Part shown: positions 1-64,000 of the stretch, in pieces
How positions within the stretch are numbered: the stretch's first letter is position 1
Layout of the letters: the number at the start of each line of letters is the position of its first letter
Assembly: GCF_003149145.1 (NCBI RefSeq)
Contig: NZ_QGDQ01000018.1
Location: forward strand, 1 to 64,000
Length of the DNA: 64,000 nucleotides
From: Quadrisphaera granulorum
GTDB lineage: Bacteria > Actinomycetota > Actinomycetes > Actinomycetales > Quadrisphaeraceae
Reading direction: 5' to 3'
The notes under the pieces: model-generated
Told to the model about the DNA's origin: nothing
Seen by the model: the letters and a program-made list of their open reading frames with translations, nothing else
Database searches by the model: none
Made by a program: the position numbers and the translations under genes

Positions 1-18
1 CAGAGCGTTAGCAACTCC

Positions 19-699
19 ATGATGTGGAGGGCCCCGTGCCCGCTCGCAACTCCAGCGGGTCACTCGCCAAGATCGCACCTACTGGCGGACGCTCTTAACA
101 ACGAGGCGTACCGCAACGCCACCGAGGCGACCGTCTTCGGGCCCTTCTTCGTCGACGAGGCCCCGCAGGTGGAGGCCGGCGGCGACATCGCAGCGGGGGC
201 TCCCGGCGAGCCCGCCTGGGTGGAGGGGACCGTGCGCGACGTCGACGGCAACCCCCTGCCCGGTGCGCGCATCGAGGTGTGGGAGGCCGACGAGGAGGGC
301 CTCTACGACGTGCAGCACGACGACGGCCGCACCTACGGCCGCGGTCGGCTGGTGGCCGACGACGACGGCGGGTACCGCTTCTGGGGGCTGTTCCCCACCC
401 CGTACCCGATCCCCGACGACGGACCGGTGGGCGACCTCCTGGCGGCCACTGGACGCTCGCCGCTGCGCGCTTCCCACCTGCACTTCATGGTCTCCGCGCC
501 GGGCTGCCGCACCCTGGTGACGCACATCTTTGTGCGCGGTGACGAGCTGCTCGAGCGCGACTCGGTGTTCGGGGTGAAGGAGTCGCTGGTCCACGACTGG
601 GAGCACCACTCCGCCGGCACGCCGACCCCTGACGGACGCGACCTCGACGGGCGGGGCTGGGCGAGCACGCGGTTCGACGTCGTCCTCGCCCCCCTTTGA
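19..699 (+). CDS. Intradiol ring-cleavage dioxygenase, 5'-truncated
   Basis: Non-haem Fe(III) dioxygenase of the catechol / hydroxyquinol 1,2-dioxygenase family, which opens an aromatic ring between two hydroxyls. All four expected iron ligands are visible: Tyr in GLYDVQHDD, Tyr in [11 protein letters not shown], and both His of SHLHF, with the preceding conserved Arg. Family homology begins only near LLADALNN (about position 82). The first ~20 residues are unlike the family, and roughly 80-100 N-terminal residues of the usual 280-300 are missing. The frame stays open to the window edge, so the real 5' end is unknown. Its pathway partners pcaFIJ follow. It is probably a broken gene; catechol versus hydroxyquinol specificity cannot be decided. 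Confidence 0.75.
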
Positions 700-731
700 C
701 CCGTGTACGTGGCCGCCCCCTGTCGATGGCG

Positions 732-1052
732 GGTCCGTCGTTCCGGCGACGCGATGAGGCGGCGCTGGCGCGTGCTGGTCGGGGGGTCCCTCTGGAGGGC
801 CGCGAGGTGGTGCTCGACCCCGGCGAGCCGCACCTCAGCAGGATCCTCAGCCAGACCGGCACCGGTCCTGCGTGGGCGGTGCTGGACCGCCGCCTCGAAG
901 TGGCGCACCGACTCCTGCGCGGCCCGGGACGGCCCGCCGTATCAGCGGTGGCCGCGCGCTGCCGCTCCGTCTCTACCTCGCACCCCTCACCGGTCTTCCG
1001 CGAGTGCTACGGGGTCCCACCGGCGGAAGCGTGCTCCGTCGGTGGTTCCTGA
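732..1052 (+). pseudogene. Decayed AraC-family regulator, C-terminal fragment
   Basis: The third forward frame reads like the DNA-binding C-terminus of an AraC/XylS activator: PHLSRILSQTGTGPAWAVLD, then LEVAHRLLRG, then VSAVAARC, then VFRECYGVPPAEA. This matches the order of the two helix-turn-helix units and the closing F-R-x-x-Y-G-x-x-P motif. There is no N-terminal sensor domain, the second HTH has lost residues, and no convincing start exists. Its end overlaps the 3' end of the LysR gene on the other strand. It is probably the relic of the regulator of the truncated dioxygenase upstream. Confidence 0.6.
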
Positions 1053-1948
1053 GGGGCGCAGTGAGCGTCCCGGGCGGTACGGCGGACGACGTCCGCGACG
1101 TGCTGGACCATTGGCGCTGGTGAGGCCCGGTGGGCGAGGGCGAGCGGCACCTCCACGGGCGCGCCGGCGAGGGGGCGGTAGACCACCCCGTCCAGGCGCA
1201 ACGCCCGCACGGCGTCGGGCACCAGGCCGAAGCCCAGGCCCGCCGCCACGAGCGCCACGAGCGTGCCGGTCTCCCCCACCTCGATGACCTCCGGCTCGAA
1301 GCCGGCGGCGCGGCAGGCGTCCAGCACCAGCGGCTGCAGGGTGGACCGCCGGCCCGACGGGTGCGCGACGAGCGGCTCGCCCGCGAGGTCGCCCAACCGC
1401 ACCTCCGGCTGCGCTGCCAGCCGGTGCGCCGCCGGCAGCGCCACCACGAGCGCCTCGCGGCGCATCTCCTCCACCACCAGCCCGGCGGGAGCCGGCCCGG
1501 AGGGCCGCAGGACGGCGAGGTCGAGCTCGTCGACGAGCACGCGGTCGAGCAGCGCAGGCGCGAGCACCTCTCCGCGGAGCACGAGCTCCACGCCCGGCAG
1601 CTCCGCGCGCACGCGGCGGGCGACGCTGGGGAGCAGCGCGTAGGTCGCCGTCCCCACGAACCCCAGCCTGACGCGCCCGGCCCGGCCCGCGGTCACCAGG
1701 GCGAGGTCGGCAGCGGTCCTGTCGAGGGTGGACAGCACCTGCAGCGCACGCTCCTGCAGCAGCCGGCCCGCAGCGGTCACCTCCACCCGCCGGGTGGACC
1801 TATCGAGCAGCCGGGCTCCCACCTGCTGCTCCAGCTGCTTGAGCTGCTGCGAGAGCGCGGGCTGGGCCAGGTGCAGGCGCGCGGCGGCGCGGCCGAAGTG
1901 CTGCTCCTCGGCGAGGACGACGAACGACCTCAGCAGGCGGGTCTCCAC
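1007..1948 (-). CDS. LysR-family regulator, divergent from pcaF
   Basis: A 313-residue LysR-type regulator of normal length. The N-terminal winged HTH (residues ~2-60) holds FGRAAARLHLAQPALSQQLK and the second-wing segment LLDRSTRRVEVTAAG. A two-lobed inducer-binding domain follows. The start is GTG at 1948. The gene is transcribed away from pcaF across an ~80 bp gap, the classic LysR arrangement, so it most likely senses an intermediate of the beta-ketoadipate pathway (as CatR, PcaQ or PcaR-like proteins do) and controls pcaFIJ and itself. The ligand cannot be read from sequence. Confidence 0.85.
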   Translation of the reverse strand: METRLLRSFVVLAEEQHFGRAAARLHLAQPALSQQLKQLEQQVGARLLDRSTRRVEVTAAGRLLQERALQVLSTLDRTAADLALVTAGRAGRVRLGFVGTATYALLPSVARRVRAELPGVELVLRGEVLAPALLDRVLVDELDLAVLRPSGPAPAGLVVEEMRREALVVALPAAHRLAAQPEVRLGDLAGEPLVAHPSGRRSTLQPLVLDACRAAGFEPEVIEVGETGTLVALVAAGLGFGLVPDAVRALRLDGVVYRPLAGAPVEVPLALAHRASPAPMVQHVADVVRRTARDAHCAPQEPPTEHASAGGTP

Positions 1949-1992
1949 CCCTCATTGATGCACACGGCTTCTCAGTGGAGCCAGATCTCGTC

Positions 1993-2022
1993 TTGGACGT
2001 CTATCGATCGGCCTCCTAGCGT
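1993..2022 (+). promoter_or_regulatory. Promoter of pcaFIJ, leaderless type
   Basis: TTGGAC (1993-1998) and TAGCGT (2017-2022) are 18 bp apart and resemble -35 and -10 elements. Only six bases (GGATCC) lie between the -10 and the ATG at 2029, and no Shine-Dalgarno is visible, so the transcript probably begins at the start codon. The same TAGNNT-6 nt-start arrangement occurs before the genes at 49262 and 51501. Confidence 0.55.
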
Positions 2023-2028
2023 GGATCC

Positions 2029-3228
2029 ATGCCCTCGGCCCACCTCTACGCCAGCGCGCGCACGCCGTTCGGCCGGTTCGGCGGCGCGCTGGCCGGCGCC
2101 CGCCCCGACGACCTCGCCGCCACGGCGCTCACCGCCGCTCTGGCCAAGGCCCCCGCCCTGGAGCCGACCCGCATCGACGAGGTCGTCTGGGGCTGCGCCA
2201 ACCAGGCCGGTGAGGACAACCGCAACGTCGGCCGCATGGCCGTGCTGCTCGCCGGGCTGCCCACCTCCGTACCCGCGACCACCGTCAACCGGCTGTGCGG
2301 TTCCTCCCTGGACGCCGCCGCGCTCGCCTCGCGCGGCATCGAGACGGGAGACGCCGACGTCGTCGTGGCCGGGGGCGTGGAGTCGATGTCGCGCGCGCCG
2401 TGGGTACTGCCCAAGCCCGAGCGGGCCTACCCCGCCGGCGACGTCACGGCGTCGTCGACGACGCTCGGCTGGCGCCTGGTCAACCCGAGGATGCCGAGCG
2501 AGTGGACCGCCTCGCTCGGGGAGTGCAACGAGCAGCTGGCGCAGCGCCTCGGCATCGGCCGCGAGCGGCAGGACGCGTTCGCCGCCCGCTCCCACCAGCT
2601 CGCCGCGGCGGCGTGGGCCGACGGCTTCTTCGACGACCTCGTGGTCGGCGTGGACGGCGTGGACCTGCCGCGCGACGAGTGCGTCCGCGACGGCTCCACC
2701 CCGCAGACCCTGGCCAGGCTGACGCCGTCCTTCCGCAGTCCCGCCGACGGCGGCACCATCACCGCCGGCAACGCCAGCCCGCTGACCGACGGCGCCGCGG
2801 CCCTGCTCATCGGTTCCGAGTCCGCGGCGAGCGCCCTCGGAGTCGCTCCCCTGGCCCGCATCGCCGGCCGCGGCGCCCACGCCCTCGACCCGCAGGACTT
2901 CGGGCTCGCCCCGGTCGAGGCGGCGAACAAGGCCCTCGCCCGCGCCGGGATCACCTGGTCCGACGTCGGCGCCGTCGAGCTCAACGAGGCCTTCGCGGTG
3001 CAGTCGCTCGCCTGCCTGGACGCGTGGGACGTCGACCCCGACATCGTCAACACCCGCGGCGGCGCCATCGCCCTCGGCCACCCCCTCGGCGCCTCCGGCG
3101 CACGGCTGCTGGGAACGCTCGCCGCGGTGCTGCGCGAGCGCGACGCCCGCTGGGGCGTGGCGGCGCTGTGCATCGGCGTGGGCCAGGGCCTGGCCGTGGT
3201 GCTGGAGAACCAGGAGGCCAGCCGGTGA
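2029..3228 (+). CDS. pcaF: Acetyl-CoA acetyltransferase / 3-oxoadipyl-CoA thiolase
   Basis: A 399-residue type II thiolase of full length. The acylated Cys lies in NRLCGSSLDAA (about residue 90), the catalytic His region in ELNEAFAVQSLAC, and the C-terminal motif in GGAIALGHPLGASGAR. In the beta-ketoadipate pathway this enzyme splits 3-oxoadipyl-CoA into succinyl-CoA and acetyl-CoA. The role is assigned mainly from the overlapping pcaIJ-type CoA-transferase genes and the neighbouring intradiol dioxygenase. An acetoacetyl-CoA thiolase in a ketone-body pathway is the alternative. The stop overlaps the next start. Confidence 0.85.
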   Translation: MPSAHLYASARTPFGRFGGALAGARPDDLAATALTAALAKAPALEPTRIDEVVWGCANQAGEDNRNVGRMAVLLAGLPTSVPATTVNRLCGSSLDAAALASRGIETGDADVVVAGGVESMSRAPWVLPKPERAYPAGDVTASSTTLGWRLVNPRMPSEWTASLGECNEQLAQRLGIGRERQDAFAARSHQLAAAAWADGFFDDLVVGVDGVDLPRDECVRDGSTPQTLARLTPSFRSPADGGTITAGNASPLTDGAAALLIGSESAASALGVAPLARIAGRGAHALDPQDFGLAPVEAANKALARAGITWSDVGAVELNEAFAVQSLACLDAWDVDPDIVNTRGGAIALGHPLGASGARLLGTLAAVLRERDARWGVAALCIGVGQGLAVVLENQEASR

Positions 3229-3950
3229 GCCGCACGCAGTTCCACACCGCTGCCGGTGGCACCACCGCCGCCGAGGCCGCCGACGCCGCGCTGTCCGCGT
3301 CGGGCGTCGCGTCCGGCATGACCGTGCTCGTCGGCGGGTTCGGGATGGCCGGCATGCCGGTGGCCCTGGTCGACGCGCTCATCCGCCACGGCGCCGACGA
3401 GCTCACCGTGGTCAGCAACAACGCCGGCAACGGCGACACCGGCCTGGCCGCGCTGCTCGCCGCCGGGCGGGTGCGCAAGGTCATCTGCTCCTTTCCCCGC
3501 CAGTCCGACTCGTGGGTCTTCGACGGGCTGTACCGCGCCGGCCGCCTCGAGCTGGAGGTGGTGCCGCAGGGGACGCTGGCCGAGCGGATGCGCGCCGCGG
3601 GCGCCGGGATCGGCGGCTTCTTCTGCCCCACCGGTGCCGGCACGCTGCTGGCGGAGGGCAAGGAGACGCGGGTGATCGACGGCCGCGAGCACGTGCTGGA
3701 GATGCCGCTGCGCGGCGACGTCGCCCTCATCGGGGCCCACCGCGCCGACCGCGCCGGGAACCTCGTCTACCGCAAGACCGCCCGCAACTTCGGGCCCGTC
3801 ATGGCGACGGCGGCCGCCACCACCGTCGTCCAGGTGGGCGGCGTGGTCGAGGTGGGAGCGCTCGACCCGGAGGCGGTGGTAACCCCGGCGATCTACGTCG
3901 ACCACGTGGTCGACCTGCGCAGCACCAGCGGCGAGGAGCACGCGGCGTGA
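3225..3950 (+). CDS. pcaI: 3-oxoacid (3-oxoadipate) CoA-transferase, alpha subunit
   Basis: A 241-residue CoA-transferase subunit A. The glycine-rich segment VLVGGFGMAGMP near residue 35 and VVSNNAGNGDTGL are typical of the CoA-binding subunit. It should act as a heterodimer with the next gene, moving CoA from succinyl-CoA to 3-oxoadipate in the cytoplasm. The GTG start at 3225 overlaps the pcaF stop by 4 bp (GTGA), and its own end overlaps the next gene the same way, so the three are translationally coupled. Acetoacetate is a possible alternative substrate. Confidence 0.85.
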   Translation: MSRTQFHTAAGGTTAAEAADAALSASGVASGMTVLVGGFGMAGMPVALVDALIRHGADELTVVSNNAGNGDTGLAALLAAGRVRKVICSFPRQSDSWVFDGLYRAGRLELEVVPQGTLAERMRAAGAGIGGFFCPTGAGTLLAEGKETRVIDGREHVLEMPLRGDVALIGAHRADRAGNLVYRKTARNFGPVMATAAATTVVQVGGVVEVGALDPEAVVTPAIYVDHVVDLRSTSGEEHAA

Positions 3951-4636
3951 GCACCGTCGAGCACACCGACCGCGGACCGCTGTCCCGCGAGGAGATGGCC
4001 GCCGTCGTCGCCCGCGACATCCCGGACGGCTCCTACGTCAACCTCGGCATCGGCCAGCCCACCACCGTCGCCGCGCACCTGCGCCCCGGCAGCGGCGTGG
4101 TGCTGCACACCGAGAACGGGATGCTCGGGATGGGCCCCGTCGTGACCGGCGACGACGCCGACCCCGACCTGACCAACGCCGGCAAGCAGCCCGTCTCGGA
4201 GCTGCCCGGTGCCTCCTACTTCCACCACGCCGACTCCTTCGCCATGATGCGCGGCGGTCACCTGGACGTCTGCGTGCTGGGCGCCTACCAGGTCTCCGCG
4301 AGCGGAGACCTGGCCAACTGGCACACCGGGGCCCCCGACGCGATCCCCGCCGTCGGCGGGGCCATGGACCTGGCCACCGGCGCCAAGGACGTGCTGGTGA
4401 TGATGACGCTGTTCGCCAAGGACGGGAGCCCCAAGCTCGTCCCGGCGTGCACGTACCCGCTGACCGGCGTCGGCTGCGTGAGCCGCGTCTACACCGAGGT
4501 CGCGCTCTTCGACGTCAGCGGAGACGACGTCGTGGTGCTGGAAACGTGGGGGGAGAGCGTCGCAGAACTGGTTGACCGCCTCCAGCTGAGGATCGCCCGC
4601 GCGACGCGACCTCGGGGTCCTGGCCGGCTCCGGTAG
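3947..4636 (+). CDS. pcaJ: 3-oxoacid (3-oxoadipate) CoA-transferase, beta subunit
   Basis: A 229-residue subunit B, started at the GTG overlapping the pcaI stop. The catalytic Glu lies in VVLHTENGMLGMGP. Other family features are GGHLDVCVLGAYQVS, NWHTG and GGAMDLATGAKDV. The family signal fades after the SVAELVDRL segment, around 4590. The last ~15 residues are basic and look like read-through into foreign sequence, so the natural C-terminus may have been replaced where the mobile segment begins. The active site lies far upstream, so the enzyme could still work. Confidence 0.85.
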   Translation: MSTVEHTDRGPLSREEMAAVVARDIPDGSYVNLGIGQPTTVAAHLRPGSGVVLHTENGMLGMGPVVTGDDADPDLTNAGKQPVSELPGASYFHHADSFAMMRGGHLDVCVLGAYQVSASGDLANWHTGAPDAIPAVGGAMDLATGAKDVLVMMTLFAKDGSPKLVPACTYPLTGVGCVSRVYTEVALFDVSGDDVVVLETWGESVAELVDRLQLRIARATRPRGPGRLR

Positions 4637-4685
4637 GGCAGACAGGCACCGCCGACCGTTTGCCTTGGCGTACCTCGCGGCTCGA

Positions 4686-4807
4686 CGGCGCTCGATGCCG
4701 CTGTCCGTCGCAGAGGGGATCGCTGCTCATGCCGATGACCGCCCGCCTCACTGCTCGTCACGGCGCGTCGGCGCTCGAGATCGTCATCCGTCGCAGATGG
4801 GATCGCT
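4686..4807 (+). repeat. Two direct copies of a ~39 bp repeat
   Basis: Positions 4686-4724 and 4769-4807 are imperfect direct copies, period 83 bp. Both open with CGGCGCTCGA and close with CCGTCGCAG(A/G)(T/G)GGGATCGCT. The last 19 bases of the second copy (4789-4807) recur exactly at 8727-8745. The surrounding 4640-4849 has no recognisable gene. The three copies bracket the LysR-YeiH-UspA-CrcB module, so they may be scars or ends of an insertion. Confidence 0.6.
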
Positions 4808-4849
4808 TTTCGAACTGGGCCGACGTCTTCTTGGAGACGTCGCGGTTGC

Positions 4850-5767
4850 TCATGTCCGTGGTGCTGGACCGGCAAGGGCCAGCAGGTCCCGGGCGGGACC
4901 GCTGGGGCGCTGCCCGTGCGGCCACACCGCCCGCAGCGCTCGGGCCAGGTCCACACCACTGACCGCGACCTGGGCGAGACGACCAGCCGCCACATCATCG
5001 CGCACGGCGTGCTCGCTGAGCACCGCCGGACCGGCGCCGCTGGCCACGGCCGCGCGGATCGCGCTGGCGGTGGACAGCTCCAGCAGCGGCGCCGCCCCGG
5101 CCGGCTCACCCAGGGCTGCGTGCAGCGCGGTCTCCAGGGCTGCTCGGGTGCCGGAGGTGGGCTCGCGCTGCACCAGCCGGGTCGTAGCCAGCTCAGTCGC
5201 GCCCACCGGGGAGCGGCGCCGCGCCCAGGGGTGCTCAGGAGCGACGACGACGACCAGCCGGTCGCGGGCGACCGCACGCGCGTCCAGTCCGGCGGGGACG
5301 TCGGGTCCCTCGACGAACCCCAGCTCAGCCTCCCCGGTGAGCACTGCAGCGGCGACCTCCACGGAGTTCATCGCCCGCAGGCTCACCTGCGTCTGGGGGC
5401 GCTGCTGGGCCAGACGCACCAACCATCCCGGCAGGAGGTGCTCGGCCACGGTCATGCTGGCCGCTACCCGCAGGCGGCTTGCGCCCTGCCCGCGCAGCGA
5501 GCTGGCGCCCGCGTCCAGCGCATGCGCGGCTGCGAGCACCTGCTCGGCCCAGCCCGCCACCAGCTCCCCGGCCGGGGTGAGGGTGGAGCCTCGGGGGCCG
5601 CGGACGACCAGTGGCACGCCGATGAGCTGCTCGATGGTGCGGATGCGGGCTGAGACCGCGGGCTGGCTGATGCCATGCGCAGCCGCGGCCCGTCCCAGGC
5701 TTCCGGTGGCGACCACGCGCAGCAGCAGCTGCAGGGAGTCGAGGTCAGGGACCCGTTCCAGCGCCAC
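4850..5767 (-). CDS. LysR-family regulator, divergent from YeiH-type exporter
   Basis: A 305-residue LysR regulator. The N-terminal HTH is visible at SLGRAAAAHGISQPAVSAR, followed by the wing VVRGPRGSTLTPAG and the ligand-binding domain starting near SRLRVAASMTVAEHLLPGW. That opening resembles the YeiE/CbbR/CysB-like branch. LysR genes of this type commonly sit divergent to yeiH genes. Start GTG at 5767. A perfect dyad 28 bp upstream is a likely binding site. The effector is unknown; a sulfur anion is a reasonable guess from the next gene and the sulfur operon nearby. Confidence 0.85.
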   Translation of the reverse strand: MALERVPDLDSLQLLLRVVATGSLGRAAAAHGISQPAVSARIRTIEQLIGVPLVVRGPRGSTLTPAGELVAGWAEQVLAAAHALDAGASSLRGQGASRLRVAASMTVAEHLLPGWLVRLAQQRPQTQVSLRAMNSVEVAAAVLTGEAELGFVEGPDVPAGLDARAVARDRLVVVVAPEHPWARRRSPVGATELATTRLVQREPTSGTRAALETALHAALGEPAGAAPLLELSTASAIRAAVASGAGPAVLSEHAVRDDVAAGRLAQVAVSGVDLARALRAVWPHGQRPSGPARDLLALAGPAPRT

Positions 5768-5794
5768 CCGCTCACGCTAGCCGCCCGACCGCGG

Positions 5795-5817
5795 ACCCAT
5801 CAGGCGCGCTGATGGGT
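5795..5817. promoter_or_regulatory. Perfect dyad, probable LysR operator
   Basis: ACCCATCA (5795-5802), seven bases, then TGATGGGT (5810-5817): a perfect 8-bp inverted repeat in the gap between the divergent LysR and YeiH genes. Its inner ATCA-N7-TGAT matches the T-N11-A form of LysR recognition sites. It lies just upstream of the regulator start, where autoregulation is expected. Confidence 0.6.
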
Positions 5818-5926
5818 GCAGCAGCACGAGCCCACTACTGCCCGACCCGGCGCCGCACCACGGTGGTGGGAACGGCGAGGACGACAGCGACAACAGCGAC
5901 GACGGCGACACGGGAGCAACACCAAC

Positions 5927-6994
5927 ATGGGCACCGCAGGAGCAGGCGAGAGCGCAGGAGCAAGCAGCACCACGACCAGCACCACGACCAGCACCACGAC
6001 ACCGCGCAGGGGCGCGGACCTGCTGCCGGGGCTGGCCGTGGTCGCGGGCGCCACGGGACTCTCCTTCGCCGCCGCCCACGCGCTGCCGGGACTGAACGCC
6101 TCCACCGCGGCGGTGGTGCTGGGCGCGGTGCTGGCCAACGCCGGCCTGCACCGCGCGGCGCTGCGCCCAGGGACGGCGTTCGCCGCCCGGCGCCTTCTGC
6201 GGATCGCGGTGGTGCTGCTGGGCCTGCAGCTGGCCCTGCCGCAACTGGCAGCGCTGGGCCTGAGCGGGCTGGCAGTGGTCGTGGTAACCGTGGCGGTCAC
6301 CTTCACCGGCACCCGCCTGATCGGCCGCTGGCTGGGGGTCCCGCCCGCCCGCGCCCTGCTGGTGGCCACCGGGTTCTCCATCTGCGGTGCCTCGGCGGTG
6401 GCAGCGATGAAGGACGTCGCCGACGGTGATGAGGACGACACCGCGGTCGCGATCGCGCTGGTGACCCTGTGCGGGAGCCTGGCGATCGTGTTGCTGCCGC
6501 TGCTGCGCGGGCCGCTGGGGCTGGACCCGGCGGCGTTCGGGTCATGGGTGGGCGCCAGCGTCCACGACGTCGGTCAGACGGTGGCCACCGCAGACCGGGT
6601 GCCGGGGGCGCTGACGGCGGCGGTGGTGGTCAAGCTCAGCCGGGTGGTGCTGCTGGCGCCGCTGGTGGCTGGTGTGGCCCTGGCGCGCAGCCGCCGGCTC
6701 GCAGCGCAGGGGGTGGTGGCCGGCGGGCGTCGTCCTCCGCTGGTGCCGCTGTTCGTGGTGGGGTTCCTGGCCGCGATCGCGCTGACCAGCACCGGGTGGG
6801 TTCCGGCCGGGGTGCTGGCGGCGGCGAAGACGGTGCAGGAGGTGCTGCTGGTGGCGGCGCTGGTGGGGTTGGGCACGGGCATCCACGTGGCGGTGCTGCG
6901 GCGCACCGGGGGACGGGCGCTGGTGCTGGGCCTGGCCTCGTGGGTGCTGGTGGCGGGGGTGGCCTACGCGGGGGTGCGTCTGCTCGGCACCTGA
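5927..6994 (+). CDS. YeiH/UPF0324-family membrane exporter
   Basis: Integral membrane protein of the YeiH (putative sulfate exporter) family with about ten hydrophobic segments. Family features are LNASTAAVVLGAVLANAGLH, ATGFSICGASAVAAMKD and WVGASVHDVGQTVATA. ATG 5927 is chosen as the start (355 residues), preceded by a GGGAG element. Upstream in-frame starts would add a low-complexity Arg/Thr stretch. Function in the family is poorly established: sulfite, sulfate or taurine-related export has been proposed. The location beside a sulfur detoxification operon agrees with a sulfur-anion role. Confidence 0.8.
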   Translation: MGTAGAGESAGASSTTTSTTTSTTTPRRGADLLPGLAVVAGATGLSFAAAHALPGLNASTAAVVLGAVLANAGLHRAALRPGTAFAARRLLRIAVVLLGLQLALPQLAALGLSGLAVVVVTVAVTFTGTRLIGRWLGVPPARALLVATGFSICGASAVAAMKDVADGDEDDTAVAIALVTLCGSLAIVLLPLLRGPLGLDPAAFGSWVGASVHDVGQTVATADRVPGALTAAVVVKLSRVVLLAPLVAGVALARSRRLAAQGVVAGGRRPPLVPLFVVGFLAAIALTSTGWVPAGVLAAAKTVQEVLLVAALVGLGTGIHVAVLRRTGGRALVLGLASWVLVAGVAYAGVRLLGT

Positions 6995-7192
6995 GCCCTG
7001 CTGTGGGCAAGCACCCAGGAGATGGCGGTGAGCCGTACGGGCGCTCGGGACGGGGGTCCTCAGGTCTCGCGGGCGAGCGTGCACCGGGCGGCAGTAGGCT
7101 TGTTGCGGCGATGGATCCCGCCGGGGCTGTGCACCAGCCCGAACCGCCACTCGGCTGATGGTTCCTGTCCGCTGGACGTGGGCAGGAGGACC

Positions 7193-7726
7193 ATGTCTTC
7201 ATCACCGATCCACACCTCGACCGACCACCGCGACCTGCGGTCCGACGTCGTCGTCGGCGTCCTTCCCGGCCAGTCCCCGCGGGTGCTGCGCGAAGCTGCA
7301 GCCCTGGCCCATGACCTCGACGGCTCGCTCCTCGCGGTGCACGTGGACACCACGCGCTACCGCCGCAGGGGCCCCGACGGCGAGGAGAACTGGTTCTCCA
7401 TCGACCCCGACGGCGGTGGGGGTGAGGACGATGACGGCAGCCAGGAACGCACTGACCTCGACGACCTCGTGCGAGCGGCCGCCGGTGAGGTGCCTGTCAC
7501 GACAGTGCACGTCACTGGTGACCCGGCTCGCGAGCTCGCGGCGGCGGCTGAGCGCGTCGACGCGCGAGTGGTCGTGGTAGGCGCCGGTGCGGGGGGCTGG
7601 CGAGCAGCGATGGGTGAGGTCTTCAGCGGTTCGGTCGCGGTGCGCCTGGCCCACCACCAGCGCCGCCCGGTGCTCGTGGTGCCCCGCGACGACGACGACA
7701 CGCAGGATGTGGCGGCGCGGTGGTGA
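7193..7726 (+). CDS. Universal stress protein (UspA-like)
   Basis: A 177-residue single-domain Usp. It opens with DVVVGVLPGQSPRVLREAAA and closes with VVVVGAGAGGWRAAMGEVFSGSVAVRL plus PVLVVPR, a version of the G-2x-G-9x-G-S ATP-binding motif. An acidic insertion (DPDGGGGEDDDG) sits in the middle. AGGAGGA at 7184-7190 fixes ATG 7193 as the start. The stop overlaps the first crcB start, so it is co-transcribed with the fluoride channel. It is likely a cytoplasmic stress protein; its ligand is not known. Confidence 0.8.
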   Translation: MSSSPIHTSTDHRDLRSDVVVGVLPGQSPRVLREAAALAHDLDGSLLAVHVDTTRYRRRGPDGEENWFSIDPDGGGGEDDDGSQERTDLDDLVRAAAGEVPVTTVHVTGDPARELAAAAERVDARVVVVGAGAGGWRAAMGEVFSGSVAVRLAHHQRRPVLVVPRDDDDTQDVAARW

Positions 7727-8223
7727 CCCCGCCCAGCAGCCCACAGCCCCAGCCACAACCGCAGCCGGTGGACCCCGACTCGGAGGTCACCGCGGCTGAG
7801 CGGACCGCCCGGCGGCCGCTGCACCTGCAGCCACGGCTGATCGTGTGGGTCGCCTCCGGAGGTGTCCTGGGGGCCGCCGCCCGGATCGGGGTGATCCACC
7901 TGAGCCCGGCGCCGGCGGGGTTCCCCCTGGCCACCTTCGTGGTCAACGTCGTCGGCGCCTTCGTGCTGGGACTGCTGCTGCAGGGGCTGTCCGATGCCGG
8001 GCCCGATGAGGGACGCCGCCGGTTGGCGCGGCTGTGGGCGGGCACGGGGTTCTGCGGGGCGTTCACCACCTACAGCTCCTTCGCCGTGGACACCGATGAG
8101 CTGCTGCGCGCCGGCCAGCTCGGCCTGGCGCTGGCCTACGTGGCCGCCACGCTGATGCTGGGAGCGGCGGCCACCCTGGCCGGTGTGGCCGCAGCTGGGC
8201 TGCGCCGGAGGCGGTCGGTGTGA
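7723..8223 (+). CDS. crcB: Fluoride channel subunit CrcB/Fluc (first of a pair)
   Basis: A 166-residue Fluc protein with four membrane segments and a longer hydrophilic N-terminus. Diagnostic segments are GGVLGAAARIG, FPLATFVVNVVGAFVLG (with the conserved Asn) and GTGFCGAFTTYSSFAVDT (the Phe-box region). It forms a dual-topology channel that lets fluoride leak out of the cell. GTG 7723 overlaps the usp stop; a GTG three bases upstream is equally possible. With the next gene it makes the paired, presumably heterodimeric, arrangement known from many Gram-positive bacteria. Confidence 0.9.
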   Translation: MTPPSSPQPQPQPQPVDPDSEVTAAERTARRPLHLQPRLIVWVASGGVLGAAARIGVIHLSPAPAGFPLATFVVNVVGAFVLGLLLQGLSDAGPDEGRRRLARLWAGTGFCGAFTTYSSFAVDTDELLRAGQLGLALAYVAATLMLGAAATLAGVAAAGLRRRRSV

Positions 8224-8600
8224 CCGAGCTCCTCGCAGCGCTGGCCGGTGGGGCGGGTGCTGCTGCGCGGTTCGTCGTCGACGGCGCGTTCACCGCGTTC
8301 GTGGACCGTCGCGGTGGGTCGGTGCTGCCGTGGGCCACCACCCTGATCAACGTCACGGGGTCCTTCGCCCTGGGGGTGGTCGTGGGGCTGGTCACCGTCG
8401 GCGGCGCGCCGAGCGCGGTGGCGCTGATCTTGGGGACGGGGTTCCTGGGTGGATACACCACGTTCTCCACCGCCTCCTTCGAGACGGTGCGCCTGGCCCG
8501 GCAGGGCCGGTGGCGGGCGGCGGGGGTGCACCTCGTGGTGATGGTGTCGGGGACGCTGCTGGCGGCGGCTGCGGGACTGTCCTTGGTGGTGGTGTTCTGA
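8220..8600 (+). CDS. crcB: Fluoride channel subunit CrcB/Fluc (second of a pair)
   Basis: A compact 126-residue Fluc subunit. Features include GGAGAAARFVVDG, LPWATTLINVTGSFALG and GTGFLGGYTTFSTASFET, plus four hydrophobic helices. The GTG start overlaps the stop of the first crcB by 4 bp, so the two are made together and probably form a heterodimer in opposite orientations. No fluoride riboswitch (crcB motif) is evident upstream of the usp-crcB-crcB unit. Confidence 0.9.
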   Translation: MTELLAALAGGAGAAARFVVDGAFTAFVDRRGGSVLPWATTLINVTGSFALGVVVGLVTVGGAPSAVALILGTGFLGGYTTFSTASFETVRLARQGRWRAAGVHLVVMVSGTLLAAAAGLSLVVVF

Positions 8601-8726
8601 CATGGACGCGGTCCCGCCCCACGACGGATGCGGTCGAGCGCAGCCGTGTCAACCCGTCTCGCCTAGCGACCGCTGACCGTCCGCCTCGGCGCGCTTCGTG
8701 GTGCACCGACGGGCGAGGCGGCCGTG

Positions 8727-8745
8727 CGTCGCAGATGGGATCGCT
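8727..8745 (+). repeat. Third copy of the 19-bp repeat
   Basis: CGTCGCAGATGGGATCGCT, identical to 4789-4807. It sits in a 250-bp stretch (8601-8849) between two convergent operons that has no recognisable gene. The sequences adjoining the copies differ, so only this short core is shared. Confidence 0.6.
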
Positions 8746-8849
8746 ATCCGAGCCGCCCTGAAGCTTGCCTTGACCGCTCTTCCGTGCAGCCGGACATGGC
8801 TGAGGACTTCACCGACCAGCCATCCGGCCGGTCGATGAAGCCCTCGCGG

Positions 8850-10277
8850 TCAGCGGGTGCCGGTGCCCACCAGCTGGTGCCGCCAGGCGCTCCACCCGGC
8901 GTAGCTGCCCTCCAGCTGGACCACGCGGTGACCAGCGCGGCGCAGGGCGCTGGCCACGACGGCGTTGCGCATCCCGGACTGGCAGTAGGTGACCACCGGG
9001 GTGCCGGAGGCGGGGTCGGGCAGCTCGTCGGTGTGCCACAGCGCCCGCCCACCGGACAGCTGCGTGGAACCGGGGACGTGGCCGGCGGCGTGCTCCGTGC
9101 GGTTGCGCACGTCCACGACCGCGGCGCCCGTGGCGGCGACGAAGTCCTCCAGCGCCGCGGGGCTGACGGTCTCGGCGGGGACGAGGTCGAGCCCGTCCAG
9201 GGTGGTGGTGTAGCCGGTCAGGGCGTCCACCCCGACGCGCACGAAGTGGGCGCGCAGCTCCTCGGCGGCCTGCTCGTCAGCGGCCAGGGCCACCAGCGGG
9301 CGGTGCTCTGTAGCGGGGTCGTAGACCCACGCGACGTAGCTGGCGGCCTTCGCGGGGCCGGGAACGTGCAGCGCACCTGCCGGTGAGCCGGCGCGCACGG
9401 CGGCGGCGTCGCGGGTGTCGACCAGGATCGCCTCGTCAGCGGCCAGCCTGGCGGCGAGCGCCTCACCTTCGATGCGCTCCAGCGCCGGCAGCGGGCCCAG
9501 GACGGCGGGGCCCTCGCGGTTCTCGTGCTTCATGCGGGCGAAGTAGGCGTGGGCGTCGGGCTGGCCCTCGAGCAGCTCGGCGACGAACCCGGCCTCGTCG
9601 TCCTCAGCCAGGTAGCGAGCCCACCAGGCGTACAGGCGCTCGTAGCCGACGGTGGTGGAGGCCACCGCGCCCAGGGCCTTGCCGCACGCCGAACCGGAGC
9701 CGTGGGCGGGGTGGACCTGGACGTGGTCGGGCAGGGACAGGAAGACGCGCTTGAGGCTGGCGAACAGGTCCTTGGCGCCCTGGTAGCGGGTGTCGACGCC
9801 GCCGGCGGCCTCGTCGAGCAGGTCCGGGCGCCCCAGGTCCCCGGCGAAGACGAGGTCTCCGGAGAGCAGGTAGCCGGGGGCGTCGGCGAAGGCGCCGTCG
9901 GTGAGGGTGAAGACGAGGTGCTCAGGGGTGTGCCCGGGGGTGTGGCGGGCCTGCAGGACCAGGTTGCCGATGCGCAGCTGGTCTCCGTCGTGCAGGCGCT
10001 CGGCAGCGAAGCCGTACTGCCAGTCGGTGCCGCCCTCGCCGGAGACGTGGGCGGTGGCGCCGGTGGCGGCGGCCAGCTCGCGGGTGCCGGAGAGGTAGTC
10101 GGCGTGGATGTGGGTCTCGGTGACGGCGGTGATGCGCATGCCGTGCCTGGTGGCCAGATCCAGGTAGTCGGCGATGTCGCGGCGGGGGTCGACCACGACG
10201 GCCTCGCCGGTCTTCTGGCAGCCGATGAAGTAGCTCGCCTGGGCCAGGTCCTCGTCGTAGAGCCTCTCGAGCAGCAC
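8850..10277 (-). CDS. Persulfide dioxygenase-rhodanese fusion (CstB/ETHE1-like)
   Basis: A 475-residue three-domain enzyme. Residues ~1-240 form a metallo-beta-lactamase fold of the ETHE1 type: TETHIHADYLSG, HTPGHTPEH and LLSGDLVFAGDLGRPDL give the expected two His and one Asp for a mononuclear iron. Residues ~265-365 are a rhodanese domain without an active-site Cys. The last ~110 residues are a rhodanese with the active loop CQSGMR. The enzyme should oxidise glutathione- or other low-molecular-weight persulfides to sulfite or thiosulfate. It is divergent from the rhodanese-GntR-TauE operon, with shared operator repeats between them. Confidence 0.9.
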   Translation of the reverse strand: MLLERLYDEDLAQASYFIGCQKTGEAVVVDPRRDIADYLDLATRHGMRITAVTETHIHADYLSGTRELAAATGATAHVSGEGGTDWQYGFAAERLHDGDQLRIGNLVLQARHTPGHTPEHLVFTLTDGAFADAPGYLLSGDLVFAGDLGRPDLLDEAAGGVDTRYQGAKDLFASLKRVFLSLPDHVQVHPAHGSGSACGKALGAVASTTVGYERLYAWWARYLAEDDEAGFVAELLEGQPDAHAYFARMKHENREGPAVLGPLPALERIEGEALAARLAADEAILVDTRDAAAVRAGSPAGALHVPGPAKAASYVAWVYDPATEHRPLVALAADEQAAEELRAHFVRVGVDALTGYTTTLDGLDLVPAETVSPAALEDFVAATGAAVVDVRNRTEHAAGHVPGSTQLSGGRALWHTDELPDPASGTPVVTYCQSGMRNAVVASALRRAGHRVVQLEGSYAGWSAWRHQLVGTGTR

Positions 10278-10335
10278 GGGTTCCTCCTGTGGTTCCGGTC
10301 AGCGGGTGGGGCCGCTGGTTGCACTGGTCCTATCC

Positions 10336-10374
10336 TGTACGTACATTTGCCTCCAGCGCAAGGTGCGTACATTT
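10336..10374. promoter_or_regulatory. Repeated CGTACATTT sites, probable GntR operator
   Basis: The 140-bp gap between the divergent sulfur genes holds a perfect 10-bp palindrome TGTACGTACA (10336-10345). CGTACATTT occurs twice in the same direction at 10340-10348 and 10366-10374, 26 bp apart. The second copy lies in the related TGCGTACA. GTAC-centred dyads suit GntR-family regulators, and a GntR gene lies in the operon downstream. Both divergent promoters could be controlled. Confidence 0.6.
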
Positions 10375-10417
10375 CATTCCAGTCCGCACCGCCCCACCGA
10401 CGAAGGGATCCGCTCCG

Positions 10418-11002
10418 ATGACCACCCGCACCCCGGCCACCCGCCTGCACCCTGCCCACCTGCGCGCCGACGCGCTCTCCGACCACCTCGTGCTGGACGT
10501 GCGCACCGAGGCCGAGTTCGCGACCGGCAGCCTGCCCGGGGCGCACAACACCCCCCTGGACTGCCTCGAGCAGGCCCTGGCCGACCTCGAGCTGGTGCTC
10601 GACCAGCGCGACGTCGTCCTGGTCTGCCGCTCCGGGGCCCGCGCGCAGCGCGCAGCCGACGCCCTGGCGACCTCCGGTGCCAGCTCGCTGAAGGTCCTGG
10701 ACGGCGGGCTGGAGGCAGCCTCCAGCGCCGTCCAGGGCGCTGGCACCTCGCAGGCGGTCCCCTCGGTCGGCTGGTCCACTCCCGCCTCCGAGGCCGGCTG
10801 GGGCATGGAGCGCCAGGTGCGTCTGGTGGCCGGCAGCGTCGTGGCCGCCAGCATCATCGCCAGCATCTGGAAGCCCAAGGCCCGCTTCGTGGCCGGTGGC
10901 ATCGGCGCGGGCTTGACCTTCGCGGCGCTCAGCGGTACCTGCGCGATGGGCGCGGCCCTGGGCCGCCTGCCCTTCAACCGGCCTCGCGCGCCTCGCGCAT
11001 GA
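10418..11002 (+). CDS. Rhodanese with C-terminal membrane domain (YgaP-like)
   Basis: A 194-residue protein. Residues ~10-105 are a rhodanese domain (LVLDVRTEAEFATGSLPGA) with the active loop CRSGAR. The C-terminal ~75 residues hold hydrophobic segments (VRLVAGSVVAASIIASIW, and GIGAGLTFAALSGTCAMGAAL), like the DUF2892 part of YgaP. It would carry sulfane sulfur at the membrane. ATG 10418 is chosen because GAAGGGA precedes it and the in-frame region upstream holds the operators. The stop overlaps the GntR start. Confidence 0.85.
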   Translation: MTTRTPATRLHPAHLRADALSDHLVLDVRTEAEFATGSLPGAHNTPLDCLEQALADLELVLDQRDVVLVCRSGARAQRAADALATSGASSLKVLDGGLEAASSAVQGAGTSQAVPSVGWSTPASEAGWGMERQVRLVAGSVVAASIIASIWKPKARFVAGGIGAGLTFAALSGTCAMGAALGRLPFNRPRAPRA

Positions 11003-11871
11003 GCACTCCTGCCTCGCCTTCTCGCCGTGACCAGGACGCCGTCCTTCCCGAGCGGGGCAGCGGCACCCCGGTCTGGGCCCAGGTCCAGGCCGACGTGCGC
11101 CGCCGCCTGGACGCCGGAGCCTTCGCCGACGGCGTGCCCGGTGAGAACGCCCTGGCCGAGGAGTACGGCGTCTCCCGCCAGACCGTGCGCCAGGCGCTGC
11201 GTCCCCTGCGGGAGGCCGGCGCCCTGACCGCCGAGCGCGGACGCACCTCCCGGGCGGTCGGCATCACCCAGCCCATGGGAGCGCTGTACAGCCTGTTCGC
11301 CTCCGTGCGCGCCACCGGCATGACCCAGCGCAGCCGGGTCCTGGCCCTGGACGTCGTCACCGACCCCACCGCCAGCGCCGCCCTTGGCCTGCCCACCGAC
11401 GCCGAGCTGGTGCACCTGCGGCGGGTGCGCCTGGCCGACGACGTGCCCCTGGCCTTGGACGAGGCTTGGCTGCCGGCGGAGCGCACCCGCGCGCTGCTGC
11501 AGGCGGACTTCACCGAGACCGCCCTGTACGACGAGCTGGCCCGCCACTGCGGCATCCACGTGCGCGGCGGCGCCGAGCACCTGCACGCCGTGGTCCTCAC
11601 CCCGGCCGAGGCGGCGCTGCTCGGCGTCGCCCCCGGCAGCGCAGCGTTCCTGGTTGAGCGCCTGGGGTGCTCTGAGGGCACGCCCGTGGAGCACCGCCGG
11701 TCCCTGGTGCGCGCGGACAGGTTCAGCGTCAGCGCCCACTTCGCGCCCAGCTCGGGCTACCAGTTCCAGTTCGACGCCGACCCCCTGGCTGACCGTCCCG
11801 ACCGTCCTGACGGCCCGGCCGCCGACCCCGCCCACCACCACGCCCCCACCCTCCGAGAGGCCCTGCCATGA
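10999..11871 (+). CDS. GntR/HutC-family regulator of the sulfur genes
   Basis: A 290-residue regulator. It has an N-terminal winged HTH (GVPGENALAEEYGVSRQTVRQ) and a UTRA-type effector domain from about residue 90 (DAELVHLRRVRLADDVPLALDEAWLP). The C-terminal tail is Pro/Asp/His-rich. It sits inside the operon, overlapping both neighbours by 4 bp, so it probably autoregulates through the CGTACATTT sites. Persulfide operons are more often run by CsoR-like (CstR), BigR or FisR regulators, so a HutC-type protein here is unusual. Its ligand is unknown. Confidence 0.85.
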   Translation: MSTPASPSRRDQDAVLPERGSGTPVWAQVQADVRRRLDAGAFADGVPGENALAEEYGVSRQTVRQALRPLREAGALTAERGRTSRAVGITQPMGALYSLFASVRATGMTQRSRVLALDVVTDPTASAALGLPTDAELVHLRRVRLADDVPLALDEAWLPAERTRALLQADFTETALYDELARHCGIHVRGGAEHLHAVVLTPAEAALLGVAPGSAAFLVERLGCSEGTPVEHRRSLVRADRFSVSAHFAPSSGYQFQFDADPLADRPDRPDGPAADPAHHHAPTLREALP

Positions 11872-12233
11872 CCGGTCCCGCCCACCGCCCCGCCCCCCAG
11901 CCGCTTGTGTCCGCGCGCACGGCCGCCGGCCTCGTGGCCGACGGCGCGCTGCTCGTCGACGTCCGCGAGGACGACGAGTGGGCCGCCGGGCACGCCCCCG
12001 ACGCCGTGCACGTCCCGCTGGGGACCATCACCGCCGGTCAGCGCCCCACCCGGGTCCCCGACGGCGTCGACGTCGTCGTGGTGTGCCGCTCGGGCCGGCG
12101 CTCGGCGCAGGCCGCCGACCGCCTGGCAGCAGCCGGTGTGGTCGTGCGCGACCTCGACGGCGGCATGCAGGCCTGGCAGGACGCCGGGCTGCCCGTCCGC
12201 ACCGATAGCGGCGCCCCCGGCACCGTCGCCTGA
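11868..12233 (+). CDS. Single-domain rhodanese
   Basis: A 121-residue stand-alone sulfurtransferase domain. It has LLVDVREDDEWAAGHAPDA near the N-terminus, the active-site loop CRSGRR (VVVVCRSGRRSAQAA), and the closing DLDGGMQAWQDAGLP. It would move sulfane sulfur between the persulfide dioxygenase system and thiol acceptors in the cytoplasm. The ATG start overlaps the GntR stop (ATGA). It is the third rhodanese unit in the locus with an intact Cys. Confidence 0.9.
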   Translation: MTGPAHRPAPQPLVSARTAAGLVADGALLVDVREDDEWAAGHAPDAVHVPLGTITAGQRPTRVPDGVDVVVVCRSGRRSAQAADRLAAAGVVVRDLDGGMQAWQDAGLPVRTDSGAPGTVA

Positions 12234-12298
12234 GCCACTCACCTGCGACCGCCCCGCCACACCCTCTCGACGCCTCACCAGACCGGAAGGACAGACCG

Positions 12299-13213
12299 AT
12301 GACCGCTGCGCTGATCGCCGTCGCCCTTGGGGTGGCCGTCGGCCTGGTCCTGGGGGTGCTGGGAGGAGGCGGGGCGATCCTGACGGTGCCCGCGCTGGTG
12401 TACCTGCTGGGCATGCCCGCCGCTGAGGCCACCACCGCGAGCCTGGTCATCGTCGGGGTCGCCGCAGCCACCAGCAGCCTGACCCACGCCCGTGCCGGGG
12501 CGGTGCGCTGGGGGACAGCGCTGGTCTTCGTCGGTGTCGGTGTACCCGCCACCGTGGCGGGAGCGGCGCTGAACCACCGAGCGCCCGCGGCGGTGGTGCT
12601 GGTCAGCTTCGCGGTGGTGATGCTGGCTTCGGCGGCGGCGATGGTCCACCGGACTCTGAAGCGCCCCGCGTCCCCAGCTGTTGTTCGGCCGCTGGCCCCG
12701 GCTGGCTGGGTGAGTACCGCGGGAGGCGGGCTCGTAGCTGACGGCGCTGTCGGCGCAGAAGGCGCTGGAGGTGCGGTGGCCGTGCGCGCACCAGCAGCGC
12801 CGCCTCGCACACCTGCCCGTCAACCGCTCACGGCCCGGCGCCGCAGGGCGGTTCAGGTCGCCTTCGCGGGGCTGGTGGTCGGTCTGCTGACGGGGTTCCT
12901 GGGCGTCGGTGGGGGCTTCGTCATCGTGCCCGCGTTGGTGCTGGTGCTGGGGCTGTCGATGCCGGTGGCGGTGGGCACCTCGCTGGTGGTCGTCGCGCTG
13001 AACTCGGGGGTGTCCCTGCTAGCGCGTGCCGGCACCGCGCACTTCGACTGGACGGTCATCGTGCCCTTCACCGTGGGGGCGGTGGCGGCCTCGTTCGCGG
13101 GCCGGCCGCTGGCGGCGCGGCTTTCCCCTCGCGCCGCGAGCCTGTCCTTCGCTGGGCTGCTCGTGCTGGTCGCGGTCTACATCCTGCTGCAGTCCACGGG
13201 CGTCCTTGCCTGA
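12299..13213 (+). CDS. TauE/SafE-family sulfite or sulfur-anion exporter
   Basis: A 304-residue membrane protein made of two homologous halves. Both carry the family glycine motif: GVLGGGGAILTVPALVYLLG in the N-half and LGVGGGFVIVPALVLVLGL in the C-half. An Ala/Gly/Pro-rich linker of about 50 residues with low conservation joins them. GGAAGGA lies before ATG 12299. As the last gene of the sulfur operon it most likely exports the sulfite or thiosulfate produced by the dioxygenase and rhodaneses. Confidence 0.85.
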   Translation: MTAALIAVALGVAVGLVLGVLGGGGAILTVPALVYLLGMPAAEATTASLVIVGVAAATSSLTHARAGAVRWGTALVFVGVGVPATVAGAALNHRAPAAVVLVSFAVVMLASAAAMVHRTLKRPASPAVVRPLAPAGWVSTAGGGLVADGAVGAEGAGGAVAVRAPAAPPRTPARQPLTARRRRAVQVAFAGLVVGLLTGFLGVGGGFVIVPALVLVLGLSMPVAVGTSLVVVALNSGVSLLARAGTAHFDWTVIVPFTVGAVAASFAGRPLAARLSPRAASLSFAGLLVLVAVYILLQSTGVLA

Positions 13214-13247
13214 TCCCGGACTGCTCTGCGGGTTGCGCCCCGCCTCA

Positions 13248-13264
13248 CCTTCGGAAACCGAAGG
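13248..13264 (+). terminator. Short hairpin after the TauE gene
   Basis: CCTTCGG-AAA-CCGAAGG is a perfect 7-bp stem with a 3-base loop, 35 bp after the TauE stop. No T-run follows, so it is at best a modest terminator or RNA-stabilising hairpin. Confidence 0.45.
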
Positions 13265-13636
13265 GTGTGTCGCACGGGGACCGCTGAGCGGGCGGGCCAG
13301 ACGCCGTCGGGCCGGCTCGTCGCACCACGTGCTCAAGTCGCATTTGCCCTGTTCGGTGGTCCGTCTCACCTGGGTGCGTTGCACGACACAGCGCGAAGCG
13401 CCCGGGCCGCCTGGGTGACGGGCGCCGCCACCCAGGAACGTGCCGCTCCAGGGTCAACCCGACCGCTTGCTCCAGTTTCCCTCCGTGGCTGGTCTCCGGT
13501 GAAGGACCACCACCGATGACCCGCCTCAACCGCCGTCGGGACGCGCCCCGGGCGTCGCGTGGTGAGCCGCTGCACCAACCGGCCGACCGCGCAGGAGGCG
13601 CCGCTCCCCAGCGGGGATCGGCGCCTCATGCAGGCG
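13265..13636. other. Gene-free stretch
   Basis: No open frame here looks like a protein on either strand. GCTCCAG occurs twice (13446-13452 and near 13473), and TTGACC on the minus strand resembles a MerR-type promoter, but nothing downstream supports it. This is the join between the sulfur operon and the conjugation-related genes. Confidence 0.5.
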
Positions 13637-13975
13637 TCATGACAATGGCGGCGCACTCGACTGTGGGCTCTCGTAGGGCACCAGCTGCTCGGCATCAAGC
13701 CACTGCTGCATCAGCTCCTGCCGAGGAGAGGTGTACGCGACGTAGATCTGCCAGCCGGCCCCTACCCGGCGCCGGTCCACGACGATCCCCGGGTAGTCAG
13801 CCTCCGATCCGGCCACCCACACGAACGGGTTGCCCGGCGGGCGCCGCAGGCGCATCGCCTTCTCCGCCGCCAGCCGTCGTTCGGTGTTGGCGGCGACGAG
13901 CCACGCGGGCAGCGGTGCACCCTTCTTCGCCATCCCTCCGGCCACGGGCGCGATGCTCGCCCCTGCCTCTGGCAC
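13637..13975 (-). CDS. Hypothetical protein
   Basis: An open frame of up to 112 residues, downstream of the GH26-like gene on the same strand with a 20-bp gap. The core (residues ~15-105) is a mixed-charge soluble domain with LPAWLVAANTERRLAAEKAM, FVWVAGSEADYPGIVVDRR and WQIYVAYTSPRQELMQQWLD. I do not recognise the family. No signal peptide or membrane helix is seen. The start is uncertain: GTG 13975 or ATG 13933. Confidence 0.5.
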   Translation of the reverse strand: MPEAGASIAPVAGGMAKKGAPLPAWLVAANTERRLAAEKAMRLRRPPGNPFVWVAGSEADYPGIVVDRRRVGAGWQIYVAYTSPRQELMQQWLDAEQLVPYESPQSSAPPLS

Positions 13976-13995
13976 CCAGACGGGCGCTGGAGGCG

Positions 13996-15354
13996 TCAGC
14001 TCTGCTCGAGGCGGTCCAGCAGCGCGTCCAGCCGCGCCACAAGCTCGTCGACCTCGGCCTGCGAGGCGGGAGTAGCCGCGCCCTTCGTCGGCGGGCTGGG
14101 CTCGGTAGTCGCGGTGGCGGTCCCGGTCATGGAGACCGCTGACTGCGGCTCCTCGCCCTCCGCTGCGGCTTCCGTGCTCGGCGACGAGGAGCCTTCGGCG
14201 GTGCGGTCACCCTCGGTCGAGGCGACGGCGTCCACGTACGCCTGCGCGGACGCGGGCATCCTCGTGTCGTCAGCGAAGAGCTGGAAGTTTCCGTCGTCCT
14301 GGGGGGCGTTGAAGAGGATCTCGTAGACCAGCTGCCCCGGCCCGTCACCGGCGTTCGCGGCGAACCAGTCGACCATCCCCGTCACGTACGCGCTCTCATC
14401 GCCCATCTCCGCGCGGCCAGACCACTCCGGCACCGCCAGCGGCACGCCCCACTCAGCGGCCTGCTCGCGGTAGGCGTCCAGCCCAATCGGAATGCCGTCC
14501 TCACCGCGGGCGTCGAGCTGGGCCTGGAACTCTTCATCGGAGGTGATGGTGGGCCAGCCGTTGTAGGTGTCCACGCCCAGCACGTCGGCCTGGCCGGCAC
14601 CGGGCCAGGTGGTGCGCCAGTCCAGGTCGGTGCCTGAGCTGGTGACGTTGACGCCGTAGACGAGTCGCGCCTCAGGGAAGACCTCCTGCTGGATGGCGCG
14701 GTAACGCGCCCAGGCAGCCTTGAAGTCCTCGGCGTCTCGGGGGCCGACCGACCAGTTCCACCCGCCGAGGTTGAACTCGTGGAAGGGCCTGATGTACGTG
14801 GTGCCGCGGCCCTGGCGCAGCTCGGCCATGCGCGTCAGGGACTCTCGCCAGCGGTCGTCGTAGGCGCCGTCGGCGGCTGCGGTCCAGGTGTCGCCGTCCT
14901 GCAGCCCGCCGGGGGCGATGTCGATGGCGCCGTCGAAGTCGGCGACCTCTCCGCCGGGGGCGATGGAGTACAGCTGGGTCTGGTTGTCGCCCTGGTCGGC
15001 CCAGGTGCCGACGATGTCGACGGGGTCTCCGCGCCACTTACCGAGAGCGCCGTCGGCGGCGCCGTCGCCAGAGGCTCCGGAGAGCCAGGTCTGGCCGTCG
15101 CTCGCCTGAGCCGGGGGGACCGTCGGTTCGGTGGGTGACGCAGTTCCCGCACCCGTCGTCGTCGTGGTGCTCGTCGGCTCCGACGTCGTGTCGGATGCCG
15201 ACGTCGTAGACGCGGTCGGCGCCGGATCGGACGCCGGGTTGGTCGCGGCGAGGGCGACGCCGGTGGCGCTGCACAGGAGCGTCAGCGCTCCGATCGTCAC
15301 GACGACGGGCCTGGCGCGCCGTGCGGCAGGGGTGGGCTGGCGGTGTCTGGGCAT
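13996..15354 (-). CDS. Secreted GH26-like glycoside hydrolase
   Basis: A 452-residue protein. Residues 1-37 form a signal peptide (basic start, VVVTIGALTLLCSATGVALA). A Ser/Thr-rich linker follows to ~90, and then a TIM-barrel domain of the GH26 (beta-mannanase) type. The acid/base Glu is in YIRPFHEFNLGGW and the nucleophile Glu in PLAVPEWS. After residue ~370 there is a Ser/Thr/Glu linker and a short coiled coil (VDELVARLDALLDRLEQS). AGGAAGA precedes ATG 15354. It may loosen an envelope polysaccharide, possibly for conjugation, since it lies beside the secretion operon; the substrate is unproven. Confidence 0.75.
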   Translation of the reverse strand: MPRHRQPTPAARRARPVVVTIGALTLLCSATGVALAATNPASDPAPTASTTSASDTTSEPTSTTTTTGAGTASPTEPTVPPAQASDGQTWLSGASGDGAADGALGKWRGDPVDIVGTWADQGDNQTQLYSIAPGGEVADFDGAIDIAPGGLQDGDTWTAAADGAYDDRWRESLTRMAELRQGRGTTYIRPFHEFNLGGWNWSVGPRDAEDFKAAWARYRAIQQEVFPEARLVYGVNVTSSGTDLDWRTTWPGAGQADVLGVDTYNGWPTITSDEEFQAQLDARGEDGIPIGLDAYREQAAEWGVPLAVPEWSGRAEMGDESAYVTGMVDWFAANAGDGPGQLVYEILFNAPQDDGNFQLFADDTRMPASAQAYVDAVASTEGDRTAEGSSSPSTEAAAEGEEPQSAVSMTGTATATTEPSPPTKGAATPASQAEVDELVARLDALLDRLEQS

Positions 15355-15412
15355 GGCGATGTCTTCCTGGTCGGGTGGGGTGTGGATGGGTGGAGGTGGA
15401 GCGGTGAGGCGC

Positions 15413-16696
15413 TCAGGCCATGACGTGCCCGCGGCTGGCCGTCTGGGCCATCGCGGGCTGCGGTGCCGAGAGCGCCATGAGGGCCGCGGGGCGCGTGAGG
15501 AGGTCGAGCGCGGTCTCGCCGAGGGTGAGCAGCGGACCGATGCGTGGGTGGTCGAGCCGGTCGGCCCGGTGCCAGGTCTGCGCGGTCTCGTCGTGGTTCC
15601 ACTGCGCGGTGAGCCAGCGACGTTCGTCGACCTGGTTGCGCACGCAGGAGCTGACCGCGTGGACGCTGTAGAGCAGCGTGGCGGTTTGGTCCGCGACGAG
15701 GTCGACCCGCTGCGGCAGCCCGCGCCGCGCCTCCGGCAGAGAGAACCCGAGGGCGCGCAGGCACTCATTGACCTGTAGCAGCGCGCGCGGATCAGCCGGT
15801 TCGATGCTGCCGATGTCCTTGCGAAGCGCCGGGGCGGCTCCCTGGAGGCTGAGGCGGAGCTCGGTGAGCCGTCGGCCCGTGTCGAAGGTGGACGGGTCGG
15901 CGGTGGCGCGCCAGAGCGCTGCGCAGTCCTTGCCGAGCGCTGCGGCGATCCGCTCCTGCCCGCGCAGCACCAGGTGCAGGTGTGCCGGGCTGACGTGCGT
16001 TCCGGCGTCGAGCAGTGACATGAGGCGTGCGAGGCCGCGGGGCACGTCGGCTGGGTTCCGCATCGGCATCACGTCGAGCCTGCGCACGGGGACGGCGACG
16101 TCGGCGCGCCAGGCCGGAAGGTCGTCGCGAGCCAGGTGACGCAGCGTGGCCTCTGCACTGGCGCGCAGGCCGTGGACGGCCTCGGAGGTGAGCGCCTTGG
16201 CGACGTCGGGTCGTCCGCTCGCCGTCGCGGCCGTCGCCAGGCGCTGGTCGAGGTGGCTGACGCTGAGCGCCAGCACGGTGGCGTCGGCGACGACGGTCCT
16301 CACCGCGGGGCCCATCGGCCTGCTCGAGCTGGCGTCCCACTGCGCCTGCACCAGGCTCGCCTGCGTGGCGACCCGCTCCCAGCGCTCCGCAGGCGACCCG
16401 GGGGCGGCCAGGCGAGCCACATCCATCGGCGATCGCGTCGCCTCGGGGGTGGGGTGACGGGCCAGGTGCCAGGCCAGGCCGTGGGCGGGCTTGGTCTCGG
16501 CGTCGACCAGCGTCGGGCGCGTGCCCTCGCGCAGCCGGGTCCCCCAGAACAGCAGGTCGCGGGTCAGGGCGATGACGGCGGAGCGGCCGTGCAGGGCCGC
16601 GTCGACGTCGAGGTCGTTCGCGACGGCCGGGCCGCGCCGTGCGTAGAGCTGCGCCAGCTGGCTGGTGAGGTCGCCGAGGGTGTCGGCGACGTTCAC
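15413..16696 (-). CDS. Hypothetical protein of the mobile element
   Basis: A 427-residue, mostly alpha-helical soluble protein rich in Ala, Leu and Arg. It has no signal peptide or membrane helix and no nucleotide-binding or metal motif that I recognise. The GTG start at 16696 overlaps the stop of the gene upstream, so the pair is coupled. It is separated from the GH26-like gene by 58 bp on the same strand and may form one operon with it. Position next to the secretion operon suggests an element-specific role. Confidence 0.6.
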   Translation of the reverse strand: MNVADTLGDLTSQLAQLYARRGPAVANDLDVDAALHGRSAVIALTRDLLFWGTRLREGTRPTLVDAETKPAHGLAWHLARHPTPEATRSPMDVARLAAPGSPAERWERVATQASLVQAQWDASSSRPMGPAVRTVVADATVLALSVSHLDQRLATAATASGRPDVAKALTSEAVHGLRASAEATLRHLARDDLPAWRADVAVPVRRLDVMPMRNPADVPRGLARLMSLLDAGTHVSPAHLHLVLRGQERIAAALGKDCAALWRATADPSTFDTGRRLTELRLSLQGAAPALRKDIGSIEPADPRALLQVNECLRALGFSLPEARRGLPQRVDLVADQTATLLYSVHAVSSCVRNQVDERRWLTAQWNHDETAQTWHRADRLDHPRIGPLLTLGETALDLLTRPAALMALSAPQPAMAQTASRGHVMA

Positions 16697-17067
16697 GGCT
16701 GCCCGCTCGGCACGTCACTCGACACGGTGCTGGGCATGTCGAGGCAGGAGGTGATGACCTCCAGCGCCATGAGTCCGCGGGCGCGCGCGTGTGCTTCCTC
16801 GGCGGTGTGGACGACGGCGACGACAGCGCTGATCGCCTCGTCGACCAGAACGGCGCCGCGGGCGCCCACGCCGTCACCGCTGGCGGGATTCGACAGCGGA
16901 AAGACGTCGTCGAGGTGAGCGAGAGCAACCTCGGCGCGAGCCTGCTCGCCCTCGCAGCGGGCGTGCTCGACGAGCGCGGCGAGGACGCCCCGAGCGGCCT
17001 GAAGGGCCTCGTCCGCGGATGGGCTCTCGGTCAGCTCGGCGGTCTCGGAGGTGGCGGGGGTCGTCAT
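16693..17067 (-). CDS. Small hypothetical protein, divergent from the secretion operon
   Basis: A 124-residue acidic helical protein with repeated Ala/Glu helices (ADEALQAARGVLAALVEHAR and AISAVVAVVHTAEEAHARAR). No known domain is recognised. ATG 17067 is favoured because homologous-looking helical sequence starts soon after; an upstream extension would run through the promoter region. It is first in a minus-strand set with the 427-residue protein, transcribed away from the type IV secretion genes. Confidence 0.55.
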   Translation of the reverse strand: MTTPATSETAELTESPSADEALQAARGVLAALVEHARCEGEQARAEVALAHLDDVFPLSNPASGDGVGARGAVLVDEAISAVVAVVHTAEEAHARARGLMALEVITSCLDMPSTVSSDVPSGQP

Positions 17068-17167
17068 GGCGGGCCTCGGCTTTCCACAGGGTGTTTCCAC
17101 AGGTGGGCAGGGCGGAGTGCGCCATCCACAGGTCGCGGTAGTCGCTGGCTGGGACGGCTCGGGGCGC

Positions 17168-17196
17168 GTGACATCGCCGTAGTGGCGTTGTAGCAT
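17168..17196 (+). promoter_or_regulatory. Probable promoter of the type IV secretion operon
   Basis: GTGACA (17168-17173) and TAGCAT (17191-17196) are 17 bp apart, matching a housekeeping sigma -35/-10 pair. They lie about 37 bp upstream of the first gene of the long plus-strand conjugation operon. Confidence 0.5.
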
Positions 17197-17232
17197 CCGG
17201 TCATCAACTCATGTGAATGAGGTGCCTGTCTA

Positions 17233-17814
17233 GTGACAACCACAGTGATGACGACCGCGGCTACCGACGCCGCGGCGCCACCGATCCCCACGCCCACCGA
17301 CGGCCCCAGCAGCACCCCTGCGCAGTCAGCGGCGAAGGCTCCGACGACCGACGTCGTGCTGGTCAGCGCCCACGGCGGCAGCGGCGCCAGCACCCTGGCC
17401 GCCCACCTGCCCGAGACCTACCGCGAGGTCGACCTCACCCCCGTCGCGGTGCACGGCACCGCCCACTGCGTCGTCGTCGCCACCGCGACCGTCGACGGCG
17501 TCATCGCCGCAACCCACGCCGTCCGGCGCCTGACCAGCGTCACGTCGGCACCCGCCATCCACCTCGCCCTGGTGCGCGACGGCCGCGGGCAGGAGCCCCT
17601 TGGCGCCCGAGCCCGGGTGCGCGCGCTCAGCGTCTTCGTCGCCTCCATCACCGAGGTCCCCCACGTCCAGCGGTGGCGCTACGAGGCCCACGACCAGCGC
17701 AGCCCGTCTGGCGCATACACCAAGGCCGTCACCCGCCTCGTGGCCGCCGTCGAACCGGCCCCCGTCGCTACGAGCCGAGCTCAGCGACGCCAGCAGATGG
17801 GAGCCACCGCATGA
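17233..17814 (+). CDS. Small P-loop protein, first gene of the conjugation operon
   Basis: A 193-residue protein with a deviant ParA/MinD-like phosphate-binding loop (SAHGGSGASTLAAHLP, about residue 42). A shortened Rossmann-like core follows (VVVATATVDGVIAATHAVRRL; IHLALVRDGRG). It is about two-thirds the length of a true ParA and has a Thr/Pro-rich N-terminus. GTG at 17233 is the start. Its stop overlaps the next gene. It heads the secretion operon of the element; a regulatory or positioning role is an inference from the fold only. Confidence 0.6.
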   Translation: MTTTVMTTAATDAAAPPIPTPTDGPSSTPAQSAAKAPTTDVVLVSAHGGSGASTLAAHLPETYREVDLTPVAVHGTAHCVVVATATVDGVIAATHAVRRLTSVTSAPAIHLALVRDGRGQEPLGARARVRALSVFVASITEVPHVQRWRYEAHDQRSPSGAYTKAVTRLVAAVEPAPVATSRAQRRQQMGATA

Positions 17815-18080
17815 GCTGGCTGCTGACCGCCGCCATTCCGAATCCCGCACCGGTGGCCCCACCAGGGCTCGGCGAGGCGGTCAACACCCTGCTGGGCTGG
17901 CTGAAGTGGGGTGGCCTCGTCGCCGGGGTCGCCGGCCTCCTCGTCTGCGCGATCATGATGATGATCGGACGGCGCAACCGCTCCGCCGTCGCCGCCGACG
18001 GCGCCGCGGGCATCCCCTGGGTGCTCGGCGGCCTGACCGTCATCGCCTTCTCGGCCGCCATCGTCGGGGCGGTGGTCTGA
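17811..18080 (+). CDS. Small two-helix membrane protein, VirB2/pilin-like
   Basis: An 89-residue protein with two hydrophobic helices (GGLVAGVAGLLVCAIMMMIG and IPWVLGGLTVIAFSAAIVGAVV) separated by a short basic loop, RRNRS. Size, topology and position, between a P-loop protein and a VirB8-like gene, match the pilin-like subunit in actinobacterial conjugation clusters. ATG 17811 overlaps the upstream stop. No sequence-level proof of pilin function is possible here. Confidence 0.6.
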   Translation: MSWLLTAAIPNPAPVAPPGLGEAVNTLLGWLKWGGLVAGVAGLLVCAIMMMIGRRNRSAVAADGAAGIPWVLGGLTVIAFSAAIVGAVV

Positions 18081-18081
18081 C

Positions 18082-18933
18082 GTGCCGACCCCGCTCGTGC
18101 CACCACCACGGCGAACCCCCGGGGCTCCCCGCCCCGGCTCGGTGACCTACGCCCGCGCCCACGACCCGGCCCGGCAGCGGGCCCGGCGACGGCGCACGCA
18201 GATCGCCGTCCTCGGGGTCATCGCCATCGTCTTCCCCGCCACAGCCCTATCGGCCTGGAACGTCCTGCGCGACGGCGAGAGCGCGAGCAGTGGCCCTCCG
18301 GCCATCGAGCAGAGCGCCGCGCCGGACCCCTCCGGGCAGTCCCCGGCGCCGACTTCCAGCAGTGACCTGACTTGGGTCGACCACGACGGCACACCGCTGC
18401 CCGTCTCCGCGACCGCAGGCCCGACGCGGCAGGACGGCCCCCTCGACGTCGGCTACGCCGACACCGACCTCGGCGCCGCCGTCGCCGCCCTGAACATCTC
18501 CTATGCCGCCAGCGCCGCAGCCCGACCGGAGGTCTTCCGCGCCGCGCTCGACCGCCAGGTCACCGGCCCCGGCCGCGACGCGCTCGAGGTCTACGTCGAG
18601 CGCGACTACGCCGGGTCGCGCGTCGCGGCGGGCCTACCCGATGGCGCAGTCCTGCCCGCCGGCGACGGGACCGCCGTCGGCTACCGGGTCACCGCGCTGC
18701 CTGCCGGAAACCGGCACGTCCAGCTCGTGGTCACCGCACCTGCAGCCGACGGCTCGCCGCAGGTCTTCAGCGCCGACGTCGTCATGACCTGGTCAGGCGG
18801 CGACTGGAAGCTCGTGGCCCCTACCGAGGGAACGTGGGACAGCGCCATCTCCCAGCTGTCCGAAGTCCCCGGCGACCTCGTCAGGTTCGACCCTCCCCAG
18901 CCCGCCCCTGCCTCGCTCGGCGGTGACGACTGA
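18082..18933 (+). CDS. Bitopic membrane protein, VirB8/TcpC-like
   Basis: A 283-residue protein. It has a basic cytoplasmic N-terminus, one membrane helix (IAVLGVIAIVFPATALSAWNVL, residues ~42-63), a Pro/Ser linker, and then an extracytoplasmic domain (~115-275) with the look of an NTF2-like fold (ALNISYAASAAARPEVFRAA; DVVMTWSGGDWKLVAP). This layout is typical of VirB8/TcpC assembly factors of type IV secretion. The GTG start is 1 bp after the pilin-like stop, and the end overlaps the next gene. Confidence 0.65.
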   Translation: MPTPLVPPPRRTPGAPRPGSVTYARAHDPARQRARRRRTQIAVLGVIAIVFPATALSAWNVLRDGESASSGPPAIEQSAAPDPSGQSPAPTSSSDLTWVDHDGTPLPVSATAGPTRQDGPLDVGYADTDLGAAVAALNISYAASAAARPEVFRAALDRQVTGPGRDALEVYVERDYAGSRVAAGLPDGAVLPAGDGTAVGYRVTALPAGNRHVQLVVTAPAADGSPQVFSADVVMTWSGGDWKLVAPTEGTWDSAISQLSEVPGDLVRFDPPQPAPASLGGDD

Positions 18934-20198
18934 TGGCCTGCACCCTGACCGACCCCGCCGGTTGCGTCGTCGGCGCCGTCGCGGACGCTGCCACTGCCAG
19001 CCTGGGCAACTCCTTCGCCGATGCCATGCGCGAGGGCGCCACCTGGGTCATCAAGACCACCATCGGCTGGTGGGTCGAGGTGCCGGCCATCGACGTCACG
19101 AACTCACCCGCCCTGGCCATCCGCGACGACGTCTGGTGGCTCTCGCTGGTCATCGCCGCAGCAGGCGTGACCTGGCAGGGCCTGCGCATGGCCATCACCC
19201 ACCGCCTCGACCCGCTCCTGGACATCGGGCGGGGCCTGGTGACCCTCGCGCTGTGGGCCGCCGTCGGGATCACCGGCTCCGCCCTCGCGCTGCGCGCCGG
19301 GGACGACTTCTCCTCCTGGATGCTCGACCGCGCCGCCAGCGGGCAGGTCGTCGAGCGTCTGGTCTCCCTGGCTGGGCTGCAGGGCATCAACTCCGCCGGC
19401 GCGGCCATCGTCATCGGGTTGCTCGTCATGCTGGCTGGCCTCATCCAGGCGGTGCTGATGATGTTCCGCGAAGGCGCCGTCGTCGTCCTGGCCGGGCTGC
19501 TCGTGCTGGCCGCTGCCGGCAACGTCACCGGCTACGGACGCCCGTGGCTGGGCAAGGTGCTCGCCTGGATGCTGGCGCTGATCGCCTACAAGCCCGTCGC
19601 GGCCCTCGTGTACGCCGTCGCGCTACGCATGACTGCCGGACCCGAGGGGTCGACGCAGACGGGCGGTGACCCGCGCACCGTCATCGTCGGGCTGTCGATG
19701 ATCGTCATGAGTGTCGTGGCGCTGCCCGTACTCATGCGCTTCTTCAGCTGGGCCACCGGCGACGGCGGCGGCCCGAGCCGCGGCCTGTCGACAACGCTGT
19801 CGCTGGCTGCCGCGGGCGCCCAGGGCATTTCGGCGCTACGGGGCTCGGGCTCGGGCTCCGGCGGTGACGCGGGCACCCATGCCACGCAGATGAAGTCCGA
19901 CCTGGGTCCGGCAGCGACGTCCGTCTACGCGGCCCCCGGCAGCTCCGGTGGTGGGCCGGGCGGTGCGGCCAGCGGTGCCGCCTCCAACACCGCGGCGTCG
20001 TCCACGGCATCCGGCGCCAGCGCTGCATCCACGGCGGCGGGCGGCTCGTCGGCAGGTGCTGCCGCGGGAACCGGCGCGGCAGGGGGCGTCGCCGGTGCAG
20101 GCGTCGCCGCCACCAAGGGCGCCTACGACGCGACCGTCGCCGCCAGCCACACCGCCGGCGGCGCCATGACCAACACCTCCGCAGGAGAGAACCGATGA
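18933..20198 (+). CDS. Polytopic membrane protein, VirB6/TrbL-like
   Basis: A 421-residue protein with about six membrane segments between residues 60 and 270 (for example VIIGLLVMLAGLIQAVLMMF preceded by a Gly/Ala turn, and VIVGLSMIVMSVVALPVLMRFF). A long Gly/Ala/Ser-rich tail (~280-421) follows. Such a hydrophobic core and disordered tail are usual for VirB6/TrbL channel components. The ATG start overlaps the stop before it, and the end overlaps the next start, so the operon is tightly coupled. Confidence 0.7.
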   Translation: MACTLTDPAGCVVGAVADAATASLGNSFADAMREGATWVIKTTIGWWVEVPAIDVTNSPALAIRDDVWWLSLVIAAAGVTWQGLRMAITHRLDPLLDIGRGLVTLALWAAVGITGSALALRAGDDFSSWMLDRAASGQVVERLVSLAGLQGINSAGAAIVIGLLVMLAGLIQAVLMMFREGAVVVLAGLLVLAAAGNVTGYGRPWLGKVLAWMLALIAYKPVAALVYAVALRMTAGPEGSTQTGGDPRTVIVGLSMIVMSVVALPVLMRFFSWATGDGGGPSRGLSTTLSLAAAGAQGISALRGSGSGSGGDAGTHATQMKSDLGPAATSVYAAPGSSGGGPGGAASGAASNTAASSTASGASAASTAAGGSSAGAAAGTGAAGGVAGAGVAATKGAYDATVAASHTAGGAMTNTSAGENR

Positions 20199-21754
20199 GC
20201 ACGACCACAGCTACGCGCCCGCACACGACGACGTCGGTGTCGGTGTCGTCGGCGCAGCCACCACGCACCTACGGCGGCTGGCGCCGCACCCACGGCATCG
20301 GCCTGTTCGGCCTCGGCGCCGTCGCCACCGCCGTCGTCCTGGCCTGCGTCGTGCTTCCGCTGCTGGCGCTGAGCACGTCCGTGCGAGCCGGGCTCGTCGT
20401 CGCGCTGCCCTGCGCCCTGGTCGCGGCGCTGACGGTGGCGCGCTTCGACGGCGCGCCGCTGACCGACGTCGTCCTGCGCCGTGGGCAGTTCGCCTGGGCG
20501 CGGATGCGCGGTTACACCAGCCTGCGGTCAGGCGTCGTCGTCGAGCACCCCTCCGCCTGGCAGCTGCCAGGGGCGCTGGCCACCACGCGGCTGCTGTCGG
20601 TCGCCGACGGCCGCGGCGGGCAGTTCGGGCTGGTGCACGACGAGCGCACCGGCATGCTCACCGCCACGCTGCGCTGCGCGTCGTCCTCGACCTGGCTGGT
20701 CGACAGCGACGCCGCCGACGGCTGGGTCGCCTCCTGGCACTCCTGGCTGGCCTCGCGCGGCTTCGACCCGCTGGTGGCCTGGGTCGCCGTCACCGTCGAC
20801 ACCGCGCCCGAGCCGGGCTCGACGCTGGCCCGCAACGTCGCCTCCCGCTTGCACCCGGACGCCCCGGCCGACGTCCTCGCGCTGGTGCGCGAGTTGGTCC
20901 TGCGCTCGCCCGCGGCCGCTGCCGACGTCGACACCCGCGTCTCCATCACCTTCGACCCCTCCCGCGCCGGCGAGCGGCTGCCCGACCTCGCGGACCGCAC
21001 GGCCGAGGTCGCGCGTGCCCTGACCGGCATGGAGGCCGCACTGGGGGAGTGCGGCGTCACCGTGCTCGGCCGGGCCAGCGCCGGCGAGCTCGCCGGCACC
21101 GTGCGCACCGCCTTCGATCCCGCCAGCCGCGGCGACGTCAACGCCCTGCTCGACGACGCCCTGCCCTCCTCCTCCGGCGTGGGCACCTGCCCGCTGCTGG
21201 CCTGGGGCGAGGCCGGCCCGGTGGCCGCCGAGGACAGCTGGGGCACCTACCGCCATGACTCCGGCACCTCGGTCTCCTGGGCCTGGCACGAGGCACCCCG
21301 CCAGCAGGTCACCGCCAACGTGCTCACCCGACTGCTCTCCCCGGGGCGGTTCCCTCGTCGGGTCACGCTGCTGTTCCGTCCGCTGCCCGCAGGTGCAGCC
21401 GCCCGCGTGCTGGAGAGCCAGGTCAACGCCGCTGCCTTCCGCGACGCCTACCGGCGCAGCCAGGGCCGCGACGCGACGGCCCGTGACGTCGCCGACCGTG
21501 AGCGCGCCGTGGCCGCCGCCCGCGAGGAGGCACTCGGCGCCGGAGTCGTGCTGGTGAGCCTGTACGTCACGACGACGGTGCTGGACAGCGACGACAAGAC
21601 GACGCTGGCCGCCGCGATCGCCGACACCGAGGCCCGTGCCGACCAGTCGAAGGTCCGGCTGCGCCGGCTGTGGGGCTCCCAGGCCCTCGGCTTCGCGACC
21701 ACGCTGCCCGCGGGGCTGCACCCCGCGCACGTCGCCGGGCGGGTGCTCGCATGA
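20195..21754 (+). CDS. SCO6880-family conjugation protein
   Basis: A 519-residue protein with two N-terminal membrane helices (GLGAVATAVVLACVVLPLLAL and TSVRAGLVVALPCALVAALTV) and a large cytoplasmic domain without a P-loop. This is the arrangement of the SCO6880 family found in actinobacterial integrative elements, always beside the VirB4-like ATPase. The N-terminal region recalls PrgI-like proteins. It is likely a structural component that anchors the VirB4 ATPase to the channel. The family name is from memory of similar loci. Confidence 0.7.
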   Translation: MSTTTATRPHTTTSVSVSSAQPPRTYGGWRRTHGIGLFGLGAVATAVVLACVVLPLLALSTSVRAGLVVALPCALVAALTVARFDGAPLTDVVLRRGQFAWARMRGYTSLRSGVVVEHPSAWQLPGALATTRLLSVADGRGGQFGLVHDERTGMLTATLRCASSSTWLVDSDAADGWVASWHSWLASRGFDPLVAWVAVTVDTAPEPGSTLARNVASRLHPDAPADVLALVRELVLRSPAAAADVDTRVSITFDPSRAGERLPDLADRTAEVARALTGMEAALGECGVTVLGRASAGELAGTVRTAFDPASRGDVNALLDDALPSSSGVGTCPLLAWGEAGPVAAEDSWGTYRHDSGTSVSWAWHEAPRQQVTANVLTRLLSPGRFPRRVTLLFRPLPAGAAARVLESQVNAAAFRDAYRRSQGRDATARDVADRERAVAAAREEALGAGVVLVSLYVTTTVLDSDDKTTLAAAIADTEARADQSKVRLRRLWGSQALGFATTLPAGLHPAHVAGRVLA

Positions 21755-23325
21755 GCCGCGCCGTCCGTCGAGAGAGCAGGACGACGACGAGGGCGGCCCG
21801 CGCGGCAGCTCGTCCGGTGCTGCCCGACGTCGTCGCCCCCGCCTGGGGCTGGCGCGACCGCGGCGCCGGCCGCCTCGCCCACGCTGGCGTCGCCCCGGAG
21901 TACCAGGCCACCACCGTGCAGGCCTGCGGCCTGTTCCCCTTCGTCGCCGGCTCCGGGGCTCCGTCGGTCGGAGTGCCGTTCGGGCGCCACATGATGTGGG
22001 GTGAGGTCGTCTGCCTGGACCCCTTCGCCTGGCTCGAGGCCGGCCTGGTCACCAACCGCGGGCTGACCCTGCTCGGCCAGCCCGGCACCGGCAAGTCCGC
22101 CGCGCTGAAGCGTCTGGCTCGCGGGCTCATGGCCTTCGGTGTGCGGCCGCTGTTCCTCGGCGACCTGAAGCCGGACTACTCCGCCGTCGTCGAGGCCGCC
22201 GGCGGGCAGGTCATCCGCGTCGGACGCGGCCTGGACCGCATCAACCCCCTGGACGCTGGACCGCTGGGCTCTGCACTGAGCCAGCTCAGCGGGGAGGCCG
22301 CCGACCGGCTGCGCATGGAGGTCCGCGGACGGCGCCTGTCGGCGACCCTCGCACTGTGCTCCCTGGTGCGCCGCCACGGCGGGATGACCAACGGCGAGGA
22401 GGTGGTCCTGGGCGCTGCCGTCGACCTGCTCACCGACCGCAAGCCCCGCGGCCGCCTCCCCGCCGGGATGACCGCGGCGCAGCGACGCGAGCTGTCGCCG
22501 ACGATCCCCGAGGTGCTGAAGGTGGTCCGGGAGGGGCCCGACCGGCTCGTGGCCGCTGCTGAGCTGGACGACCACGACGCCTACCGCGCCGAGACCAAGG
22601 AGCTGCGCCAGACGCTGGCGCTGCTGTGCGAGGGATCGCTGAAGGGCGTCTTCGACGGGCCGACGACGCAGCCCATCGACCTGGATGCACCGGCGGTCAG
22701 CGTCGACATCTCCGCAGTCGCCGCCTCCGGGGACACCCTGGTGGCCGCAGCGATGCTGTCGACCTGGTCCTACGGCTTCGCCGTCATCGACGCCTCCACG
22801 GCGCTGGCCGAGGCCGGGCTCGCGCCTCGGCGGAAGTACTTCGCCGTCATGGACGAGCTGTGGCGCGCGCTGCGCGGAGCACCCGGGCTGGTCGACCACG
22901 CCGACGCCCTGACCCGGGTCTACCGGGGCCGAGACGTCGCGCACGCGATGGCGACGCACTCCTTGGACGACCTCTCGGCGCTGCCGACTGAGGAGGACCG
23001 GGCCAAGGCCCGCGGGTTCGTCGAGCGCAACGCCGTCACCGTGCTTGCCGGGCTGCCGCCGCGCGAGCTGGACGCCGTCTCGGCGGTGGTTCCCCTGTCG
23101 GACAAGGAGCGGGCGATGGTCGCCTCCTGGTCGGCGCCGGAGTCCTGGCAGGCCGGCGCTCGCCACCCTGGGCGGGGGAAGTACCTCATCAAGACCGGGC
23201 AGCGGGTCGGCATCCCGGTGGAGTTGGAATTCGTCGGTGACGAGGCTCGGCTGTACGACACCGACAGCGCTGTCCGCCCCACCGGCAGGCCGACGTCGGT
23301 CGACGAGCCGGCGCTCCTCCGTTGA
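21751..23325 (+). CDS. VirB4-like secretion ATPase
   Basis: A 524-residue ATPase. Walker A is in TLLGQPGTGKSAALKRL and Walker B in KYFAVMDELWRAL. LFLGDLKPDYSAVVEAAGG and the late ATH element (HAMATHSLDDLSAL) are usual in VirB4/TraC proteins. It lacks the long N-terminal half of Gram-negative VirB4, as is common in actinobacterial versions, where the SCO6880-like partner supplies it. ATG 21751 overlaps the upstream stop. It would energise pilus or channel assembly at the cytoplasmic membrane. Confidence 0.85.
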   Translation: MSRAVRRESRTTTRAARAAARPVLPDVVAPAWGWRDRGAGRLAHAGVAPEYQATTVQACGLFPFVAGSGAPSVGVPFGRHMMWGEVVCLDPFAWLEAGLVTNRGLTLLGQPGTGKSAALKRLARGLMAFGVRPLFLGDLKPDYSAVVEAAGGQVIRVGRGLDRINPLDAGPLGSALSQLSGEAADRLRMEVRGRRLSATLALCSLVRRHGGMTNGEEVVLGAAVDLLTDRKPRGRLPAGMTAAQRRELSPTIPEVLKVVREGPDRLVAAAELDDHDAYRAETKELRQTLALLCEGSLKGVFDGPTTQPIDLDAPAVSVDISAVAASGDTLVAAAMLSTWSYGFAVIDASTALAEAGLAPRRKYFAVMDELWRALRGAPGLVDHADALTRVYRGRDVAHAMATHSLDDLSALPTEEDRAKARGFVERNAVTVLAGLPPRELDAVSAVVPLSDKERAMVASWSAPESWQAGARHPGRGKYLIKTGQRVGIPVELEFVGDEARLYDTDSAVRPTGRPTSVDEPALLR

Positions 23326-23440
23326 GGGCCATGTGGAGTGACCGCGGCTACTTCGAGGCCCGGGCGCGCTGCGAGCCGCTTGCCCCGCCGTTGCGCCGGA
23401 CGGGCGACACGCCTCGCCGGCGCTGCACCCACGAGAGTAC

Positions 23441-23454
23441 TGTTGCTTGCAACA
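23441..23454. promoter_or_regulatory. Inverted repeat before the 80-residue gene
   Basis: TGTTGC-TT-GCAACA is a perfect 6-bp dyad 26 bp upstream of the next start, in the 154-bp gap after the VirB4-like gene. It could be an operator or a small hairpin in the leader. Confidence 0.4.
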
Positions 23455-23479
23455 TGCAAATACTACGGAGGGAATCGTT

Positions 23480-23722
23480 TTGCACATCCACGAACTTTTC
23501 GGCGGGCTTAATGTGGCGGAGATTCCGTCTGTCAAACTCGTTGAGGTCGTCGACGACTGTGAGCACTGCGGAGGCCCGCATCTGCGTCGCTCCGCCGTCT
23601 TCACCGACCCCGTCACCGGTTCTGTGCTGTCGCAGCTTCACGATGGGGACCTGGAGCGCCACGAGCACGACATGGCGGTCGAGGCGGCTCAGGCCGTTCG
23701 CGACACGGTCGACGCCGCGTAG
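23480..23722 (+). CDS. Small acidic protein with CxxC motif
   Basis: An 80-residue protein of unknown function. A single CEHC near residue 28 with neighbouring His residues (CEHCGGPHLRR) suggests a metal site, and the C-terminal third is helical and acidic. The start is TTG 23480, chosen because GGAGGG (23467-23472) lies at ideal distance; upstream in-frame codons would overlap the dyad at 23441. The local base composition is lower in GC than the secretion genes. It sits between the VirB4-like and VirD4-like genes, so it is an element gene, but the role is unknown. Confidence 0.6.
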   Translation: MHIHELFGGLNVAEIPSVKLVEVVDDCEHCGGPHLRRSAVFTDPVTGSVLSQLHDGDLERHEHDMAVEAAQAVRDTVDAA

Positions 23723-23932
23723 CGGACTCTTTGGGCGCGCGGGGGGCCATGCAGGTTCCCCGCCCACCCGGTGGCACTCGGCTCAGGGCCTCGGTGCCAT
23801 AACGATCATGAGCTGCGGCGCGATGGTGTCGTGCTCAACGCCAGCGCGCCCGAGCACTCTGGGCGGCAGGGCGCTGAGAGCCTCGCACTCGTCGCAGGGT
23901 CGTGGCTGGCTGTTCGGTCGCCAGCGCGGGCT

Positions 23933-25684
23933 GTGCGCGTGGCTCGCGTCCTAGAGCCCCGTGGTGCCGCAGCGCCAGGGCTGGGCCTGCCGATGGCGCT
24001 GCTGGGTGTGGTGTGGGGCGTCGTCGGGCTCGCCTGGCTGGTGCGGTTGGCCGGGACATCGGCGTCTTGGCTCGCCGGGAACGGGTGGATCTCGCCGCCG
24101 TTCGGCGTCGACTTCGTACGGCTCTTGGTTGGCGACGGCGTCCAGGCCGTGTGGCCGGGGACGCCGACCTGGACCGTCGTCATCGTGAGCCTTCTGCTCA
24201 TCGCCGTCGTGACTGCGGCTGGAATCGCGCTCACGGTCCTGGGGCGGCGAGTGCTCGTCCCGGCCCAGGGGCTCGCGCAGGCGCACGAGGTGTCGCCCCT
24301 CACCCCGGCTGCCGCGAAGGAACGGGCGCGGCGCCTGCGCCAGTCGCTGGCGGATCAGGCGGACCGTGACGTCGCTGCCGACGACGTCGGCCTCGCACTG
24401 GGAGTCCTGATGCCGCGCGGTCCGCGGCTGCGGGCCTCCTGGGAGGACGTGCTGCTAGCGGTCATGGCCCCCCGGGCCGGCAAGACGACGACACTGACGG
24501 TGCCGATCGTCCGCAACGCCCCCGGCCCGGTGTTGGCGACCTCGATCAAGCCGGACCTGTGGGAGGCCACCGCCGAGGAGCGCACCGCCTCGACCGGGGA
24601 GCGGGTGTGGGTTTTCGACCCGCAGGGAGTCACCGGGCGGGAGCAGGCGATGTGGTGGAACCCGCTGCGCGCAGTGACCACGGTGGAGGAGGCGACTCGG
24701 CTGGCCGGGCACTTCATCACCGAGATCCGCGGTGATAGGGACGGGCGGGACTTCTGGTCTAGCGCCGCCCATGACCTGCTGGCCAACCTCCTGCTGGCCG
24801 CCGCGCTGTCGGAGCGGTCGCTTCCGGAGGTCTATGAGTGGCTCACCGAGCCCGCTGTCCCGACGGCGGCAAACCTCCTACGCGGGCACGGCCACCACGC
24901 GGCGGCCGCTGCGATTGTGGGGCGGCAGAACGGCGCGGTCGAGACCCGCGACGGCGTCTACGAGACCGCGCGCACCGCTGCCTCGGCACTGCGGGATCCG
25001 GTCATCATGCGCTGGTTGGTGCCGCCGCGGATCAGCGGCGCCACGGGCTGTGAGGAGCTCGATACCGCGGCGTTCGTCTCCTCACGGCAGACACTGCACC
25101 TGCTGTCCAAGAACGGCGCCGGGACCGCCGCCCCGCTGGTCGCAGCCCTGGTCGATCGGCTGATGCACGACGGCATCCGCGCCGCGGAGCGCTCGCCCGG
25201 CGCGCGACTGGACCCTCCGCTCGTCGTCGTACTCGATGAGGCAGCCAACATCTGCAAGATCTCCGATCTACCCGACCTGTACTCACACCTCGGGTCGCGA
25301 GGCGTCGTACCGCTGACAGTGCTGCAGTCCTACCGCCAAGGCGTCCGGGTATGGGGTGAGGCTGGAATGGACTCGCTGTGGTCGGCTGCCACGGTGAAGC
25401 TGGTAGGCGCCGGGATCGACGACGCAAAGTTCGCCGAGGACGTCAGCCGCCTGGTAGGTGAGCACGACGTCGCGGTGCGCTCCTACGCCGACGGCAGCGG
25501 CGACGGCAGCCGACGCGCGTCGCGGTCGGTGACGACGTCATTAAGGCGACAGCGACTGCTCCCGCCAGAGGACCTGCGGGCGATGCCCAAGGGTACGGCG
25601 TTGGTGCTGGCAACAGGCCTGCGCGTAGCCCAGGTGCGCTTGGAGCCGTACTACGAAACCCCGGCTCGGCGGGGCGACAATTGA
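23933..25684 (+). CDS. VirD4/TraG-like coupling protein
   Basis: The type IV coupling ATPase that brings the relaxase-DNA complex to the channel. Two membrane helices lie near the N-terminus (MALLGVVWGVVGLAWLVRL and VVIVSLLLIAVVTAAGIAL). The P-loop is MAPRAGKTTTL and Walker B is PPLVVVLDEAANI, with the TraG-type segments LATSIKPDLWEAT and VFDPQGV. The start is uncertain: GTG 23933 is used here (583 residues), but the frame is open back to a GTG at 23771. The end overlaps the DUF4913 gene. Confidence 0.85.
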   Translation: MRVARVLEPRGAAAPGLGLPMALLGVVWGVVGLAWLVRLAGTSASWLAGNGWISPPFGVDFVRLLVGDGVQAVWPGTPTWTVVIVSLLLIAVVTAAGIALTVLGRRVLVPAQGLAQAHEVSPLTPAAAKERARRLRQSLADQADRDVAADDVGLALGVLMPRGPRLRASWEDVLLAVMAPRAGKTTTLTVPIVRNAPGPVLATSIKPDLWEATAEERTASTGERVWVFDPQGVTGREQAMWWNPLRAVTTVEEATRLAGHFITEIRGDRDGRDFWSSAAHDLLANLLLAAALSERSLPEVYEWLTEPAVPTAANLLRGHGHHAAAAAIVGRQNGAVETRDGVYETARTAASALRDPVIMRWLVPPRISGATGCEELDTAAFVSSRQTLHLLSKNGAGTAAPLVAALVDRLMHDGIRAAERSPGARLDPPLVVVLDEAANICKISDLPDLYSHLGSRGVVPLTVLQSYRQGVRVWGEAGMDSLWSAATVKLVGAGIDDAKFAEDVSRLVGEHDVAVRSYADGSGDGSRRASRSVTTSLRRQRLLPPEDLRAMPKGTALVLATGLRVAQVRLEPYYETPARRGDN

Positions 25685-25689
25685 GCGGT

Positions 25690-26103
25690 GTGAGCAGCGA
25701 GCGGTGGCAGGCCGAGGTCGATTCTCGTTTAGCGCGGCTGGAGCTGCAGGCAGACGAGGCTGAGCTCGCCTACGAGGGCCTCAGCGTCCGTCCGAGCGCC
25801 GCGGGAAGCGATGAGACGGACTACGCTAACCTGGACGATTGGGTCAACGGCTACTTCTGCGCCACCTTCTCCCGGCCCCTAGGCGGAGAATTTCGGTGGT
25901 GCTCTCAGTGGCGAGAGCACCGTGAGGCCGTCGTGCGACTGGAGGCCCTGTGGTGCTCGTGGAGGGCGCTCCGCCGTGACCCTGCGTTGGGCATGGCCAC
26001 GTGGTTACACCAGTTCCTCGACCCTCAAATAACCATGCTGATGGCTCCTCGAGGGACATTTGCTCACTGTTCTATCACTAAGCATGAAAGCTTTACCGCC
26101 TGA
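25690..26103 (+). CDS. DUF4913-type protein
   Basis: A small soluble protein of 137 residues from GTG 25690 (a TTG at 25681 overlaps the coupling-protein stop and is possible). The core DYANLDDWVNGYF, then GGEFRWCSQWREH, RLEALWCSWRAL, GMATWLHQFLDPQ, matches the DUF4913 family, which commonly follows the coupling-protein gene in actinobacterial integrative elements. Function is unknown. The last residues after FAHC diverge and run into lower-GC sequence that begins the ABC-3C cassette. Confidence 0.75.
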   Translation: MSSERWQAEVDSRLARLELQADEAELAYEGLSVRPSAAGSDETDYANLDDWVNGYFCATFSRPLGGEFRWCSQWREHREAVVRLEALWCSWRALRRDPALGMATWLHQFLDPQITMLMAPRGTFAHCSITKHESFTA

Positions 26104-26122
26104 AGTCTGCACATGCAGGATT

Positions 26123-26213
26123 CGGATAGTGCTACGTCCGGATAGTTTCACTTGTCCAGGGCTGGCTGCAAGGGCGGTGCATCACTGTGAGGCGTTCGGT
26201 CGCCCTGACCGAA
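26123..26213. promoter_or_regulatory. Repeats in the leader of the ABC-3C cassette
   Basis: The 264-bp gap before the cassette has lower GC than its left neighbour. CGGATAGT occurs twice in direct orientation (26123-26130, 26139-26146), and TTCGGTC-N5-GACCGAA (26195-26213) is a perfect 7-bp dyad. These are plausible operator or hairpin elements, with no further proof. Confidence 0.4.
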
Positions 26214-26367
26214 TATTGTGGATCTGCAGGGTCCGTCGATCTGTACCTTGCCGTGAGGAGAGGTCGGAGGGCAGCCCGCAGGTTGGGTGCCTGGGCGGCG
26301 ACACGTCTCTGACCAGCGCCTGACCCCGGGGGGTGTCGCGCTGCGTCCACCGGAGGCACAATGGAGC

Positions 26368-27549
26368 GTGGCCGCCAACCAGCACTCAGCAGCTGGTCAG
26401 GCGCTCGGGTACGTCTACCAGGTGGGATGGGGCCTACTTGAGCTGGCTCGGCCCGGGCCGGACGAACATTGGCTGCGCCTCGAAACTGTTGATGACGTGT
26501 CCTGGCACGACGACGCTGGCGACGCAATATCGCTCCTGCAGATCAAGCACCACCTAGGTGCTGGTAGTTCGCTGGCGGACATGCATGTCGATGTCTGGCG
26601 AACTGTACAAATCTGGCTGGACGACCCGTCCCTGTTGCAAGCAGGCGGCCCTCTCCTCTGCCTGGTGACGACGCAGTCTGTACCAGCAGACGGAGCGCTG
26701 GCGAGATTGAATCACAGTGGCAGAGATGTCGGTCGTGCACTACAGCTTTTAAATGAGGCGGCGGAGGAATCGACGAATAAGCAGACCGAGGCTACTCGGG
26801 CTGCATGGCTTGCTACCCCGTCTGGTGTCCGCGAAGCGATTACTGAGCGAGTTTATGTGATCGCCGACCAAGCTCCCGCGCAGAATCTCCGTGATGAGGT
26901 TCGCTCTCTGCTGAGCAACGCACTGCCGGTTGGGCGAGAAGATGCCTTCATCGAGGCTCTGACTGGCTGGTGGTGGCGGGTGGGTATCGACCTGCTTCGA
27001 GGTAATCGTCGAGGTATCCGTCGCATCGACCTTCGATTAAAAATCGACGACCTTCGTGACCAGTTTTCTAGCCGCAGTCTTCCCATCACCGTAGGCCGAG
27101 ATGCTCAAGAACGGTCTCTTGACGACCATCGCGATCGAGTCTTCGCCCATCAGCTCGATTGGATCGGGGCAGGTGAAGACCTCTTGGTGGCCGCTATTCG
27201 CGACTACTACCGCGCCTATGCTCAGGCGCAGGCTTGGGTTGAAGGTGCCATGGTGGAACTTTCTGAGTTGTCAGAATACGAACACCGTGTCGTTGAAGAG
27301 TGGGAGATGCAGTTCGGGTTGATGAAGGCTTCGCTCGGCGAGGACGCCTCCGAGGGTGATCTCCGTCAGGCGGGTATGCGCCTCTTCGGCAAGGCAATGA
27401 ACCAAAGCCCTGCGTTGCTCCGGCCCGGAATGACGGATGCCTTTTTCTCGCGAGGCACCCATCACCGTCTGGCCGATGAACGACGAATGGGGTGGCATCC
27501 GGAGTTTGCCCAACGACTCGAAGCCCTGCTGCAATCGCGTGCCTCGTGA
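26368..27549 (+). CDS. ABC-3C system: nuclease-domain component
   Basis: A 393-residue protein, first of a three-gene cassette. The N-terminal part has the pattern of a restriction-like (PD-(D/E)xK, Cap4/DUF4297-type) nuclease domain: GYVYQ near residue 14, E39 and D43 in RLETVDDV, and Q58-x-K60 in LLQIKHH. The C-terminal half is helical with no known catalytic motif and may be the part that contacts the other components. GTG 26368 is taken as the start; an upstream GTG at 26287 is possible. Clearly lower GC than the secretion genes. It overlaps the next gene by 4 bp. Confidence 0.75.
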   Translation: MAANQHSAAGQALGYVYQVGWGLLELARPGPDEHWLRLETVDDVSWHDDAGDAISLLQIKHHLGAGSSLADMHVDVWRTVQIWLDDPSLLQAGGPLLCLVTTQSVPADGALARLNHSGRDVGRALQLLNEAAEESTNKQTEATRAAWLATPSGVREAITERVYVIADQAPAQNLRDEVRSLLSNALPVGREDAFIEALTGWWWRVGIDLLRGNRRGIRRIDLRLKIDDLRDQFSSRSLPITVGRDAQERSLDDHRDRVFAHQLDWIGAGEDLLVAAIRDYYRAYAQAQAWVEGAMVELSELSEYEHRVVEEWEMQFGLMKASLGEDASEGDLRQAGMRLFGKAMNQSPALLRPGMTDAFFSRGTHHRLADERRMGWHPEFAQRLEALLQSRAS

Positions 27550-28019
27550 TTCATTGGAATGATCAGCCCGCTGCCGTCAGAGCAACCCTGAACCCGTTGC
27601 TGATCGCGGCAGTCGTGGCCTGGTCCAGTCGTGCATATGCAAAGGCTGGGGGGCATGAGGGCATGCCTTGGCCACTAGCCTTCGTGGCGCCTGCCCTGAT
27701 CTTGCATCCGCCGAGCCGTCAAGCACTCCCCGGATCCACCAAAAAGCGACTGATTGCATGGCGTGACGAGAACGATTCCCTGGTTGAGGGGCTTCCGGAG
27801 CGCTGCCGCAATCTTCGGCCCTTCACCCAGGCGGGCCTCCGGGCTGGTCTGCGACACGGCTTCATCAGCGTCCAGGGTCCAGACGTCGTCGGGCGCCTGT
27901 CGCCGGGCAGGACCCCAGACGAGCTCCGAGAGGTGGCCCGGGCATCGGCCCTCCTGGGGCGCTGGCTGGCACCTCTGCCGGCATCCACCGTCCTCGGGAC
28001 GCTGGGGATGACAACCTAG
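27546..28019 (+). CDS. ABC-3C system: middle component
   Basis: A 157-residue protein matching the 'three component ABC system middle component' family (DUF6521-like). It opens with HWNDQPAAVRATLNPLL, followed by GMPWPLAFVAPALILHPPSR and a later LIAWRDENDSLVEGLPERC. These small proteins always sit between a nuclease- or effector-type partner and a Rad50-like ATPase and presumably bridge them. The GTG start at 27546 overlaps the preceding stop (GTGA), and the next gene begins 4 bp after its stop. No catalytic residues are apparent. Confidence 0.75.
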   Translation: MIHWNDQPAAVRATLNPLLIAAVVAWSSRAYAKAGGHEGMPWPLAFVAPALILHPPSRQALPGSTKKRLIAWRDENDSLVEGLPERCRNLRPFTQAGLRAGLRHGFISVQGPDVVGRLSPGRTPDELREVARASALLGRWLAPLPASTVLGTLGMTT

Positions 28020-28023
28020 GTTC

Positions 28024-29973
28024 GTGCAGCTCGTATCCATCGTCGTGTGGGGCTGGAGCAGTCCCGAACCTCGCGTGATCGCCCTTCGGCCTGGACTGAA
28101 CGTGATCACGGGCGATTCAAAGACCGGCAAAAGTGCGATCTTGGACATCGTTGACTACTGCTTCGGTCGTAGAGAAGAGTCCGTGGCGGGCGAGCGCATC
28201 CGCGAAGCTGTCTCGTGGTACGGGGTCGTTCTTCGCGTAGCAGAGTCGTTCGTATTTGTGGGCAGGCCGCGGCCAAGTCGTGGCTCGGCATCAAATCACC
28301 AGGCGCTGATTCGGGAATCTACGAGCCCTGACCTTCCCGTGTATGAAGATCTCCTTCCCAACACCGACACCGAGGGGCTTCGTCGCCGCTTAGGTCTACT
28401 TCTGGGGATTGGTGAGCACCGTGCGTTCTCGCATGAGGACGCGCTGGCTGCTGGAGGTGCGGCCTCAGCCGGAAATGCCATTGTGCTCTGCCTGCAGAAG
28501 CAGGGAGAAGTCAGCAACCAGGATTACTTGTTCCATCGACAAGCCGATAGAAACGTAGCCAACTCGTTGATCGACTCTTTGCCGTACTTCCTTGGGGCCG
28601 AGCGATGGGATCAGGCTGTTTGGCAGGCGAGGGCTCGACAGGACCGGCGCGTCGTCGACGCTCAGTCAGTTAAACTTCGGAACGCTGAGAAAAGAGCCGA
28701 GGGTGCCGAGGGGGAATTGCGGGCACTTCTTGAGGAGGCTTTTGCCGTTGGCTTATTACCGTCTACTAATTATGAGTCGAGAGAGCAAGCCGTTGCACTC
28801 CTGAAGGCGGCCGCGACACGTGGTGACGGCGGGACCGTCTCTCGCGACGGCGCGGCTCATGCGCGGCGACTTGACCTACAGGAGCGAGCGGCCATTAATC
28901 GCCGTCAGTTGCGTCACCTCATCGATCAGCGGTCGGCCTTACAGAACTTCGGCGACGATGAGGATCTCTATGGCGAGGCCCTGGCTCGTCAGAGAATCGC
29001 GCTGAGGTCGCTTGAGTTGTCCTCTGATGGGGGTGATTCGGTTACCTCATGCCCCCTCTGCAGTCAGGGCCTTGAAGTATCGGACCCTCGTATCGACGAG
29101 ATGCAATCCTTTGCCGATCAGATTGGTGCTGATTTGAGTGGTCTTGTAGGAAACCGTCCGAGGCGAGCTGAGGCACTGAGCGCCCTCGGCGACCAGATTA
29201 GCGCCTTGCAAGAAGAGTTAAGCGCCATTGATGTAACTGTGGCAGCCTTACAGGCCGCCGACTCTCCTAGACTTTTCGGACAGAGTCGGGCCGAAGAGAT
29301 CGCCTTCCATCGGGGGCGCATTGACGCCGCCCTAGGAGGGATCTCGCAGAGTGGCGAGGAGGCGCTGGACCGTGCGCGAGCGGCTCTCCGTGATGCTGAG
29401 CGAGCACTTGAAGTAAGTAAGGAGCGTGCCGGAGAGTCGGAGACGGACGTAGAGGCCCGACTGGTCGCAATCTCTCAGTATTTGACGGAACTTGCTGGCC
29501 GGCTGGACGTGGAACATTCCGATCGGCCAATCACGCTGGACATCAAAAAACTGACAACTATCGTGAGCACAGATTCCGGCCGGCTTCGCCTGAATCAGGT
29601 GGGTAGCGCATCAAACTACTTGGGATTGCACTTGGCTGCGCACTTGGCGCTCCATCGATTCTTCATTGAGGAGAGTCGACCGGTCCCTCGCTTTCTAATG
29701 CTCGATCAGCCCAGCCAGCCCTTTTATCCGCAGGATGATACTCAGGGTGCCGACGGTGAACTGCCCGCGGGGGACAGTGACCGTCGAGCCGTGCGTGATA
29801 TGTACCGACTCCTCTTCGATTTCGCACAGGAGCGGGGGCAGGCTTTCCAGGTGATTGTCAGTGACCATGTGAACCTGCGAGACGAGCAGTGGTTCCAGGA
29901 GTCGATCGTGGAGGAGTGGCGCGACGGCAATGCCTTGATTCCTGCCGAATGGCGTAAGCAGGGTGAAGCATGA
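28024..29973 (+). CDS. ABC-3C system: Rad50/SMC-like ATPase (DUF3732)
   Basis: A 649-residue SMC-type ABC ATPase. Walker A is GDSKTGKS (residues 30-37). Long helical arms flank a central CPLC (Cys343/Cys346) at the zinc-hook position. The ABC signature region is NQVGSASNYLGLHLA (~524-538) and the Walker B is FLMLDQPSQPFYP (Asp561). A Gln stands where SMC proteins have the catalytic Glu, which I recall as normal for DUF3732. Local GC drops to about half in places. It likely loads on or senses nucleic acid and triggers the nuclease partner, as proposed for ABC-3C conflict systems. Confidence 0.85.
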   Translation: MQLVSIVVWGWSSPEPRVIALRPGLNVITGDSKTGKSAILDIVDYCFGRREESVAGERIREAVSWYGVVLRVAESFVFVGRPRPSRGSASNHQALIRESTSPDLPVYEDLLPNTDTEGLRRRLGLLLGIGEHRAFSHEDALAAGGAASAGNAIVLCLQKQGEVSNQDYLFHRQADRNVANSLIDSLPYFLGAERWDQAVWQARARQDRRVVDAQSVKLRNAEKRAEGAEGELRALLEEAFAVGLLPSTNYESREQAVALLKAAATRGDGGTVSRDGAAHARRLDLQERAAINRRQLRHLIDQRSALQNFGDDEDLYGEALARQRIALRSLELSSDGGDSVTSCPLCSQGLEVSDPRIDEMQSFADQIGADLSGLVGNRPRRAEALSALGDQISALQEELSAIDVTVAALQAADSPRLFGQSRAEEIAFHRGRIDAALGGISQSGEEALDRARAALRDAERALEVSKERAGESETDVEARLVAISQYLTELAGRLDVEHSDRPITLDIKKLTTIVSTDSGRLRLNQVGSASNYLGLHLAAHLALHRFFIEESRPVPRFLMLDQPSQPFYPQDDTQGADGELPAGDSDRRAVRDMYRLLFDFAQERGQAFQVIVSDHVNLRDEQWFQESIVEEWRDGNALIPAEWRKQGEA

Positions 29974-30041
29974 TGGATTCATCTACCCGCCATGGTCGCG
30001 CTCTGTCGAAGTCATGAGTGCTGCAACTAGCGAATGTGGCC

Positions 30042-31034
30042 TCAGAGCTTTCTGACGGTGTCAATCGCCATCGCCAAGGCGGCGCCGTGAAAGTCGCCGT
30101 CCTCAAGTTGGTGCAGGACTATGGCAGTGCTTCTCAAGGTGCGAGCGACCGGACTGCCTAGAGTGCAGCGATTGCGCATGTCGGAGCTCGCGCCTGCCGT
30201 GTTTGCAGACCATAGATGCTGCAGTCGCGGGAGGGTTAGTTGTGGCGCTAGCTTTCCACCTCCAAACCATGGCCCAGGGCAGTCGCCAGTTGGATCTATC
30301 AAGGCCACTGAGTAGCCCGTCACTTCGCCGAAGTTGATGGTGCTGTGGCGCAGTCGAACCTGCACTTGTGCGACCTCCAGATGTCGGATGAAGCCTTGGA
30401 GGCTTCGGCTCGAAAGGGCTGCGCGTCGCACTTCGCGTCGCAGAAGTTGCCGTGTCGTCTCCGGTAGGCCCTGTCGTGCCGCTTTCTCTATCTCCGCCCG
30501 TGTCGGCCGCTTCGGCGCCGTCCGGTCTCGGGCCGGTGTCACCTTCAGCCCGTACCGCAGCTCCACGGTGCGGCACGCGGCGCCGAGCTTGGCGTAGTCA
30601 TGCGAGGTCCGCGCTCGACGTCCGTCTTGTCGCGCGAGCGTGACCGCGAGGTGGATGTGGTCGTCGGCGTGCCGGACGGCGATCCAGCGGCACCCGGCGG
30701 TGTCACCACGAGGGGCGAGGCCGGTCTGGTGCAGCACCTCGGCGGCCACGTCAGCCCACTCCGCGTCTGTCAGTTGCCGATCTCCCGGGGCCGTACGCAG
30801 CGGGCAGTGCCACACCGCGGGCGAGGGTCGGCTGTCGAGCGCAGCCAGCGGCTGCTCCAGGAGGGCCGTGAGGCGCTTGAGCCGTGGGTCGCTCCTGGGT
30901 GTGTGGTCGGCAACGACGTCGTCGTCCCATGCCGCGACGACATGAGGGTTGGTGTGCTCGTTGGCCCGGCCGGGACCGAACAGGTAGCGCAGCAGCCCGC
31001 CGATGTCGTTGCCGCGGACGACCTTGCCAATCAA
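30042..31034 (-). CDS. Relaxase (MobA/MOB-P-like), short C-terminus
   Basis: A 330-residue relaxase. The N-terminus IGKVVRGNDIGGLLRYLFG and the metal-binding segment AVRHADDHIHLAVTLARQDG (HxH) identify a mobilisation nuclease that nicks oriT and pilots the strand. The TTG start at 31034 follows GGGAGGAGG and overlaps the mobC stop. After WFGGGKLAPQLTLPRLQHLW (near 30200) the remaining ~60 residues look unlike the long helical tail usual in these relaxases. The C-terminus therefore seems truncated where the ABC-3C cassette meets it. The catalytic part is intact. Confidence 0.8.
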   Translation of the reverse strand: MIGKVVRGNDIGGLLRYLFGPGRANEHTNPHVVAAWDDDVVADHTPRSDPRLKRLTALLEQPLAALDSRPSPAVWHCPLRTAPGDRQLTDAEWADVAAEVLHQTGLAPRGDTAGCRWIAVRHADDHIHLAVTLARQDGRRARTSHDYAKLGAACRTVELRYGLKVTPARDRTAPKRPTRAEIEKAARQGLPETTRQLLRREVRRAALSSRSLQGFIRHLEVAQVQVRLRHSTINFGEVTGYSVALIDPTGDCPGPWFGGGKLAPQLTLPRLQHLWSANTAGASSDMRNRCTLGSPVARTLRSTAIVLHQLEDGDFHGAALAMAIDTVRKL

Positions 31035-31486
31035 GCCTCCTCCCGCGCGGTCAACGTCAGCGGGGGCGCCGTCGCGGAGCGCTGGGAGCGTCGCGCGGCC
31101 TGGACCAGCTCGGCGGCTGCGTCGTCGAGGCGCTCCACAGCGCGGTTGGTGATGGCGACCGCGGCGGCCAGCCACTCCGGCGCCTCTCCCGTGGCGTTCA
31201 GCGCCCTGACGGCCTGGTTAACGTTCACCGCGAACCGGCGCACCTGCGTACGGGCGGCCATGAGCTCCACCAGTGCTTCACGGACCGGGGTCAGCGACGG
31301 CGCCCGCACGCCGCGGGCAGCGGCCAGCGCTGCCTCGGCGGCGTACCCCGACGGCGTCAGTCCCGCCGATCGAGCGGCCTCGGCCAGCAGCGCGTACTCC
31401 TCGGCTGTGGCGCGGAACTTGACCTGCCGATCACGAGCACGGGCGTACCGACGCACCCGGCCGGGACGCTGCACGACGGCGCTCAC
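31031..31486 (-). CDS. mobC: MobC-like relaxosome protein
   Basis: A 151-residue accessory protein. A ribbon-helix-helix-like start (RQVKFRATAEEYALLAEAARSAG, split here as QVKFRATAEEYALLAEAAR) is followed by helical segments with VRRFAVNVNQAVRALNATGE, the usual MobC ending in which Asn and Gln are conserved. It binds oriT and helps the relaxase nick. GTG 31486 is preferred; longer frames would run through the oriT sequence upstream. It is immediately upstream of, and overlapping, the relaxase gene. Confidence 0.75.
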   Translation of the reverse strand: MSAVVQRPGRVRRYARARDRQVKFRATAEEYALLAEAARSAGLTPSGYAAEAALAAARGVRAPSLTPVREALVELMAARTQVRRFAVNVNQAVRALNATGEAPEWLAAAVAITNRAVERLDDAAAELVQAARRSQRSATAPPLTLTAREEA

Positions 31487-31601
31487 TGCGCCCACCTGCC
31501 CTGCCCGGGGCCGGCCCACGACGACGACCGCGCCCGGTCGACGACGCCCCCGCTGGGGCCCGCGATGCGCAGCGAGCGGAAGCCGGCGCGGCAGCGACGG
31601 C

Positions 31602-31629
31602 GCATCTGGGTACCAGATGCATATCTTGC
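31602..31629 (-). other. Origin of transfer (oriT), MOB-P-like nic site
   Basis: A perfect inverted repeat GCATCTGG-GTA-CCAGATGC (31602-31620) is followed 8 bases later by the predicted nick between G31628 and C31629 in TATCTTG/C, an exact match to the MOB-P consensus YATCYTG/Y. In RP4 the nick also lies 8 bases from the end of the inverted repeat. The site is ~115 bp upstream of mobC. Strand assignment follows the mob operon; the nicked strand as written is the plus strand. Confidence 0.75.
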
Positions 31630-31703
31630 TCCCGCCCTTCCGACCCCAGAAGGAGCCGCTGCCCACGGCCGGCCGGGCAAGACCATGAACGCCGCGAGGG
31701 CGC

Positions 31704-32777
31704 TCACGAGGCTTCCCGCCGGTCGAGGATCTCGCAGGCCCGGCGCAGCACCGTGGTGCGGGTCAGCGGCATGTTTTCCCGCGTCAGCTCGGCGCGGGCC
31801 TGCTGCTGCAGGGCCATCCGACCACCGTCGAGCGCCTGCAGCCGAGCCTCGAGGGCGTCGACGTCCTCGGCGCTGAGGCCCGAGGCGTGCTCGGGCTTGG
31901 AGGCTTCGTCCCACCACGGTCCCGCTTCGGCCAGGCGCATCGGGGAGCGGGTCGCGGGGTCGGCCGCGACCTTCAACAGCGCTGTGGCGGCGAAGCGCGC
32001 CGGCCACAGCCGCCGTCGCACGGCGAGCTCCAGGGCTGCGAGCAGGTGCGGTGCCTGCCAGCACGCGGTGCCGAGGCCGTTGGCGGTACGGGACGCGGCG
32101 CACATCTCGACGATCACCTCCAGTCCGCCCTGGGGATCGATGTTGAGGCTGCGGAGGAACTCCACCTCCTCCTCCCGCGCAGCGCGCTGGGAGGCGCTAG
32201 GTGCGGGGGATGGAGGGGGAGGAGGAGAACTTCTCTGGGTAAAGATCTCTGGGTCGGGCCGCACATCTGCGGCCACCCCCGCCGCAGATCCGCGGCCAGT
32301 AGCCGCAGAAGTGCGGCCACCCCCGGTGGCGACCGGCGGAGTGTCCTGCGGTGGAGCGGCCCTACAGCTGGGTGCGCGAGGAGGGGTGGCCGCAGAAGTG
32401 CGGCCACCCCCGTCGCCGTCTGGTCCGCCCGCGGTGGCCGGGGGAGCGGTGCGCAGGTAGTAGCGATTGGAGAGGTTGACCCCGCCGCGGCGTCGTCGCT
32501 CGATGACGACGAGGCCCTTCTCCTCGAGGTTGCGCAGCGCGCGGTCGACTGCGTCGGTGGAGCGGTGCAGGCGCTCGGCCAGGGTGGCGCGCGAGGGCAT
32601 GCGGACGCCGCTGCCGTTGCCGTAGCGCAGCAGTAGGGCGTAGAGGCGGAAGGCCGGGTCGCTGATGTCGGCCTCGATGACCCACTCAGGGACGATCGAG
32701 AAGAGCTGGTCCTCGACGACGAGGGCGTCGACGGCGGGCTGGTTCGGTGGGGTTGGTTCGGTCGACCGGTCGGTCAT
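31704..32777 (-). CDS. HTH protein, probable replication initiator of the element
   Basis: A 357-residue protein. Residues ~25-110 form a winged HTH (FRLYALLLRYGNGSG, then MPSRATLAERLHRSTDAVDRA, then a wing VVIERRRRGGVNLSNRYYLR), as in plasmid Rep or primosomal-type proteins. Residues ~115-200 are a Gly/Pro-rich linker encoded by repeated DNA. The C-terminal ~150 residues are helical. It is placed upstream of oriT/mobC at the element edge. ATG 32777 follows AGGAG. Rep is the best guess because of the DNA repeats inside the gene; a transcription regulator is the alternative. Confidence 0.65.
   Translation of the reverse strand: MTDRSTEPTPPNQPAVDALVVEDQLFSIVPEWVIEADISDPAFRLYALLLRYGNGSGVRMPSRATLAERLHRSTDAVDRALRNLEEKGLVVIERRRRGGVNLSNRYYLRTAPPATAGGPDGDGGGRTSAATPPRAPSCRAAPPQDTPPVATGGGRTSAATGRGSAAGVAADVRPDPEIFTQRSSPPPPPSPAPSASQRAAREEEVEFLRSLNIDPQGGLEVIVEMCAASRTANGLGTACWQAPHLLAALELAVRRRLWPARFAATALLKVAADPATRSPMRLAEAGPWWDEASKPEHASGLSAEDVDALEARLQALDGGRMALQQQARAELTRENMPLTRTTVLRRACEILDRREAS
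32259..32412. repeat. Four iteron-like inverted repeats inside the Rep-like gene
   Basis: CCGCA-N4-TGCGG (one copy CGCGG) occurs at 32259-32272, 32282-32295, 32303-32316 and 32390-32403. Three copies (first, third and fourth) are extended on the right by CCACCCCC. Spacings are 23, 21 and 87 bp, close to whole helical turns. The first copy is in a different reading frame from the other three, yet the DNA is the same, which points to selection on the DNA, for example binding of the encoded protein at an origin. Confidence 0.65.
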
Positions 32778-32959
32778 GAGGGCTCCTGGCGCGGTGGGAT
32801 CGGGACAGGCGTCATCGCCACCACCGACCGCGGGGGAGGGGCTCGTGCGCTCACACCGCGCCAACATCAGCCGCGGACGTGCGCGCACGAGCCGTCACCA
32901 GGTGGACCAGGCGGACGGTGGCGCGGGACGAAACCGCTGCTCAGGGACGTGCGCTGTCT

Positions 32960-32977
32960 GGCCGGACGTGGCCGGAC
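32960..32977. repeat. Paired GGCCGGAC direct repeat beside the attachment site
   Basis: GGCCGGAC occurs at 32960-32967 and 32970-32977, 13 bp before the tRNA fragment. Short direct repeats flanking an att core often bind integrase arms or excisionase. This is only positional evidence. Confidence 0.35.
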
Positions 32978-32990
32978 ACCTGGCGTCATC

Positions 32991-33034
32991 CCTACGGATC
33001 AGAAGGTTGCAGGTTCGAGTCCTGCCGGGCGCGC
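32991..33034 (+). other. Attachment site: 3' fragment of tRNA-Arg(ACG)
   Basis: The stretch reads as the 3' half of a tRNA-Arg with anticodon ACG: CT-ACG-GA then TCAGA, variable AGGTT, T-arm GCAGG-TTCGAGT-CCTGC, and acceptor CGGGCGCG. The 5' half is absent; upstream sequence does not form D- or acceptor arms. Such a fragment, followed by a terminator, is the far end of an element integrated in the tRNA gene. The intact tRNA should lie at the other end, outside the window. Sequence 32778-32990 upstream holds no gene. Confidence 0.75.
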
Positions 33035-33057
33035 TCGTTGAGACAGCGACGTCGAAG

Positions 33058-33086
33058 GCCCCCGCTCTCCACAGCGGGGGCTTTTT
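33058..33086 (+). terminator. Strong intrinsic terminator, probably of the tRNA-Arg gene
   Basis: GCCCCCGCT (33058-33066), six-base loop, AGCGGGGGC (33073-33081) and TTTTT. It is a perfect 9-bp stem with a T-tract, placed 24 bp after the tRNA fragment. It is probably the original chromosomal tRNA terminator. From here to 33310 no gene is visible. Confidence 0.85.
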
Positions 33087-33310
33087 GCGTTGTGCGGGTG
33101 CCCGCAGCGCGGTGGCGCGAGGGTAGTGATCGCTGGGCCGACACGCCGACCGGCCGCTTCAGCAGCGTCACGTCTGCTTCATGGGGGGCCGTCAGGCTGC
33201 GTCAGCACCGTGCCCCGACTGGATGGCGAGGTGCTCGACCCGCCCCGGCGATCCGCGTGAGCCTCCGGCTCTGCGCGCGGGGTCGTCAGCCCGCCTTCCG
33301 AGGAGCTCCT

Positions 33311-33808
33311 GTGCTCGACACCATCAACGGCCTGCCAGTCCACCCGCTGGTCGTGCACGCCGTCGTCGTCCTGTTGCCGCTGGCGGTCCTGGGGACCCTT
33401 GCCGTGGCGGCGGTCCCGCGGTGGCGCGCCCGCTACGCCGGGCTGAACGCGCTGGTCGCCGTCGTCGGCGCTGTGCTGTGCCCGGTGGCCACCAGAAGCG
33501 GCGAAGCCCTCGAACGCCGCGTCGGTGACCCGGGAGTCCACGCCGAGCTGGGTGACCAGCTGCTGTGGTTCGCGGCGCCGCTGGCCCTGCTCGCCGTGGC
33601 CCTGTGGTGGCTGCAGCGTCGACAGAGTCAGGTCGCTGGCTCGCGGCGCCCTCGGGCGATGATCGCCGCGATGGTCCTCGCCGTCGTCGCAGCACTGGCG
33701 ACCGGCGTGCAGGTGTACCGCGTCGGCGACTCCGGCGCCAAGGCCGTCTGGCAGGACCAGATGACCTCCTCGGCGCCTGCATCCGGCGACCAGGGCAACA
33801 GCGACTGA
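33311..33808 (+). CDS. DUF2231 membrane protein
   Basis: A 165-residue protein with four hydrophobic helices. The family signature NGLPVHPLVVHAVVVLLPLA is at the N-terminus, with the conserved His residues, and a closing segment VQVYRVGDSGAKAVW. AGGAG (33301-33305) precedes GTG 33311. DUF2231 proteins are putative membrane-bound, possibly haem- or metal-related. Function is unknown. It is the first chromosomal gene after the attachment site. Confidence 0.85.
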   Translation: MLDTINGLPVHPLVVHAVVVLLPLAVLGTLAVAAVPRWRARYAGLNALVAVVGAVLCPVATRSGEALERRVGDPGVHAELGDQLLWFAAPLALLAVALWWLQRRQSQVAGSRRPRAMIAAMVLAVVAALATGVQVYRVGDSGAKAVWQDQMTSSAPASGDQGNSD

Positions 33809-33942
33809 CTCACGCCGTAAGGCCCCTCCGCATCACGTTGCGGGGCCACTGCGTCACCGGAGACGTCACCCGAACGGGCGATCAAGCGCCCTCTCCCTCG
33901 TGCCGATGCTCATCCGGGACTTTCAGGGGAGGTGGAGAGGGC

Positions 33943-34287
33943 ATGACCGTCATTTCGGGCGCGACACCTGGTGCGGGATCTCGTCCTGCCGGGGGCGTGC
34001 AGTCGTGGGAGAGGGCTGTCCGCGACGCTGGCAAGGCGTACGACAGGGCTTCCGAGCGCCTGCGCAACTCCGCCACCCCGACTGGGTCGGACGGCGCCAC
34101 TAGCCGCGACAGCGCCGCTGCCGTGCAGCTCGCCGCCGCCCGGCTCGCGTCCGCCCAGGCGTCACTGGCCCAGGCGAGGGCGGCCGCGGCAGAGCGGCAG
34201 GCCCAGCGTCAGGACGACGCCGCACGCCCCGCCGTCGCCGAGCCCGCCCAGGCCACGCCCCAGGGGCGGCTGGACACCTACCTCTGA
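33943..34287 (+). CDS. Hypothetical Ala-rich helical protein
   Basis: A 114-residue protein. The N-terminal ~20 residues are Gly/Pro-rich; the rest is a likely coiled coil rich in Ala, Arg, Gln (AARLASAQASLAQARAAAAE). GGAGAGGGC sits before ATG 33943. No family is recognised, and there is no signal peptide or membrane helix. It is transcribed alone, convergent with the next gene. Confidence 0.55.
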   Translation: MTVISGATPGAGSRPAGGVQSWERAVRDAGKAYDRASERLRNSATPTGSDGATSRDSAAAVQLAAARLASAQASLAQARAAAAERQAQRQDDAARPAVAEPAQATPQGRLDTYL

Positions 34288-34299
34288 CGAGGGGGCGCG

Positions 34300-34926
34300 T
34301 CAGCCCTCGGCGTCGACCAGCGCCGCCGTCGAGGGCTGGGCGCGCAGCGCGTCGCGGCGGGCCGCCACCGTGCTCTGCTCCCACTCGGGGGAGCCGTCCA
34401 CGAGGCGGTACCCGTCGTGGACGAGACCGTGGGCATCGACCCATCTGACGACGGCGACGGCGCCGTCCACGGGCGCCTCGTGAACGAAGAACGCGCCGTC
34501 GACGAAGGGGTCCGGCGTCGCGAAGAGCTCGGTGCTCACCGGTAGGCGGTGGCGCAGCCTCACCGCTTCCACGGCGGCGGCGTAGCGCGCGCGTGCCCGG
34601 CGGATCACGGGAATCGGCCCCGCTTCTGGCTCTGTGCTCGTGGCAAGCACCTCGCCCGCCATCCCCACCCAGTAGCGGGGGTGTGTGTGGTCATCGCGCA
34701 CGTCGATGAAGTTGGCGCCCGGGGCCTTGCTATCCGGGTGCGGCTCCAGCGGGGCGTCAGCGGGTACGTCGGGGAGTGCGTGCACTCTCCGAACCGCTTC
34801 GGCGGCCATGCGTACCGAGAGCTCGCGCGGCTCCCGGGTGGCGGTAGGGACGCCGAGGCTGGCCGCGGCGTCGAGCGACCTCTCCGTCGAGTGGCTCACG
34901 AACATCACGGTAGGTGGCTGAGTCAT
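34300..34926 (-). CDS. Hypothetical protein
   Basis: A 208-residue soluble protein that I cannot place in a family. Segments of note are VMFVSHSTERSLDAAASLG at the start, FIDVRDDHTHPRYWVGMAGE in the middle and VRWVDAHGLVHDGYRLVDG near the end. No membrane helix is seen. ATG 34926 is chosen; a longer frame reaches 34953. It is divergent from furA and convergent with the 114-residue gene. Confidence 0.55.
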   Translation of the reverse strand: MTQPPTVMFVSHSTERSLDAAASLGVPTATREPRELSVRMAAEAVRRVHALPDVPADAPLEPHPDSKAPGANFIDVRDDHTHPRYWVGMAGEVLATSTEPEAGPIPVIRRARARYAAAVEAVRLRHRLPVSTELFATPDPFVDGAFFVHEAPVDGAVAVVRWVDAHGLVHDGYRLVDGSPEWEQSTVAARRDALRAQPSTAALVDAEG

Positions 34927-35077
34927 CACGCGAAAGGGGAAGAGTGTCCCCAAGTGGGGGCTTTGCGGCGTGGCGGAACATCTTGTTGCCGCCGACCCTC
35001 TGAGGGCGGCCCGGCGGCGACTCGTCGGCTCGTCGGCTCGTCGAGGGTGGGGATCTTCCCTCGGATGTCTCCCTCAG

Positions 35078-35096
35078 TTCTTGACTCGTTCAAGAA
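35078..35096. promoter_or_regulatory. FurA operator at the furA-katG promoter
   Basis: TTCTTGA-N5-TCAAGAA is a perfect 7-bp dyad ending two bases before the furA GTG (35099). FurA proteins of mycobacteria and streptomycetes repress furA-katG from just such a palindrome at the promoter, and furA mRNA there is leaderless. Both points fit this layout. Confidence 0.75.
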
Positions 35097-35098
35097 GT

Positions 35099-35641
35099 GT
35101 GACCAGGATCGACGACGTGCCGTCCCGAGAAGCCCGCGAGCGCGTGCTGGGTGAAGTCACCCTGCGCGACGCTGGGCTCCGCGTGACGCGGCCTCGGCTC
35201 GCGGTGCTCGACGCCGTCCACGGGCACCCGCACTCGACCACCGACGCGCTCATCGATGCAGCTCGTACCCACCTGCCGACGCTCTCGCACCAGGCCGTCT
35301 ACGACGCGCTGCGCGTGCTCACCGACGCCGGTGTCGTCCGCCGCATCCAGCCTCGTGGCTCGGTGGCCCGGTACGAGGCCCGCGTCGACGACAACCACCA
35401 CCACCTCGTGTGCCGCGCGTGCGGCTCCATCACCGACGTCGACTGCGTGCTCGGTGAGGCGCCGTGCCTGGTGCCCGAGCACTCGGCCGCGGAGGGCTTC
35501 GCCGTCGACGAGGCCGAGATCACCTTCTGGGGTCTGTGCCCGGCGTGCGCCGCCGGCACCACCGCCGCGGGCGGCCCCGACACCCCCACGACTTCCAGGC
35601 CAGAACAAGGTTCCGCCACCAGAGAGGTACACCGTGACTGA
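35099..35641 (+). CDS. furA: FurA-type peroxide/iron-sensing repressor
   Basis: A 180-residue Fur-family regulator. The winged HTH region is visible ([14 protein letters not shown] and [16 protein letters not shown]). The metal-binding segment is [13 protein letters not shown], and a second CxxC is in [11 protein letters not shown] 35099 directly after the operator is favoured; GTG 35117 is an alternative. It overlaps katG by 8 bp. By family knowledge it represses itself and katG and is relieved by peroxide. The C-terminal ~25 residues are Pro/Thr-rich and extend past the usual Fur end. Confidence 0.85.
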
Positions 35642-37859
35642 CATCGCGCAGGAGAAGGCGAACACCGCCAGCACCAGCGAGAGCGAGAACCCGGCCATCA
35701 AGCCGCCGACCCCGGTCACCGACCACCCCCGCCGCGTGCAGGACTGGTGGCCGAACCAGGTCGACCTGTCGGTGCTCAACCGGACCGCCCGCGAGGCCGA
35801 CCCGCTGGGTGAGGACTTCGACTACGCCGCCGAGTTCGCGAAGCTGGACGTCGCCGAGGTCAAGCGTGACCTCGCTGAGCTCATGAAGACTTCCCAGGAC
35901 TGGTGGCCGGCGGACTGGGGCCACTACGGCCCGCTGTTCATCCGCATGTCCTGGCACGCGGCCGGCACCTACCGCATCGCCGACGGGCGCGGCGGAGGCG
36001 GCCAGGGCGCTCAGCGCTTCGCCCCCCTCAACAGCTGGCCCGACAACGCCAACCTCGACAAGGCCCGCCGCCTGCTGCTGCCGATCAAGCAGAAGTACGG
36101 CCGCAAGCTCTCCTGGGCCGACCTGCTCGTGCTCGCCGGCAACGTCGCCCACGACGACATGGGCCTGCCGACCTTCGGCTTCGCCTTCGGCCGCCGTGAC
36201 GTGTGGCAGCCCGAGGAGGTCTTCTGGGGTCCGGAGGACGAGTTCCTCACCAACGACCGCTACAGCGGCCCGAACGCCCCGCTCGACCTGGAGCAGGGCG
36301 CCCTCGCCGCCGTCACCATGGGCCTGATCTACGTCAACCCTGAGGGCCCGCAGGGCAACCCCGACCCGCTGGCTTCCGCCCACGACATCCGCGTGACGTT
36401 CGGCCGCATGGGCATGAACGACGTCGAGACCGTCGCCCTCATCGCCGGTGGCCACACCTTCGGCAAGGTGCACGGCGCCGGTGACGCCGCCCTGGTCGGC
36501 AAGGAGCCCGAGGGCTGCCCCGTGCACGGCAACGGCCTGGGCTGGAAGAACCAGTTCGGCACCGGCAAGGGCGCCGACACCATCACCAGCGGTCTCGAGG
36601 GCGCCTGGACCCCGACGCCCACGAAGTGGGACAACAGCTACATCGAGACGATGTTCAGCTACGAGTGGGAGCTCACCGAGAGCCCCGCCGGTGCCAAGCA
36701 GTGGAAGCCGAAGGACGGCGCCGCGGCCGACCTCGTGCCCGACGCGCACATCCCCGGCAAGCGGAACAACCCGATCATGCTCACGAGCGACCTCGCGCTC
36801 CTGGCCGACCCGGCCTACCACGAGATCATGGTCAAGTTCCGCGACGACCACGCCTACTTCGCCGACCAGTACGCCCGTGCCTGGTTCAAGCTGCTCCACC
36901 GCGACATGGGCCCGCGCTCCCGCTACCTCGGCCCGGACGTCCCCGCCGAGGAGCTCATCTGGCAGGACCCGCTGCCTGCCGTCGACCACCCGCTCGTCAC
37001 CGACGCGCAGATCGCGGACCTCAAGGCCCGCCTGCTCGACTCCGGCCTGACGGTCTCCCAGTTGGTGCACACCGCGTGGTCGGCTGCGGCGTCCTACCGC
37101 GACACCGACAAGCGCGGCGGCGCCAACGGCGCCCGCATCCGCCTGGAGCCGCAGATCGGCTGGGCCGTCAACGCCGGCGTCGCCGAGGTGCTGCCGGTGC
37201 TCGAGCGCGTCAAGGGCGAGTTCGAGGCGGCCACCGGCGCGAAGGTGTCGCTGTCCGACGTCATCGTCCTCGGTGGCACCGCGGCGGTGGAGAAGGCGGC
37301 TGCCGACGCGGGTGTTCCGGTGTCCGTGGGCTTCACCCCCGGCCGTACCGACGCCAGCCAGGAGCAGACCGACGTCGAGAACTTCGCCTGGCTCGAGCCC
37401 AAGGCCGACGGCTTCCGCAGCTGGATCGACCCCCGCACCAAGGTGCACGCCGAGCACCTCCTGGTCGACAAGGCGTACCTGCTGGGTCTGACCGCCAAGG
37501 AGATGACCGTGCTCGTCGGCGGTCTGCGCGTGCTCGGCGCCAACACCGGCGGCACGCCGCACGGCGTCTTCACCGACAAGGTCGGCGTCCTCTCGCAGGA
37601 CTTCTTCACCACCCTGCTCGACCTCGGCGTGCAGTGGCGGACCTCGAAGGACGCCGAGGGCGTCTACGAGGGCGTCGGTGCGGACGGCTCCGTGGTGCGC
37701 ACCGCCACCGCCGCCGACCTCGTGTTCAACTCGAACTCGATCCTGCGGGGCATCGTGGAGGTCTACTCCTCCGACGACGCGAAGGAGCTGTTCGCGGCCG
37801 ACTTCGCGAAGGCGTGGCAGAAGGTCATGGAGCTCGACAGGTTCGACCTGCACGCCTGA
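35634..37859 (+). CDS. katG: Catalase-peroxidase KatG
   Basis: A 741-residue haem enzyme that breaks down H2O2 and has broad peroxidase activity. The distal site is in [13 protein letters not shown] (Arg, Trp, His). The Trp-Tyr-Met covalent adduct is complete: Trp there, Tyr in LIYVNPEG and Met in [11 protein letters not shown]. The proximal His lies in [10 protein letters not shown]. The C-terminal duplicated domain is full length. GTG 35634 overlaps the furA stop, and GAGAGG precedes it. It is regulated with furA by the upstream operator. Confidence 0.97.
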
Positions 37860-37874
37860 TCTCTCCGGCGGGAC

Positions 37875-37918
37875 GTGGGCCTGCACCGCAGATCAGCAGA
37901 TCAGCGGTGCAGGCCCAC
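37875..37918. terminator. Bidirectional terminator between katG and the GAF-ANTAR gene
   Basis: A perfect 15-bp stem, 37875-37889 pairing with 37904-37918, around a 14-base loop. The right arm lies inside the 3' coding end of the convergent GAF-ANTAR gene (stop at 37901-37903). Confidence 0.75.
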
Positions 37919-38557
37919 CTCCTCGAGGTCCAGCAGTCCGGCCACCGCGTCCGTGGCCACCTCGTGGATGGTCCGCCCCGCCGCGAAGGCGTACGCGCGC
38001 AGCCGCGCCAGCGCCTCGGCCTCGTCCAGGGCCAGCCGTGCCCGGAGCATCCCCACCAGCACCGGCAGGTCGTCGGTGGAGACGTCAGCCAAGAGGTCTC
38101 CCCGCGAGCCCCTGACGAGGATGATTCCGGCAAGGACGTCGGCCAGGCGCGTCAGCACGTCGACCTGCGCGCTCGTGAACGGGGCGACGGCGTCCCTCCC
38201 GACGGTGAGCACCCCCACGGGCGTGCCCACCGGTCCGGACCCCAGCAGCGGCAGCGACGCCGTGGAGCGCACGGGGAACCGCTCCGCGGTCGTGCTCAGC
38301 AGCAGCTGCCACGGCGCGCCGGTGGAGCGCAGGTCGTCGACGAGAACCGGCGCACCGCAGCGCAGAGCATCCAGGCACGGCCCCTGCACGAGCGTCTGCT
38401 GGAAGTTGCTGAACCGCTGCAGCGCGAGGTCGGAGCCGGCGAGCGGTAGTCGGCGCTCGGCATCCACGACGACGGACACCGCCACCCTGTCCCAGCCCAC
38501 CGCCGGCCGTACGGCATCGCACAGAGCCAGCTCCGGGCAACTGGCGAGGTGGGACAT
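37901..38557 (-). CDS. GAF-ANTAR signalling protein
   Basis: A 218-residue protein. It has an N-terminal GAF-like sensor (~10-140; RLPLAGSDLALQRFSNFQQT, GVLTVGRDAVAPFTSAQVD) and a C-terminal ANTAR RNA-binding helix bundle (~160-215; DLPVLVGMLRARLALDEAEA, RLRAYAFAAGRTIHEVA). ANTAR proteins prevent transcription termination by binding dual hairpins in leader RNAs. ATG 38557 is the start. It is convergent with katG. The signal sensed and target RNAs are unknown; a second gene of this type lies at 55967. Confidence 0.8.
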   Translation of the reverse strand: MSHLASCPELALCDAVRPAVGWDRVAVSVVVDAERRLPLAGSDLALQRFSNFQQTLVQGPCLDALRCGAPVLVDDLRSTGAPWQLLLSTTAERFPVRSTASLPLLGSGPVGTPVGVLTVGRDAVAPFTSAQVDVLTRLADVLAGIILVRGSRGDLLADVSTDDLPVLVGMLRARLALDEAEALARLRAYAFAAGRTIHEVATDAVAGLLDLEEVGLHR

Positions 38558-38655
38558 TCGTTCACTCTCCCACCCGTTGTCGCGGCGGCGTGGAACGCCT
38601 ACGTTGAGCACCGGTCCACGCAAGGGCCCTCGGACGACTCACCGGTGAGGGCTCC

Positions 38656-39126
38656 GTGCACCAGCTTCACGAGCACCATGCAGAGCACTCCGATGGCGCG
38701 CACCACCCGCCCCTCGCCACGCCGTTCCGTGCCCTGGTGCGGTGGTCCGCCACCGGGCCCGTCGTCGTCCTGAGCGGCGAAGTCGACCTCTGCTGCGCCG
38801 AGCAGCTGGGAGCCCTCCGCGACCTGCTGCAGCGCCACGGGCAGCGCGCCGTCGTCGACACCTCCGAGGTGGCGTTCATGGACGTCGGGGGCCTGCGGGC
38901 TCTGCTCGCGCTCGCGGGTGACGGCGGCTCCCTGCTCGTCCTGCGTCCCAGCGCGGCCGTGCTGAGGCTCCTCGACCTGCTCGCCGGCACCGCCACCGGT
39001 CTCTCGGTGGTGCGGGCCGGTCCGCGGGAGGAGGCACTGGTGCTGCGCGAGACCACGGTGGCGAGCGACGAGGGGCACGGGCCCCCGGGAACGCCCCGAG
39101 CGCCGCGCCCGCGAAGGGGACGCTGA
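38656..39126 (+). CDS. STAS-domain protein (anti-sigma antagonist-like)
   Basis: A 156-residue protein. The STAS core spans ~30-120 (GPVVVLSGEVDLCCAEQLGA; VVDTSEVAFMDVGGLRALLA). The usual phospho-acceptor Ser of the D-S-S-G motif is replaced (DVGG), so it cannot be switched by phosphorylation at that site. The His-rich start and basic Pro-rich end are extra. GTG 38656 follows a GAGGG. Antagonists of this sort normally free a sigma factor; without the Ser it may act constitutively or have another role. Confidence 0.75.
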   Translation: MHQLHEHHAEHSDGAHHPPLATPFRALVRWSATGPVVVLSGEVDLCCAEQLGALRDLLQRHGQRAVVDTSEVAFMDVGGLRALLALAGDGGSLLVLRPSAAVLRLLDLLAGTATGLSVVRAGPREEALVLRETTVASDEGHGPPGTPRAPRPRRGR

Positions 39127-39135
39127 CCGAACTCC

Positions 39136-39576
39136 TCAGCGATGCTTACGCCCGACCGCCAGGTCTTCCAACCGGCGGAGCGTCTCGGTGTTGCGGGCAC
39201 TGATGAGGGGGTCGCGCAGGGGCCGTGGTACCAGGCGACCCGGCCCCTCGACAGCGTCCTCGGTGAGTCGTACCAGCGTGCCACCGTCACGGGGGAGAAG
39301 GTCGAAGACCACCCGCGCCCCACCCAGCGGCCAGCTGCGCGCCGTGAGCACCAGGCGGTGCGGTGCGCCGACCTCCTCGCTGGTGGTGCGGCCTCGCCGC
39401 AGGAGGGGCCACGCACCGACCACCGGGTGGATGGAGGTGCCCGGTCGGGGCCACCCGGGGTCGACCCGTCGCACGTGGGCACTCCCCACCACGAAGTCGG
39501 CGTAGCGCCACCCGTCGGCCAGCTGCTCCCACACGGCCTCCGGCGATGCCGGCAGCCACCGTTCCCGCACGCTCAC
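39136..39576 (-). CDS. SRPBCC (START-like) domain protein
   Basis: A 146-residue polyketide-cyclase/START-type domain. The opening RERWLPASPEAVWEQLADGW and later HPVVGAWPLLRRGRTTSEEV, GGARVVFDLLPRDGGTLVRL and the final helix (RPLRDPLISARNTETLRRLE) are typical. It would bind a hydrophobic ligand; no catalytic residue can be named. GTG 39576 is preferred. It is convergent with the STAS gene and divergent from the GGDEF-EAL gene. Confidence 0.8.
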   Translation of the reverse strand: MSVRERWLPASPEAVWEQLADGWRYADFVVGSAHVRRVDPGWPRPGTSIHPVVGAWPLLRRGRTTSEEVGAPHRLVLTARSWPLGGARVVFDLLPRDGGTLVRLTEDAVEGPGRLVPRPLRDPLISARNTETLRRLEDLAVGRKHR

Positions 39577-39707
39577 GTCGTCGTCGCCCCCGTCGTCCTG
39601 GGCCTGGCGGACCGTGGTGGCCGTGCTGTCGACCGCTCCCGACGCTAGGACGGCCGCACCGAGGGCGCACCCCGGGACGCCGATGGGGGCTGTCGGTGGA
39701 GTGGGGG

Positions 39708-39734
39708 TCAAGAAGCGCCCCGAGCCGCCGATGG
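39708..39734 (+). promoter_or_regulatory. FliA/WhiG-type promoter of the GGDEF-EAL gene
   Basis: TCAA (39708-39711), 15 bases, then GCCGATGG (39727-39734) closely match the motility-sigma consensus TAAA-N15-GCCGATAA. It is about 50 bp upstream of the start codon. A similar element precedes the chemoreceptor gene at 47521. Confidence 0.55.
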
Positions 39735-39784
39735 AGGGGTGAGCGCCGCACCCGGGCCGCGTTCGACCGCAGGGAGGAAGAGGC

Positions 39785-42013
39785 ATGGGAAAGAGCGAGC
39801 AGCGCGACGCCGCGCTCGCCGACCCTCGCCACACCGCCGCGCCGACCCCCCTCCCGGTCCCGCCGCAGACCCGAGCTGAGACTCCGCCTCTCCCCGCGGA
39901 GGCAACGTCCGTAGCCGCCGACGAGCGGGTGCAGCGGGCTCTGCTCGACTCCGCCTTCTCCTCCAGTCGCGCGAAGCTCGTCGTCGAGAGCCCGCCCGAC
40001 GCTCCCGGCCTCGACCGGGCCGTGGTGCTCTGGGCGAACGGCGCCGCCGGCGAGCTGGTCCGCAGCGAGCCCCGCGGTCTCGTGGGCCGTGAGGTGGGCT
40101 CCCTGCTGGCGCCCGCAGGCCCCGGGGCCTTCCGTCCCGAGGTCCTGCGGACCTCGCGCAAGGGCAGGTCGCTGGTCGCCGTCCTCGTCGCGGGTTCCGA
40201 GCCCGTGGACGTCGAGCTCGTCGCCGTCCCCTCGCCGTCCACCGGACTGTGGGCGCTGATCATGGGCCCGTCCGGCACGCTGCCCGAGCGCCTCGCGCAG
40301 GAGCACGCCAGCGCCCAGGAACGCCGTTTCGAGACCCTCGTGCGGCACAGCCCCGTCCCGACCATCATTTCCGAGGCCGGCCTCCGCCTCGCCCACGTCA
40401 ACGACGCGTTCTGCGAACTCGTCGGCGCCGACCACGAGCAGCTGCTCGGTCTGGCGTGGACCACCCACATCCTCGGCGAGGACCTGCCCGCTGTCCTGAG
40501 GTGCGTCGAGCAGGCGCTCGCGGGGGAGTCCGCACAGGCGGAGGTGCAGATCGTCAGGGTTGACGGCGAGCACCGGTGGGTGCTGGTGCGGCTCTCGCCG
40601 GCGGCCAGCCCCGGCCACGGCGCGGGCTTCGTCGGCACCGTGGAGGACTTCACCGAGCGGCGCGCGTTCGAGCTGCAGCTGGCCCACCAGGCCCGCACCG
40701 ACGCGCTCACCGGGCTGCCCAACCGCGTGGCCCTGGAGGAGGACGTCGCGGCGAGGCTGCGCGCCGCGGACGGCCTCGAGCCCGACGTGTCGGTGATGAC
40801 CTGCCTGTTCCTCGACCTCGACAACTTCAAGATCGTCAACGACAGTCTCGGTCACGAGACGGGCGACCAGCTGCTCGTCGCCGTGGCGGAGCGGCTGCGC
40901 AGTGCCGTGCGGCCCGGTGACCTGGTGGCCCGCTGGGGCGGTGACGAGTTCGTCGTCCTGCTCGAGGGCGCCGCCGACGACGTCGCCGCGCTCGCCCTGG
41001 GCGAGGCCGTGCTGGCTCGCCTGGGCGAGGGGCTCGTCGTCGACGGGTTGCCGTTCAGCGTCTCCGCCAGTGTCGGGGTAGCGCGCGCGACGGCGCGGCA
41101 CACCGGAGCCGAGCACCTCCTGCAGGACTGCGACATCGCGATGTACCGCGCCAAGGGCGAGGGCCGCAACCGGGTCGCGCTGTGCGACGCCGCGGCCCGC
41201 GAGGAGGCGCGCGACTCCCTCGCGCTCACCCTCGACCTGCGCGAGGCGCTCAAGGCGGGCAGCCTGCGCGTGGCCTACCAGCCGGTGATCTCCGTCAGCG
41301 ACCCCACCGCCCTGCCCGCCGTCGAGGCGCTGGTGCGCTGGGACCACCCGGAGCGCGGCCCGGTGTCGCCGGACCACTTCGTGAAGATCGCCGAAGCGAA
41401 CGGCCTCATCGAGCAGCTCGGCCTCTTCGTGCTCGAGGAGGCGTGCTCGCAGCTGGTCCGCTGGTGCGACGAGCTGGGCACGGCCGCCCCGCAGAAGGTC
41501 AACGTCAACCTCTCGGCCATCCAGCTCAGCTCCCGCGCCGTGGTCGACGACGTCGCCCGCGTGCTGGCTCGCACCGGCCTGCCGGCCACCCGGTTGTGCC
41601 TGGAGGTCACCGAGACCGCCCTCGTGCACGACCGCGAGGCCAGCCGCGACCGGCTGCTGCGCCTGCAGGCGATGGGCGTGTCGGTGGCCCTGGACGACTT
41701 CGGCACCGGGTACTCGTCCCTGGCGTACCTGCGCCAGCTGCCCGTCAACTACCTCAAGGTCGACAGGTCCTTCGTCGAGGAGCTGCACCGCGGCCACCCG
41801 CAGGTCGCCTCCGCCGTCATCGGCCTGGCCCACAGCCTGGGGCTGTCGGCCGTGGCCGAGGGGGTGGAGCACCCCGAGCAGGTGGAGGCCCTGGCGGCGC
41901 TCGGCGCCGACCTCGTGCAGGGGTGGCTCTACGGGCGGGCCATGACCCCCGCCGACCTCGTCACGTGGCGCCGCGAGGTGCGGCCGCAGCACCCGGAGGC
42001 CGGTTCACGGTGA
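39785..42013 (+). CDS. PAS-GGDEF-EAL cyclic-di-GMP enzyme
   Basis: A 742-residue cytoplasmic protein. A poorly conserved sensor region (~45-170) is followed by a PAS domain (~180-295; VRHSPVPTIISEAGLRLAHV), a GGDEF domain with GGDEF at 385-389 and an intact RxxD inhibitory site (RPGD) five residues before it, and an EAL domain with E514-A-L, NVNLSAIQL and DDFGTGYSSL. Both cyclase and phosphodiesterase sites look functional. AGGGAGGAAGAGG precedes ATG 39785. It overlaps the HDOD gene, and a motility-type promoter precedes it. Confidence 0.92.
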   Translation: MGKSEQRDAALADPRHTAAPTPLPVPPQTRAETPPLPAEATSVAADERVQRALLDSAFSSSRAKLVVESPPDAPGLDRAVVLWANGAAGELVRSEPRGLVGREVGSLLAPAGPGAFRPEVLRTSRKGRSLVAVLVAGSEPVDVELVAVPSPSTGLWALIMGPSGTLPERLAQEHASAQERRFETLVRHSPVPTIISEAGLRLAHVNDAFCELVGADHEQLLGLAWTTHILGEDLPAVLRCVEQALAGESAQAEVQIVRVDGEHRWVLVRLSPAASPGHGAGFVGTVEDFTERRAFELQLAHQARTDALTGLPNRVALEEDVAARLRAADGLEPDVSVMTCLFLDLDNFKIVNDSLGHETGDQLLVAVAERLRSAVRPGDLVARWGGDEFVVLLEGAADDVAALALGEAVLARLGEGLVVDGLPFSVSASVGVARATARHTGAEHLLQDCDIAMYRAKGEGRNRVALCDAAAREEARDSLALTLDLREALKAGSLRVAYQPVISVSDPTALPAVEALVRWDHPERGPVSPDHFVKIAEANGLIEQLGLFVLEEACSQLVRWCDELGTAAPQKVNVNLSAIQLSSRAVVDDVARVLARTGLPATRLCLEVTETALVHDREASRDRLLRLQAMGVSVALDDFGTGYSSLAYLRQLPVNYLKVDRSFVEELHRGHPQVASAVIGLAHSLGLSAVAEGVEHPEQVEALAALGADLVQGWLYGRAMTPADLVTWRREVRPQHPEAGSR

Positions 42014-42909
42014 CCGATGTGGCGGACGTGTCGGGCGCAGCGGACACAGCTGACTCGGCGGGCGCTGTCGACCGTGACGGCCTCGACGAGCGCGAGAGCG
42101 CCGAGGCGACGCTGGCCGCGCTGGTCGACGTCGTCGACGACCTCGCCTCCCGCCGTCCCGTGGCGTCACGCATCGTGGCCATGACCGCCGACAGCTCCGT
42201 CGGTTCACCCGAGCTCGCAGGTGTGCTGGCCAGCGACGTGGCGCTGACCGCGCGCGTGACCCGGCTGGCCAACAGCGTGTTCTACGGGCTCAGTGGCCGG
42301 GTCCGCACCCTGCCGTTCGCGGTCACCGTGGTGGGCTTCGCGGCTGTCCGTGCCATGGCGGCCACCGCCGCGGCGGGCGCCGACACCGAGGGTGTGCTTC
42401 CGGAGGACACCTGGGTCCGCTCCGAGGCCGTCGCGGTGGCCTGCGGCGAGCTGGCCCCCGTGTTCGGCATCCCCGCCCCCGAGGTGTTCTGCCTCGGCCT
42501 GCTGGCGGGGCTGGGGCAGGCCGTGCTCGCCCACCACGACCCGACGGGCTACCGGGCGATCCTTGACGACGACGACGTGCGCCGCGGCGGCCGCCAGGCG
42601 CTGCTCGCCGCCGAACGGACCGCCTTCGGGGTCTGCCACACCGAGGTCTCCGCCGCCGCGCTTTCCGCGTGGCACTTCCCGGACGAGCTGGCCGAAGCGC
42701 TGCACCTGGTCGACGCCCCCGGGGGCACCACGGCGTGGTCGCGCTGCCTGGGCACCGCGCTGGAGGCCGTCGAGCGCGCGGCGTCGCCGCAGGCCCCGCC
42801 GCGCGACCCGTGGTTGCTGTCCAGCGGCCGGGTGGCCGAGGACAGGTTGCGTGCGCTGGCCTCGCGGCTGCAGGTGACTGCTCCTCGCGAAGAGCCCGGG
42901 GAGACCTGA
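42010..42909 (+). CDS. HDOD-domain signalling protein
   Basis: A 299-residue protein. The HDOD domain spans residues ~35-240: SRIVAMTADSSVGSPELAG, VLASDVALTARVTRLANSVF, LPFAVTVVGFAAVRAMAA, and CLGLLAGLGQAVLAHH. HDOD is a HD-related fold without enzymatic activity that acts in signalling, often with c-di-GMP or chemotaxis systems. GTG 42010 overlaps the GGDEF-EAL stop, so the two are coupled and likely share a pathway. The C-terminal 50 residues are Pro-rich. Confidence 0.8.
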   Translation: MTDVADVSGAADTADSAGAVDRDGLDERESAEATLAALVDVVDDLASRRPVASRIVAMTADSSVGSPELAGVLASDVALTARVTRLANSVFYGLSGRVRTLPFAVTVVGFAAVRAMAATAAAGADTEGVLPEDTWVRSEAVAVACGELAPVFGIPAPEVFCLGLLAGLGQAVLAHHDPTGYRAILDDDDVRRGGRQALLAAERTAFGVCHTEVSAAALSAWHFPDELAEALHLVDAPGGTTAWSRCLGTALEAVERAASPQAPPRDPWLLSSGRVAEDRLRALASRLQVTAPREEPGET

Positions 42910-43002
42910 GGCGCTGCTCCGCAGTGACGCGCTGCGCCGTCCGGTCCGAGATCGGGCACCCGACGCCCTGCGTGCGGCCGACTGCGGCCACCATATGGCC
43001 CT

Positions 43003-45726
43003 ATGACCACCAGGCCCGATGCCGACTCGACACCCGGGGCCGCGCTCGACGCGTTGCGCCGCGACATCCGCCTCGTCACCACGATGCTGGGCGAGACCCT
43101 GGTTCGCCACGAGGGCCAGGAGCTGCTCGACCTCGTCGAGCGGGTGCGCGCGCACGCCAAGGAGAACACCCTCACCGAGCTTCCGGGCTTCGACCTGGAG
43201 ACGGTGACGCGACTCGTGCGGGCCTTCACCGCCTACTTCCACCTGGCCAACACCACCGAGCAGGTGCACCGCGGCCGCGCGCTGCGCGCCGAGCAGGACG
43301 CCGCCGGCGGCTGGGTGGAGCAGGCGCTCGGCCGGATCGCCGAGGCGGGCGTGGAGGCCACGGAGCTCGCCGCGATCATGGAGCACGTCGCGGTGCGCCC
43401 CGTCTTCACCGCCCACCCCACCGAGGTGGCCCGCCGCTCCACCATCGACAAGCTGCGCCGCGTGGCGTCGCTGCTCGAGGAGCCTGACAGCCCTCGCCGC
43501 ACCCGGCGCCTGTCCGAGGCCGTGGAGCTGCTGTGGCTCACCGACGAGCTGCGCGTGGAGCCGCCGGAGCCGATCGACGAGGCCCGCAACATCGTCTACT
43601 ACCTCGAGGGCCTGTCCCGCGCGGCGCTGCCCGACGTCCTGGAGGAACTGCGCGACCGGCTCGCCGAGCACGGCGTGGCGCTGCCGCCGTCCACCAGCCC
43701 GCTCCGCTTCGGCTCGTGGGTGGGCGGTGACCGCGACGGCAACCCCTTCGTCACCCCGAAGGTCACGCGCGAGGTGCTCGCGCTGCAGGCCAGCCACGGC
43801 ATCCATCTGCTGCGCGCCAAGGTCGACCTGCTGCGCCGCGACCTGTCCGTCAGCGAGGCGGTCAGCCCGGTCTCGCCCGAGCTCGCGGCGCGCACCAAGG
43901 AGCTCATCGAGGCCCTCCCCGAGGTCGAGCCCCGCTACCGCCGTCTCAACGTGCAGGAGCCCTACCGGCTCTTCCTCACGTGCATCGACGTGCGCTTGGC
44001 GCTGACCGAGCAGCGCATCGCGGCGGGTACGGCGCACGTGCCGGGTCGGTGCTACGCCGATGACACCGAGCTGTTGTCCGACCTGCTCCTCCTGCACGAG
44101 TCGGTCAAGGCGCACCAGGGCGACCTGGTCGCCTCCGGTGAGACCGAGCGGCTCGTGCGCACCGTGGCCGCCACCGGCCTCGTGCTCGCCACCCTCGACG
44201 TGCGCGAGCACTCCGCCAAGCACCACGCCGCGGTCGGCGCGCTGCTCGACCGGCTGATCGGTCGCGACGGCGAGCCGACCCGCCCCTACGGCGAGCTGAG
44301 CCAGCCGGAGCGCCTGGAGGTGCTCTCGCGCGAGCTCGCCTCGCCGCGGCCGCTGGCGCTGCCGCCGCTGCCGCTGGAGGGCGAGACCGCCACCACGGCG
44401 GGCGCGTTCGACGCCATCCGCTGGGCGCAGGACTCCCTGGGCCGCCGCGTCGTCGAGAGCTACATCATCTCCATGACGCACGACGCCGACGACGTGTTCG
44501 CCGCCGTCGTCCTGGCCCGCGAGGCCGGCCTGGTGGACCTCACCGCCGGGGTGGCGCGGCTCGACTTCGTGCCGCTGCTGGAGACGGTGGTGGAGCTGGA
44601 GCAGACCGAGCGGATCCTCACCTCGCTGCTGTCGGACCCGTCTTACCGCGAACTCGTGCGCCTGCGCGGTGACGTGCAGGAGCTCATGCTCGGCTACTCC
44701 GACTCCAACAAGGCCGGTGGCATCGCCGCGTCGCAGTGGCAGATCCAGCTGGCGCAGCGCCGCGCCCGCGACGTGGCCCGTCGCTTCGGCGTCAAGCTGC
44801 GCTTCTTCCACGGTCGCGGGGGCTCCGTGGGCCGTGGCGGCGGTCCCACCTACGACGCGATCATGGCGTTGCCCTCGGGCACCGTCGATGGCGAGGTGAA
44901 GATCACCGAGCAGGGCGAGGTCATCAGCGACAAGTACGCGCTGCCGCAGCTGGCCCGGCAGAACCTCGAGCTGACGCTGGCCGCGACCATCGAGGCGAGC
45001 GTGCTGCACCGCACCGACCGCCGCACGCCCGAGCAGGGCCAGCGGTGGGACGCGCTGGTGGACAGCTTCGCCCGCGCCGCGCACGACAGGTACCGGTCGC
45101 TGGTCGAGGCTGACGGGCTGACCCAGTACTTCCTCACCGCCACTCCCGTCGACCTGCTCGGGGCGCTCAACGTGGGCTCGCGCCCGTCCAAGCGCCCCGG
45201 CGGCGGCGGCATCGAAGACCTGCGGGCCATCCCGTGGGTGTTCGGGTGGACCCAGTCGCGCCAGATCGTGCCGGGCTGGTTCGGCGTGGGGTCGGGTCTG
45301 AAGGCCGTCGTCGACGACGACGGCGCCGCGCTCGACGTGCTGCGCGAGATGTACGAGCAGTGGCGCTTCTTCCGCACGTTCCTCGGCAACGTGTCGATGA
45401 CGCTGGTCAAGACCGACCTCGACATCGCCGCCGCGTACGTGGAGCTCGCGCCCGAGCCGCTGCGCGGGCTGCTCGACGTGGTGCGTGAGGAGTTCGACCT
45501 CACGGTGAAGCAGGTGCTCGCCGTCACCGGCGACGCCGCCTTGCTCGACCGGGAGCCGGCGTTGCGCACCACGCTGGAGGTCCGTGAGAACTACCTCGAG
45601 CCGCTGCACCACCTGCAGACCGAGCTGCTGGGCCGTTACCGCCGCGGCGAGACCGACCCGAGCCTGCAGCGCGCGCTGCTGCTCACCATCAACGGCATCG
45701 CCGCGGGGATGCGCAACACGGGCTGA
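43003..45726 (+). CDS. ppc: Phosphoenolpyruvate carboxylase
   Basis: A 907-residue enzyme of full length that carboxylates PEP to oxaloacetate to refill the TCA cycle. The catalytic segments are VFTAHPTEVARRS (His near residue 135), VGGDRDGNPFVT, GYSDSNKAGGIAAS and FHGRGGSVGRGGGPTYDAI, and the C-terminus ends in the usual NTG. ATG 43003 follows a CATATGG element that may be a -10. It is a single gene closed by a strong terminator. Confidence 0.97.
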   Translation: MTTRPDADSTPGAALDALRRDIRLVTTMLGETLVRHEGQELLDLVERVRAHAKENTLTELPGFDLETVTRLVRAFTAYFHLANTTEQVHRGRALRAEQDAAGGWVEQALGRIAEAGVEATELAAIMEHVAVRPVFTAHPTEVARRSTIDKLRRVASLLEEPDSPRRTRRLSEAVELLWLTDELRVEPPEPIDEARNIVYYLEGLSRAALPDVLEELRDRLAEHGVALPPSTSPLRFGSWVGGDRDGNPFVTPKVTREVLALQASHGIHLLRAKVDLLRRDLSVSEAVSPVSPELAARTKELIEALPEVEPRYRRLNVQEPYRLFLTCIDVRLALTEQRIAAGTAHVPGRCYADDTELLSDLLLLHESVKAHQGDLVASGETERLVRTVAATGLVLATLDVREHSAKHHAAVGALLDRLIGRDGEPTRPYGELSQPERLEVLSRELASPRPLALPPLPLEGETATTAGAFDAIRWAQDSLGRRVVESYIISMTHDADDVFAAVVLAREAGLVDLTAGVARLDFVPLLETVVELEQTERILTSLLSDPSYRELVRLRGDVQELMLGYSDSNKAGGIAASQWQIQLAQRRARDVARRFGVKLRFFHGRGGSVGRGGGPTYDAIMALPSGTVDGEVKITEQGEVISDKYALPQLARQNLELTLAATIEASVLHRTDRRTPEQGQRWDALVDSFARAAHDRYRSLVEADGLTQYFLTATPVDLLGALNVGSRPSKRPGGGGIEDLRAIPWVFGWTQSRQIVPGWFGVGSGLKAVVDDDGAALDVLREMYEQWRFFRTFLGNVSMTLVKTDLDIAAAYVELAPEPLRGLLDVVREEFDLTVKQVLAVTGDAALLDREPALRTTLEVRENYLEPLHHLQTELLGRYRRGETDPSLQRALLLTINGIAAGMRNTG

Positions 45727-45745
45727 GCGCCGGGTCGAGCAGCGT

Positions 45746-46243
45746 TTACTCCCGGGGCACCGCCGAGCCGGTGCCCCGGGAGTGCTCGAAGATGATGCTG
45801 GTCCGGGTGGAGGAGACCTCCGGCCGTGTGGACAGTCCGTCGGCCACCAGGTCGCGCAGGGCCGCCGCGTCCGCCGTCGCCACATGCAGGAGGAAGTCTT
45901 CCTCACCCCCAAGGAAGAACACGCTCAGCACGCCCGGTAGGGCCCGGGCGTGCTCGGTGAACTCCCGCAACCTGCCGCGTGCGCCGCCGCGCAGCCGCAC
46001 GGAGACCATCGCCTGCAGCGACGCACCGACGGCGTCGAGGTCGATGGTGGCGTGGTACCCGGTGATGACGCCGCGGCGCTCCAGCTCGCGCAGCCGCACC
46101 GACGCCGTCGACGGCGCGACCCCCGCCTTGCGCGCCAGCTCGGCGCCCGGGGTGCGGGCGTCGCGGCGCAGTGCCTCGACGATCGTCCTGTCGACGTCGG
46201 TGAGAGCTGCCTTGGGTCGACGATTGCTCGGCACAGTGCACAT
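45746..46243 (-). CDS. Lrp/AsnC-family regulator of ald (AldR-like)
   Basis: A 165-residue regulator. The HTH is TPGAELARKAGVAPSTASVRLRELERRG (residues ~31-58, quoted here as AELARKAGVAPSTASVRL). The RAM ligand domain has FFLGGEEDFLLHVATADAAAL. It lies divergent to the alanine dehydrogenase gene, the arrangement known for AldR in mycobacteria, where it activates or represses ald in response to alanine. Start ATG 46243; TAA stop inside the terminator hairpin. Confidence 0.9.
   Translation of the reverse strand: MCTVPSNRRPKAALTDVDRTIVEALRRDARTPGAELARKAGVAPSTASVRLRELERRGVITGYHATIDLDAVGASLQAMVSVRLRGGARGRLREFTEHARALPGVLSVFFLGGEEDFLLHVATADAAALRDLVADGLSTRPEVSSTRTSIIFEHSRGTGSAVPRE
45748..45783. terminator. 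Bidirectional terminator between ppc and the Lrp gene
   Basis: A perfect 15-bp stem (45748-45762 with 45769-45783) and a 6-base loop. It starts on the last base of the Lrp-type stop codon, so nearly the whole hairpin is also the 3' coding end of that gene. Confidence 0.8.
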
Positions 46244-46295
46244 TCTCGCGAAGATTCGTCACGGTCTCTCCTGACGAGCCGAGCATCCTGCGAGA
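46244..46295. promoter_or_regulatory. Probable AldR binding sites
   Basis: TCTCGC (46244-46249) and GCGAGA (46290-46295) form inverted half-sites about 40 bp apart in the 104-bp gap. The extended forms are (C/T)GCGAGA(A/T)T. Widely spaced half-sites suit an Lrp-type oligomer wrapping DNA between the divergent genes. Confidence 0.45.
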
Positions 46296-46347
46296 TTTGG
46301 CAGCGGTCAGCACCGAGCGGGTCGGTGCGTTGAGCAGGAGGTCTGGC

Positions 46348-47478
46348 GTGTCGTCTGCACCGCTCGTCATCGGGGTCCCCACCGAGGTCAAGGACAACGA
46401 GAACCGCGTGGCGCTCCAGCCCGACGGTGCCGCCGAGCTCGTCCACCACGGCCACCGGGTAGTCGTGCAGGCCGGCGCCGGCGCGGGGTCGCGCTTCAGC
46501 GATGCCGAGTTCGTCGCCGCGGGTGCCGAGGTCGTGGACGGCGCCGACGCCGTCTTCGCTGCGGCCGACCTCATCGTCAAGGTCAAGGAGCCCGTCCCCG
46601 CCGAGTACCACCGCTTCCGCGAGGGCCAGCAGCTGTTCACCTACCTGCACGCTGCGGCTGACCGCTCGCTCACCGACTTCCTGCTCGACAAGCGCATCGA
46701 CTCCATCGCCTACGAGACGGTCCAGACCCCTGACGGTCGCCTGCCGCTGCTGACGCCCATGAGCGAGGTCGCCGGGCGCATGGCCGTGCAGGCCGCCGCG
46801 CACCACCTCGAGAGCCCCGCGGGCGGGTCGGGCGTGCTGCTGGGCGGCGTCCCAGGTACCCCGGCGGCCAAGGTCACCATCATCGGCGGCGGCGTCTCGG
46901 GCACCGAGGCCGCCAAGATCGCCGTCGGCATGCGCGCCATCGTGAGGGTCTTCGACACCAACCCGTCGCGACTGGCGTACCTGTCCGATGTCTTCGAGGG
47001 CCGCCTCGACCTCGTGACGCCCAACCGCACGCGCCTGGCCCAGTACGTCGCGGAGTCGGACGTGCTCATCGGCGCCGTCCTCGTGCCCGGTGCCAAGGCG
47101 CCCAAGCTCGTGAGCCGGGAGATGATCGCCGCCATGCGACCCGGCAGCGTCGCCGTCGACATCGCCATCGACCAGGGCGGGTGCTTCGAGACCAGCCGCC
47201 CCACCACGCACGCGAACCCGACCTACGTCGAGGAGGGTGTCGTCCACTACTGCGTGGCCAACATCCCCGGAGCCGTCGCTCGCACGTCCACCCTCGCGCT
47301 GACCTCCGCGACCCTGCCGCACCTGGTCACGGTCGCCGCCCACGGCGTACGCGGTGCCGCGAAGACCTCGCCGGTGCTGGCCAAGGGCCTGACCACGCTC
47401 GGAGGGCAGCTGGTCAGCGCGCCCGTCGCGGCAGCGCACGGTCTGCCGCTCGGTGACGCGGCGGCACTGCTCGCCTGA
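46348..47478 (+). CDS. ald: Alanine dehydrogenase
   Basis: A 376-residue NAD-dependent enzyme interconverting alanine and pyruvate plus ammonia. Family features are IGVPTEVKDNENRVAL at the N-terminus, KVKEPVPAEYHRF (substrate Lys/Glu region), the nucleotide-binding GGGVSGTEAAKIAVGM and VDIAIDQGGCFETSRPTTH. AGGAGG (46336-46341) fixes GTG 46348. It is divergent from the AldR-like gene, which probably controls it by alanine level. Confidence 0.95.
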   Translation: MSSAPLVIGVPTEVKDNENRVALQPDGAAELVHHGHRVVVQAGAGAGSRFSDAEFVAAGAEVVDGADAVFAAADLIVKVKEPVPAEYHRFREGQQLFTYLHAAADRSLTDFLLDKRIDSIAYETVQTPDGRLPLLTPMSEVAGRMAVQAAAHHLESPAGGSGVLLGGVPGTPAAKVTIIGGGVSGTEAAKIAVGMRAIVRVFDTNPSRLAYLSDVFEGRLDLVTPNRTRLAQYVAESDVLIGAVLVPGAKAPKLVSREMIAAMRPGSVAVDIAIDQGGCFETSRPTTHANPTYVEEGVVHYCVANIPGAVARTSTLALTSATLPHLVTVAAHGVRGAAKTSPVLAKGLTTLGGQLVSAPVAAAHGLPLGDAAALLA

Positions 47479-47482
47479 CCCC

Positions 47483-47510
47483 TCAAGGGCGGGTGTCTCC
47501 CTTCCGATGG
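47483..47510 (+). promoter_or_regulatory. FliA/WhiG-type promoter of the chemoreceptor gene
   Basis: TCAA (47483-47486), 16 bases, TCCGATGG (47503-47510), ten bases before GTG 47521. It resembles the motility-sigma consensus and the element at 39708, though the spacing is one base longer and it is very near the start codon. Confidence 0.4.
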
Positions 47511-47520
47511 ACGAGGTGCA

Positions 47521-49152
47521 GTGGAGACCAGCGCTGCTCCCGGTTCGTCCCCCAGGAGGGACTCCGTGCTCGCTCGCCTCGCTGATCTCAAGATCGCCAC
47601 CAAGCTGTACCTCGGGTTCGGGGTGGTGTGCGCCCTGCTCCTCGTGATCAGTGGCCTTGGCCTCGTGCGACTCGGGGAGGCGCAGGCGAACCTCGAGGAG
47701 CTGGCCGCGAGCGGGGTGGTGTCGGTGGACACCGCCGGACGGACGGCGGCGGCCTTCCAGCTCGCCCGGTTCGACCTCGCCAACGCCGCTCTCGTCTCCG
47801 ACACCGCGGGAACCGAGAAGTCCCTGCAGGCGCTCGACGCCGATCAGCAGGCCATCGACGAGGCCTGGCAGGGCTACCTCGCCAGCTCCCCCTCGACCAC
47901 GCAGGCCCAGCGCGACGCCTTCAGCACGCCGCTGGCCGCGTGGCGCACCGGAGTGCAACAGGTCGTCCCGCTGGCGCGCGCCAAGGACCTGCAGGGCTTC
48001 GTCGAGCTGCGCGCTCGGACGGTGGTGCCCCCGGCGACGGAAGCCCTGGCTGCGCTGACCGACATCTCGAAGACCGAGCGGGAGGCCGCCGCCAGGATGG
48101 CCGCCCACGGAGCCGCGGCTCACCGCTCGGCTGTCGTCGTCGTCGTGACCTGCACCGTGCTGGCCCTCGCGCTGGCAGCTGCGATCGCGGTGATCGCCGC
48201 GCGCTCGGTGAGCCGGCCGCTGGCCAAGGTGCTCGCCGCTGTGGTCGGGCTCGCCCAGGGCCGTCTGGACCAGCGAGTCGGCTTGCGCACTCGTGACGAG
48301 GTGGGGCAGCTGGCCGCGGCGACCGACGCGTCTCTGGAATCGCTGTCGGCTGCCATGCGGGAGATCGACGCCGAGGCGCGGTCCCTGTCGGCCTCCTCCA
48401 GCACGCTGAGCGGTGTCTCCGCGCAGCTGGCCACCGGCGCGCAGGAAGCTGCCGCGCAGACGGTGGTCGTGGCCGCGGCCTCCGAGGAGGTCACCGTCTC
48501 CATCTCCACGGTCGCTGCCGCCGGTGAGGAGATGACGGCCGCCATCGCCCAGATCGCCTCTGCCACGAGCGAGGCGTCGCAGATGGCGTCCTCGGCGGTG
48601 GCGGCCGCCGGGGCCGCTGGCGGGGCGATCGAGCGGCTGGGGGTGTCCAGCAGGGAGATCGGCGACGTCGTCAAGCTCATCACGAGCATCGCCGAGCAGA
48701 CCAACCTGCTGGCGCTCAACGCCACCATCGAAGCTGCCCGCGCCGGAGAGCTCGGCAAGGGCTTCGCGGTGGTGGCCGGGGAGGTCAAGGAGCTCGCGCG
48801 GCAGACTGCGCAGGCCACCGAGGACATCACCGCCAAGGTGAGCGCCACTCAGGGTGACGCGGCGGCAGCAGCCTCCGCGGTCAGCGGCATCGCGGACGTC
48901 ATCGCCAGGATCGACGAGGTGCAGGCGACCATCGCGGCAGCGGTGGAGGAGCAGTCGGCCACCACGTCGGAGATGGTCAGGAACGTCACCGAGATCTCCA
49001 CCGGGTCGTCGCAGATCTCCGTAAACGTGTCGGACATCGCTGCCGGTACTGAGCGCAGTCGGGAGTCCGCAGGGCACACCGCGGAGACGGCCAACTCGCT
49101 GGCAACCTCGGCGACGCGGCTCCAAGCGCTCACCGGGCGGTTCACCGTCTGA
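47521..49152 (+). CDS. Methyl-accepting chemotaxis protein
   Basis: A 543-residue receptor. TM1 is at ~30-50, a helical extracytoplasmic sensor at ~52-200, TM2 at ~203-225, then a HAMP domain ([20 protein letters not shown]) and a long signalling coiled coil with the hairpin tip [19 protein letters not shown] followed by [18 protein letters not shown]. It reports to CheA/CheW. The ligand is unknown. GTG 47521 is the start. No che genes are in the window, so they lie elsewhere. Confidence 0.93.
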
Positions 49153-49193
49153 GGACGGCACGCCGGCGCCACGGTGCGTGGCGTGGCGTGGCT

Positions 49194-49215
49194 GGGCCGG
49201 GCTGGGCTGGGCGGG
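49194..49215 (+). other. G-quadruplex-forming motif
   Basis: Five GGG runs (49194-49196, 49199-49201, 49204-49206, 49209-49211, 49213-49215) are separated by 1-2 bases, just upstream of the LOV-phosphatase promoter. Such short loops favour a stable intrastrand quadruplex. Confidence 0.5.
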
Positions 49216-49249
49216 AGTTTCTCGGGGCGCTGCTCGGAGCGCTCCCGTC

Positions 49250-49255
49250 TAGCCT
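49250..49255 (+). promoter_or_regulatory. Leaderless -10 element of the LOV-phosphatase gene
   Basis: TAGCCT, then six bases, then GTG 49262. There is no Shine-Dalgarno, so transcription and translation probably start together. No clear -35 is seen. Confidence 0.5.
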
Positions 49256-49261
49256 GACCAG

Positions 49262-50743
49262 GTGTCGACCGACCGCGCCGGGCTGATCGCCTGGTCCCAG
49301 CGCTGGTCGGTCAGCTCCGGCGCGGTCGAGGCCGTGCTCGACCGTCTCGACGCCGGTCCCGCCGTCCCGCCCTTCACCGGGCTCCCGCACGACGCCCGCC
49401 GCGAGCTCGTTCGTCTCCCGCTCGCGGCGCTGTCCCAGCTGCGCGAGCTCACCGACGCGGACCCCGCCGCTCACCGTGCCAGCGCGCTCGTACCGGGCCG
49501 CGCCCCGGCCGCGGCCTGGTCGGTGCTGGACGCGGTCGACCAGGCCGTCTGCGTCGCCGACATGCGCGCTCCCGACGCGCCGATCGTCTACGTCAACCCG
49601 GCGTTCACACGCACCACCGGCTATCACGAGGAGGAGGTGCTCGGACGCAACTGCCGCTTCCTTCACGACGGGCTGCTCGACCCCTCCGCGAACGCCGAGC
49701 TCGACGCGCTCGGCACGAGCTCCACCGAGGTGGCCGCCGCCGTGCAGCGCATCCGCGAGCTGCTGGCCGCGGGGGAGGCGGGGGAGGTCGTCCTCGTCAA
49801 CCGGCACGCCGACGGGCACGTGTTCGTCAACGAGCTGGCGCTCTCACCGGTGATGGGTGCCGATGGCGCCCCGAGGCACTACGTGGCGGTGCAGCGCGAC
49901 GTGACGTCGTACGCGGTGGTCCGCCGCGCCCGCGCGGCCCTGGCCGACGAGCTCGACCAGACCGCCCGCGCCGTCCAGGCCAGCCTCGTGCCGAGCACGC
50001 TGCCCGACCTGACGGGGTGGACGGTAGCCACCGGGTACCAGCCGGCCACGCGCGCCGACGGTGAGCGCGGTGCCGTCAGCGGCGACTTCTTCGACGTCTT
50101 CGCCGGCCCCGCCGGCGCGGGCGGTTCCTGGTACGCCGTCATCGGCGACGTCTCCGGCCGCGGCCCGCGTGCAGCGGCGAGCACGAGCGCCCTGCGCTGG
50201 TCGCTGCGCGGCGCGGCCACCACCCACCACGACCCCGCCGCGCTGCTGCACGCCGTGGGCGACGCCGTGCACGAGCAGCTGGGCGACAGGTTCGCCACCA
50301 TGGCAGCACTCGCGCTGCCCCTTACCGAGGCTGGCGGCGAGACTCATGGCGAGATCGACGTCGTCGTCTCGCTCGCGCTGGCCGGCCACCCGCAGCCCGT
50401 CCTGCTCCCTGCCAGCGGGCCTCCGCGCCTGGTGGGGCTGGCCGGGACGCTGCTGGGGCCCTTCGCCGACATCGCGGTGGAGCAGGAGCAGCTCACGGTG
50501 GGGCCAGGGGATCAGCTCGTCCTCTACACCGACGGGGTCACCGAGGCCACGGACGCCCGTGGGCGTCAGCTGGGGGAGCAGGGTCTCCTCGAGGTGCTGG
50601 CGGGGCTCGCGGAGTCCGAGCGCACGTGCCCCGACGCTGCTCAGCGCACCGTGGCGGCGGTGACCGCTGCCGTCACCGAGCACGTCGCCGGGGGTCCCGT
50701 CGACGACCTCACGCTCCTCGTCGTCGCCAGGCCCGCCGGCTGA
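49262..50743 (+). CDS. LOV blue-light sensor fused to PP2C phosphatase
   Basis: A 493-residue protein. Residues ~90-225 form a PAS domain of the LOV type with the flavin-reactive Cys131 in GRNCRFL, plus YVNPAFTRTTGY before it. A 12-residue insertion sits after the Cys. Residues ~245-490 are a SpoIIE/RsbU-type PP2C phosphatase (SGDFFDVF, VIGDVSGRGPRAAA, VLYTDGVTEATD, DDLTLLVV). It likely dephosphorylates an anti-sigma antagonist when light-activated. A STAS protein without the phospho-Ser is encoded at 38656, but its true partner may be elsewhere. Confidence 0.88.
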   Translation: MSTDRAGLIAWSQRWSVSSGAVEAVLDRLDAGPAVPPFTGLPHDARRELVRLPLAALSQLRELTDADPAAHRASALVPGRAPAAAWSVLDAVDQAVCVADMRAPDAPIVYVNPAFTRTTGYHEEEVLGRNCRFLHDGLLDPSANAELDALGTSSTEVAAAVQRIRELLAAGEAGEVVLVNRHADGHVFVNELALSPVMGADGAPRHYVAVQRDVTSYAVVRRARAALADELDQTARAVQASLVPSTLPDLTGWTVATGYQPATRADGERGAVSGDFFDVFAGPAGAGGSWYAVIGDVSGRGPRAAASTSALRWSLRGAATTHHDPAALLHAVGDAVHEQLGDRFATMAALALPLTEAGGETHGEIDVVVSLALAGHPQPVLLPASGPPRLVGLAGTLLGPFADIAVEQEQLTVGPGDQLVLYTDGVTEATDARGRQLGEQGLLEVLAGLAESERTCPDAAQRTVAAVTAAVTEHVAGGPVDDLTLLVVARPAG

Positions 50744-50753
50744 GCCGGGCGTC

Positions 50754-51395
50754 GTGACCACGGACTGGGCGCGCGACCTCGACGACCTCGACGACGAGGG
50801 CGATGATCACGACGACGACGGCGAGCGGCCTGACGGCGTGCGCCGTCGACGGTTCGTCCTGGCGGGTGCCTTGGTCGGCGCGGCGCTGCTCGGCGCCGTG
50901 CTGGGCACCGTCCACGCGAACGCGCGTGCCGAGCAGACCGAGCGAGCCCTGCGCCTGGACTCCGCGCTGCGTACGGGAGCGGTGGGTCTGGACGGAGACC
51001 TCGCGACCGTCGGCGCCGAGCGCCTGGCGACCCTGTCCGTGCCCCTGGCCAACATCTCCGCGACGACCGTCACCGCCGAGCTCGTCGCCGTCGACGCTCC
51101 GCACCTCGGGCCCCTCCGAGTCCCCGGCGGTGAGGGCGGCGGGCTCTCGGCCGTGGCCCTGGCGCCTGGCAGCAGCCTGCCCGTCACGGCGACGGCCGCG
51201 GTGCGGTGCGAGGAGGTGCCCGAGCCCGACCCCTTCGACCGTCTGCGCCCCGGCGCGCTCACGCCGGCGGCCGTCGTCGTCGACGTCGTCTCCGCAGACG
51301 ACCACGTGCGTCGTGGGGTGCGCCTGGCACTCACGGACGACGAGGCGCTGCAGCTGGCGGAGGCACTGTCGTCCGCCTGCCATCCCCTGTCGTGA
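50754..51395 (+). CDS. Membrane-anchored hypothetical protein, paralogue A
   Basis: A 213-residue protein. It has an acidic N-terminus (DLDDLDDEGDDHDDDGE), one membrane helix (~34-52, FVLAGALVGAALLGAVLGT) and an outer beta-rich domain with two Cys (RCEEVP and SSACHP). The domain closely resembles that of the next gene (VHANARAEQTERALRLDSAL against AHANARAAQAERTLRLDTAL). GTG 50754 is 11 bp after the LOV-phosphatase stop, so it may be co-transcribed. The family is not recognised. Confidence 0.65.
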   Translation: MTTDWARDLDDLDDEGDDHDDDGERPDGVRRRRFVLAGALVGAALLGAVLGTVHANARAEQTERALRLDSALRTGAVGLDGDLATVGAERLATLSVPLANISATTVTAELVAVDAPHLGPLRVPGGEGGGLSAVALAPGSSLPVTATAAVRCEEVPEPDPFDRLRPGALTPAAVVVDVVSADDHVRRGVRLALTDDEALQLAEALSSACHPLS

Positions 51396-51488
51396 TCACT
51401 GAAGGACGGCGGGGGCAGCCCCTAGCGGGGGTGACCTGCTGCCAGATCCACCTGAGGCGTCTCACCTTCGACGACGCCGGTGCGCAGC

Positions 51489-51494
51489 TAGGGT
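51489..51494 (+). promoter_or_regulatory. Leaderless -10 element of paralogue B
   Basis: TAGGGT followed by six bases and GTG 51501. TTCGAC (51467-51472), 16 bp upstream of it, could serve as the -35. Confidence 0.45.
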
Positions 51495-51500
51495 CCGGAC

Positions 51501-52586
51501 GTGACCTCGGGGCGGCCCCGCAGCACTAACCGGCAGCCCTTCGGCAACGACGCCCTCCGCGGACTCGACGATGAACTCGATGATCTCGATGACGCCTTCG
51601 CTGCGCACGAGGAGAAGGGCGACGACGAGAGCGGCCCGCCGACACATCGGCTGCGCCTCCGCTTGCTCGCGGTCGGCGTCCTCGTGGTGGTCGCGCTGCT
51701 CGGGGCGGCGCTGGGCACCGCCCACGCGAACGCCCGCGCCGCGCAAGCCGAGAGGACCCTGAGGCTGGACACCGCGCTACGCACCGGGGAGGTGACCCTC
51801 GACGGCTCGATCTCCACCGTAGGCGCCCTGAGCCTGGCCAGCGCCTCCGTCCCGCTGGTCAACTCCTCGGCGCAGGCCGTGAGCGCCCAGCTCGTGGAGC
51901 TCGACGCGCCCCACCTCGGCAAGTTCTCCCTTTCGGGGAGCAGGCGAGAGGCGCCCGTCCCCGTGCGGCTGGCTCCCGGCAGCGCACTGTCCGTGCAGGC
52001 CGCGGTCGAGACGCAGTGCGATGACGTGCCCGCTCCAGACCCCTACGGCGGTATCCCCACGGCGGTGCCCGCGCCGGCCGCTGTCGTCGTCGAGGTGGCT
52101 CCCGGCGATGGAGATCCCAGCCACCGGGTGCGGCTCCCTCTCGCGGCGGACGAGGCACAGCAGCTGGCCGATGCGCTGGTGTGGGCCTGCCACCCCGACA
52201 GCGGGTCAGGCATGCCGCAGACCTCCTTCGCGTGGCTCCCCGACGGGCGGCTGCGCGTGGACCTTGCCTACGACTTCTCAGCCGGCGCTCCTGTGAAGAT
52301 CACCGCTCGCACGTCGGGTGGGGTCGAGGTGACCTCCTCGCCCCCGCTGCCCCTCCTGCTCGCCCCTGGTGACGAGCAGCAGGTGGTGGTCACCGCCCAC
52401 GTCGACTGCTCGGCGGCGGGCGACGGGTTCCAGAGCGCGGTGGTGCTGAGCAGCGAGGCGGTGGTTGACGGTGGGGCAGCCCAGGGCACCACGATCTATG
52501 ACCTGAGCAGCGGCAGCAGCGGTGATGGCACGCCCTACGGCACCTCGGGGTGGCTCATGCGACAGATAGCTCTGACCTGTGGCTAA
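51501..52586 (+). CDS. Membrane-anchored hypothetical protein, paralogue B
   Basis: A 361-residue protein with the same layout as the gene before it: acidic N-terminus, one membrane helix (~54-72), then the shared outer domain with the Cys pair, plus an extra ~130-residue C-terminal domain (SFAWLPDGRLRVDLAYDFSA onward) ending in a final Cys. The tandem arose by duplication followed by gain or loss of the C-terminal part. No enzyme motif is seen; it is probably a surface-exposed structural or sensing protein. Confidence 0.65.
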   Translation: MTSGRPRSTNRQPFGNDALRGLDDELDDLDDAFAAHEEKGDDESGPPTHRLRLRLLAVGVLVVVALLGAALGTAHANARAAQAERTLRLDTALRTGEVTLDGSISTVGALSLASASVPLVNSSAQAVSAQLVELDAPHLGKFSLSGSRREAPVPVRLAPGSALSVQAAVETQCDDVPAPDPYGGIPTAVPAPAAVVVEVAPGDGDPSHRVRLPLAADEAQQLADALVWACHPDSGSGMPQTSFAWLPDGRLRVDLAYDFSAGAPVKITARTSGGVEVTSSPPLPLLLAPGDEQQVVVTAHVDCSAAGDGFQSAVVLSSEAVVDGGAAQGTTIYDLSSGSSGDGTPYGTSGWLMRQIALTCG

Positions 52587-52593
52587 CCCCCGG

Positions 52594-52736
52594 CATGATC
52601 ACGGAGGCGGGGGCTCGGTGTGCTCGAGCGGGGCGGGAGAGTGCTCCGGCAACCGGCCCGCCTGAACCCCTACGTGATCATGGGCGGTTCGCCACCGTCC
52701 AAGAGGCTGTGGAGGTGGCGGACGCCCATGATCACG
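52594..52736. repeat. Three CATGATCACG palindromic repeats
   Basis: CATGATCACG lies at 52594-52603 and 52727-52736, and its reverse complement at 52673-52682, within the 145-bp gap between convergent genes; the third overlaps the histidine-kinase stop. Each has a TGATCA core and G-rich flanks. They may be a dispersed intergenic repeat or form a hairpin terminator. Confidence 0.5.
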
Positions 52737-54177
52737 CGGGGGTGAGGGGGAGAGTCAGACGCAGGACGGCGCCCGCCCCCACGCCGTCGGGCCCCGCCCC
52801 GGGGTCGGCGGCCACAAGGTCACCGCCGTGGGCGCGGGCGATCCCCCGCGCGATGGCCAGGCCGAGCCCGGCACCGCCGGAGCCGCGGTCGCGGCCGGCG
52901 TCGAGGCGCACGAGTCGCTCGAAGACCCGTTCTCGCTGGTCAGCGGGGATGCCCGGCCCGCTGTCGCGCACCTCGAGCACGGCCGTGAGGCCATCGGAGC
53001 GCACCGACACCACCACTGAGCCGGCACCCGCCACCGCGCGGCGGGCGTTGTCGAGGACGTTGGTCAGGACCTGCCCCACCCGCCCGGCGTCGCACACGGT
53101 CACCACCGACCCGGCCGCTTCCACCGACCACGCCGTGGACGGCGCCAGCAACCGCTGCCGCTCCACCTCCTGACGGGCCAGCTCCACGAGGTCGACCTCG
53201 GCCCGCTCCAGCTCCACGCCTTCCTCCAGACGGGCGGCGGTGAGCAGGTCGCCGACCAGCCGCGAGGCGCGCCGGCTCTCACGCACCATCGCCGCGAGCG
53301 CGCGCTCGCGGTCTTCGCGGTCTGGGTCTCCGCGGAGCAGGTTCTCGGCGCTGGCCTGGAATCCCGCCAGCGGTGTCCGCAGCTCGTGGGACGCGTCGGA
53401 CAGGAACGCCCGCATCTGCTCCTGGGAGCGCTCGGCGCGGGCCACGGCGGACTCCAGCTCGTCGAGCATCGCGTCGAACGCGAGCGCCGTGCGCCCCAGC
53501 TCGGTGTCGGGGCGCCCAGACCCGAGACGGCGCCCCCGGTCGCCGGCGGCGATGTCCCGCGCCACCGACGTCATGGTGTCCAGGGGCCGTAGCGCCACCC
53601 CCACCACGCGACCGAGTGCGAACCACGCCACCACCAGCGCCGCGGCGCCTCCGACGACCTCGAGGATGACGAGCCGCGAGAGCGTGTCGCTCACGGTGCT
53701 CGCGTCGACCTGCAGCGTCAGCCGCTGACCCCCCTCGAGGTTGGCCACCAGGAAAAGGGTGTCGCCGTCGCTGCGCACCTGCTGCTCGCCTGGACCGTCC
53801 TGGGCGGCCGGCCCGCGCCCCGGGCGGTCTGCCGGAGGGGTCTGCACCCCGGGGGGCGCCGGAGCGACCCGGGTGCTGGCGCAGTAGCCGCTGTCGCCGT
53901 CGCACACCTCGGCAAGCACGTTGTCACCACGCAGCTGCTGGACGAGCTGGTCGGGGTCGAGGCTGCCGGACAGCTGCTCCGCCAGGGCCACCCGGTCGGT
54001 GAGCCGGGTGCGCAGGTCGGCTTCCAGCCTGGCCTCGAGGGCGACGTCGACGGCCACGAAAAGCAGCACCAGGAGCAGCGCGAGCAGTCCGACGACGGCG
54101 ACGCGGACGCGACCGCGCAGCGACGCTGGCTTCCAGCGCGCTCTCGGGCGCGATGTCCGGCGCGACAGGGGGCCCAT
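52732..54177 (-). CDS. Sensor histidine kinase
   Basis: A 481-residue kinase. TM1 is at ~27-48. An extracytoplasmic loop of ~120 residues has two Cys (VCDGDSGYCAST). TM2 is at ~172-192, then HAMP, then a dimerisation domain with the phospho-accepting His in SDASHELRTPLAGFQ. The ATPase carries N (LTNVLDNARRA), G1 (RDSGPGIP) and G2 (GSGGAGLGLAIARGIA) boxes. ATG 54177 overlaps the response-regulator stop, so the pair is one operon with the regulator first. Confidence 0.93.
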   Translation of the reverse strand: MGPLSRRTSRPRARWKPASLRGRVRVAVVGLLALLLVLLFVAVDVALEARLEADLRTRLTDRVALAEQLSGSLDPDQLVQQLRGDNVLAEVCDGDSGYCASTRVAPAPPGVQTPPADRPGRGPAAQDGPGEQQVRSDGDTLFLVANLEGGQRLTLQVDASTVSDTLSRLVILEVVGGAAALVVAWFALGRVVGVALRPLDTMTSVARDIAAGDRGRRLGSGRPDTELGRTALAFDAMLDELESAVARAERSQEQMRAFLSDASHELRTPLAGFQASAENLLRGDPDREDRERALAAMVRESRRASRLVGDLLTAARLEEGVELERAEVDLVELARQEVERQRLLAPSTAWSVEAAGSVVTVCDAGRVGQVLTNVLDNARRAVAGAGSVVVSVRSDGLTAVLEVRDSGPGIPADQRERVFERLVRLDAGRDRGSGGAGLGLAIARGIARAHGGDLVAADPGAGPDGVGAGAVLRLTLPLTPA

Positions 54178-54851
54178 CAGGGCCGCAGCACGTAGCCGAG
54201 CCCGCGCACCGTGTGGATGAGTCGCGGCCCGTGCGCCTCGGTCTTGCGGCGCAGGGCGCTGACGTGCACCTCGACGAGGTTGGGGTCGTAGTCCTCGTAG
54301 CCCCAGACCTGCGTGAGGATCTGGGTCTTGCTCAGGGTGCGGCCCCGGCCCGCCACGAGGTAGGCCAGCAGTCGGTGCTCGGTGCCGGTGAGGTCGAGCA
54401 CGTGCCCGGCACGAGTGGCCACGGAGGAGGCTTCGTCGAGGACGAGGTCGCCCACCTGCACCGTTGAGGGCACCCGCCCCAGGCGCTGGAGCAGCGCGCG
54501 CAGACGGGCCAGCAGCTCGGCGGTGACGTACGGCTTGACCACGTAGTCGTCGGCACCGGTCGAGAAGCCGCGGAGCCTGTCGTCGACGGCGTCGCGCGCG
54601 GTGAGGAAGAGCAGGCCCGCGTCGCTGCGCTGGCGCAACGAGCGCGCCAGCGCGAACCCGTCGCGCGGGCCGGGGAGCATGACGTCGAGGACGGCGACGT
54701 CGGGCCGGAACGCATCGACGGCGCCCTCGAAGCCTTCACCGTCGGTGAGTGCCTCCACGGCGTAGCCGTCGGCCCGCAGGGCGTCGACGAGCGCCTCCCG
54801 GACGGAGGCGTCGTCCTCTACGACCAGGGCGCGGGCGGCAGGAGCAGGCAC
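54177..54851 (-). CDS. OmpR/PhoP-family response regulator
   Basis: A 224-residue regulator. The receiver has VVEDDASVREALVDAL, the phospho-Asp in VAVLDVMLPG, and Lys in DDYVVKPYV. The winged-HTH output domain has LDLTGTEHRLLAYLVAGRGR and the closing VEVHVSALRRKT with RGLGYVL. GTG 54851 is the start. It is divergent from the secreted DUF5666-like gene, with tandem boxes between them, so it likely controls both. Confidence 0.93.
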   Translation of the reverse strand: MPAPAARALVVEDDASVREALVDALRADGYAVEALTDGEGFEGAVDAFRPDVAVLDVMLPGPRDGFALARSLRQRSDAGLLFLTARDAVDDRLRGFSTGADDYVVKPYVTAELLARLRALLQRLGRVPSTVQVGDLVLDEASSVATRAGHVLDLTGTEHRLLAYLVAGRGRTLSKTQILTQVWGYEDYDPNLVEVHVSALRRKTEAHGPRLIHTVRGLGYVLRP

Positions 54852-54884
54852 GTGACCATTGTGGTCGACCCAGCCTGAGGTGCT

Positions 54885-54928
54885 CCTGAAGACGTCGTGG
54901 CGCCTGTGGCGCTTCAGGTCGGCTTCAG
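54885..54928. promoter_or_regulatory. Response-regulator boxes
   Basis: GCTTCAG occurs twice in direct repeat with an 11-bp period (54911-54917, 54922-54928), the spacing OmpR/PhoP dimers use. An inverted CCTGAAG lies at 54885-54891 closer to the regulator gene. The gap serves the two-component operon and the secreted protein gene. Confidence 0.6.
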
Positions 54929-54995
54929 ACCCGCCGCCCAGCGTTGTCGTCAGGTCCCGCTGCAGCGGCGGGCCACGACTCCGATGGAGGACCTC

Positions 54996-55805
54996 GTGAA
55001 CGAGCCCACCCAGCCCACCTGGATCCCCGGCGCCGACGCCTCGGACGAGCCTGTCCGAGCCGGGCGCCAGCCCCACCAGTCCCGGCGGGGGCGCCGCACC
55101 CTGGTGGCGGTCGCCCTGGCCGGTGGCCTTGCCGTGGGTGGTGCCGGCGTCGCCCTCGCCGACGGGACGCCCGCTGCGTCGTCGCCGTCGTCCTCCTCCT
55201 CCAGCGCCGCCGCCGACGGCGCCCCGCAGGGCGGACCCACTGCCGGCCCTGGCGCCGAGCAGCACGAGCACCAGCCCCACCTGGACGGCACGGTGAAGGA
55301 GGTCTCGGACTCCGGGTTCACCCTGGTCGACCGGGACGGCTTCACCCGCACGGTGAGCACCACCGGCAGCACCACCTACACCAGCGCGCCCACGCCGCCG
55401 GCGCCCCCTGCCGCCCCCTCGGGACAGCAGGGCTCGCAGCCCGAAGCGTCGGCGCAGCCGGAGGCGCCGGCGCAGCCCGCGACTGCGGACCGTTCCAGCG
55501 TGCTCGTGGTCGGCGCCCGTGTCATGGCCGAGGGCTCGGTGGCCAGCGACGGCACCACCCTGGATGCCACGACCGTCTCCACGGCCCCCGAGCCGCCCGC
55601 CGGCGGTCCCGCAGGTCCGCCGGCGTCTCCCGCGAGCAGGACAGGTCAGCAGGGCGGGCCGGCTCGCGATGGCGGCCCGCAGAAGGGCGCGAAGGGCGAC
55701 AAGAGCCAGGAGGCGCCCGCCGCAGAGGCTCCCGCGGCGCCCGCTGCTCCCGCGTCCCCTGCTGCTCCCGGTGGAGGCGACCAGCCCGACGTCCAGGGTT
55801 CTTGA
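54996..55805 (+). CDS. Secreted or anchored DUF5666-like protein
   Basis: A 269-residue protein. After a basic stretch a hydrophobic segment (TLVAVALAGGLAVGGAGVALA) acts as signal or anchor. The outer part is Ser/Pro/Ala-rich with a small DUF5666-type beta unit (HLDGTVKEVSDSGFTLVDRD, then VSTTGSTTYT). The rest is a disordered Pro/Gln/Ala tail. GGAGG at 54986-54990 favours GTG 54996 over ATG 54984. It is probably the direct target of the two-component system divergent to it. Confidence 0.7.
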   Translation: MNEPTQPTWIPGADASDEPVRAGRQPHQSRRGRRTLVAVALAGGLAVGGAGVALADGTPAASSPSSSSSSAAADGAPQGGPTAGPGAEQHEHQPHLDGTVKEVSDSGFTLVDRDGFTRTVSTTGSTTYTSAPTPPAPPAAPSGQQGSQPEASAQPEAPAQPATADRSSVLVVGARVMAEGSVASDGTTLDATTVSTAPEPPAGGPAGPPASPASRTGQQGGPARDGGPQKGAKGDKSQEAPAAEAPAAPAAPASPAAPGGGDQPDVQGS

Positions 55806-55815
55806 TCTCGACATC

Positions 55816-55846
55816 GTGCCCGTCCCCCGCCACGGGGGACGGGCAC
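55816..55846 (+). terminator. Strong hairpin after the DUF5666-like gene
   Basis: A perfect 14-bp GC-rich stem (55816-55829 with 55833-55846) with a 3-base loop, 10 bp after the stop. No T-run follows, typical of high-GC terminators. Confidence 0.75.
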
Positions 55847-55966
55847 CTCCGGCGGGGATGCACCCCATCGGCGCCGGGTGCGGTGCCCCCTGTCCGGACC
55901 CCCTACTAGATTGGGCGACCGCTCGTCGAGAACAACGGGGGGCGCACAAGCACCACGGGGGTCTGC

Positions 55967-56677
55967 ATGTCGGTGGACGTCGCCTACGCCGAGCTGGGAA
56001 GGATCCTGCTCGACAGGACGCCGTTGAACGCCGTGCTGCAGCGGGTGGCAGAGCTCGCCCGCGACTGTGTGCCAGGAGCCGACGAGGCGTCAGTCACCCT
56101 CGTGCAGGGGCGCCGCGCCACCTCGGTCGCGTTCACCGGCAATCTGGCCGTCCAGCTCGACGAGCGCCAGTACGAGCTGGGCTTCGGCCCGTGCATGGAC
56201 GCCGCGATGTCCGGCCAGAACATCGTCATTCGCGACACCGCATCCGGCGACCCCAGCTATCCCGGCTTCTCGGAGGTGGCGGCTCGCGCGGGTGTGCGCG
56301 CCACGCTGTCGGTCGGTCTGGCGGTGCCCGGACGCACGGTTGGTGCCCTCAACCTCTACGACACCGGCGGCGAGAGCGTCGTGACGTCGCAGGCGCGCGA
56401 CGTCGCCACCGTCTTCGCCGGGCACGCGGCGATCGCACTGACCAACGCGCTCGCGGTGGAGAGCACGCGCGAACTCGCCGAGCAGCTGCAGCGGGCCATG
56501 GTGTCGCGGGCGGCCATCGAACAGGCCAAGGGCATCATCGCGGTACAGCGCGGGGTCTCCCCGGAGCAGGCGTTCTCTCTGCTCTCGCGGCGCTCGCAAG
56601 ACAGCAACCGCAAGCTTGCCGAGCTAGCGGCCGAGGTCGTCGACGCCGTCACGCAGGGGCGCGCCACCGGGTGGTGA
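55967..56677 (+). CDS. GAF-ANTAR signalling protein
   Basis: A 236-residue protein. The GAF domain spans ~15-165 (ELGFGPCMDAAMSGQNIVIR and GLAVPGRTVGALNLYDT). The ANTAR domain spans ~172-228 with RAAIEQAKGIIAVQRGVSPE and AFSLLSRRSQDSNRKLAELA, the canonical form. It would bind leader RNA to prevent termination. ATG 55967 has GGGGG upstream; TAGATT near 55908 may be a -10. It is more typical of the family than the copy at 37901. Confidence 0.88.
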   Translation: MSVDVAYAELGRILLDRTPLNAVLQRVAELARDCVPGADEASVTLVQGRRATSVAFTGNLAVQLDERQYELGFGPCMDAAMSGQNIVIRDTASGDPSYPGFSEVAARAGVRATLSVGLAVPGRTVGALNLYDTGGESVVTSQARDVATVFAGHAAIALTNALAVESTRELAEQLQRAMVSRAAIEQAKGIIAVQRGVSPEQAFSLLSRRSQDSNRKLAELAAEVVDAVTQGRATGW

Positions 56678-56679
56678 TC

Positions 56680-56784
56680 TCAGCGGCGGCGCGGTCGTGC
56701 CTCCGTGAGCAAGCGGCGCTCGATGAGGTCGAGCAAGAACACGAGCGCCGCGACGAAGGGCAGGAGTCCGAGGGCGAGCAGCAC
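56680..56784 (-). CDS. Very small hydrophobic ORF after the CNNM gene
   Basis: A 34-residue reading frame from GTG 56784: a hydrophobic helix (LLALGLLPFVAALVFLLDLI) then a basic tail (ERRLLTEARPRRR). It is in the same frame as the CNNM gene and begins 23 codons after its stop. It could be a small membrane protein, or a former C-terminal piece cut off by the stop codon. Too short for certainty. Confidence 0.35.
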   Translation of the reverse strand: MLLALGLLPFVAALVFLLDLIERRLLTEARPRRR

Positions 56785-56853
56785 GCCCCAACGGTCTCCC
56801 AGGGGCGACGCCGACGGCGTGCGACACGCCGTGGCGGAACGAGCGACGCGCCG

Positions 56854-57918
56854 TCAGCGCGTGCCGTGTGGTGCGTGAGGGGCTCCAGCGCCGCTCGCGC
56901 GGACCTCCCCGACGAGCTCCTCGAGCACGTCTTCCAAGGTGGCGACCCCCAGCAGCTCGCCGTCCGAGCCCTCCACGCGCGCCAGGTGAGCGCCGGTCTC
57001 CTGCATGCGGCGCAGCACGGGGCGCAGCGTGTCGAACTCCGAGACGGTCGTGAGGTCGCGCACGTAGCGCGCCGGGACGGCGGCGGCCCGTGCCTCGGGG
57101 TCGAGGGTGAGCACGTCCTTGATGTGGACGTACCCCGCGAGGCCGCCGTGGCCGTCCTCGATGGGGAAGCGCGAGTACCCGGTGCGGGCGGCGGCGTCCT
57201 GCACCTCCGCGACGGTCGCGTCTCCGGGCAGCGTCGCGAGCGAATCCAAGGGCAGCAGCACCGCTGACGCGGTGCGGTCGGCGAAACCCAGCGCAGCGGT
57301 CGCGAGCTCTTCGACATCCTCTTCGAGCAGCCCCTCAGAGCGGGCTTCAGCGACGAGCCCGGCGACCTCTTCCCGGGTGAAGGCGCTGGTCACCTCGTCC
57401 TTCGGCTCGACCTTGAACAGCCGCAGCACGTGGTTGGCGATCCAGTTCGACACGGCGATGACGGGTCGCAGCACGGTGGCGAGCGCGCGCAGCGGCGGCG
57501 CCAGGACGAGCGCCGCCCGGTCCGGTCCAGCCAGGGCGAGGTTCTTCGGCACCACCTCCCCGAGCACCACGTGGGCGTTGACCACGAGGGCCAGGGCGAT
57601 GGCGAACGCCACCGGGTGCACCAGCGCGTCGGGCAGGCCGAGCGCCTCGAAGACCGGCTCCAGCTGATGGGCTACGGCCGGCTCACCGACAGCGCCCAGG
57701 CCCAGGGAGCACAGCGTGATCCCGAGCTGGGCGCACGAGAGCATCGAGGTGACGTCCTCCATGGCCCGCAACGTGGTGCGCGCCGCGCGACTGCCGCCGG
57801 CGGCGAGCAGCTCCACCGAGGAGCGGCGCGCGGAGATGACCGCGAACTCCGCGCCCACGAAGAACGCGTTGAGCGCGAGGAGCACGACGGCGAGCCAGAT
57901 CGCCAGTCCGTCGCTCAT
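56854..57918 (-). CDS. CNNM/DUF21-CBS membrane protein
   Basis: A 354-residue protein with an N-terminal CNNM (DUF21) domain of four membrane segments (~5-150; FFVGAEFAVISARRSSVELL, VVLGEVVPKNLAL) and two CBS repeats (~210-340). It lacks the C-terminal CorC/HlyC domain of its neighbour. Family members are linked to magnesium or cobalt efflux. ATG 57918 overlaps the preceding gene, so the two are made together and may form a heteromer. Confidence 0.85.
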   Translation of the reverse strand: MSDGLAIWLAVVLLALNAFFVGAEFAVISARRSSVELLAAGGSRAARTTLRAMEDVTSMLSCAQLGITLCSLGLGAVGEPAVAHQLEPVFEALGLPDALVHPVAFAIALALVVNAHVVLGEVVPKNLALAGPDRAALVLAPPLRALATVLRPVIAVSNWIANHVLRLFKVEPKDEVTSAFTREEVAGLVAEARSEGLLEEDVEELATAALGFADRTASAVLLPLDSLATLPGDATVAEVQDAAARTGYSRFPIEDGHGGLAGYVHIKDVLTLDPEARAAAVPARYVRDLTTVSEFDTLRPVLRRMQETGAHLARVEGSDGELLGVATLEDVLEELVGEVRASGAGAPHAPHGTR

Positions 57919-59306
57919 CGCTCGCCCTCCGATCGCGGCGCCGTCGAACGAGGAGCCGGCTCGTCGGAGAGCAGCTGCAGGTGCACGGCATCGAGGCGAA
58001 GACCGTCGCGCGCCTCCACGCGCAGCAGCGCGGGCAGCGCGCGGGGTACGCCGTCGTCGTCGGAGTCGTCGGTGGTGACCCGCACCAGCACCTCCTCGCC
58101 CACGTCCGGGATGCGCCCGAGTTCACGCAGCACCAGCCCGGCGACGGTTTCGTAGTCGGGGTGCTCGGGAAGCTGCACACCGGTGCGCGCCGCCACCTCG
58201 TCCGGGCGCAGCAGCCCCGACACCAGCCAGCCACCCTCGCCGTCCTCGCGGACCGCCGAGGTCACCACGTCGTGCTCGTCGACCACCTCACCGACGATCT
58301 CCTCGACGAGGTCCTCGAAGGTCACCACGCCCGCGAAGCCTCCGTACTCGTCGACCACCACCGCCATCTGCAGGGGCGAGTCCTTGAGCTGGTCGAGCAG
58401 CTCGTCGAGCTCGAGGGTCTCTGGAACCAGCGCGGGTTCTTCCATGACGTCACGCAGCAGCACGCGGCCGGTCTCCTCCGGGGGCACGAGCAGTGCCTGG
58501 CGGGCGTGCACCACGCCGAGCACGTCGTCCTGGTCGGTGCCGGTCACGGGAAAGCGGGAACGCCCCGAGTCGTGGACGGCCGCGACGAGCTCGGTGAGGT
58601 CGTCGTCGGCGGACAGGGTCCGCACCCGGATCCGGGGGGTCATGACGTCGACGGCGCGGCGGTCGGAGAACGCCAGCGTGCGCTGCACGAGCGCGGCGGT
58701 CTCCTCCTCCAGGGTGCCCTGCTCCGCGGAGCGGCGGACCAGCGAGAGCAGCTCCTCCGGGGAGCGCGCCGAGGCCAGCTCCTCGGCCGGCTCGGTGCGG
58801 AACACCCCGCGCAGCAGGGCGTTGGCCATGCCGTTGAGGAGCCGGATCGGCCAGGCCATGGCCCGGGCGAATCCGCGGCTGAAGCCCTGCACCCGGTAGG
58901 CGGTGGCGTAGGGCAGCGAGATGGCGAGGTTCTTGGGCACGAGCTCGCCGAAGACCATCGTGAACAGCGTCGAGAGGGCCAGCGCCAGCGTCACCGATGT
59001 CGCCCGTGCCGCCCCACCGGTGATGCCGGCGGACTCCAGGGCGGGGGCGATGAGGTTCCCGATGGCCGGCTCGGCGAGGAAGCCGATGGCGAGGTTGGTG
59101 ATGGTGATGCCGACCTGCGCCCCCGACAGCTGCGTGGAGAGGCTGCGCAGTGCCGCCAGGGTGCCCGCGGCGCGGCGATCGCCGGCGGCGGCGTCACGTT
59201 CGACGGTGGCCCTGTCAACCGTGAGCAGGGAGAACTCGGCGGCGACGAAGCCGCCGCAGGCCACGACGAGCGCGGCCGCGGTCAGCAGCAGGAGCAGCTC
59301 GGTCAC
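57915..59306 (-). CDS. CNNM-CBS-CorC membrane protein
   Basis: A 463-residue full-length member. The CNNM domain spans ~1-185 (VVACGGFVAAEFSLLTVDRA, FGELVPKNLAIS), the CBS pair ~205-330 (VDVMTPRIRVRTL, MAVVVDEYGGFAGVVTFEDL, VEEIVGEVVDEHD), and the CorC/HlyC (transporter-associated) domain ~350-440. It is likely a divalent-cation (Mg2+) exporter or its regulator. GTG 59306. It lies 13 bp downstream of the methyltransferase gene, at the end of the zinc operon series. Confidence 0.88.
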   Translation of the reverse strand: MTELLLLLTAAALVVACGGFVAAEFSLLTVDRATVERDAAAGDRRAAGTLAALRSLSTQLSGAQVGITITNLAIGFLAEPAIGNLIAPALESAGITGGAARATSVTLALALSTLFTMVFGELVPKNLAISLPYATAYRVQGFSRGFARAMAWPIRLLNGMANALLRGVFRTEPAEELASARSPEELLSLVRRSAEQGTLEEETAALVQRTLAFSDRRAVDVMTPRIRVRTLSADDDLTELVAAVHDSGRSRFPVTGTDQDDVLGVVHARQALLVPPEETGRVLLRDVMEEPALVPETLELDELLDQLKDSPLQMAVVVDEYGGFAGVVTFEDLVEEIVGEVVDEHDVVTSAVREDGEGGWLVSGLLRPDEVAARTGVQLPEHPDYETVAGLVLRELGRIPDVGEEVLVRVTTDDSDDDGVPRALPALLRVEARDGLRLDAVHLQLLSDEPAPRSTAPRSEGER

Positions 59307-59319
59307 GGTGCTCGCCAGG

Positions 59320-60132
59320 CTAGGCCCTGGCGAGCGCGCAGGAGGCCTCCAGGTCGTGGTCGGTCACGGCGATCGCTGCCAGGCCCCCGGCGCGGCACGC
59401 CGCAAGCGTGCCCTCGGCCTGCGGCGCGCTGGTCTCCAGCAGCAGCACGCCGCCGTCGGCCAGCCATGTACGGGCGCCCATGGCCACCCGGCGGTGGACG
59501 TCGAGCCCGTCGTCGCCGCCGTCCAGCGCGGTGAGCGGCTCGTGGTCACGGGCCTCCGGGGGCATGAGCGCCACCGCGGCGGTGGGCACGTAGGGCGCGT
59601 TGACGAGCAGGAGGTCCACGCGACCGCGCAGCCGCTCGGGCAGCGCGGCGTAGAGGTCTCCGGTGTGCACGCGCGCGCCGTCGACGTCGTGCAGGTTCTG
59701 GGTGGCGCAGGCCGTGGCCACCGGGTCGACGTCGGCGGCGTGCAGCTCCACACGCACGCCCTGTCGCGCTGCGGCGACCGCCACCGCCAGTCCCACCGCG
59801 CCCGTCCCGCAGCACAGGTCGACGACGACGGCGGCGCGCCCGAGCCGTGCAGCGTCCGCGCGGACTGCGCGTGAAGCCAGCGCGGCGAGGCCCTCGCGCA
59901 CGAGCAGCTCACTGCGCCGCCGCGGCACGAACACCCCGGGGGCCGTACCGACGCGCAGCCCCGCGAAGGCCACCCACCCCAGCACGAGCTCCAGCGGTTC
60001 ACCGGTCTCGCGGCGGAGCACCCGCTGCTCCAGCGCCGCGGGGGAGGGGCTGTCCTCCAGGAGCAGCGCGGCCTCCTCCTCGGCGAAGACGCACCCGGCC
60101 GCGCGCAGCCGCCCTACCAGGAGCTCGCTCAC
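59320..60132 (-). CDS. PrmC/HemK-like methyltransferase
   Basis: A 270-residue class I SAM-dependent methyltransferase. Motif I is VVDLCCGTGAVGLAVA, the acidic loop is AADVDPVA and the active-site motif reads VNAPYVP where true PrmC has NPPY. PLELVLGWVAFAGLRV and PGVFVPRRRSELLV are also PrmC-like. The altered motif suggests a paralogue with another protein or small-molecule substrate rather than the release-factor enzyme. GTG 60132 overlaps znuB by 4 bp. Confidence 0.78.
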   Translation of the reverse strand: MSELLVGRLRAAGCVFAEEEAALLLEDSPSPAALEQRVLRRETGEPLELVLGWVAFAGLRVGTAPGVFVPRRRSELLVREGLAALASRAVRADAARLGRAAVVVDLCCGTGAVGLAVAVAAARQGVRVELHAADVDPVATACATQNLHDVDGARVHTGDLYAALPERLRGRVDLLLVNAPYVPTAAVALMPPEARDHEPLTALDGGDDGLDVHRRVAMGARTWLADGGVLLLETSAPQAEGTLAACRAGGLAAIAVTDHDLEASCALARA

Positions 60133-61007
60133 CCAGGGGCGCCGACGAGGCCGGTCGGGCGCCGTCGGGTCCACCCGCGCCGGCCGCGCCGCGCACCGAG
60201 GACGCGGCAGACCACGTAGATGGCGAAGGAGATCGTGGTGACGTACGGGCTGATCGGCACGGTGCCGCCGAGTGCCAGGAGGATCCCGCCGACCGCCGAG
60301 GCCATCGCGAACGTCACGGACAGCACCGGCACCCACAGCGGCGACGCCGACACGCGCGTGGCAGCGGCAGCCGGCGTGATGAGCAGCGACAGCACCAGCA
60401 GCGCGCCCACCACCTGCACCGCCATCGCCACCGACAGCCCGAGCACCACCATGAAGACGAGGGAGAGCCCCCGCACGGGCACGCCGCGTGCGGCCGCTCC
60501 GTCGGGGTCGACGCTGGCGAACAGCAGCGGCCGCCAGACCACGGCCAGCACCGCCAGAACCACGGCGGAGGTCACGAGCATGGTCGTCAGCCGGGGGTTG
60601 TCCACGGCCACCACCTGGCCCGTGAGCAGACCGAACTTGTTCGCCGAGCGTCCCGGGTAGAGCGCGAGGAACAGCACCCCCAGACCGAGCCCGAACGGCA
60701 TCAGTACACCGATGATGGAGTTCCGGTCGCGCGCCCGAACCCCGAGCACGCCGATGAGCACCGCCGCGATGAGCGAGCCCACCACCGACCCGAGCACCAC
60801 GTCCATCCCCACCAGGAGCGCGGCGGCCGCTCCCGCGAAGCTCAGCTCGGAGATGCCGTGGACGGCGAAGGCCATGTCGCGGGCGGCCACGAGCACACCG
60901 ACCAGGCCGCCGACCAGGCCCAGCGCCGCCGCCGCCCACAGGGAGTTGGTGACCAGCGGCAGCAGGCGGGAGTAGTCGTCGAAGTTGATGATCGCGTCCC
61001 AGCTCAC
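60129..61007 (-). CDS. znuB: Zinc ABC transporter permease
   Basis: A 292-residue membrane protein with about eight helices, of the ABC-3 metal permease family. Features include GHGIS-like VHGISELSFAGAAAA, NSIIGVLMPFGLGLGVLFLA and VGALLVLSLLITPAAAA. It forms the channel of the high-affinity zinc importer with the ATPase upstream. GTG 61007 overlaps znuC, and its end overlaps the methyltransferase gene. Confidence 0.9.
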   Translation of the reverse strand: MSWDAIINFDDYSRLLPLVTNSLWAAAALGLVGGLVGVLVAARDMAFAVHGISELSFAGAAAALLVGMDVVLGSVVGSLIAAVLIGVLGVRARDRNSIIGVLMPFGLGLGVLFLALYPGRSANKFGLLTGQVVAVDNPRLTTMLVTSAVVLAVLAVVWRPLLFASVDPDGAAARGVPVRGLSLVFMVVLGLSVAMAVQVVGALLVLSLLITPAAAATRVSASPLWVPVLSVTFAMASAVGGILLALGGTVPISPYVTTISFAIYVVCRVLGARRGRRGWTRRRPTGLVGAPG

Positions 61008-61867
61008 GCCGCGCCCTCCGCCTCGAGCAGACCGGCGGGGTGGCAGTCGTGGTCGAGGTGCGCACCCGTGGCAGCGATGAGCACGCGCCCGCCGTGGTGG
61101 AGCACCTCCACCCGCGTGCCGTACAGCTGCGACAGCGACTCCGTGGTGAGCACCTCCTCCGGCGTCCCGACGCGGTGGCCCGCGGGGGCCAGGTAGAGCA
61201 CCTTGTCGACGACGTCGAGCACGGGATTGATCTCGTGGGTCACGAAGAGCACGGCCGTGCCGGCGCGGCGCCGGGCGTCGATGACGCCGACCACCTCGCG
61301 CTGATGGGCGAGGTCGAGGGAGAGCAGCGGCTCGTCGCACAGCAGCAGCGCCGGGTCGGTGGCCACCGCCTGCGCGATCCGCACGCGCTGCTGCTCACCG
61401 CCCGAGAGCAGGCCCACCGGCACGTCGCCGTACGCGGAAGCGCCGACAGCGGCCAGCAGTTCGTCCACGCGGGTGCGCATGCGGCGGCTCGGCAGGGGCA
61501 CGCCCCAGCGGTGTCCGTCCAGGCCCTGGCGCACCAGGTCGCGGGCCCGCAGCGGGGTCATCGGGTCGATGAGCCGCTGCTGGGGCACATAGCCGATCTC
61601 GGGGGAGCCCGCTCGCGGCCGACGGCCGCGCACCTCGAGGCGACCACGCGTCAGGGGCTGCTGGCCGAGCACGGCCCGCACCAGGCTGGTCTTCCCCGAG
61701 CCGTTGGGGCCGAGGACGGCAACCAGCTCGCCGGGGTGGACGTCGAGGTCGAGGTCGGACCAGACCTCGTGGGTGCCGTAGCTCAGCGCCGCCCCGCGCA
61801 GGGAGAGCGCCGGAGTGCCTGCGGGGGCTGCGCTGTCAGCGTGGTCAGCGCTGTCGGCCGTGCTCAC
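61004..61867 (-). CDS. znuC: Zinc ABC transporter ATPase
   Basis: A 287-residue ATPase. Walker A is in AVLGPNGSGKTSLVRAV, the Q-loop in GYVPQQRLIDPMTP, the signature in LLSGGEQQRVRIAQAV, Walker B in LLLCDEPLLSLD and the switch His in FVTHEINPV. A His-containing C-terminal extension (GAHLDHDCHPAG) is usual for zinc systems. GTG 61867 is 4 bp after the znuA stop. Confidence 0.93.
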   Translation of the reverse strand: MSTADSADHADSAAPAGTPALSLRGAALSYGTHEVWSDLDLDVHPGELVAVLGPNGSGKTSLVRAVLGQQPLTRGRLEVRGRRPRAGSPEIGYVPQQRLIDPMTPLRARDLVRQGLDGHRWGVPLPSRRMRTRVDELLAAVGASAYGDVPVGLLSGGEQQRVRIAQAVATDPALLLCDEPLLSLDLAHQREVVGVIDARRRAGTAVLFVTHEINPVLDVVDKVLYLAPAGHRVGTPEEVLTTESLSQLYGTRVEVLHHGGRVLIAATGAHLDHDCHPAGLLEAEGAA

Positions 61868-61871
61868 CGCG

Positions 61872-62939
61872 TCATCCCTGGACGGCAGCGCGGATCGCCT
61901 CGGCGTTGGCGGTCATCCACTGCGTGTAGTCCTGCCCGTCGGGGAGCGTCTCGGTGACCGGCACGACGGCGGTGCCGGCGGCCTTCGCCGCCGAGAGCAC
62001 GGCCTCGGTCTCTGCTCCGGTGGTCTGCTCGTTGTACACCAGCGCCTTCACGGCGCCGCTGCTGAACAGCGCTTCGGTGTCGGCGAGGACGGCGGGGGAG
62101 ACGTCGGTGCCCTCCTCGACGGCCTCGGAGAACGCCTCCGGGGTCTTCACCTCCAGGCCCATGGCCGCGAGCATGTAGTCGGGTACGGGCTCGGTGATGG
62201 CCACGCCGGTGCCCGCCGAGCTGGCCTTCACCGAAGCTTCCACCTGCTGGACCGCGGCCAGGCCGTCGGTGAAGGTCTTGGCGTTGGCCGTGAAGGTGCT
62301 CGCCTGTGCAGGGTCGACCGTCGAGAGCTGCTGGGCCAGGGCCTGCGCGACCTTGCCGGCGGTGGCGAGGTCGTACCAGACGTGCTCGTTGAACTCCCCG
62401 TGGGCGTGGCCGTGATCGTCGGCGTGCTCGTCGGTGTGAGTCTCGGCGTGGTCGCCAGCGTGATCGTCGGCGGATGCGTCCTCGGCACCCTCCAGGCCGG
62501 AGACCTCGACGGCGTCGACCACGGGGGCCGTCGTGCCTGTGGCGGAGAGCAGCTGCGTCATGAAGGGGTCGTAGCCGCCGCCGTTCATGACCACGACCTG
62601 CGCGTCCTGCACGAGCAGCTGGTCGCGCGTGCTGGCTTCGAAGGAGTGGGGGTCTTGGCTCGGATCGTTGATGATCGACGTCACCTCGACGGCGTCACCG
62701 CCCACGGCCTGCGCGACGCTGCCCCAGACGTCGGTGGAGGCCACGACGGCGATCCTGTCGCCTCCGGTGGCCGGCGCCGTGCCGGCGCTGGACGGTGCGT
62801 CGGCAGGTGGCGTCGTCCCCCCGCACGCGCTGAGCAGCAGTGCGGCCGTGAGTCCGCCGACGACGGCGAGCGGCCGCACGGGGCGGTGCGTGCGGTGGAG
62901 CGTGACGTGGGGCACGGGATGGAACGCGGGGCGGTGCAC
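61872..62939 (-). CDS. znuA: Zinc-binding lipoprotein of the ABC importer
   Basis: A 355-residue substrate-binding protein (cluster A-I). It has a lipoprotein signal with the lipobox LLLSACGG (Cys near 39). Metal ligands fit DPHSFEAS, the His-rich loop DDHAGDHAETHTDEHADDHG typical of ZnuA, and the NEHVWYD His. The late segment LVYNEQTTGAETEAVL is also family-like. It captures Zn2+ outside the membrane. The start at 62939 (ATG) is 26 bp from the Zur operator. Confidence 0.93.
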   Translation of the reverse strand: MHRPAFHPVPHVTLHRTHRPVRPLAVVGGLTAALLLSACGGTTPPADAPSSAGTAPATGGDRIAVVASTDVWGSVAQAVGGDAVEVTSIINDPSQDPHSFEASTRDQLLVQDAQVVVMNGGGYDPFMTQLLSATGTTAPVVDAVEVSGLEGAEDASADDHAGDHAETHTDEHADDHGHAHGEFNEHVWYDLATAGKVAQALAQQLSTVDPAQASTFTANAKTFTDGLAAVQQVEASVKASSAGTGVAITEPVPDYMLAAMGLEVKTPEAFSEAVEEGTDVSPAVLADTEALFSSGAVKALVYNEQTTGAETEAVLSAAKAAGTAVVPVTETLPDGQDYTQWMTANAEAIRAAVQG

Positions 62940-62964
62940 GGGCCCTCCAGGGCAGGGTGGCTCA

Positions 62965-62995
62965 GGTGAGAGTCAGAGTGATAACTCTTCTCACC
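62965..62995. promoter_or_regulatory. Zur operator in the zur-znuA gap
   Basis: A nested dyad: outer arms GGTGAGA (62965-62971) and TCTCACC (62989-62995), inner arms AGAGT (62975-62979) and ACTCT (62984-62988) around GATA. The AT-rich core stands out in the high-GC background. The site lies just before znuA, where zinc-loaded Zur would repress. Confidence 0.65.
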
Positions 62996-63015
62996 TTAAG
63001 CCCGTGGCGGACCCT

Positions 63016-63441
63016 TCAGTGCGCGGCGGCGCAGACGGCGCAGGTGCCGAAGATCTCCACCACGTGGTCGACGTCGGTGAAACCGTGCGCAGCGGCGGTC
63101 TTCCGGGCCCACGCCTCGACGGCGCTGCCTTCGACTTCCTCGGCCTTCCCGCAGCGACGGCAGACCAGGTGGTGGTGGTGCCCCGTGCTGCAGCGCCGGT
63201 AGACGGCCTCGCCGTCCTCTCCCGTGCGCAGGACGTCGACCTCGCCGTCCTCGACGAGCGCCTGCAGCGCCCGGTAGACGGTGGCAAGCCCAATCGGGTT
63301 GCCCTGTTCGCGCAGGCGCGCGTACAGGTCCTGTGCGGAGGTGAAGCTCGGCTCGGAGTCGAGCATCGCGGCGACCGCCGCGCGCTGGCGTCCGGTGCGG
63401 CGCTGAGCAGGGCGGGTGCGCGGTGGAGCGGCCTCGGTCAT
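63016..63441 (-). CDS. zur: Zinc uptake regulator Zur (Fur family)
   Basis: A 141-residue Fur-type repressor. DNA-binding helices are in TSAQDLYARLREQGNPIGLA and TVYRALQALVEDGEV. Metal ligands are in CSTGHHHHLVCRRCG and the closing CAVCAAAH. Gene order zur-znuA-znuC-znuB on one strand defines it as Zur rather than iron Fur. ATG 63441. It has its own start 99 bp upstream of the operator-bearing gap, so zur and znuACB may have separate promoters. Confidence 0.92.
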   Translation of the reverse strand: MTEAAPPRTRPAQRRTGRQRAAVAAMLDSEPSFTSAQDLYARLREQGNPIGLATVYRALQALVEDGEVDVLRTGEDGEAVYRRCSTGHHHHLVCRRCGKAEEVEGSAVEAWARKTAAAHGFTDVDHVVEIFGTCAVCAAAH

Positions 63442-63546
63442 CGCCGTCCATCATCACACGCTGGCGGCTCGTCCCGAGATGCCGACGAGCTCCACCGGGC
63501 CTACCGTCGAAAGCGCCAGAACAGGTCTCTCACCAGGGCGGTCGTC

Positions 63547-63828
63547 ATGCTCGGAACCATCATCGGCCTCATCGTCATCGGTATCGTCGCCGGCTACATC
63601 GCCCGTCTCGTCGTCCCCGGCCGGTCCGGCCTGGGCATCGGCGGCACGCTGCTGCTGGGCGTCGCCGGGTCCTTCGTCGGCGGTTTCCTCGGATACTTCC
63701 TGCTGGGCCGCAACAGCAGCGGCGAGGGCTTCATCCAGCCCTCCAGCTGGATCGGCTCGATCATCGGCGCGATCATCGTGCTGGCGATCTACCAGGCCAC
63801 CCGCGGTCGCAGCCACAGCCGCGCCTGA
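63547..63828 (+). CDS. GlsB/YeaQ/YmgE-family small membrane protein
   Basis: A 93-residue protein of three hydrophobic segments rich in Gly: IIGLIVIGIVAGYIARLVVP, GIGGTLLLGVAGSFVGGFLG and IGSIIGAIIVLAIYQATRGR. This is the transglycosylase-associated/GlsB family, small stress-response membrane proteins of unclear function. ATG 63547 is used. Divergent from zur. Confidence 0.88.
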   Translation: MLGTIIGLIVIGIVAGYIARLVVPGRSGLGIGGTLLLGVAGSFVGGFLGYFLLGRNSSGEGFIQPSSWIGSIIGAIIVLAIYQATRGRSHSRA

Positions 63829-63895
63829 CCACTGCAGCACAGAGCCGCATCACCTTCGAGGCCCTCTGGGATCGTCGAGCCGAGCGCGACCCCTC

Positions 63896-63929
63896 ACCGC
63901 AGCCCCACCCGAACGGGTGGGGCTGCGGT
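63896..63929 (+). terminator. Strong hairpin after the GlsB-type gene
   Basis: A perfect 16-bp stem (63896-63911 with 63914-63929) with a minimal loop, 68 bp after the stop. From 63930 to the end no gene is complete; TAGCGT at 63987-63992 may be a -10 of a gene starting at or beyond the edge. Confidence 0.75.
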
Positions 63930-64000
63930 CGTCTACGGGCCCTGCGATCACATCCGCGCCACCATGTGCCCCGGCGTGCCGATGGATAGCGTGTCGGTGG

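Follow-up and report, generated by a model that had tools for sequence, protein, structure and literature searches.

Features of the window and a second copy of the tRNA core

The window, a 64,000-nt stretch of DNA from Quadrisphaera granulorum, comprises positions 1-64000 of contig NZ_QGDQ01000018.1 (C18), and its first position is the end of that contig. At 32992-33034 it carries the 3' 43 nt of a tRNA-Arg(ACG) gene, as delimited by ARAGORN, starting just before the anticodon. A GC hairpin (arms 33055-33066 and 33073-33084) and a T run follow. This confirms the earlier note, which had described the 3' half of a tRNA-Arg(ACG) and a terminator at 32991-33086. ARAGORN called no tRNA-Arg in the 64,000-nt window; we regarded as spurious its 'tRNA-???' call at 3171-3260, which overlaps the pcaF-like ORF at its end. 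The features are as follows (G001 to G005 are relatives compared below):

1-97: contig end; terminal part of a multi-copy repeat that probably is an IS, with the same sequence as C19:1-97
98-13278: cargo, with catechol-dioxygenase-like protein, PcaF-like thiolase, PcaJ-family transferase and LysR regulators; also a fluoride riboswitch (7098-7174), two CrcB-like genes (7720-8600), and metallo-beta-lactamase/rhodanese and TauE genes
13279-18081: rest of the conserved transfer arm, genes without family match; 83-87% DNA identity in G002, G003 and G004
18082-18933, +: conserved ORF with a predicted NTF2-like fold
18933-20198, +: conserved ORF of the transfer module; mismatches mostly at codon position 3
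20195-21754, +: SCO6880-family protein (NF042935, 463 bits, cut-off 60), proposed N-terminal VirB4 half; fold matches TrwK/VirB4
21751-23325, +: VirB4-type ATPase half; NCBIfam VirB4 models below cut-off; 97% in G002, G003 and G004
23771-25684, +: T4SS coupling protein of TraG/VirD4 type (PF12696 and PF02534 above cut-off)
25681-26103, +: DUF4913 protein (PF16259, E 1.3e-27)
26287-27549, +: LmuA-like protein of Lamassu defence, low GC (PADLOC E 1.3e-48; CTD7)
27492-28019, +: possible LmuC (PADLOC E 0.0022, weak)
28024-29973, +: LmuB-like protein of Lamassu defence, low GC (PADLOC E 1.4e-105; DUF3732)
30042-31175, -: MobA/VirD2-type relaxase (PF03432, 36.3 bits, cut-off 24.6; NCBIfam MobB and TraI_MobP below cut-off)
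31031-31666, -: NikA-like mobilization protein (PF21983, 37.0 bits, cut-off 27)
31704-32888, -: replication-initiator-like protein with an HTH domain (PHROG 270, E 3.9e-16; HTH_36); 90-92% in G003 and G004
32992-33051, +: core of the proposed attR, 60 bp; 32992-33034 is the tRNA-Arg(ACG) 3' part, 33035-33051 the downstream 17 bp
33055-33084, +: probable terminator hairpin of the original tRNA gene, from its arms and the comparison with a relative
33085-34299: DNA right of attR, with a DUF2231 gene (33311-33808); order beside the tRNA not conserved in relatives
34300-39589: chromosomal flank on the right, which in relatives lacking the element lies close to the intact tRNA

Because the window starts at the end of its own contig, any other copy of the repeat is invisible from the window alone. 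Across the 86 contigs of the 4.88-Mb genome, a 41-nt pattern from the fragment occurred at two places only, with up to three mismatches allowed, and the reversed pattern at none. The second place lies within an intact tRNA-Arg(ACG) gene on contig C19 (47329-47402, minus strand, ARAGORN). Window 32992-33051 and C19:47312-47371 (minus) are identical over 60 bp, reaching 17 bp past the tRNA end. Beyond this core, similarity is lost at once upstream and more gradually downstream, and a terminator-like hairpin is present downstream of both copies. A chance repeat was excluded, as a simple per-base model gives about 1e-16 expected exact 60-bp pairs and the pattern occurs at only two places in the genome.

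C19 also carries a tyrosine integrase gene (PF00589, plus Arm and SAM-like domains), which is oriented towards the core and terminates 93 bp away from it, at 47218. The integrase gene is preceded by a gene for a 69-aa HTH_17 protein (C19:45813-46022), which we infer to be a Xis-like excisionase. Thus, an intact tRNA-Arg(ACG) sharing the core and an adjacent integrase, both predicted to lie beyond position 1, are present. The sharing of a core held as predicted; the predicted length of 44 bp was too short, since identity extends over 60 bp. The window was said to lack an integrase, in agreement with a PF00589 search of the own genome, which gave 12 matches, none of them on C18.

The integration site and homologous elements in relatives

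We compared the site in the window's own genome and in five others of the genus group. The element is absent here from three of the five relatives (G001, G002 and G005), where the tRNA-Arg(ACG) site is uninterrupted; the comparison with element-free strains proposed earlier thus gave the expected picture. Relatives carrying the element at this site are G003 (Quadrisphaera sp. INWT6) and G004. In G002, the upstream flank from C19 (47609-55283), the intact tRNA and matches to C18:34307-34916 and 35059 onward are all on one contig. The distance from the tRNA to the first C18 flank match is 1.9 kb in G002, 6.5 kb in G001 and 0.4 kb in G005, the G005 site being split over two contigs with the tRNA common to both contig ends. 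The right-flank matches run to 145849 on G002:C132, to C18 35477 in G001 and to C18 37859 in G005. Since all three relatives join the C19 flank, the tRNA and the C18 flank, C18 and C19 represent the two arms of one interrupted locus.

Compared with the intact tRNA region of G001, window 32992-33090 shows 93% identity. The DUF2231 gene was not found near the site in the relatives compared, and the first 1.2 kb to the right of attR is therefore less certain and not proven ancestral. In G001, G003 and G004, the conserved right flank is separated from the tRNA or fragment by about 5.5-6.5 kb of other DNA.

Short junctions were compared as well. A reconstructed attB gave the best fit in G001 (246 bits vs 214 for attL and 148 for attR), and its margin in G005 was trivial (176 vs 172 bits for attL). 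In G002, attL (245 bits) scored above the reconstructed attB (232), and at the right end of G004 attP (424 bits) was slightly above attR (417). As this test is not uniform, with a clean attB only in G001, the long-range order decides.

The G003 element is whole on one contig, spanning 57.9 kb from the intact tRNA to the 60-bp fragment (C5:146637-204486). Next to the tRNA its DNA is of the C19 type, and next to the fragment of the C18 type. Both element ends were also found in G004, on two contigs, together with an integrase that is 97% identical. The element end left of the fragment is 95% identical to G004 over 263 bp and 85% identical to G003 over 2.7 kb.

These matches bear on the idea that the fragment was left behind by an earlier, unrelated insertion, the C19 integrase being part of another element. 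Relics do occur at this site, as G003 holds an integrase remnant (C5:146241-146541) where the junction best fits attP. Against this stand the 60 bp, which are still identical, the left-end matches to G004 and G003, and the layout in G003, where the matching end faces a tRNA-side arm resembling C19:41968-47183. We rejected a relic unrelated to C19 on the basis of the end matches and the arm layout, and consider this explanation very improbable.

In G003 itself, the integrase remnant lies beyond the fragment, and the junction region that fits attP best is C5:146231-146696 (L055). Remnant and attP-like junction probably go back to a second element that had inserted at this tRNA, as in a tandem. 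At least five other genomes of the order (G041:C1, G058:C148, G038:C17, G024:C21 and G016:C4) combine an intact tRNA-Arg(ACG)-like match with a 3' fragment at a distance of 5-50 kb, both in the same orientation on a single contig. The tRNA-Arg(ACG) gene thus looks like a widespread integration site.

A sister ICE is whole on one contig of G002 (C57, L133-L136) beside tRNA-Arg(TCT). It is bounded by an exact 44-bp repeat (67530-67573 and 1089-1132), measures 66.5 kb and has the same backbone, with VirB4 at 97%; its integrase is 64% identical to that on C19. The G003 integrase, at the same tRNA as ours and with the same transfer backbone, is 62% identical. Integrases were compared among relatives in 13 genomes of the family, which were all there were. 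In four elements the conserved arms end at nearly the same places: the C18 arm comprises a left part from 13279-13347 to about 26028-26054 and a right part from about 30228-30342 to the fragment (to 32728 in G002), and the C19 arm extends from 41962-41968 to the tRNA. Taken together, the tRNA-Arg(ACG) fragment is almost certainly the attR of a T4SS-type ICE in an actinobacterium of the Quadrisphaera group.

Cargo and the gap between the two contigs

The 97-bp repeat at the start of C18 probably is the end of a multi-copy IS, as 95-97 bp of it occur at nine places in the assembly, all of them contig ends. Since C18 and C19 both begin with this repeat end, C18:1 is not joined to C19:1 by sequence; a search for an overlap between the two contigs found only the shared 97-bp start. 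The orientation of the two repeat ends implies two inverted copies. Given a join without sequence, the membership of 1-13278 rests on contig continuity and the empty sites. We placed this region in the element because it is continuous with the C18 transfer arm and because sister elements hold other cargo. It is very likely that C18 and C19 join through an unassembled repeat and that 1-13278 belongs to the same element, whose minimum size would then be 80.4 kb (33,051 + 47,371).

Several gene names in 98-13278 rest on NCBIfam matches below cut-off. The region (98-13300) consists of three blocks whose homologues are scattered in relatives. Block 97-4581 resembles the region beside the pca genes in G002 and G004, block 4782-8600 resembles G001:C14, and the sulfur-type block 8737-13290 is 92% identical to a stretch in G001 and G002, with a further own copy (84%) on C34. 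Accordingly, 1-13278 was rejected as a single native syntenic block beside the tRNA. The sister elements compared have nothing matching it at the equivalent position. The earlier note had named synteny of 1-13,600 with element-free relatives as an outcome that would speak against the proposed element; such synteny was looked for and not found.

Among the C19 cargo are an SBF-family transporter accompanied by LMWPc proteins, which we take to be an arsenic-type set, as well as a heavy-metal P-type ATPase and two Mrp/NADH-type antiporter subunits.

Two side observations concern the homologues of these blocks. The own genome (G000) has a second pca set, C7:117369-120950, which is about 85% identical and follows the chromosomal gene order of relatives. 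G001:C14:89696-100000 and G002:C123:29374-39678 are 99% identical over 10.3 kb, including the sulfur-type block; this identity argues for a recent transfer between these two species.

The ICE proper might be narrower, comprising only 13279-33051 and C19:41962-47312, with 1-13278 and much of C19 adjoined by IS-mediated rearrangement. C18 and C19 beginning with the same repeat end, found at nine contig ends, would fit such an event, as would the homologues of the 97-13290 blocks elsewhere in relatives and the own genome and the stop of the conserved arms at 13279 and 41962. However, 1-33051 is a single contig, and G003 and G002, each with its element whole on one contig, carry different cargo between these arms, 34 kb and 42 kb respectively. 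The G003 cargo is in part C19-like, with stretches similar to C19:4780-7005, 17247-21344 and 41241-41609. We therefore regard the narrower extent as unlikely and prefer the element that includes the cargo. The claim that everything left of 33,034 lies in one element is thus supported, with the qualification that 1-13278 is variable cargo and that C18:1 and C19:1 meet at a repeat.

Transfer genes, the variable slot and the class of element

The element has a site-specific recombinase at one end (the C19 tyrosine integrase, PF00589) and 60-bp direct repeats, with an uninterrupted target in G001, G002 and G005. A relaxase (PF03432) and a coupling protein (PF12696, PF02534) were identified above cut-offs. 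For the VirB4 ATPase, the NCBIfam match (E 2.9e-10) is far below the curated cut-off, and the N-terminal half is recognized by fold. In the four genes of 18933-25684, 72-83% of the mismatches to G003 and G004 fall on third codon positions. Profile searches, NCBIfam and PHROG included, gave no family for the ORF at 18933-20198. The predicted fold of the ORF at 18082-18933 had no Foldseek match at E <= 0.001, and it scored Z 7.7 against VirB8 (TrwJ) vs Z 8.3 against CaMKII hub domains. As TrwJ is tied with the hub domains, we do not call this protein VirB8; a VirB8-like role is possible.

Could the element be a prophage or an FtsK/TraB-type AICE instead of a T4SS-type ICE? The kind of integrase is common in phages, and the replication-initiator-like gene at the element end has phage relatives. 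Indeed, 2,347 phage records match the C19 integrase, none of them at 60% identity or more. But relaxase, NikA, TraG/VirD4 and VirB4-type genes are present, and a PHROG scan of 10 proteins matched only three (the integrase, the initiator and one with weak metalloprotease-like matches). No virion structural gene was among these 10 proteins, and no FtsK/SpoIIIE-type transfer protein was among the proteins scanned, which cover part of the ORFs of an element that is itself partly unassembled. We give hardly any weight to a prophage or AICE and retain the T4SS-type ICE.

Excision and transfer of this ICE are predicted to proceed as follows. The incoming copy would complete the tRNA at attL on C19, beside the integrase and the Xis-like gene, and the displaced original 3' part with its terminator would stay at 32992-33084 (attR). 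The integrase and Xis would excise the element as a circle, leaving a restored empty site, and transfer of a single DNA strand into a recipient would be carried out by the relaxase, NikA-like protein, coupling protein and VirB4.

VirB4 appears to be encoded by two overlapping genes, with the SCO6880-family protein as its putative N-terminal half. The ATG of the ATPase-half gene at 21751 overlaps the stop of the previous gene (ATGA), and the best NCBIfam match of the ATPase half covers positions 478-580 of an 894-position VirB4 model. The structural model of the SCO6880-family protein is of low confidence (mean pLDDT 53.8), yet the 14 chains that Foldseek matched to it at E <= 0.001 all belong to R388 TrwK/VirB4 structures. 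With VIA-align, residues 127-505 were placed on TrwK 19-373 (Z 17.6, rmsd 4.2-5.0, 288-293 aligned), the next unrelated row being ESX-3 at Z 13.2. On this low-confidence model, the protein thus would have the fold of the N-terminal VirB4 domain. The N-half matched 447 and the ATPase half 475 of 72,556 plasmid records. Among the 60 records listed for each half, 22 were common to both lists; in 21 of these both matches are on one strand, with the N-half preceding the ATPase half by less than 1 kb, and in the remaining one (NZ_CP107937) the distance is 3.1 kb. The phrase 'split VirB4' was not found in the literature searched, and a word search of the accessible text of a T4SS review (PMC12857230) gave neither 'split' nor 'two genes'.

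Between the DUF4913 and relaxase genes lies a low-GC slot, filled in the window by the Lamassu genes (26287-29973). As in Lamassu systems defined in PADLOC by LmuA, LmuB and LmuC, the strong LmuA and LmuB matches are adjacent on one strand, and a Lamassu system is predicted from sequence; in contrast to them, the LmuC match is weak and the genes occupy a variable slot of an ICE transfer arm. The same slot holds a DUF6119 gene in G003 (L055:4888-6600), a gene for a TPR/PIN protein in G002 (L078:13893-17576) and two genes in G004 (L059:2783-6221), one of them with a weak GHKL-ATPase match below cut-off. In Kineococcus sp. TRM81007 (L082:14042-21095), Avs3 is found downstream of DUF4913. The comparable slot, or the genes downstream of DUF4913, was scanned with PADLOC in seven loci, and two matched (the window and L082), the six loci other than the window giving no match besides L082. 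Since PADLOC matched only two of seven, 'defence slot' is a reading and not a count.

The kind of element is known, since T4SS-type ICEs have been published for Actinobacteria, as have tandem elements in tRNA-Arg, according to the accessible parts of two reports (PMC3218068, PMC9513070). The first lists 17 putative T4SS-type ICEs in Actinobacteria in a survey limited to MOBF (TrwC) relaxases. Like these, as far as that text describes them, our element is chromosomally integrated and has an integrase, a coupling protein, a VirB4-like protein and a relaxase; unlike them, it has a MobA/VirD2-type relaxase (PF03432) and also a replication-initiator-like gene. The second, in the parts available, describes a Streptomyces population with a chromosomal ICE in tRNA-Thr, flanked by 93-nt direct repeats, and AICE accretion in tRNA-Arg. 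Shared features, within those parts, are integration into a tRNA 3' end, several elements or relics per tRNA gene and a link between integrase sequence and site that is not strict. In contrast to that tRNA-Thr ICE, the core here is 60 bp in tRNA-Arg(ACG), and 44 bp in tRNA-Arg(TCT) for the sister.

In the Streptomyces coelicolor cluster SCO6871-6884 (cmdABCDEF), the VirB4-like ATPase is CmdB/SCO6878, according to the accessible text of PMC2782261. As described there, a SCO6880-family (CmdC-like) protein adjoins the VirB4-like ATPase, as it does in the window; in contrast to those cmd clusters, the window genes belong to an ICE with relaxase and coupling protein, and their assignment is by the NCBIfam SCO6880 model. 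No paper on Quadrisphaera together with an integrative and conjugative element or a genomic island was found in the literature searched, and the element itself did not appear in print in the searches made.

We lean towards viewing the four elements as one actinobacterial conjugation type, with a two-gene VirB4 (SCO6880/CmdC plus ATPase), integrases that vary by tRNA-Arg, and a low-GC slot that is refilled, in part with anti-phage genes. If the two-gene VirB4 is true, a function is suggested for the SCO6880 family. The tRNA fragment has led to a delimited mobile element with both ends, an integrase and sister elements. One backbone with integrases at 62% (same tRNA, G003) and 64% identity (other tRNA-Arg, G002) offers a natural test of site choice, and the element shows how genes for metal resistance, fluoride, aromatic degradation and anti-phage defence can move in Quadrisphaera.
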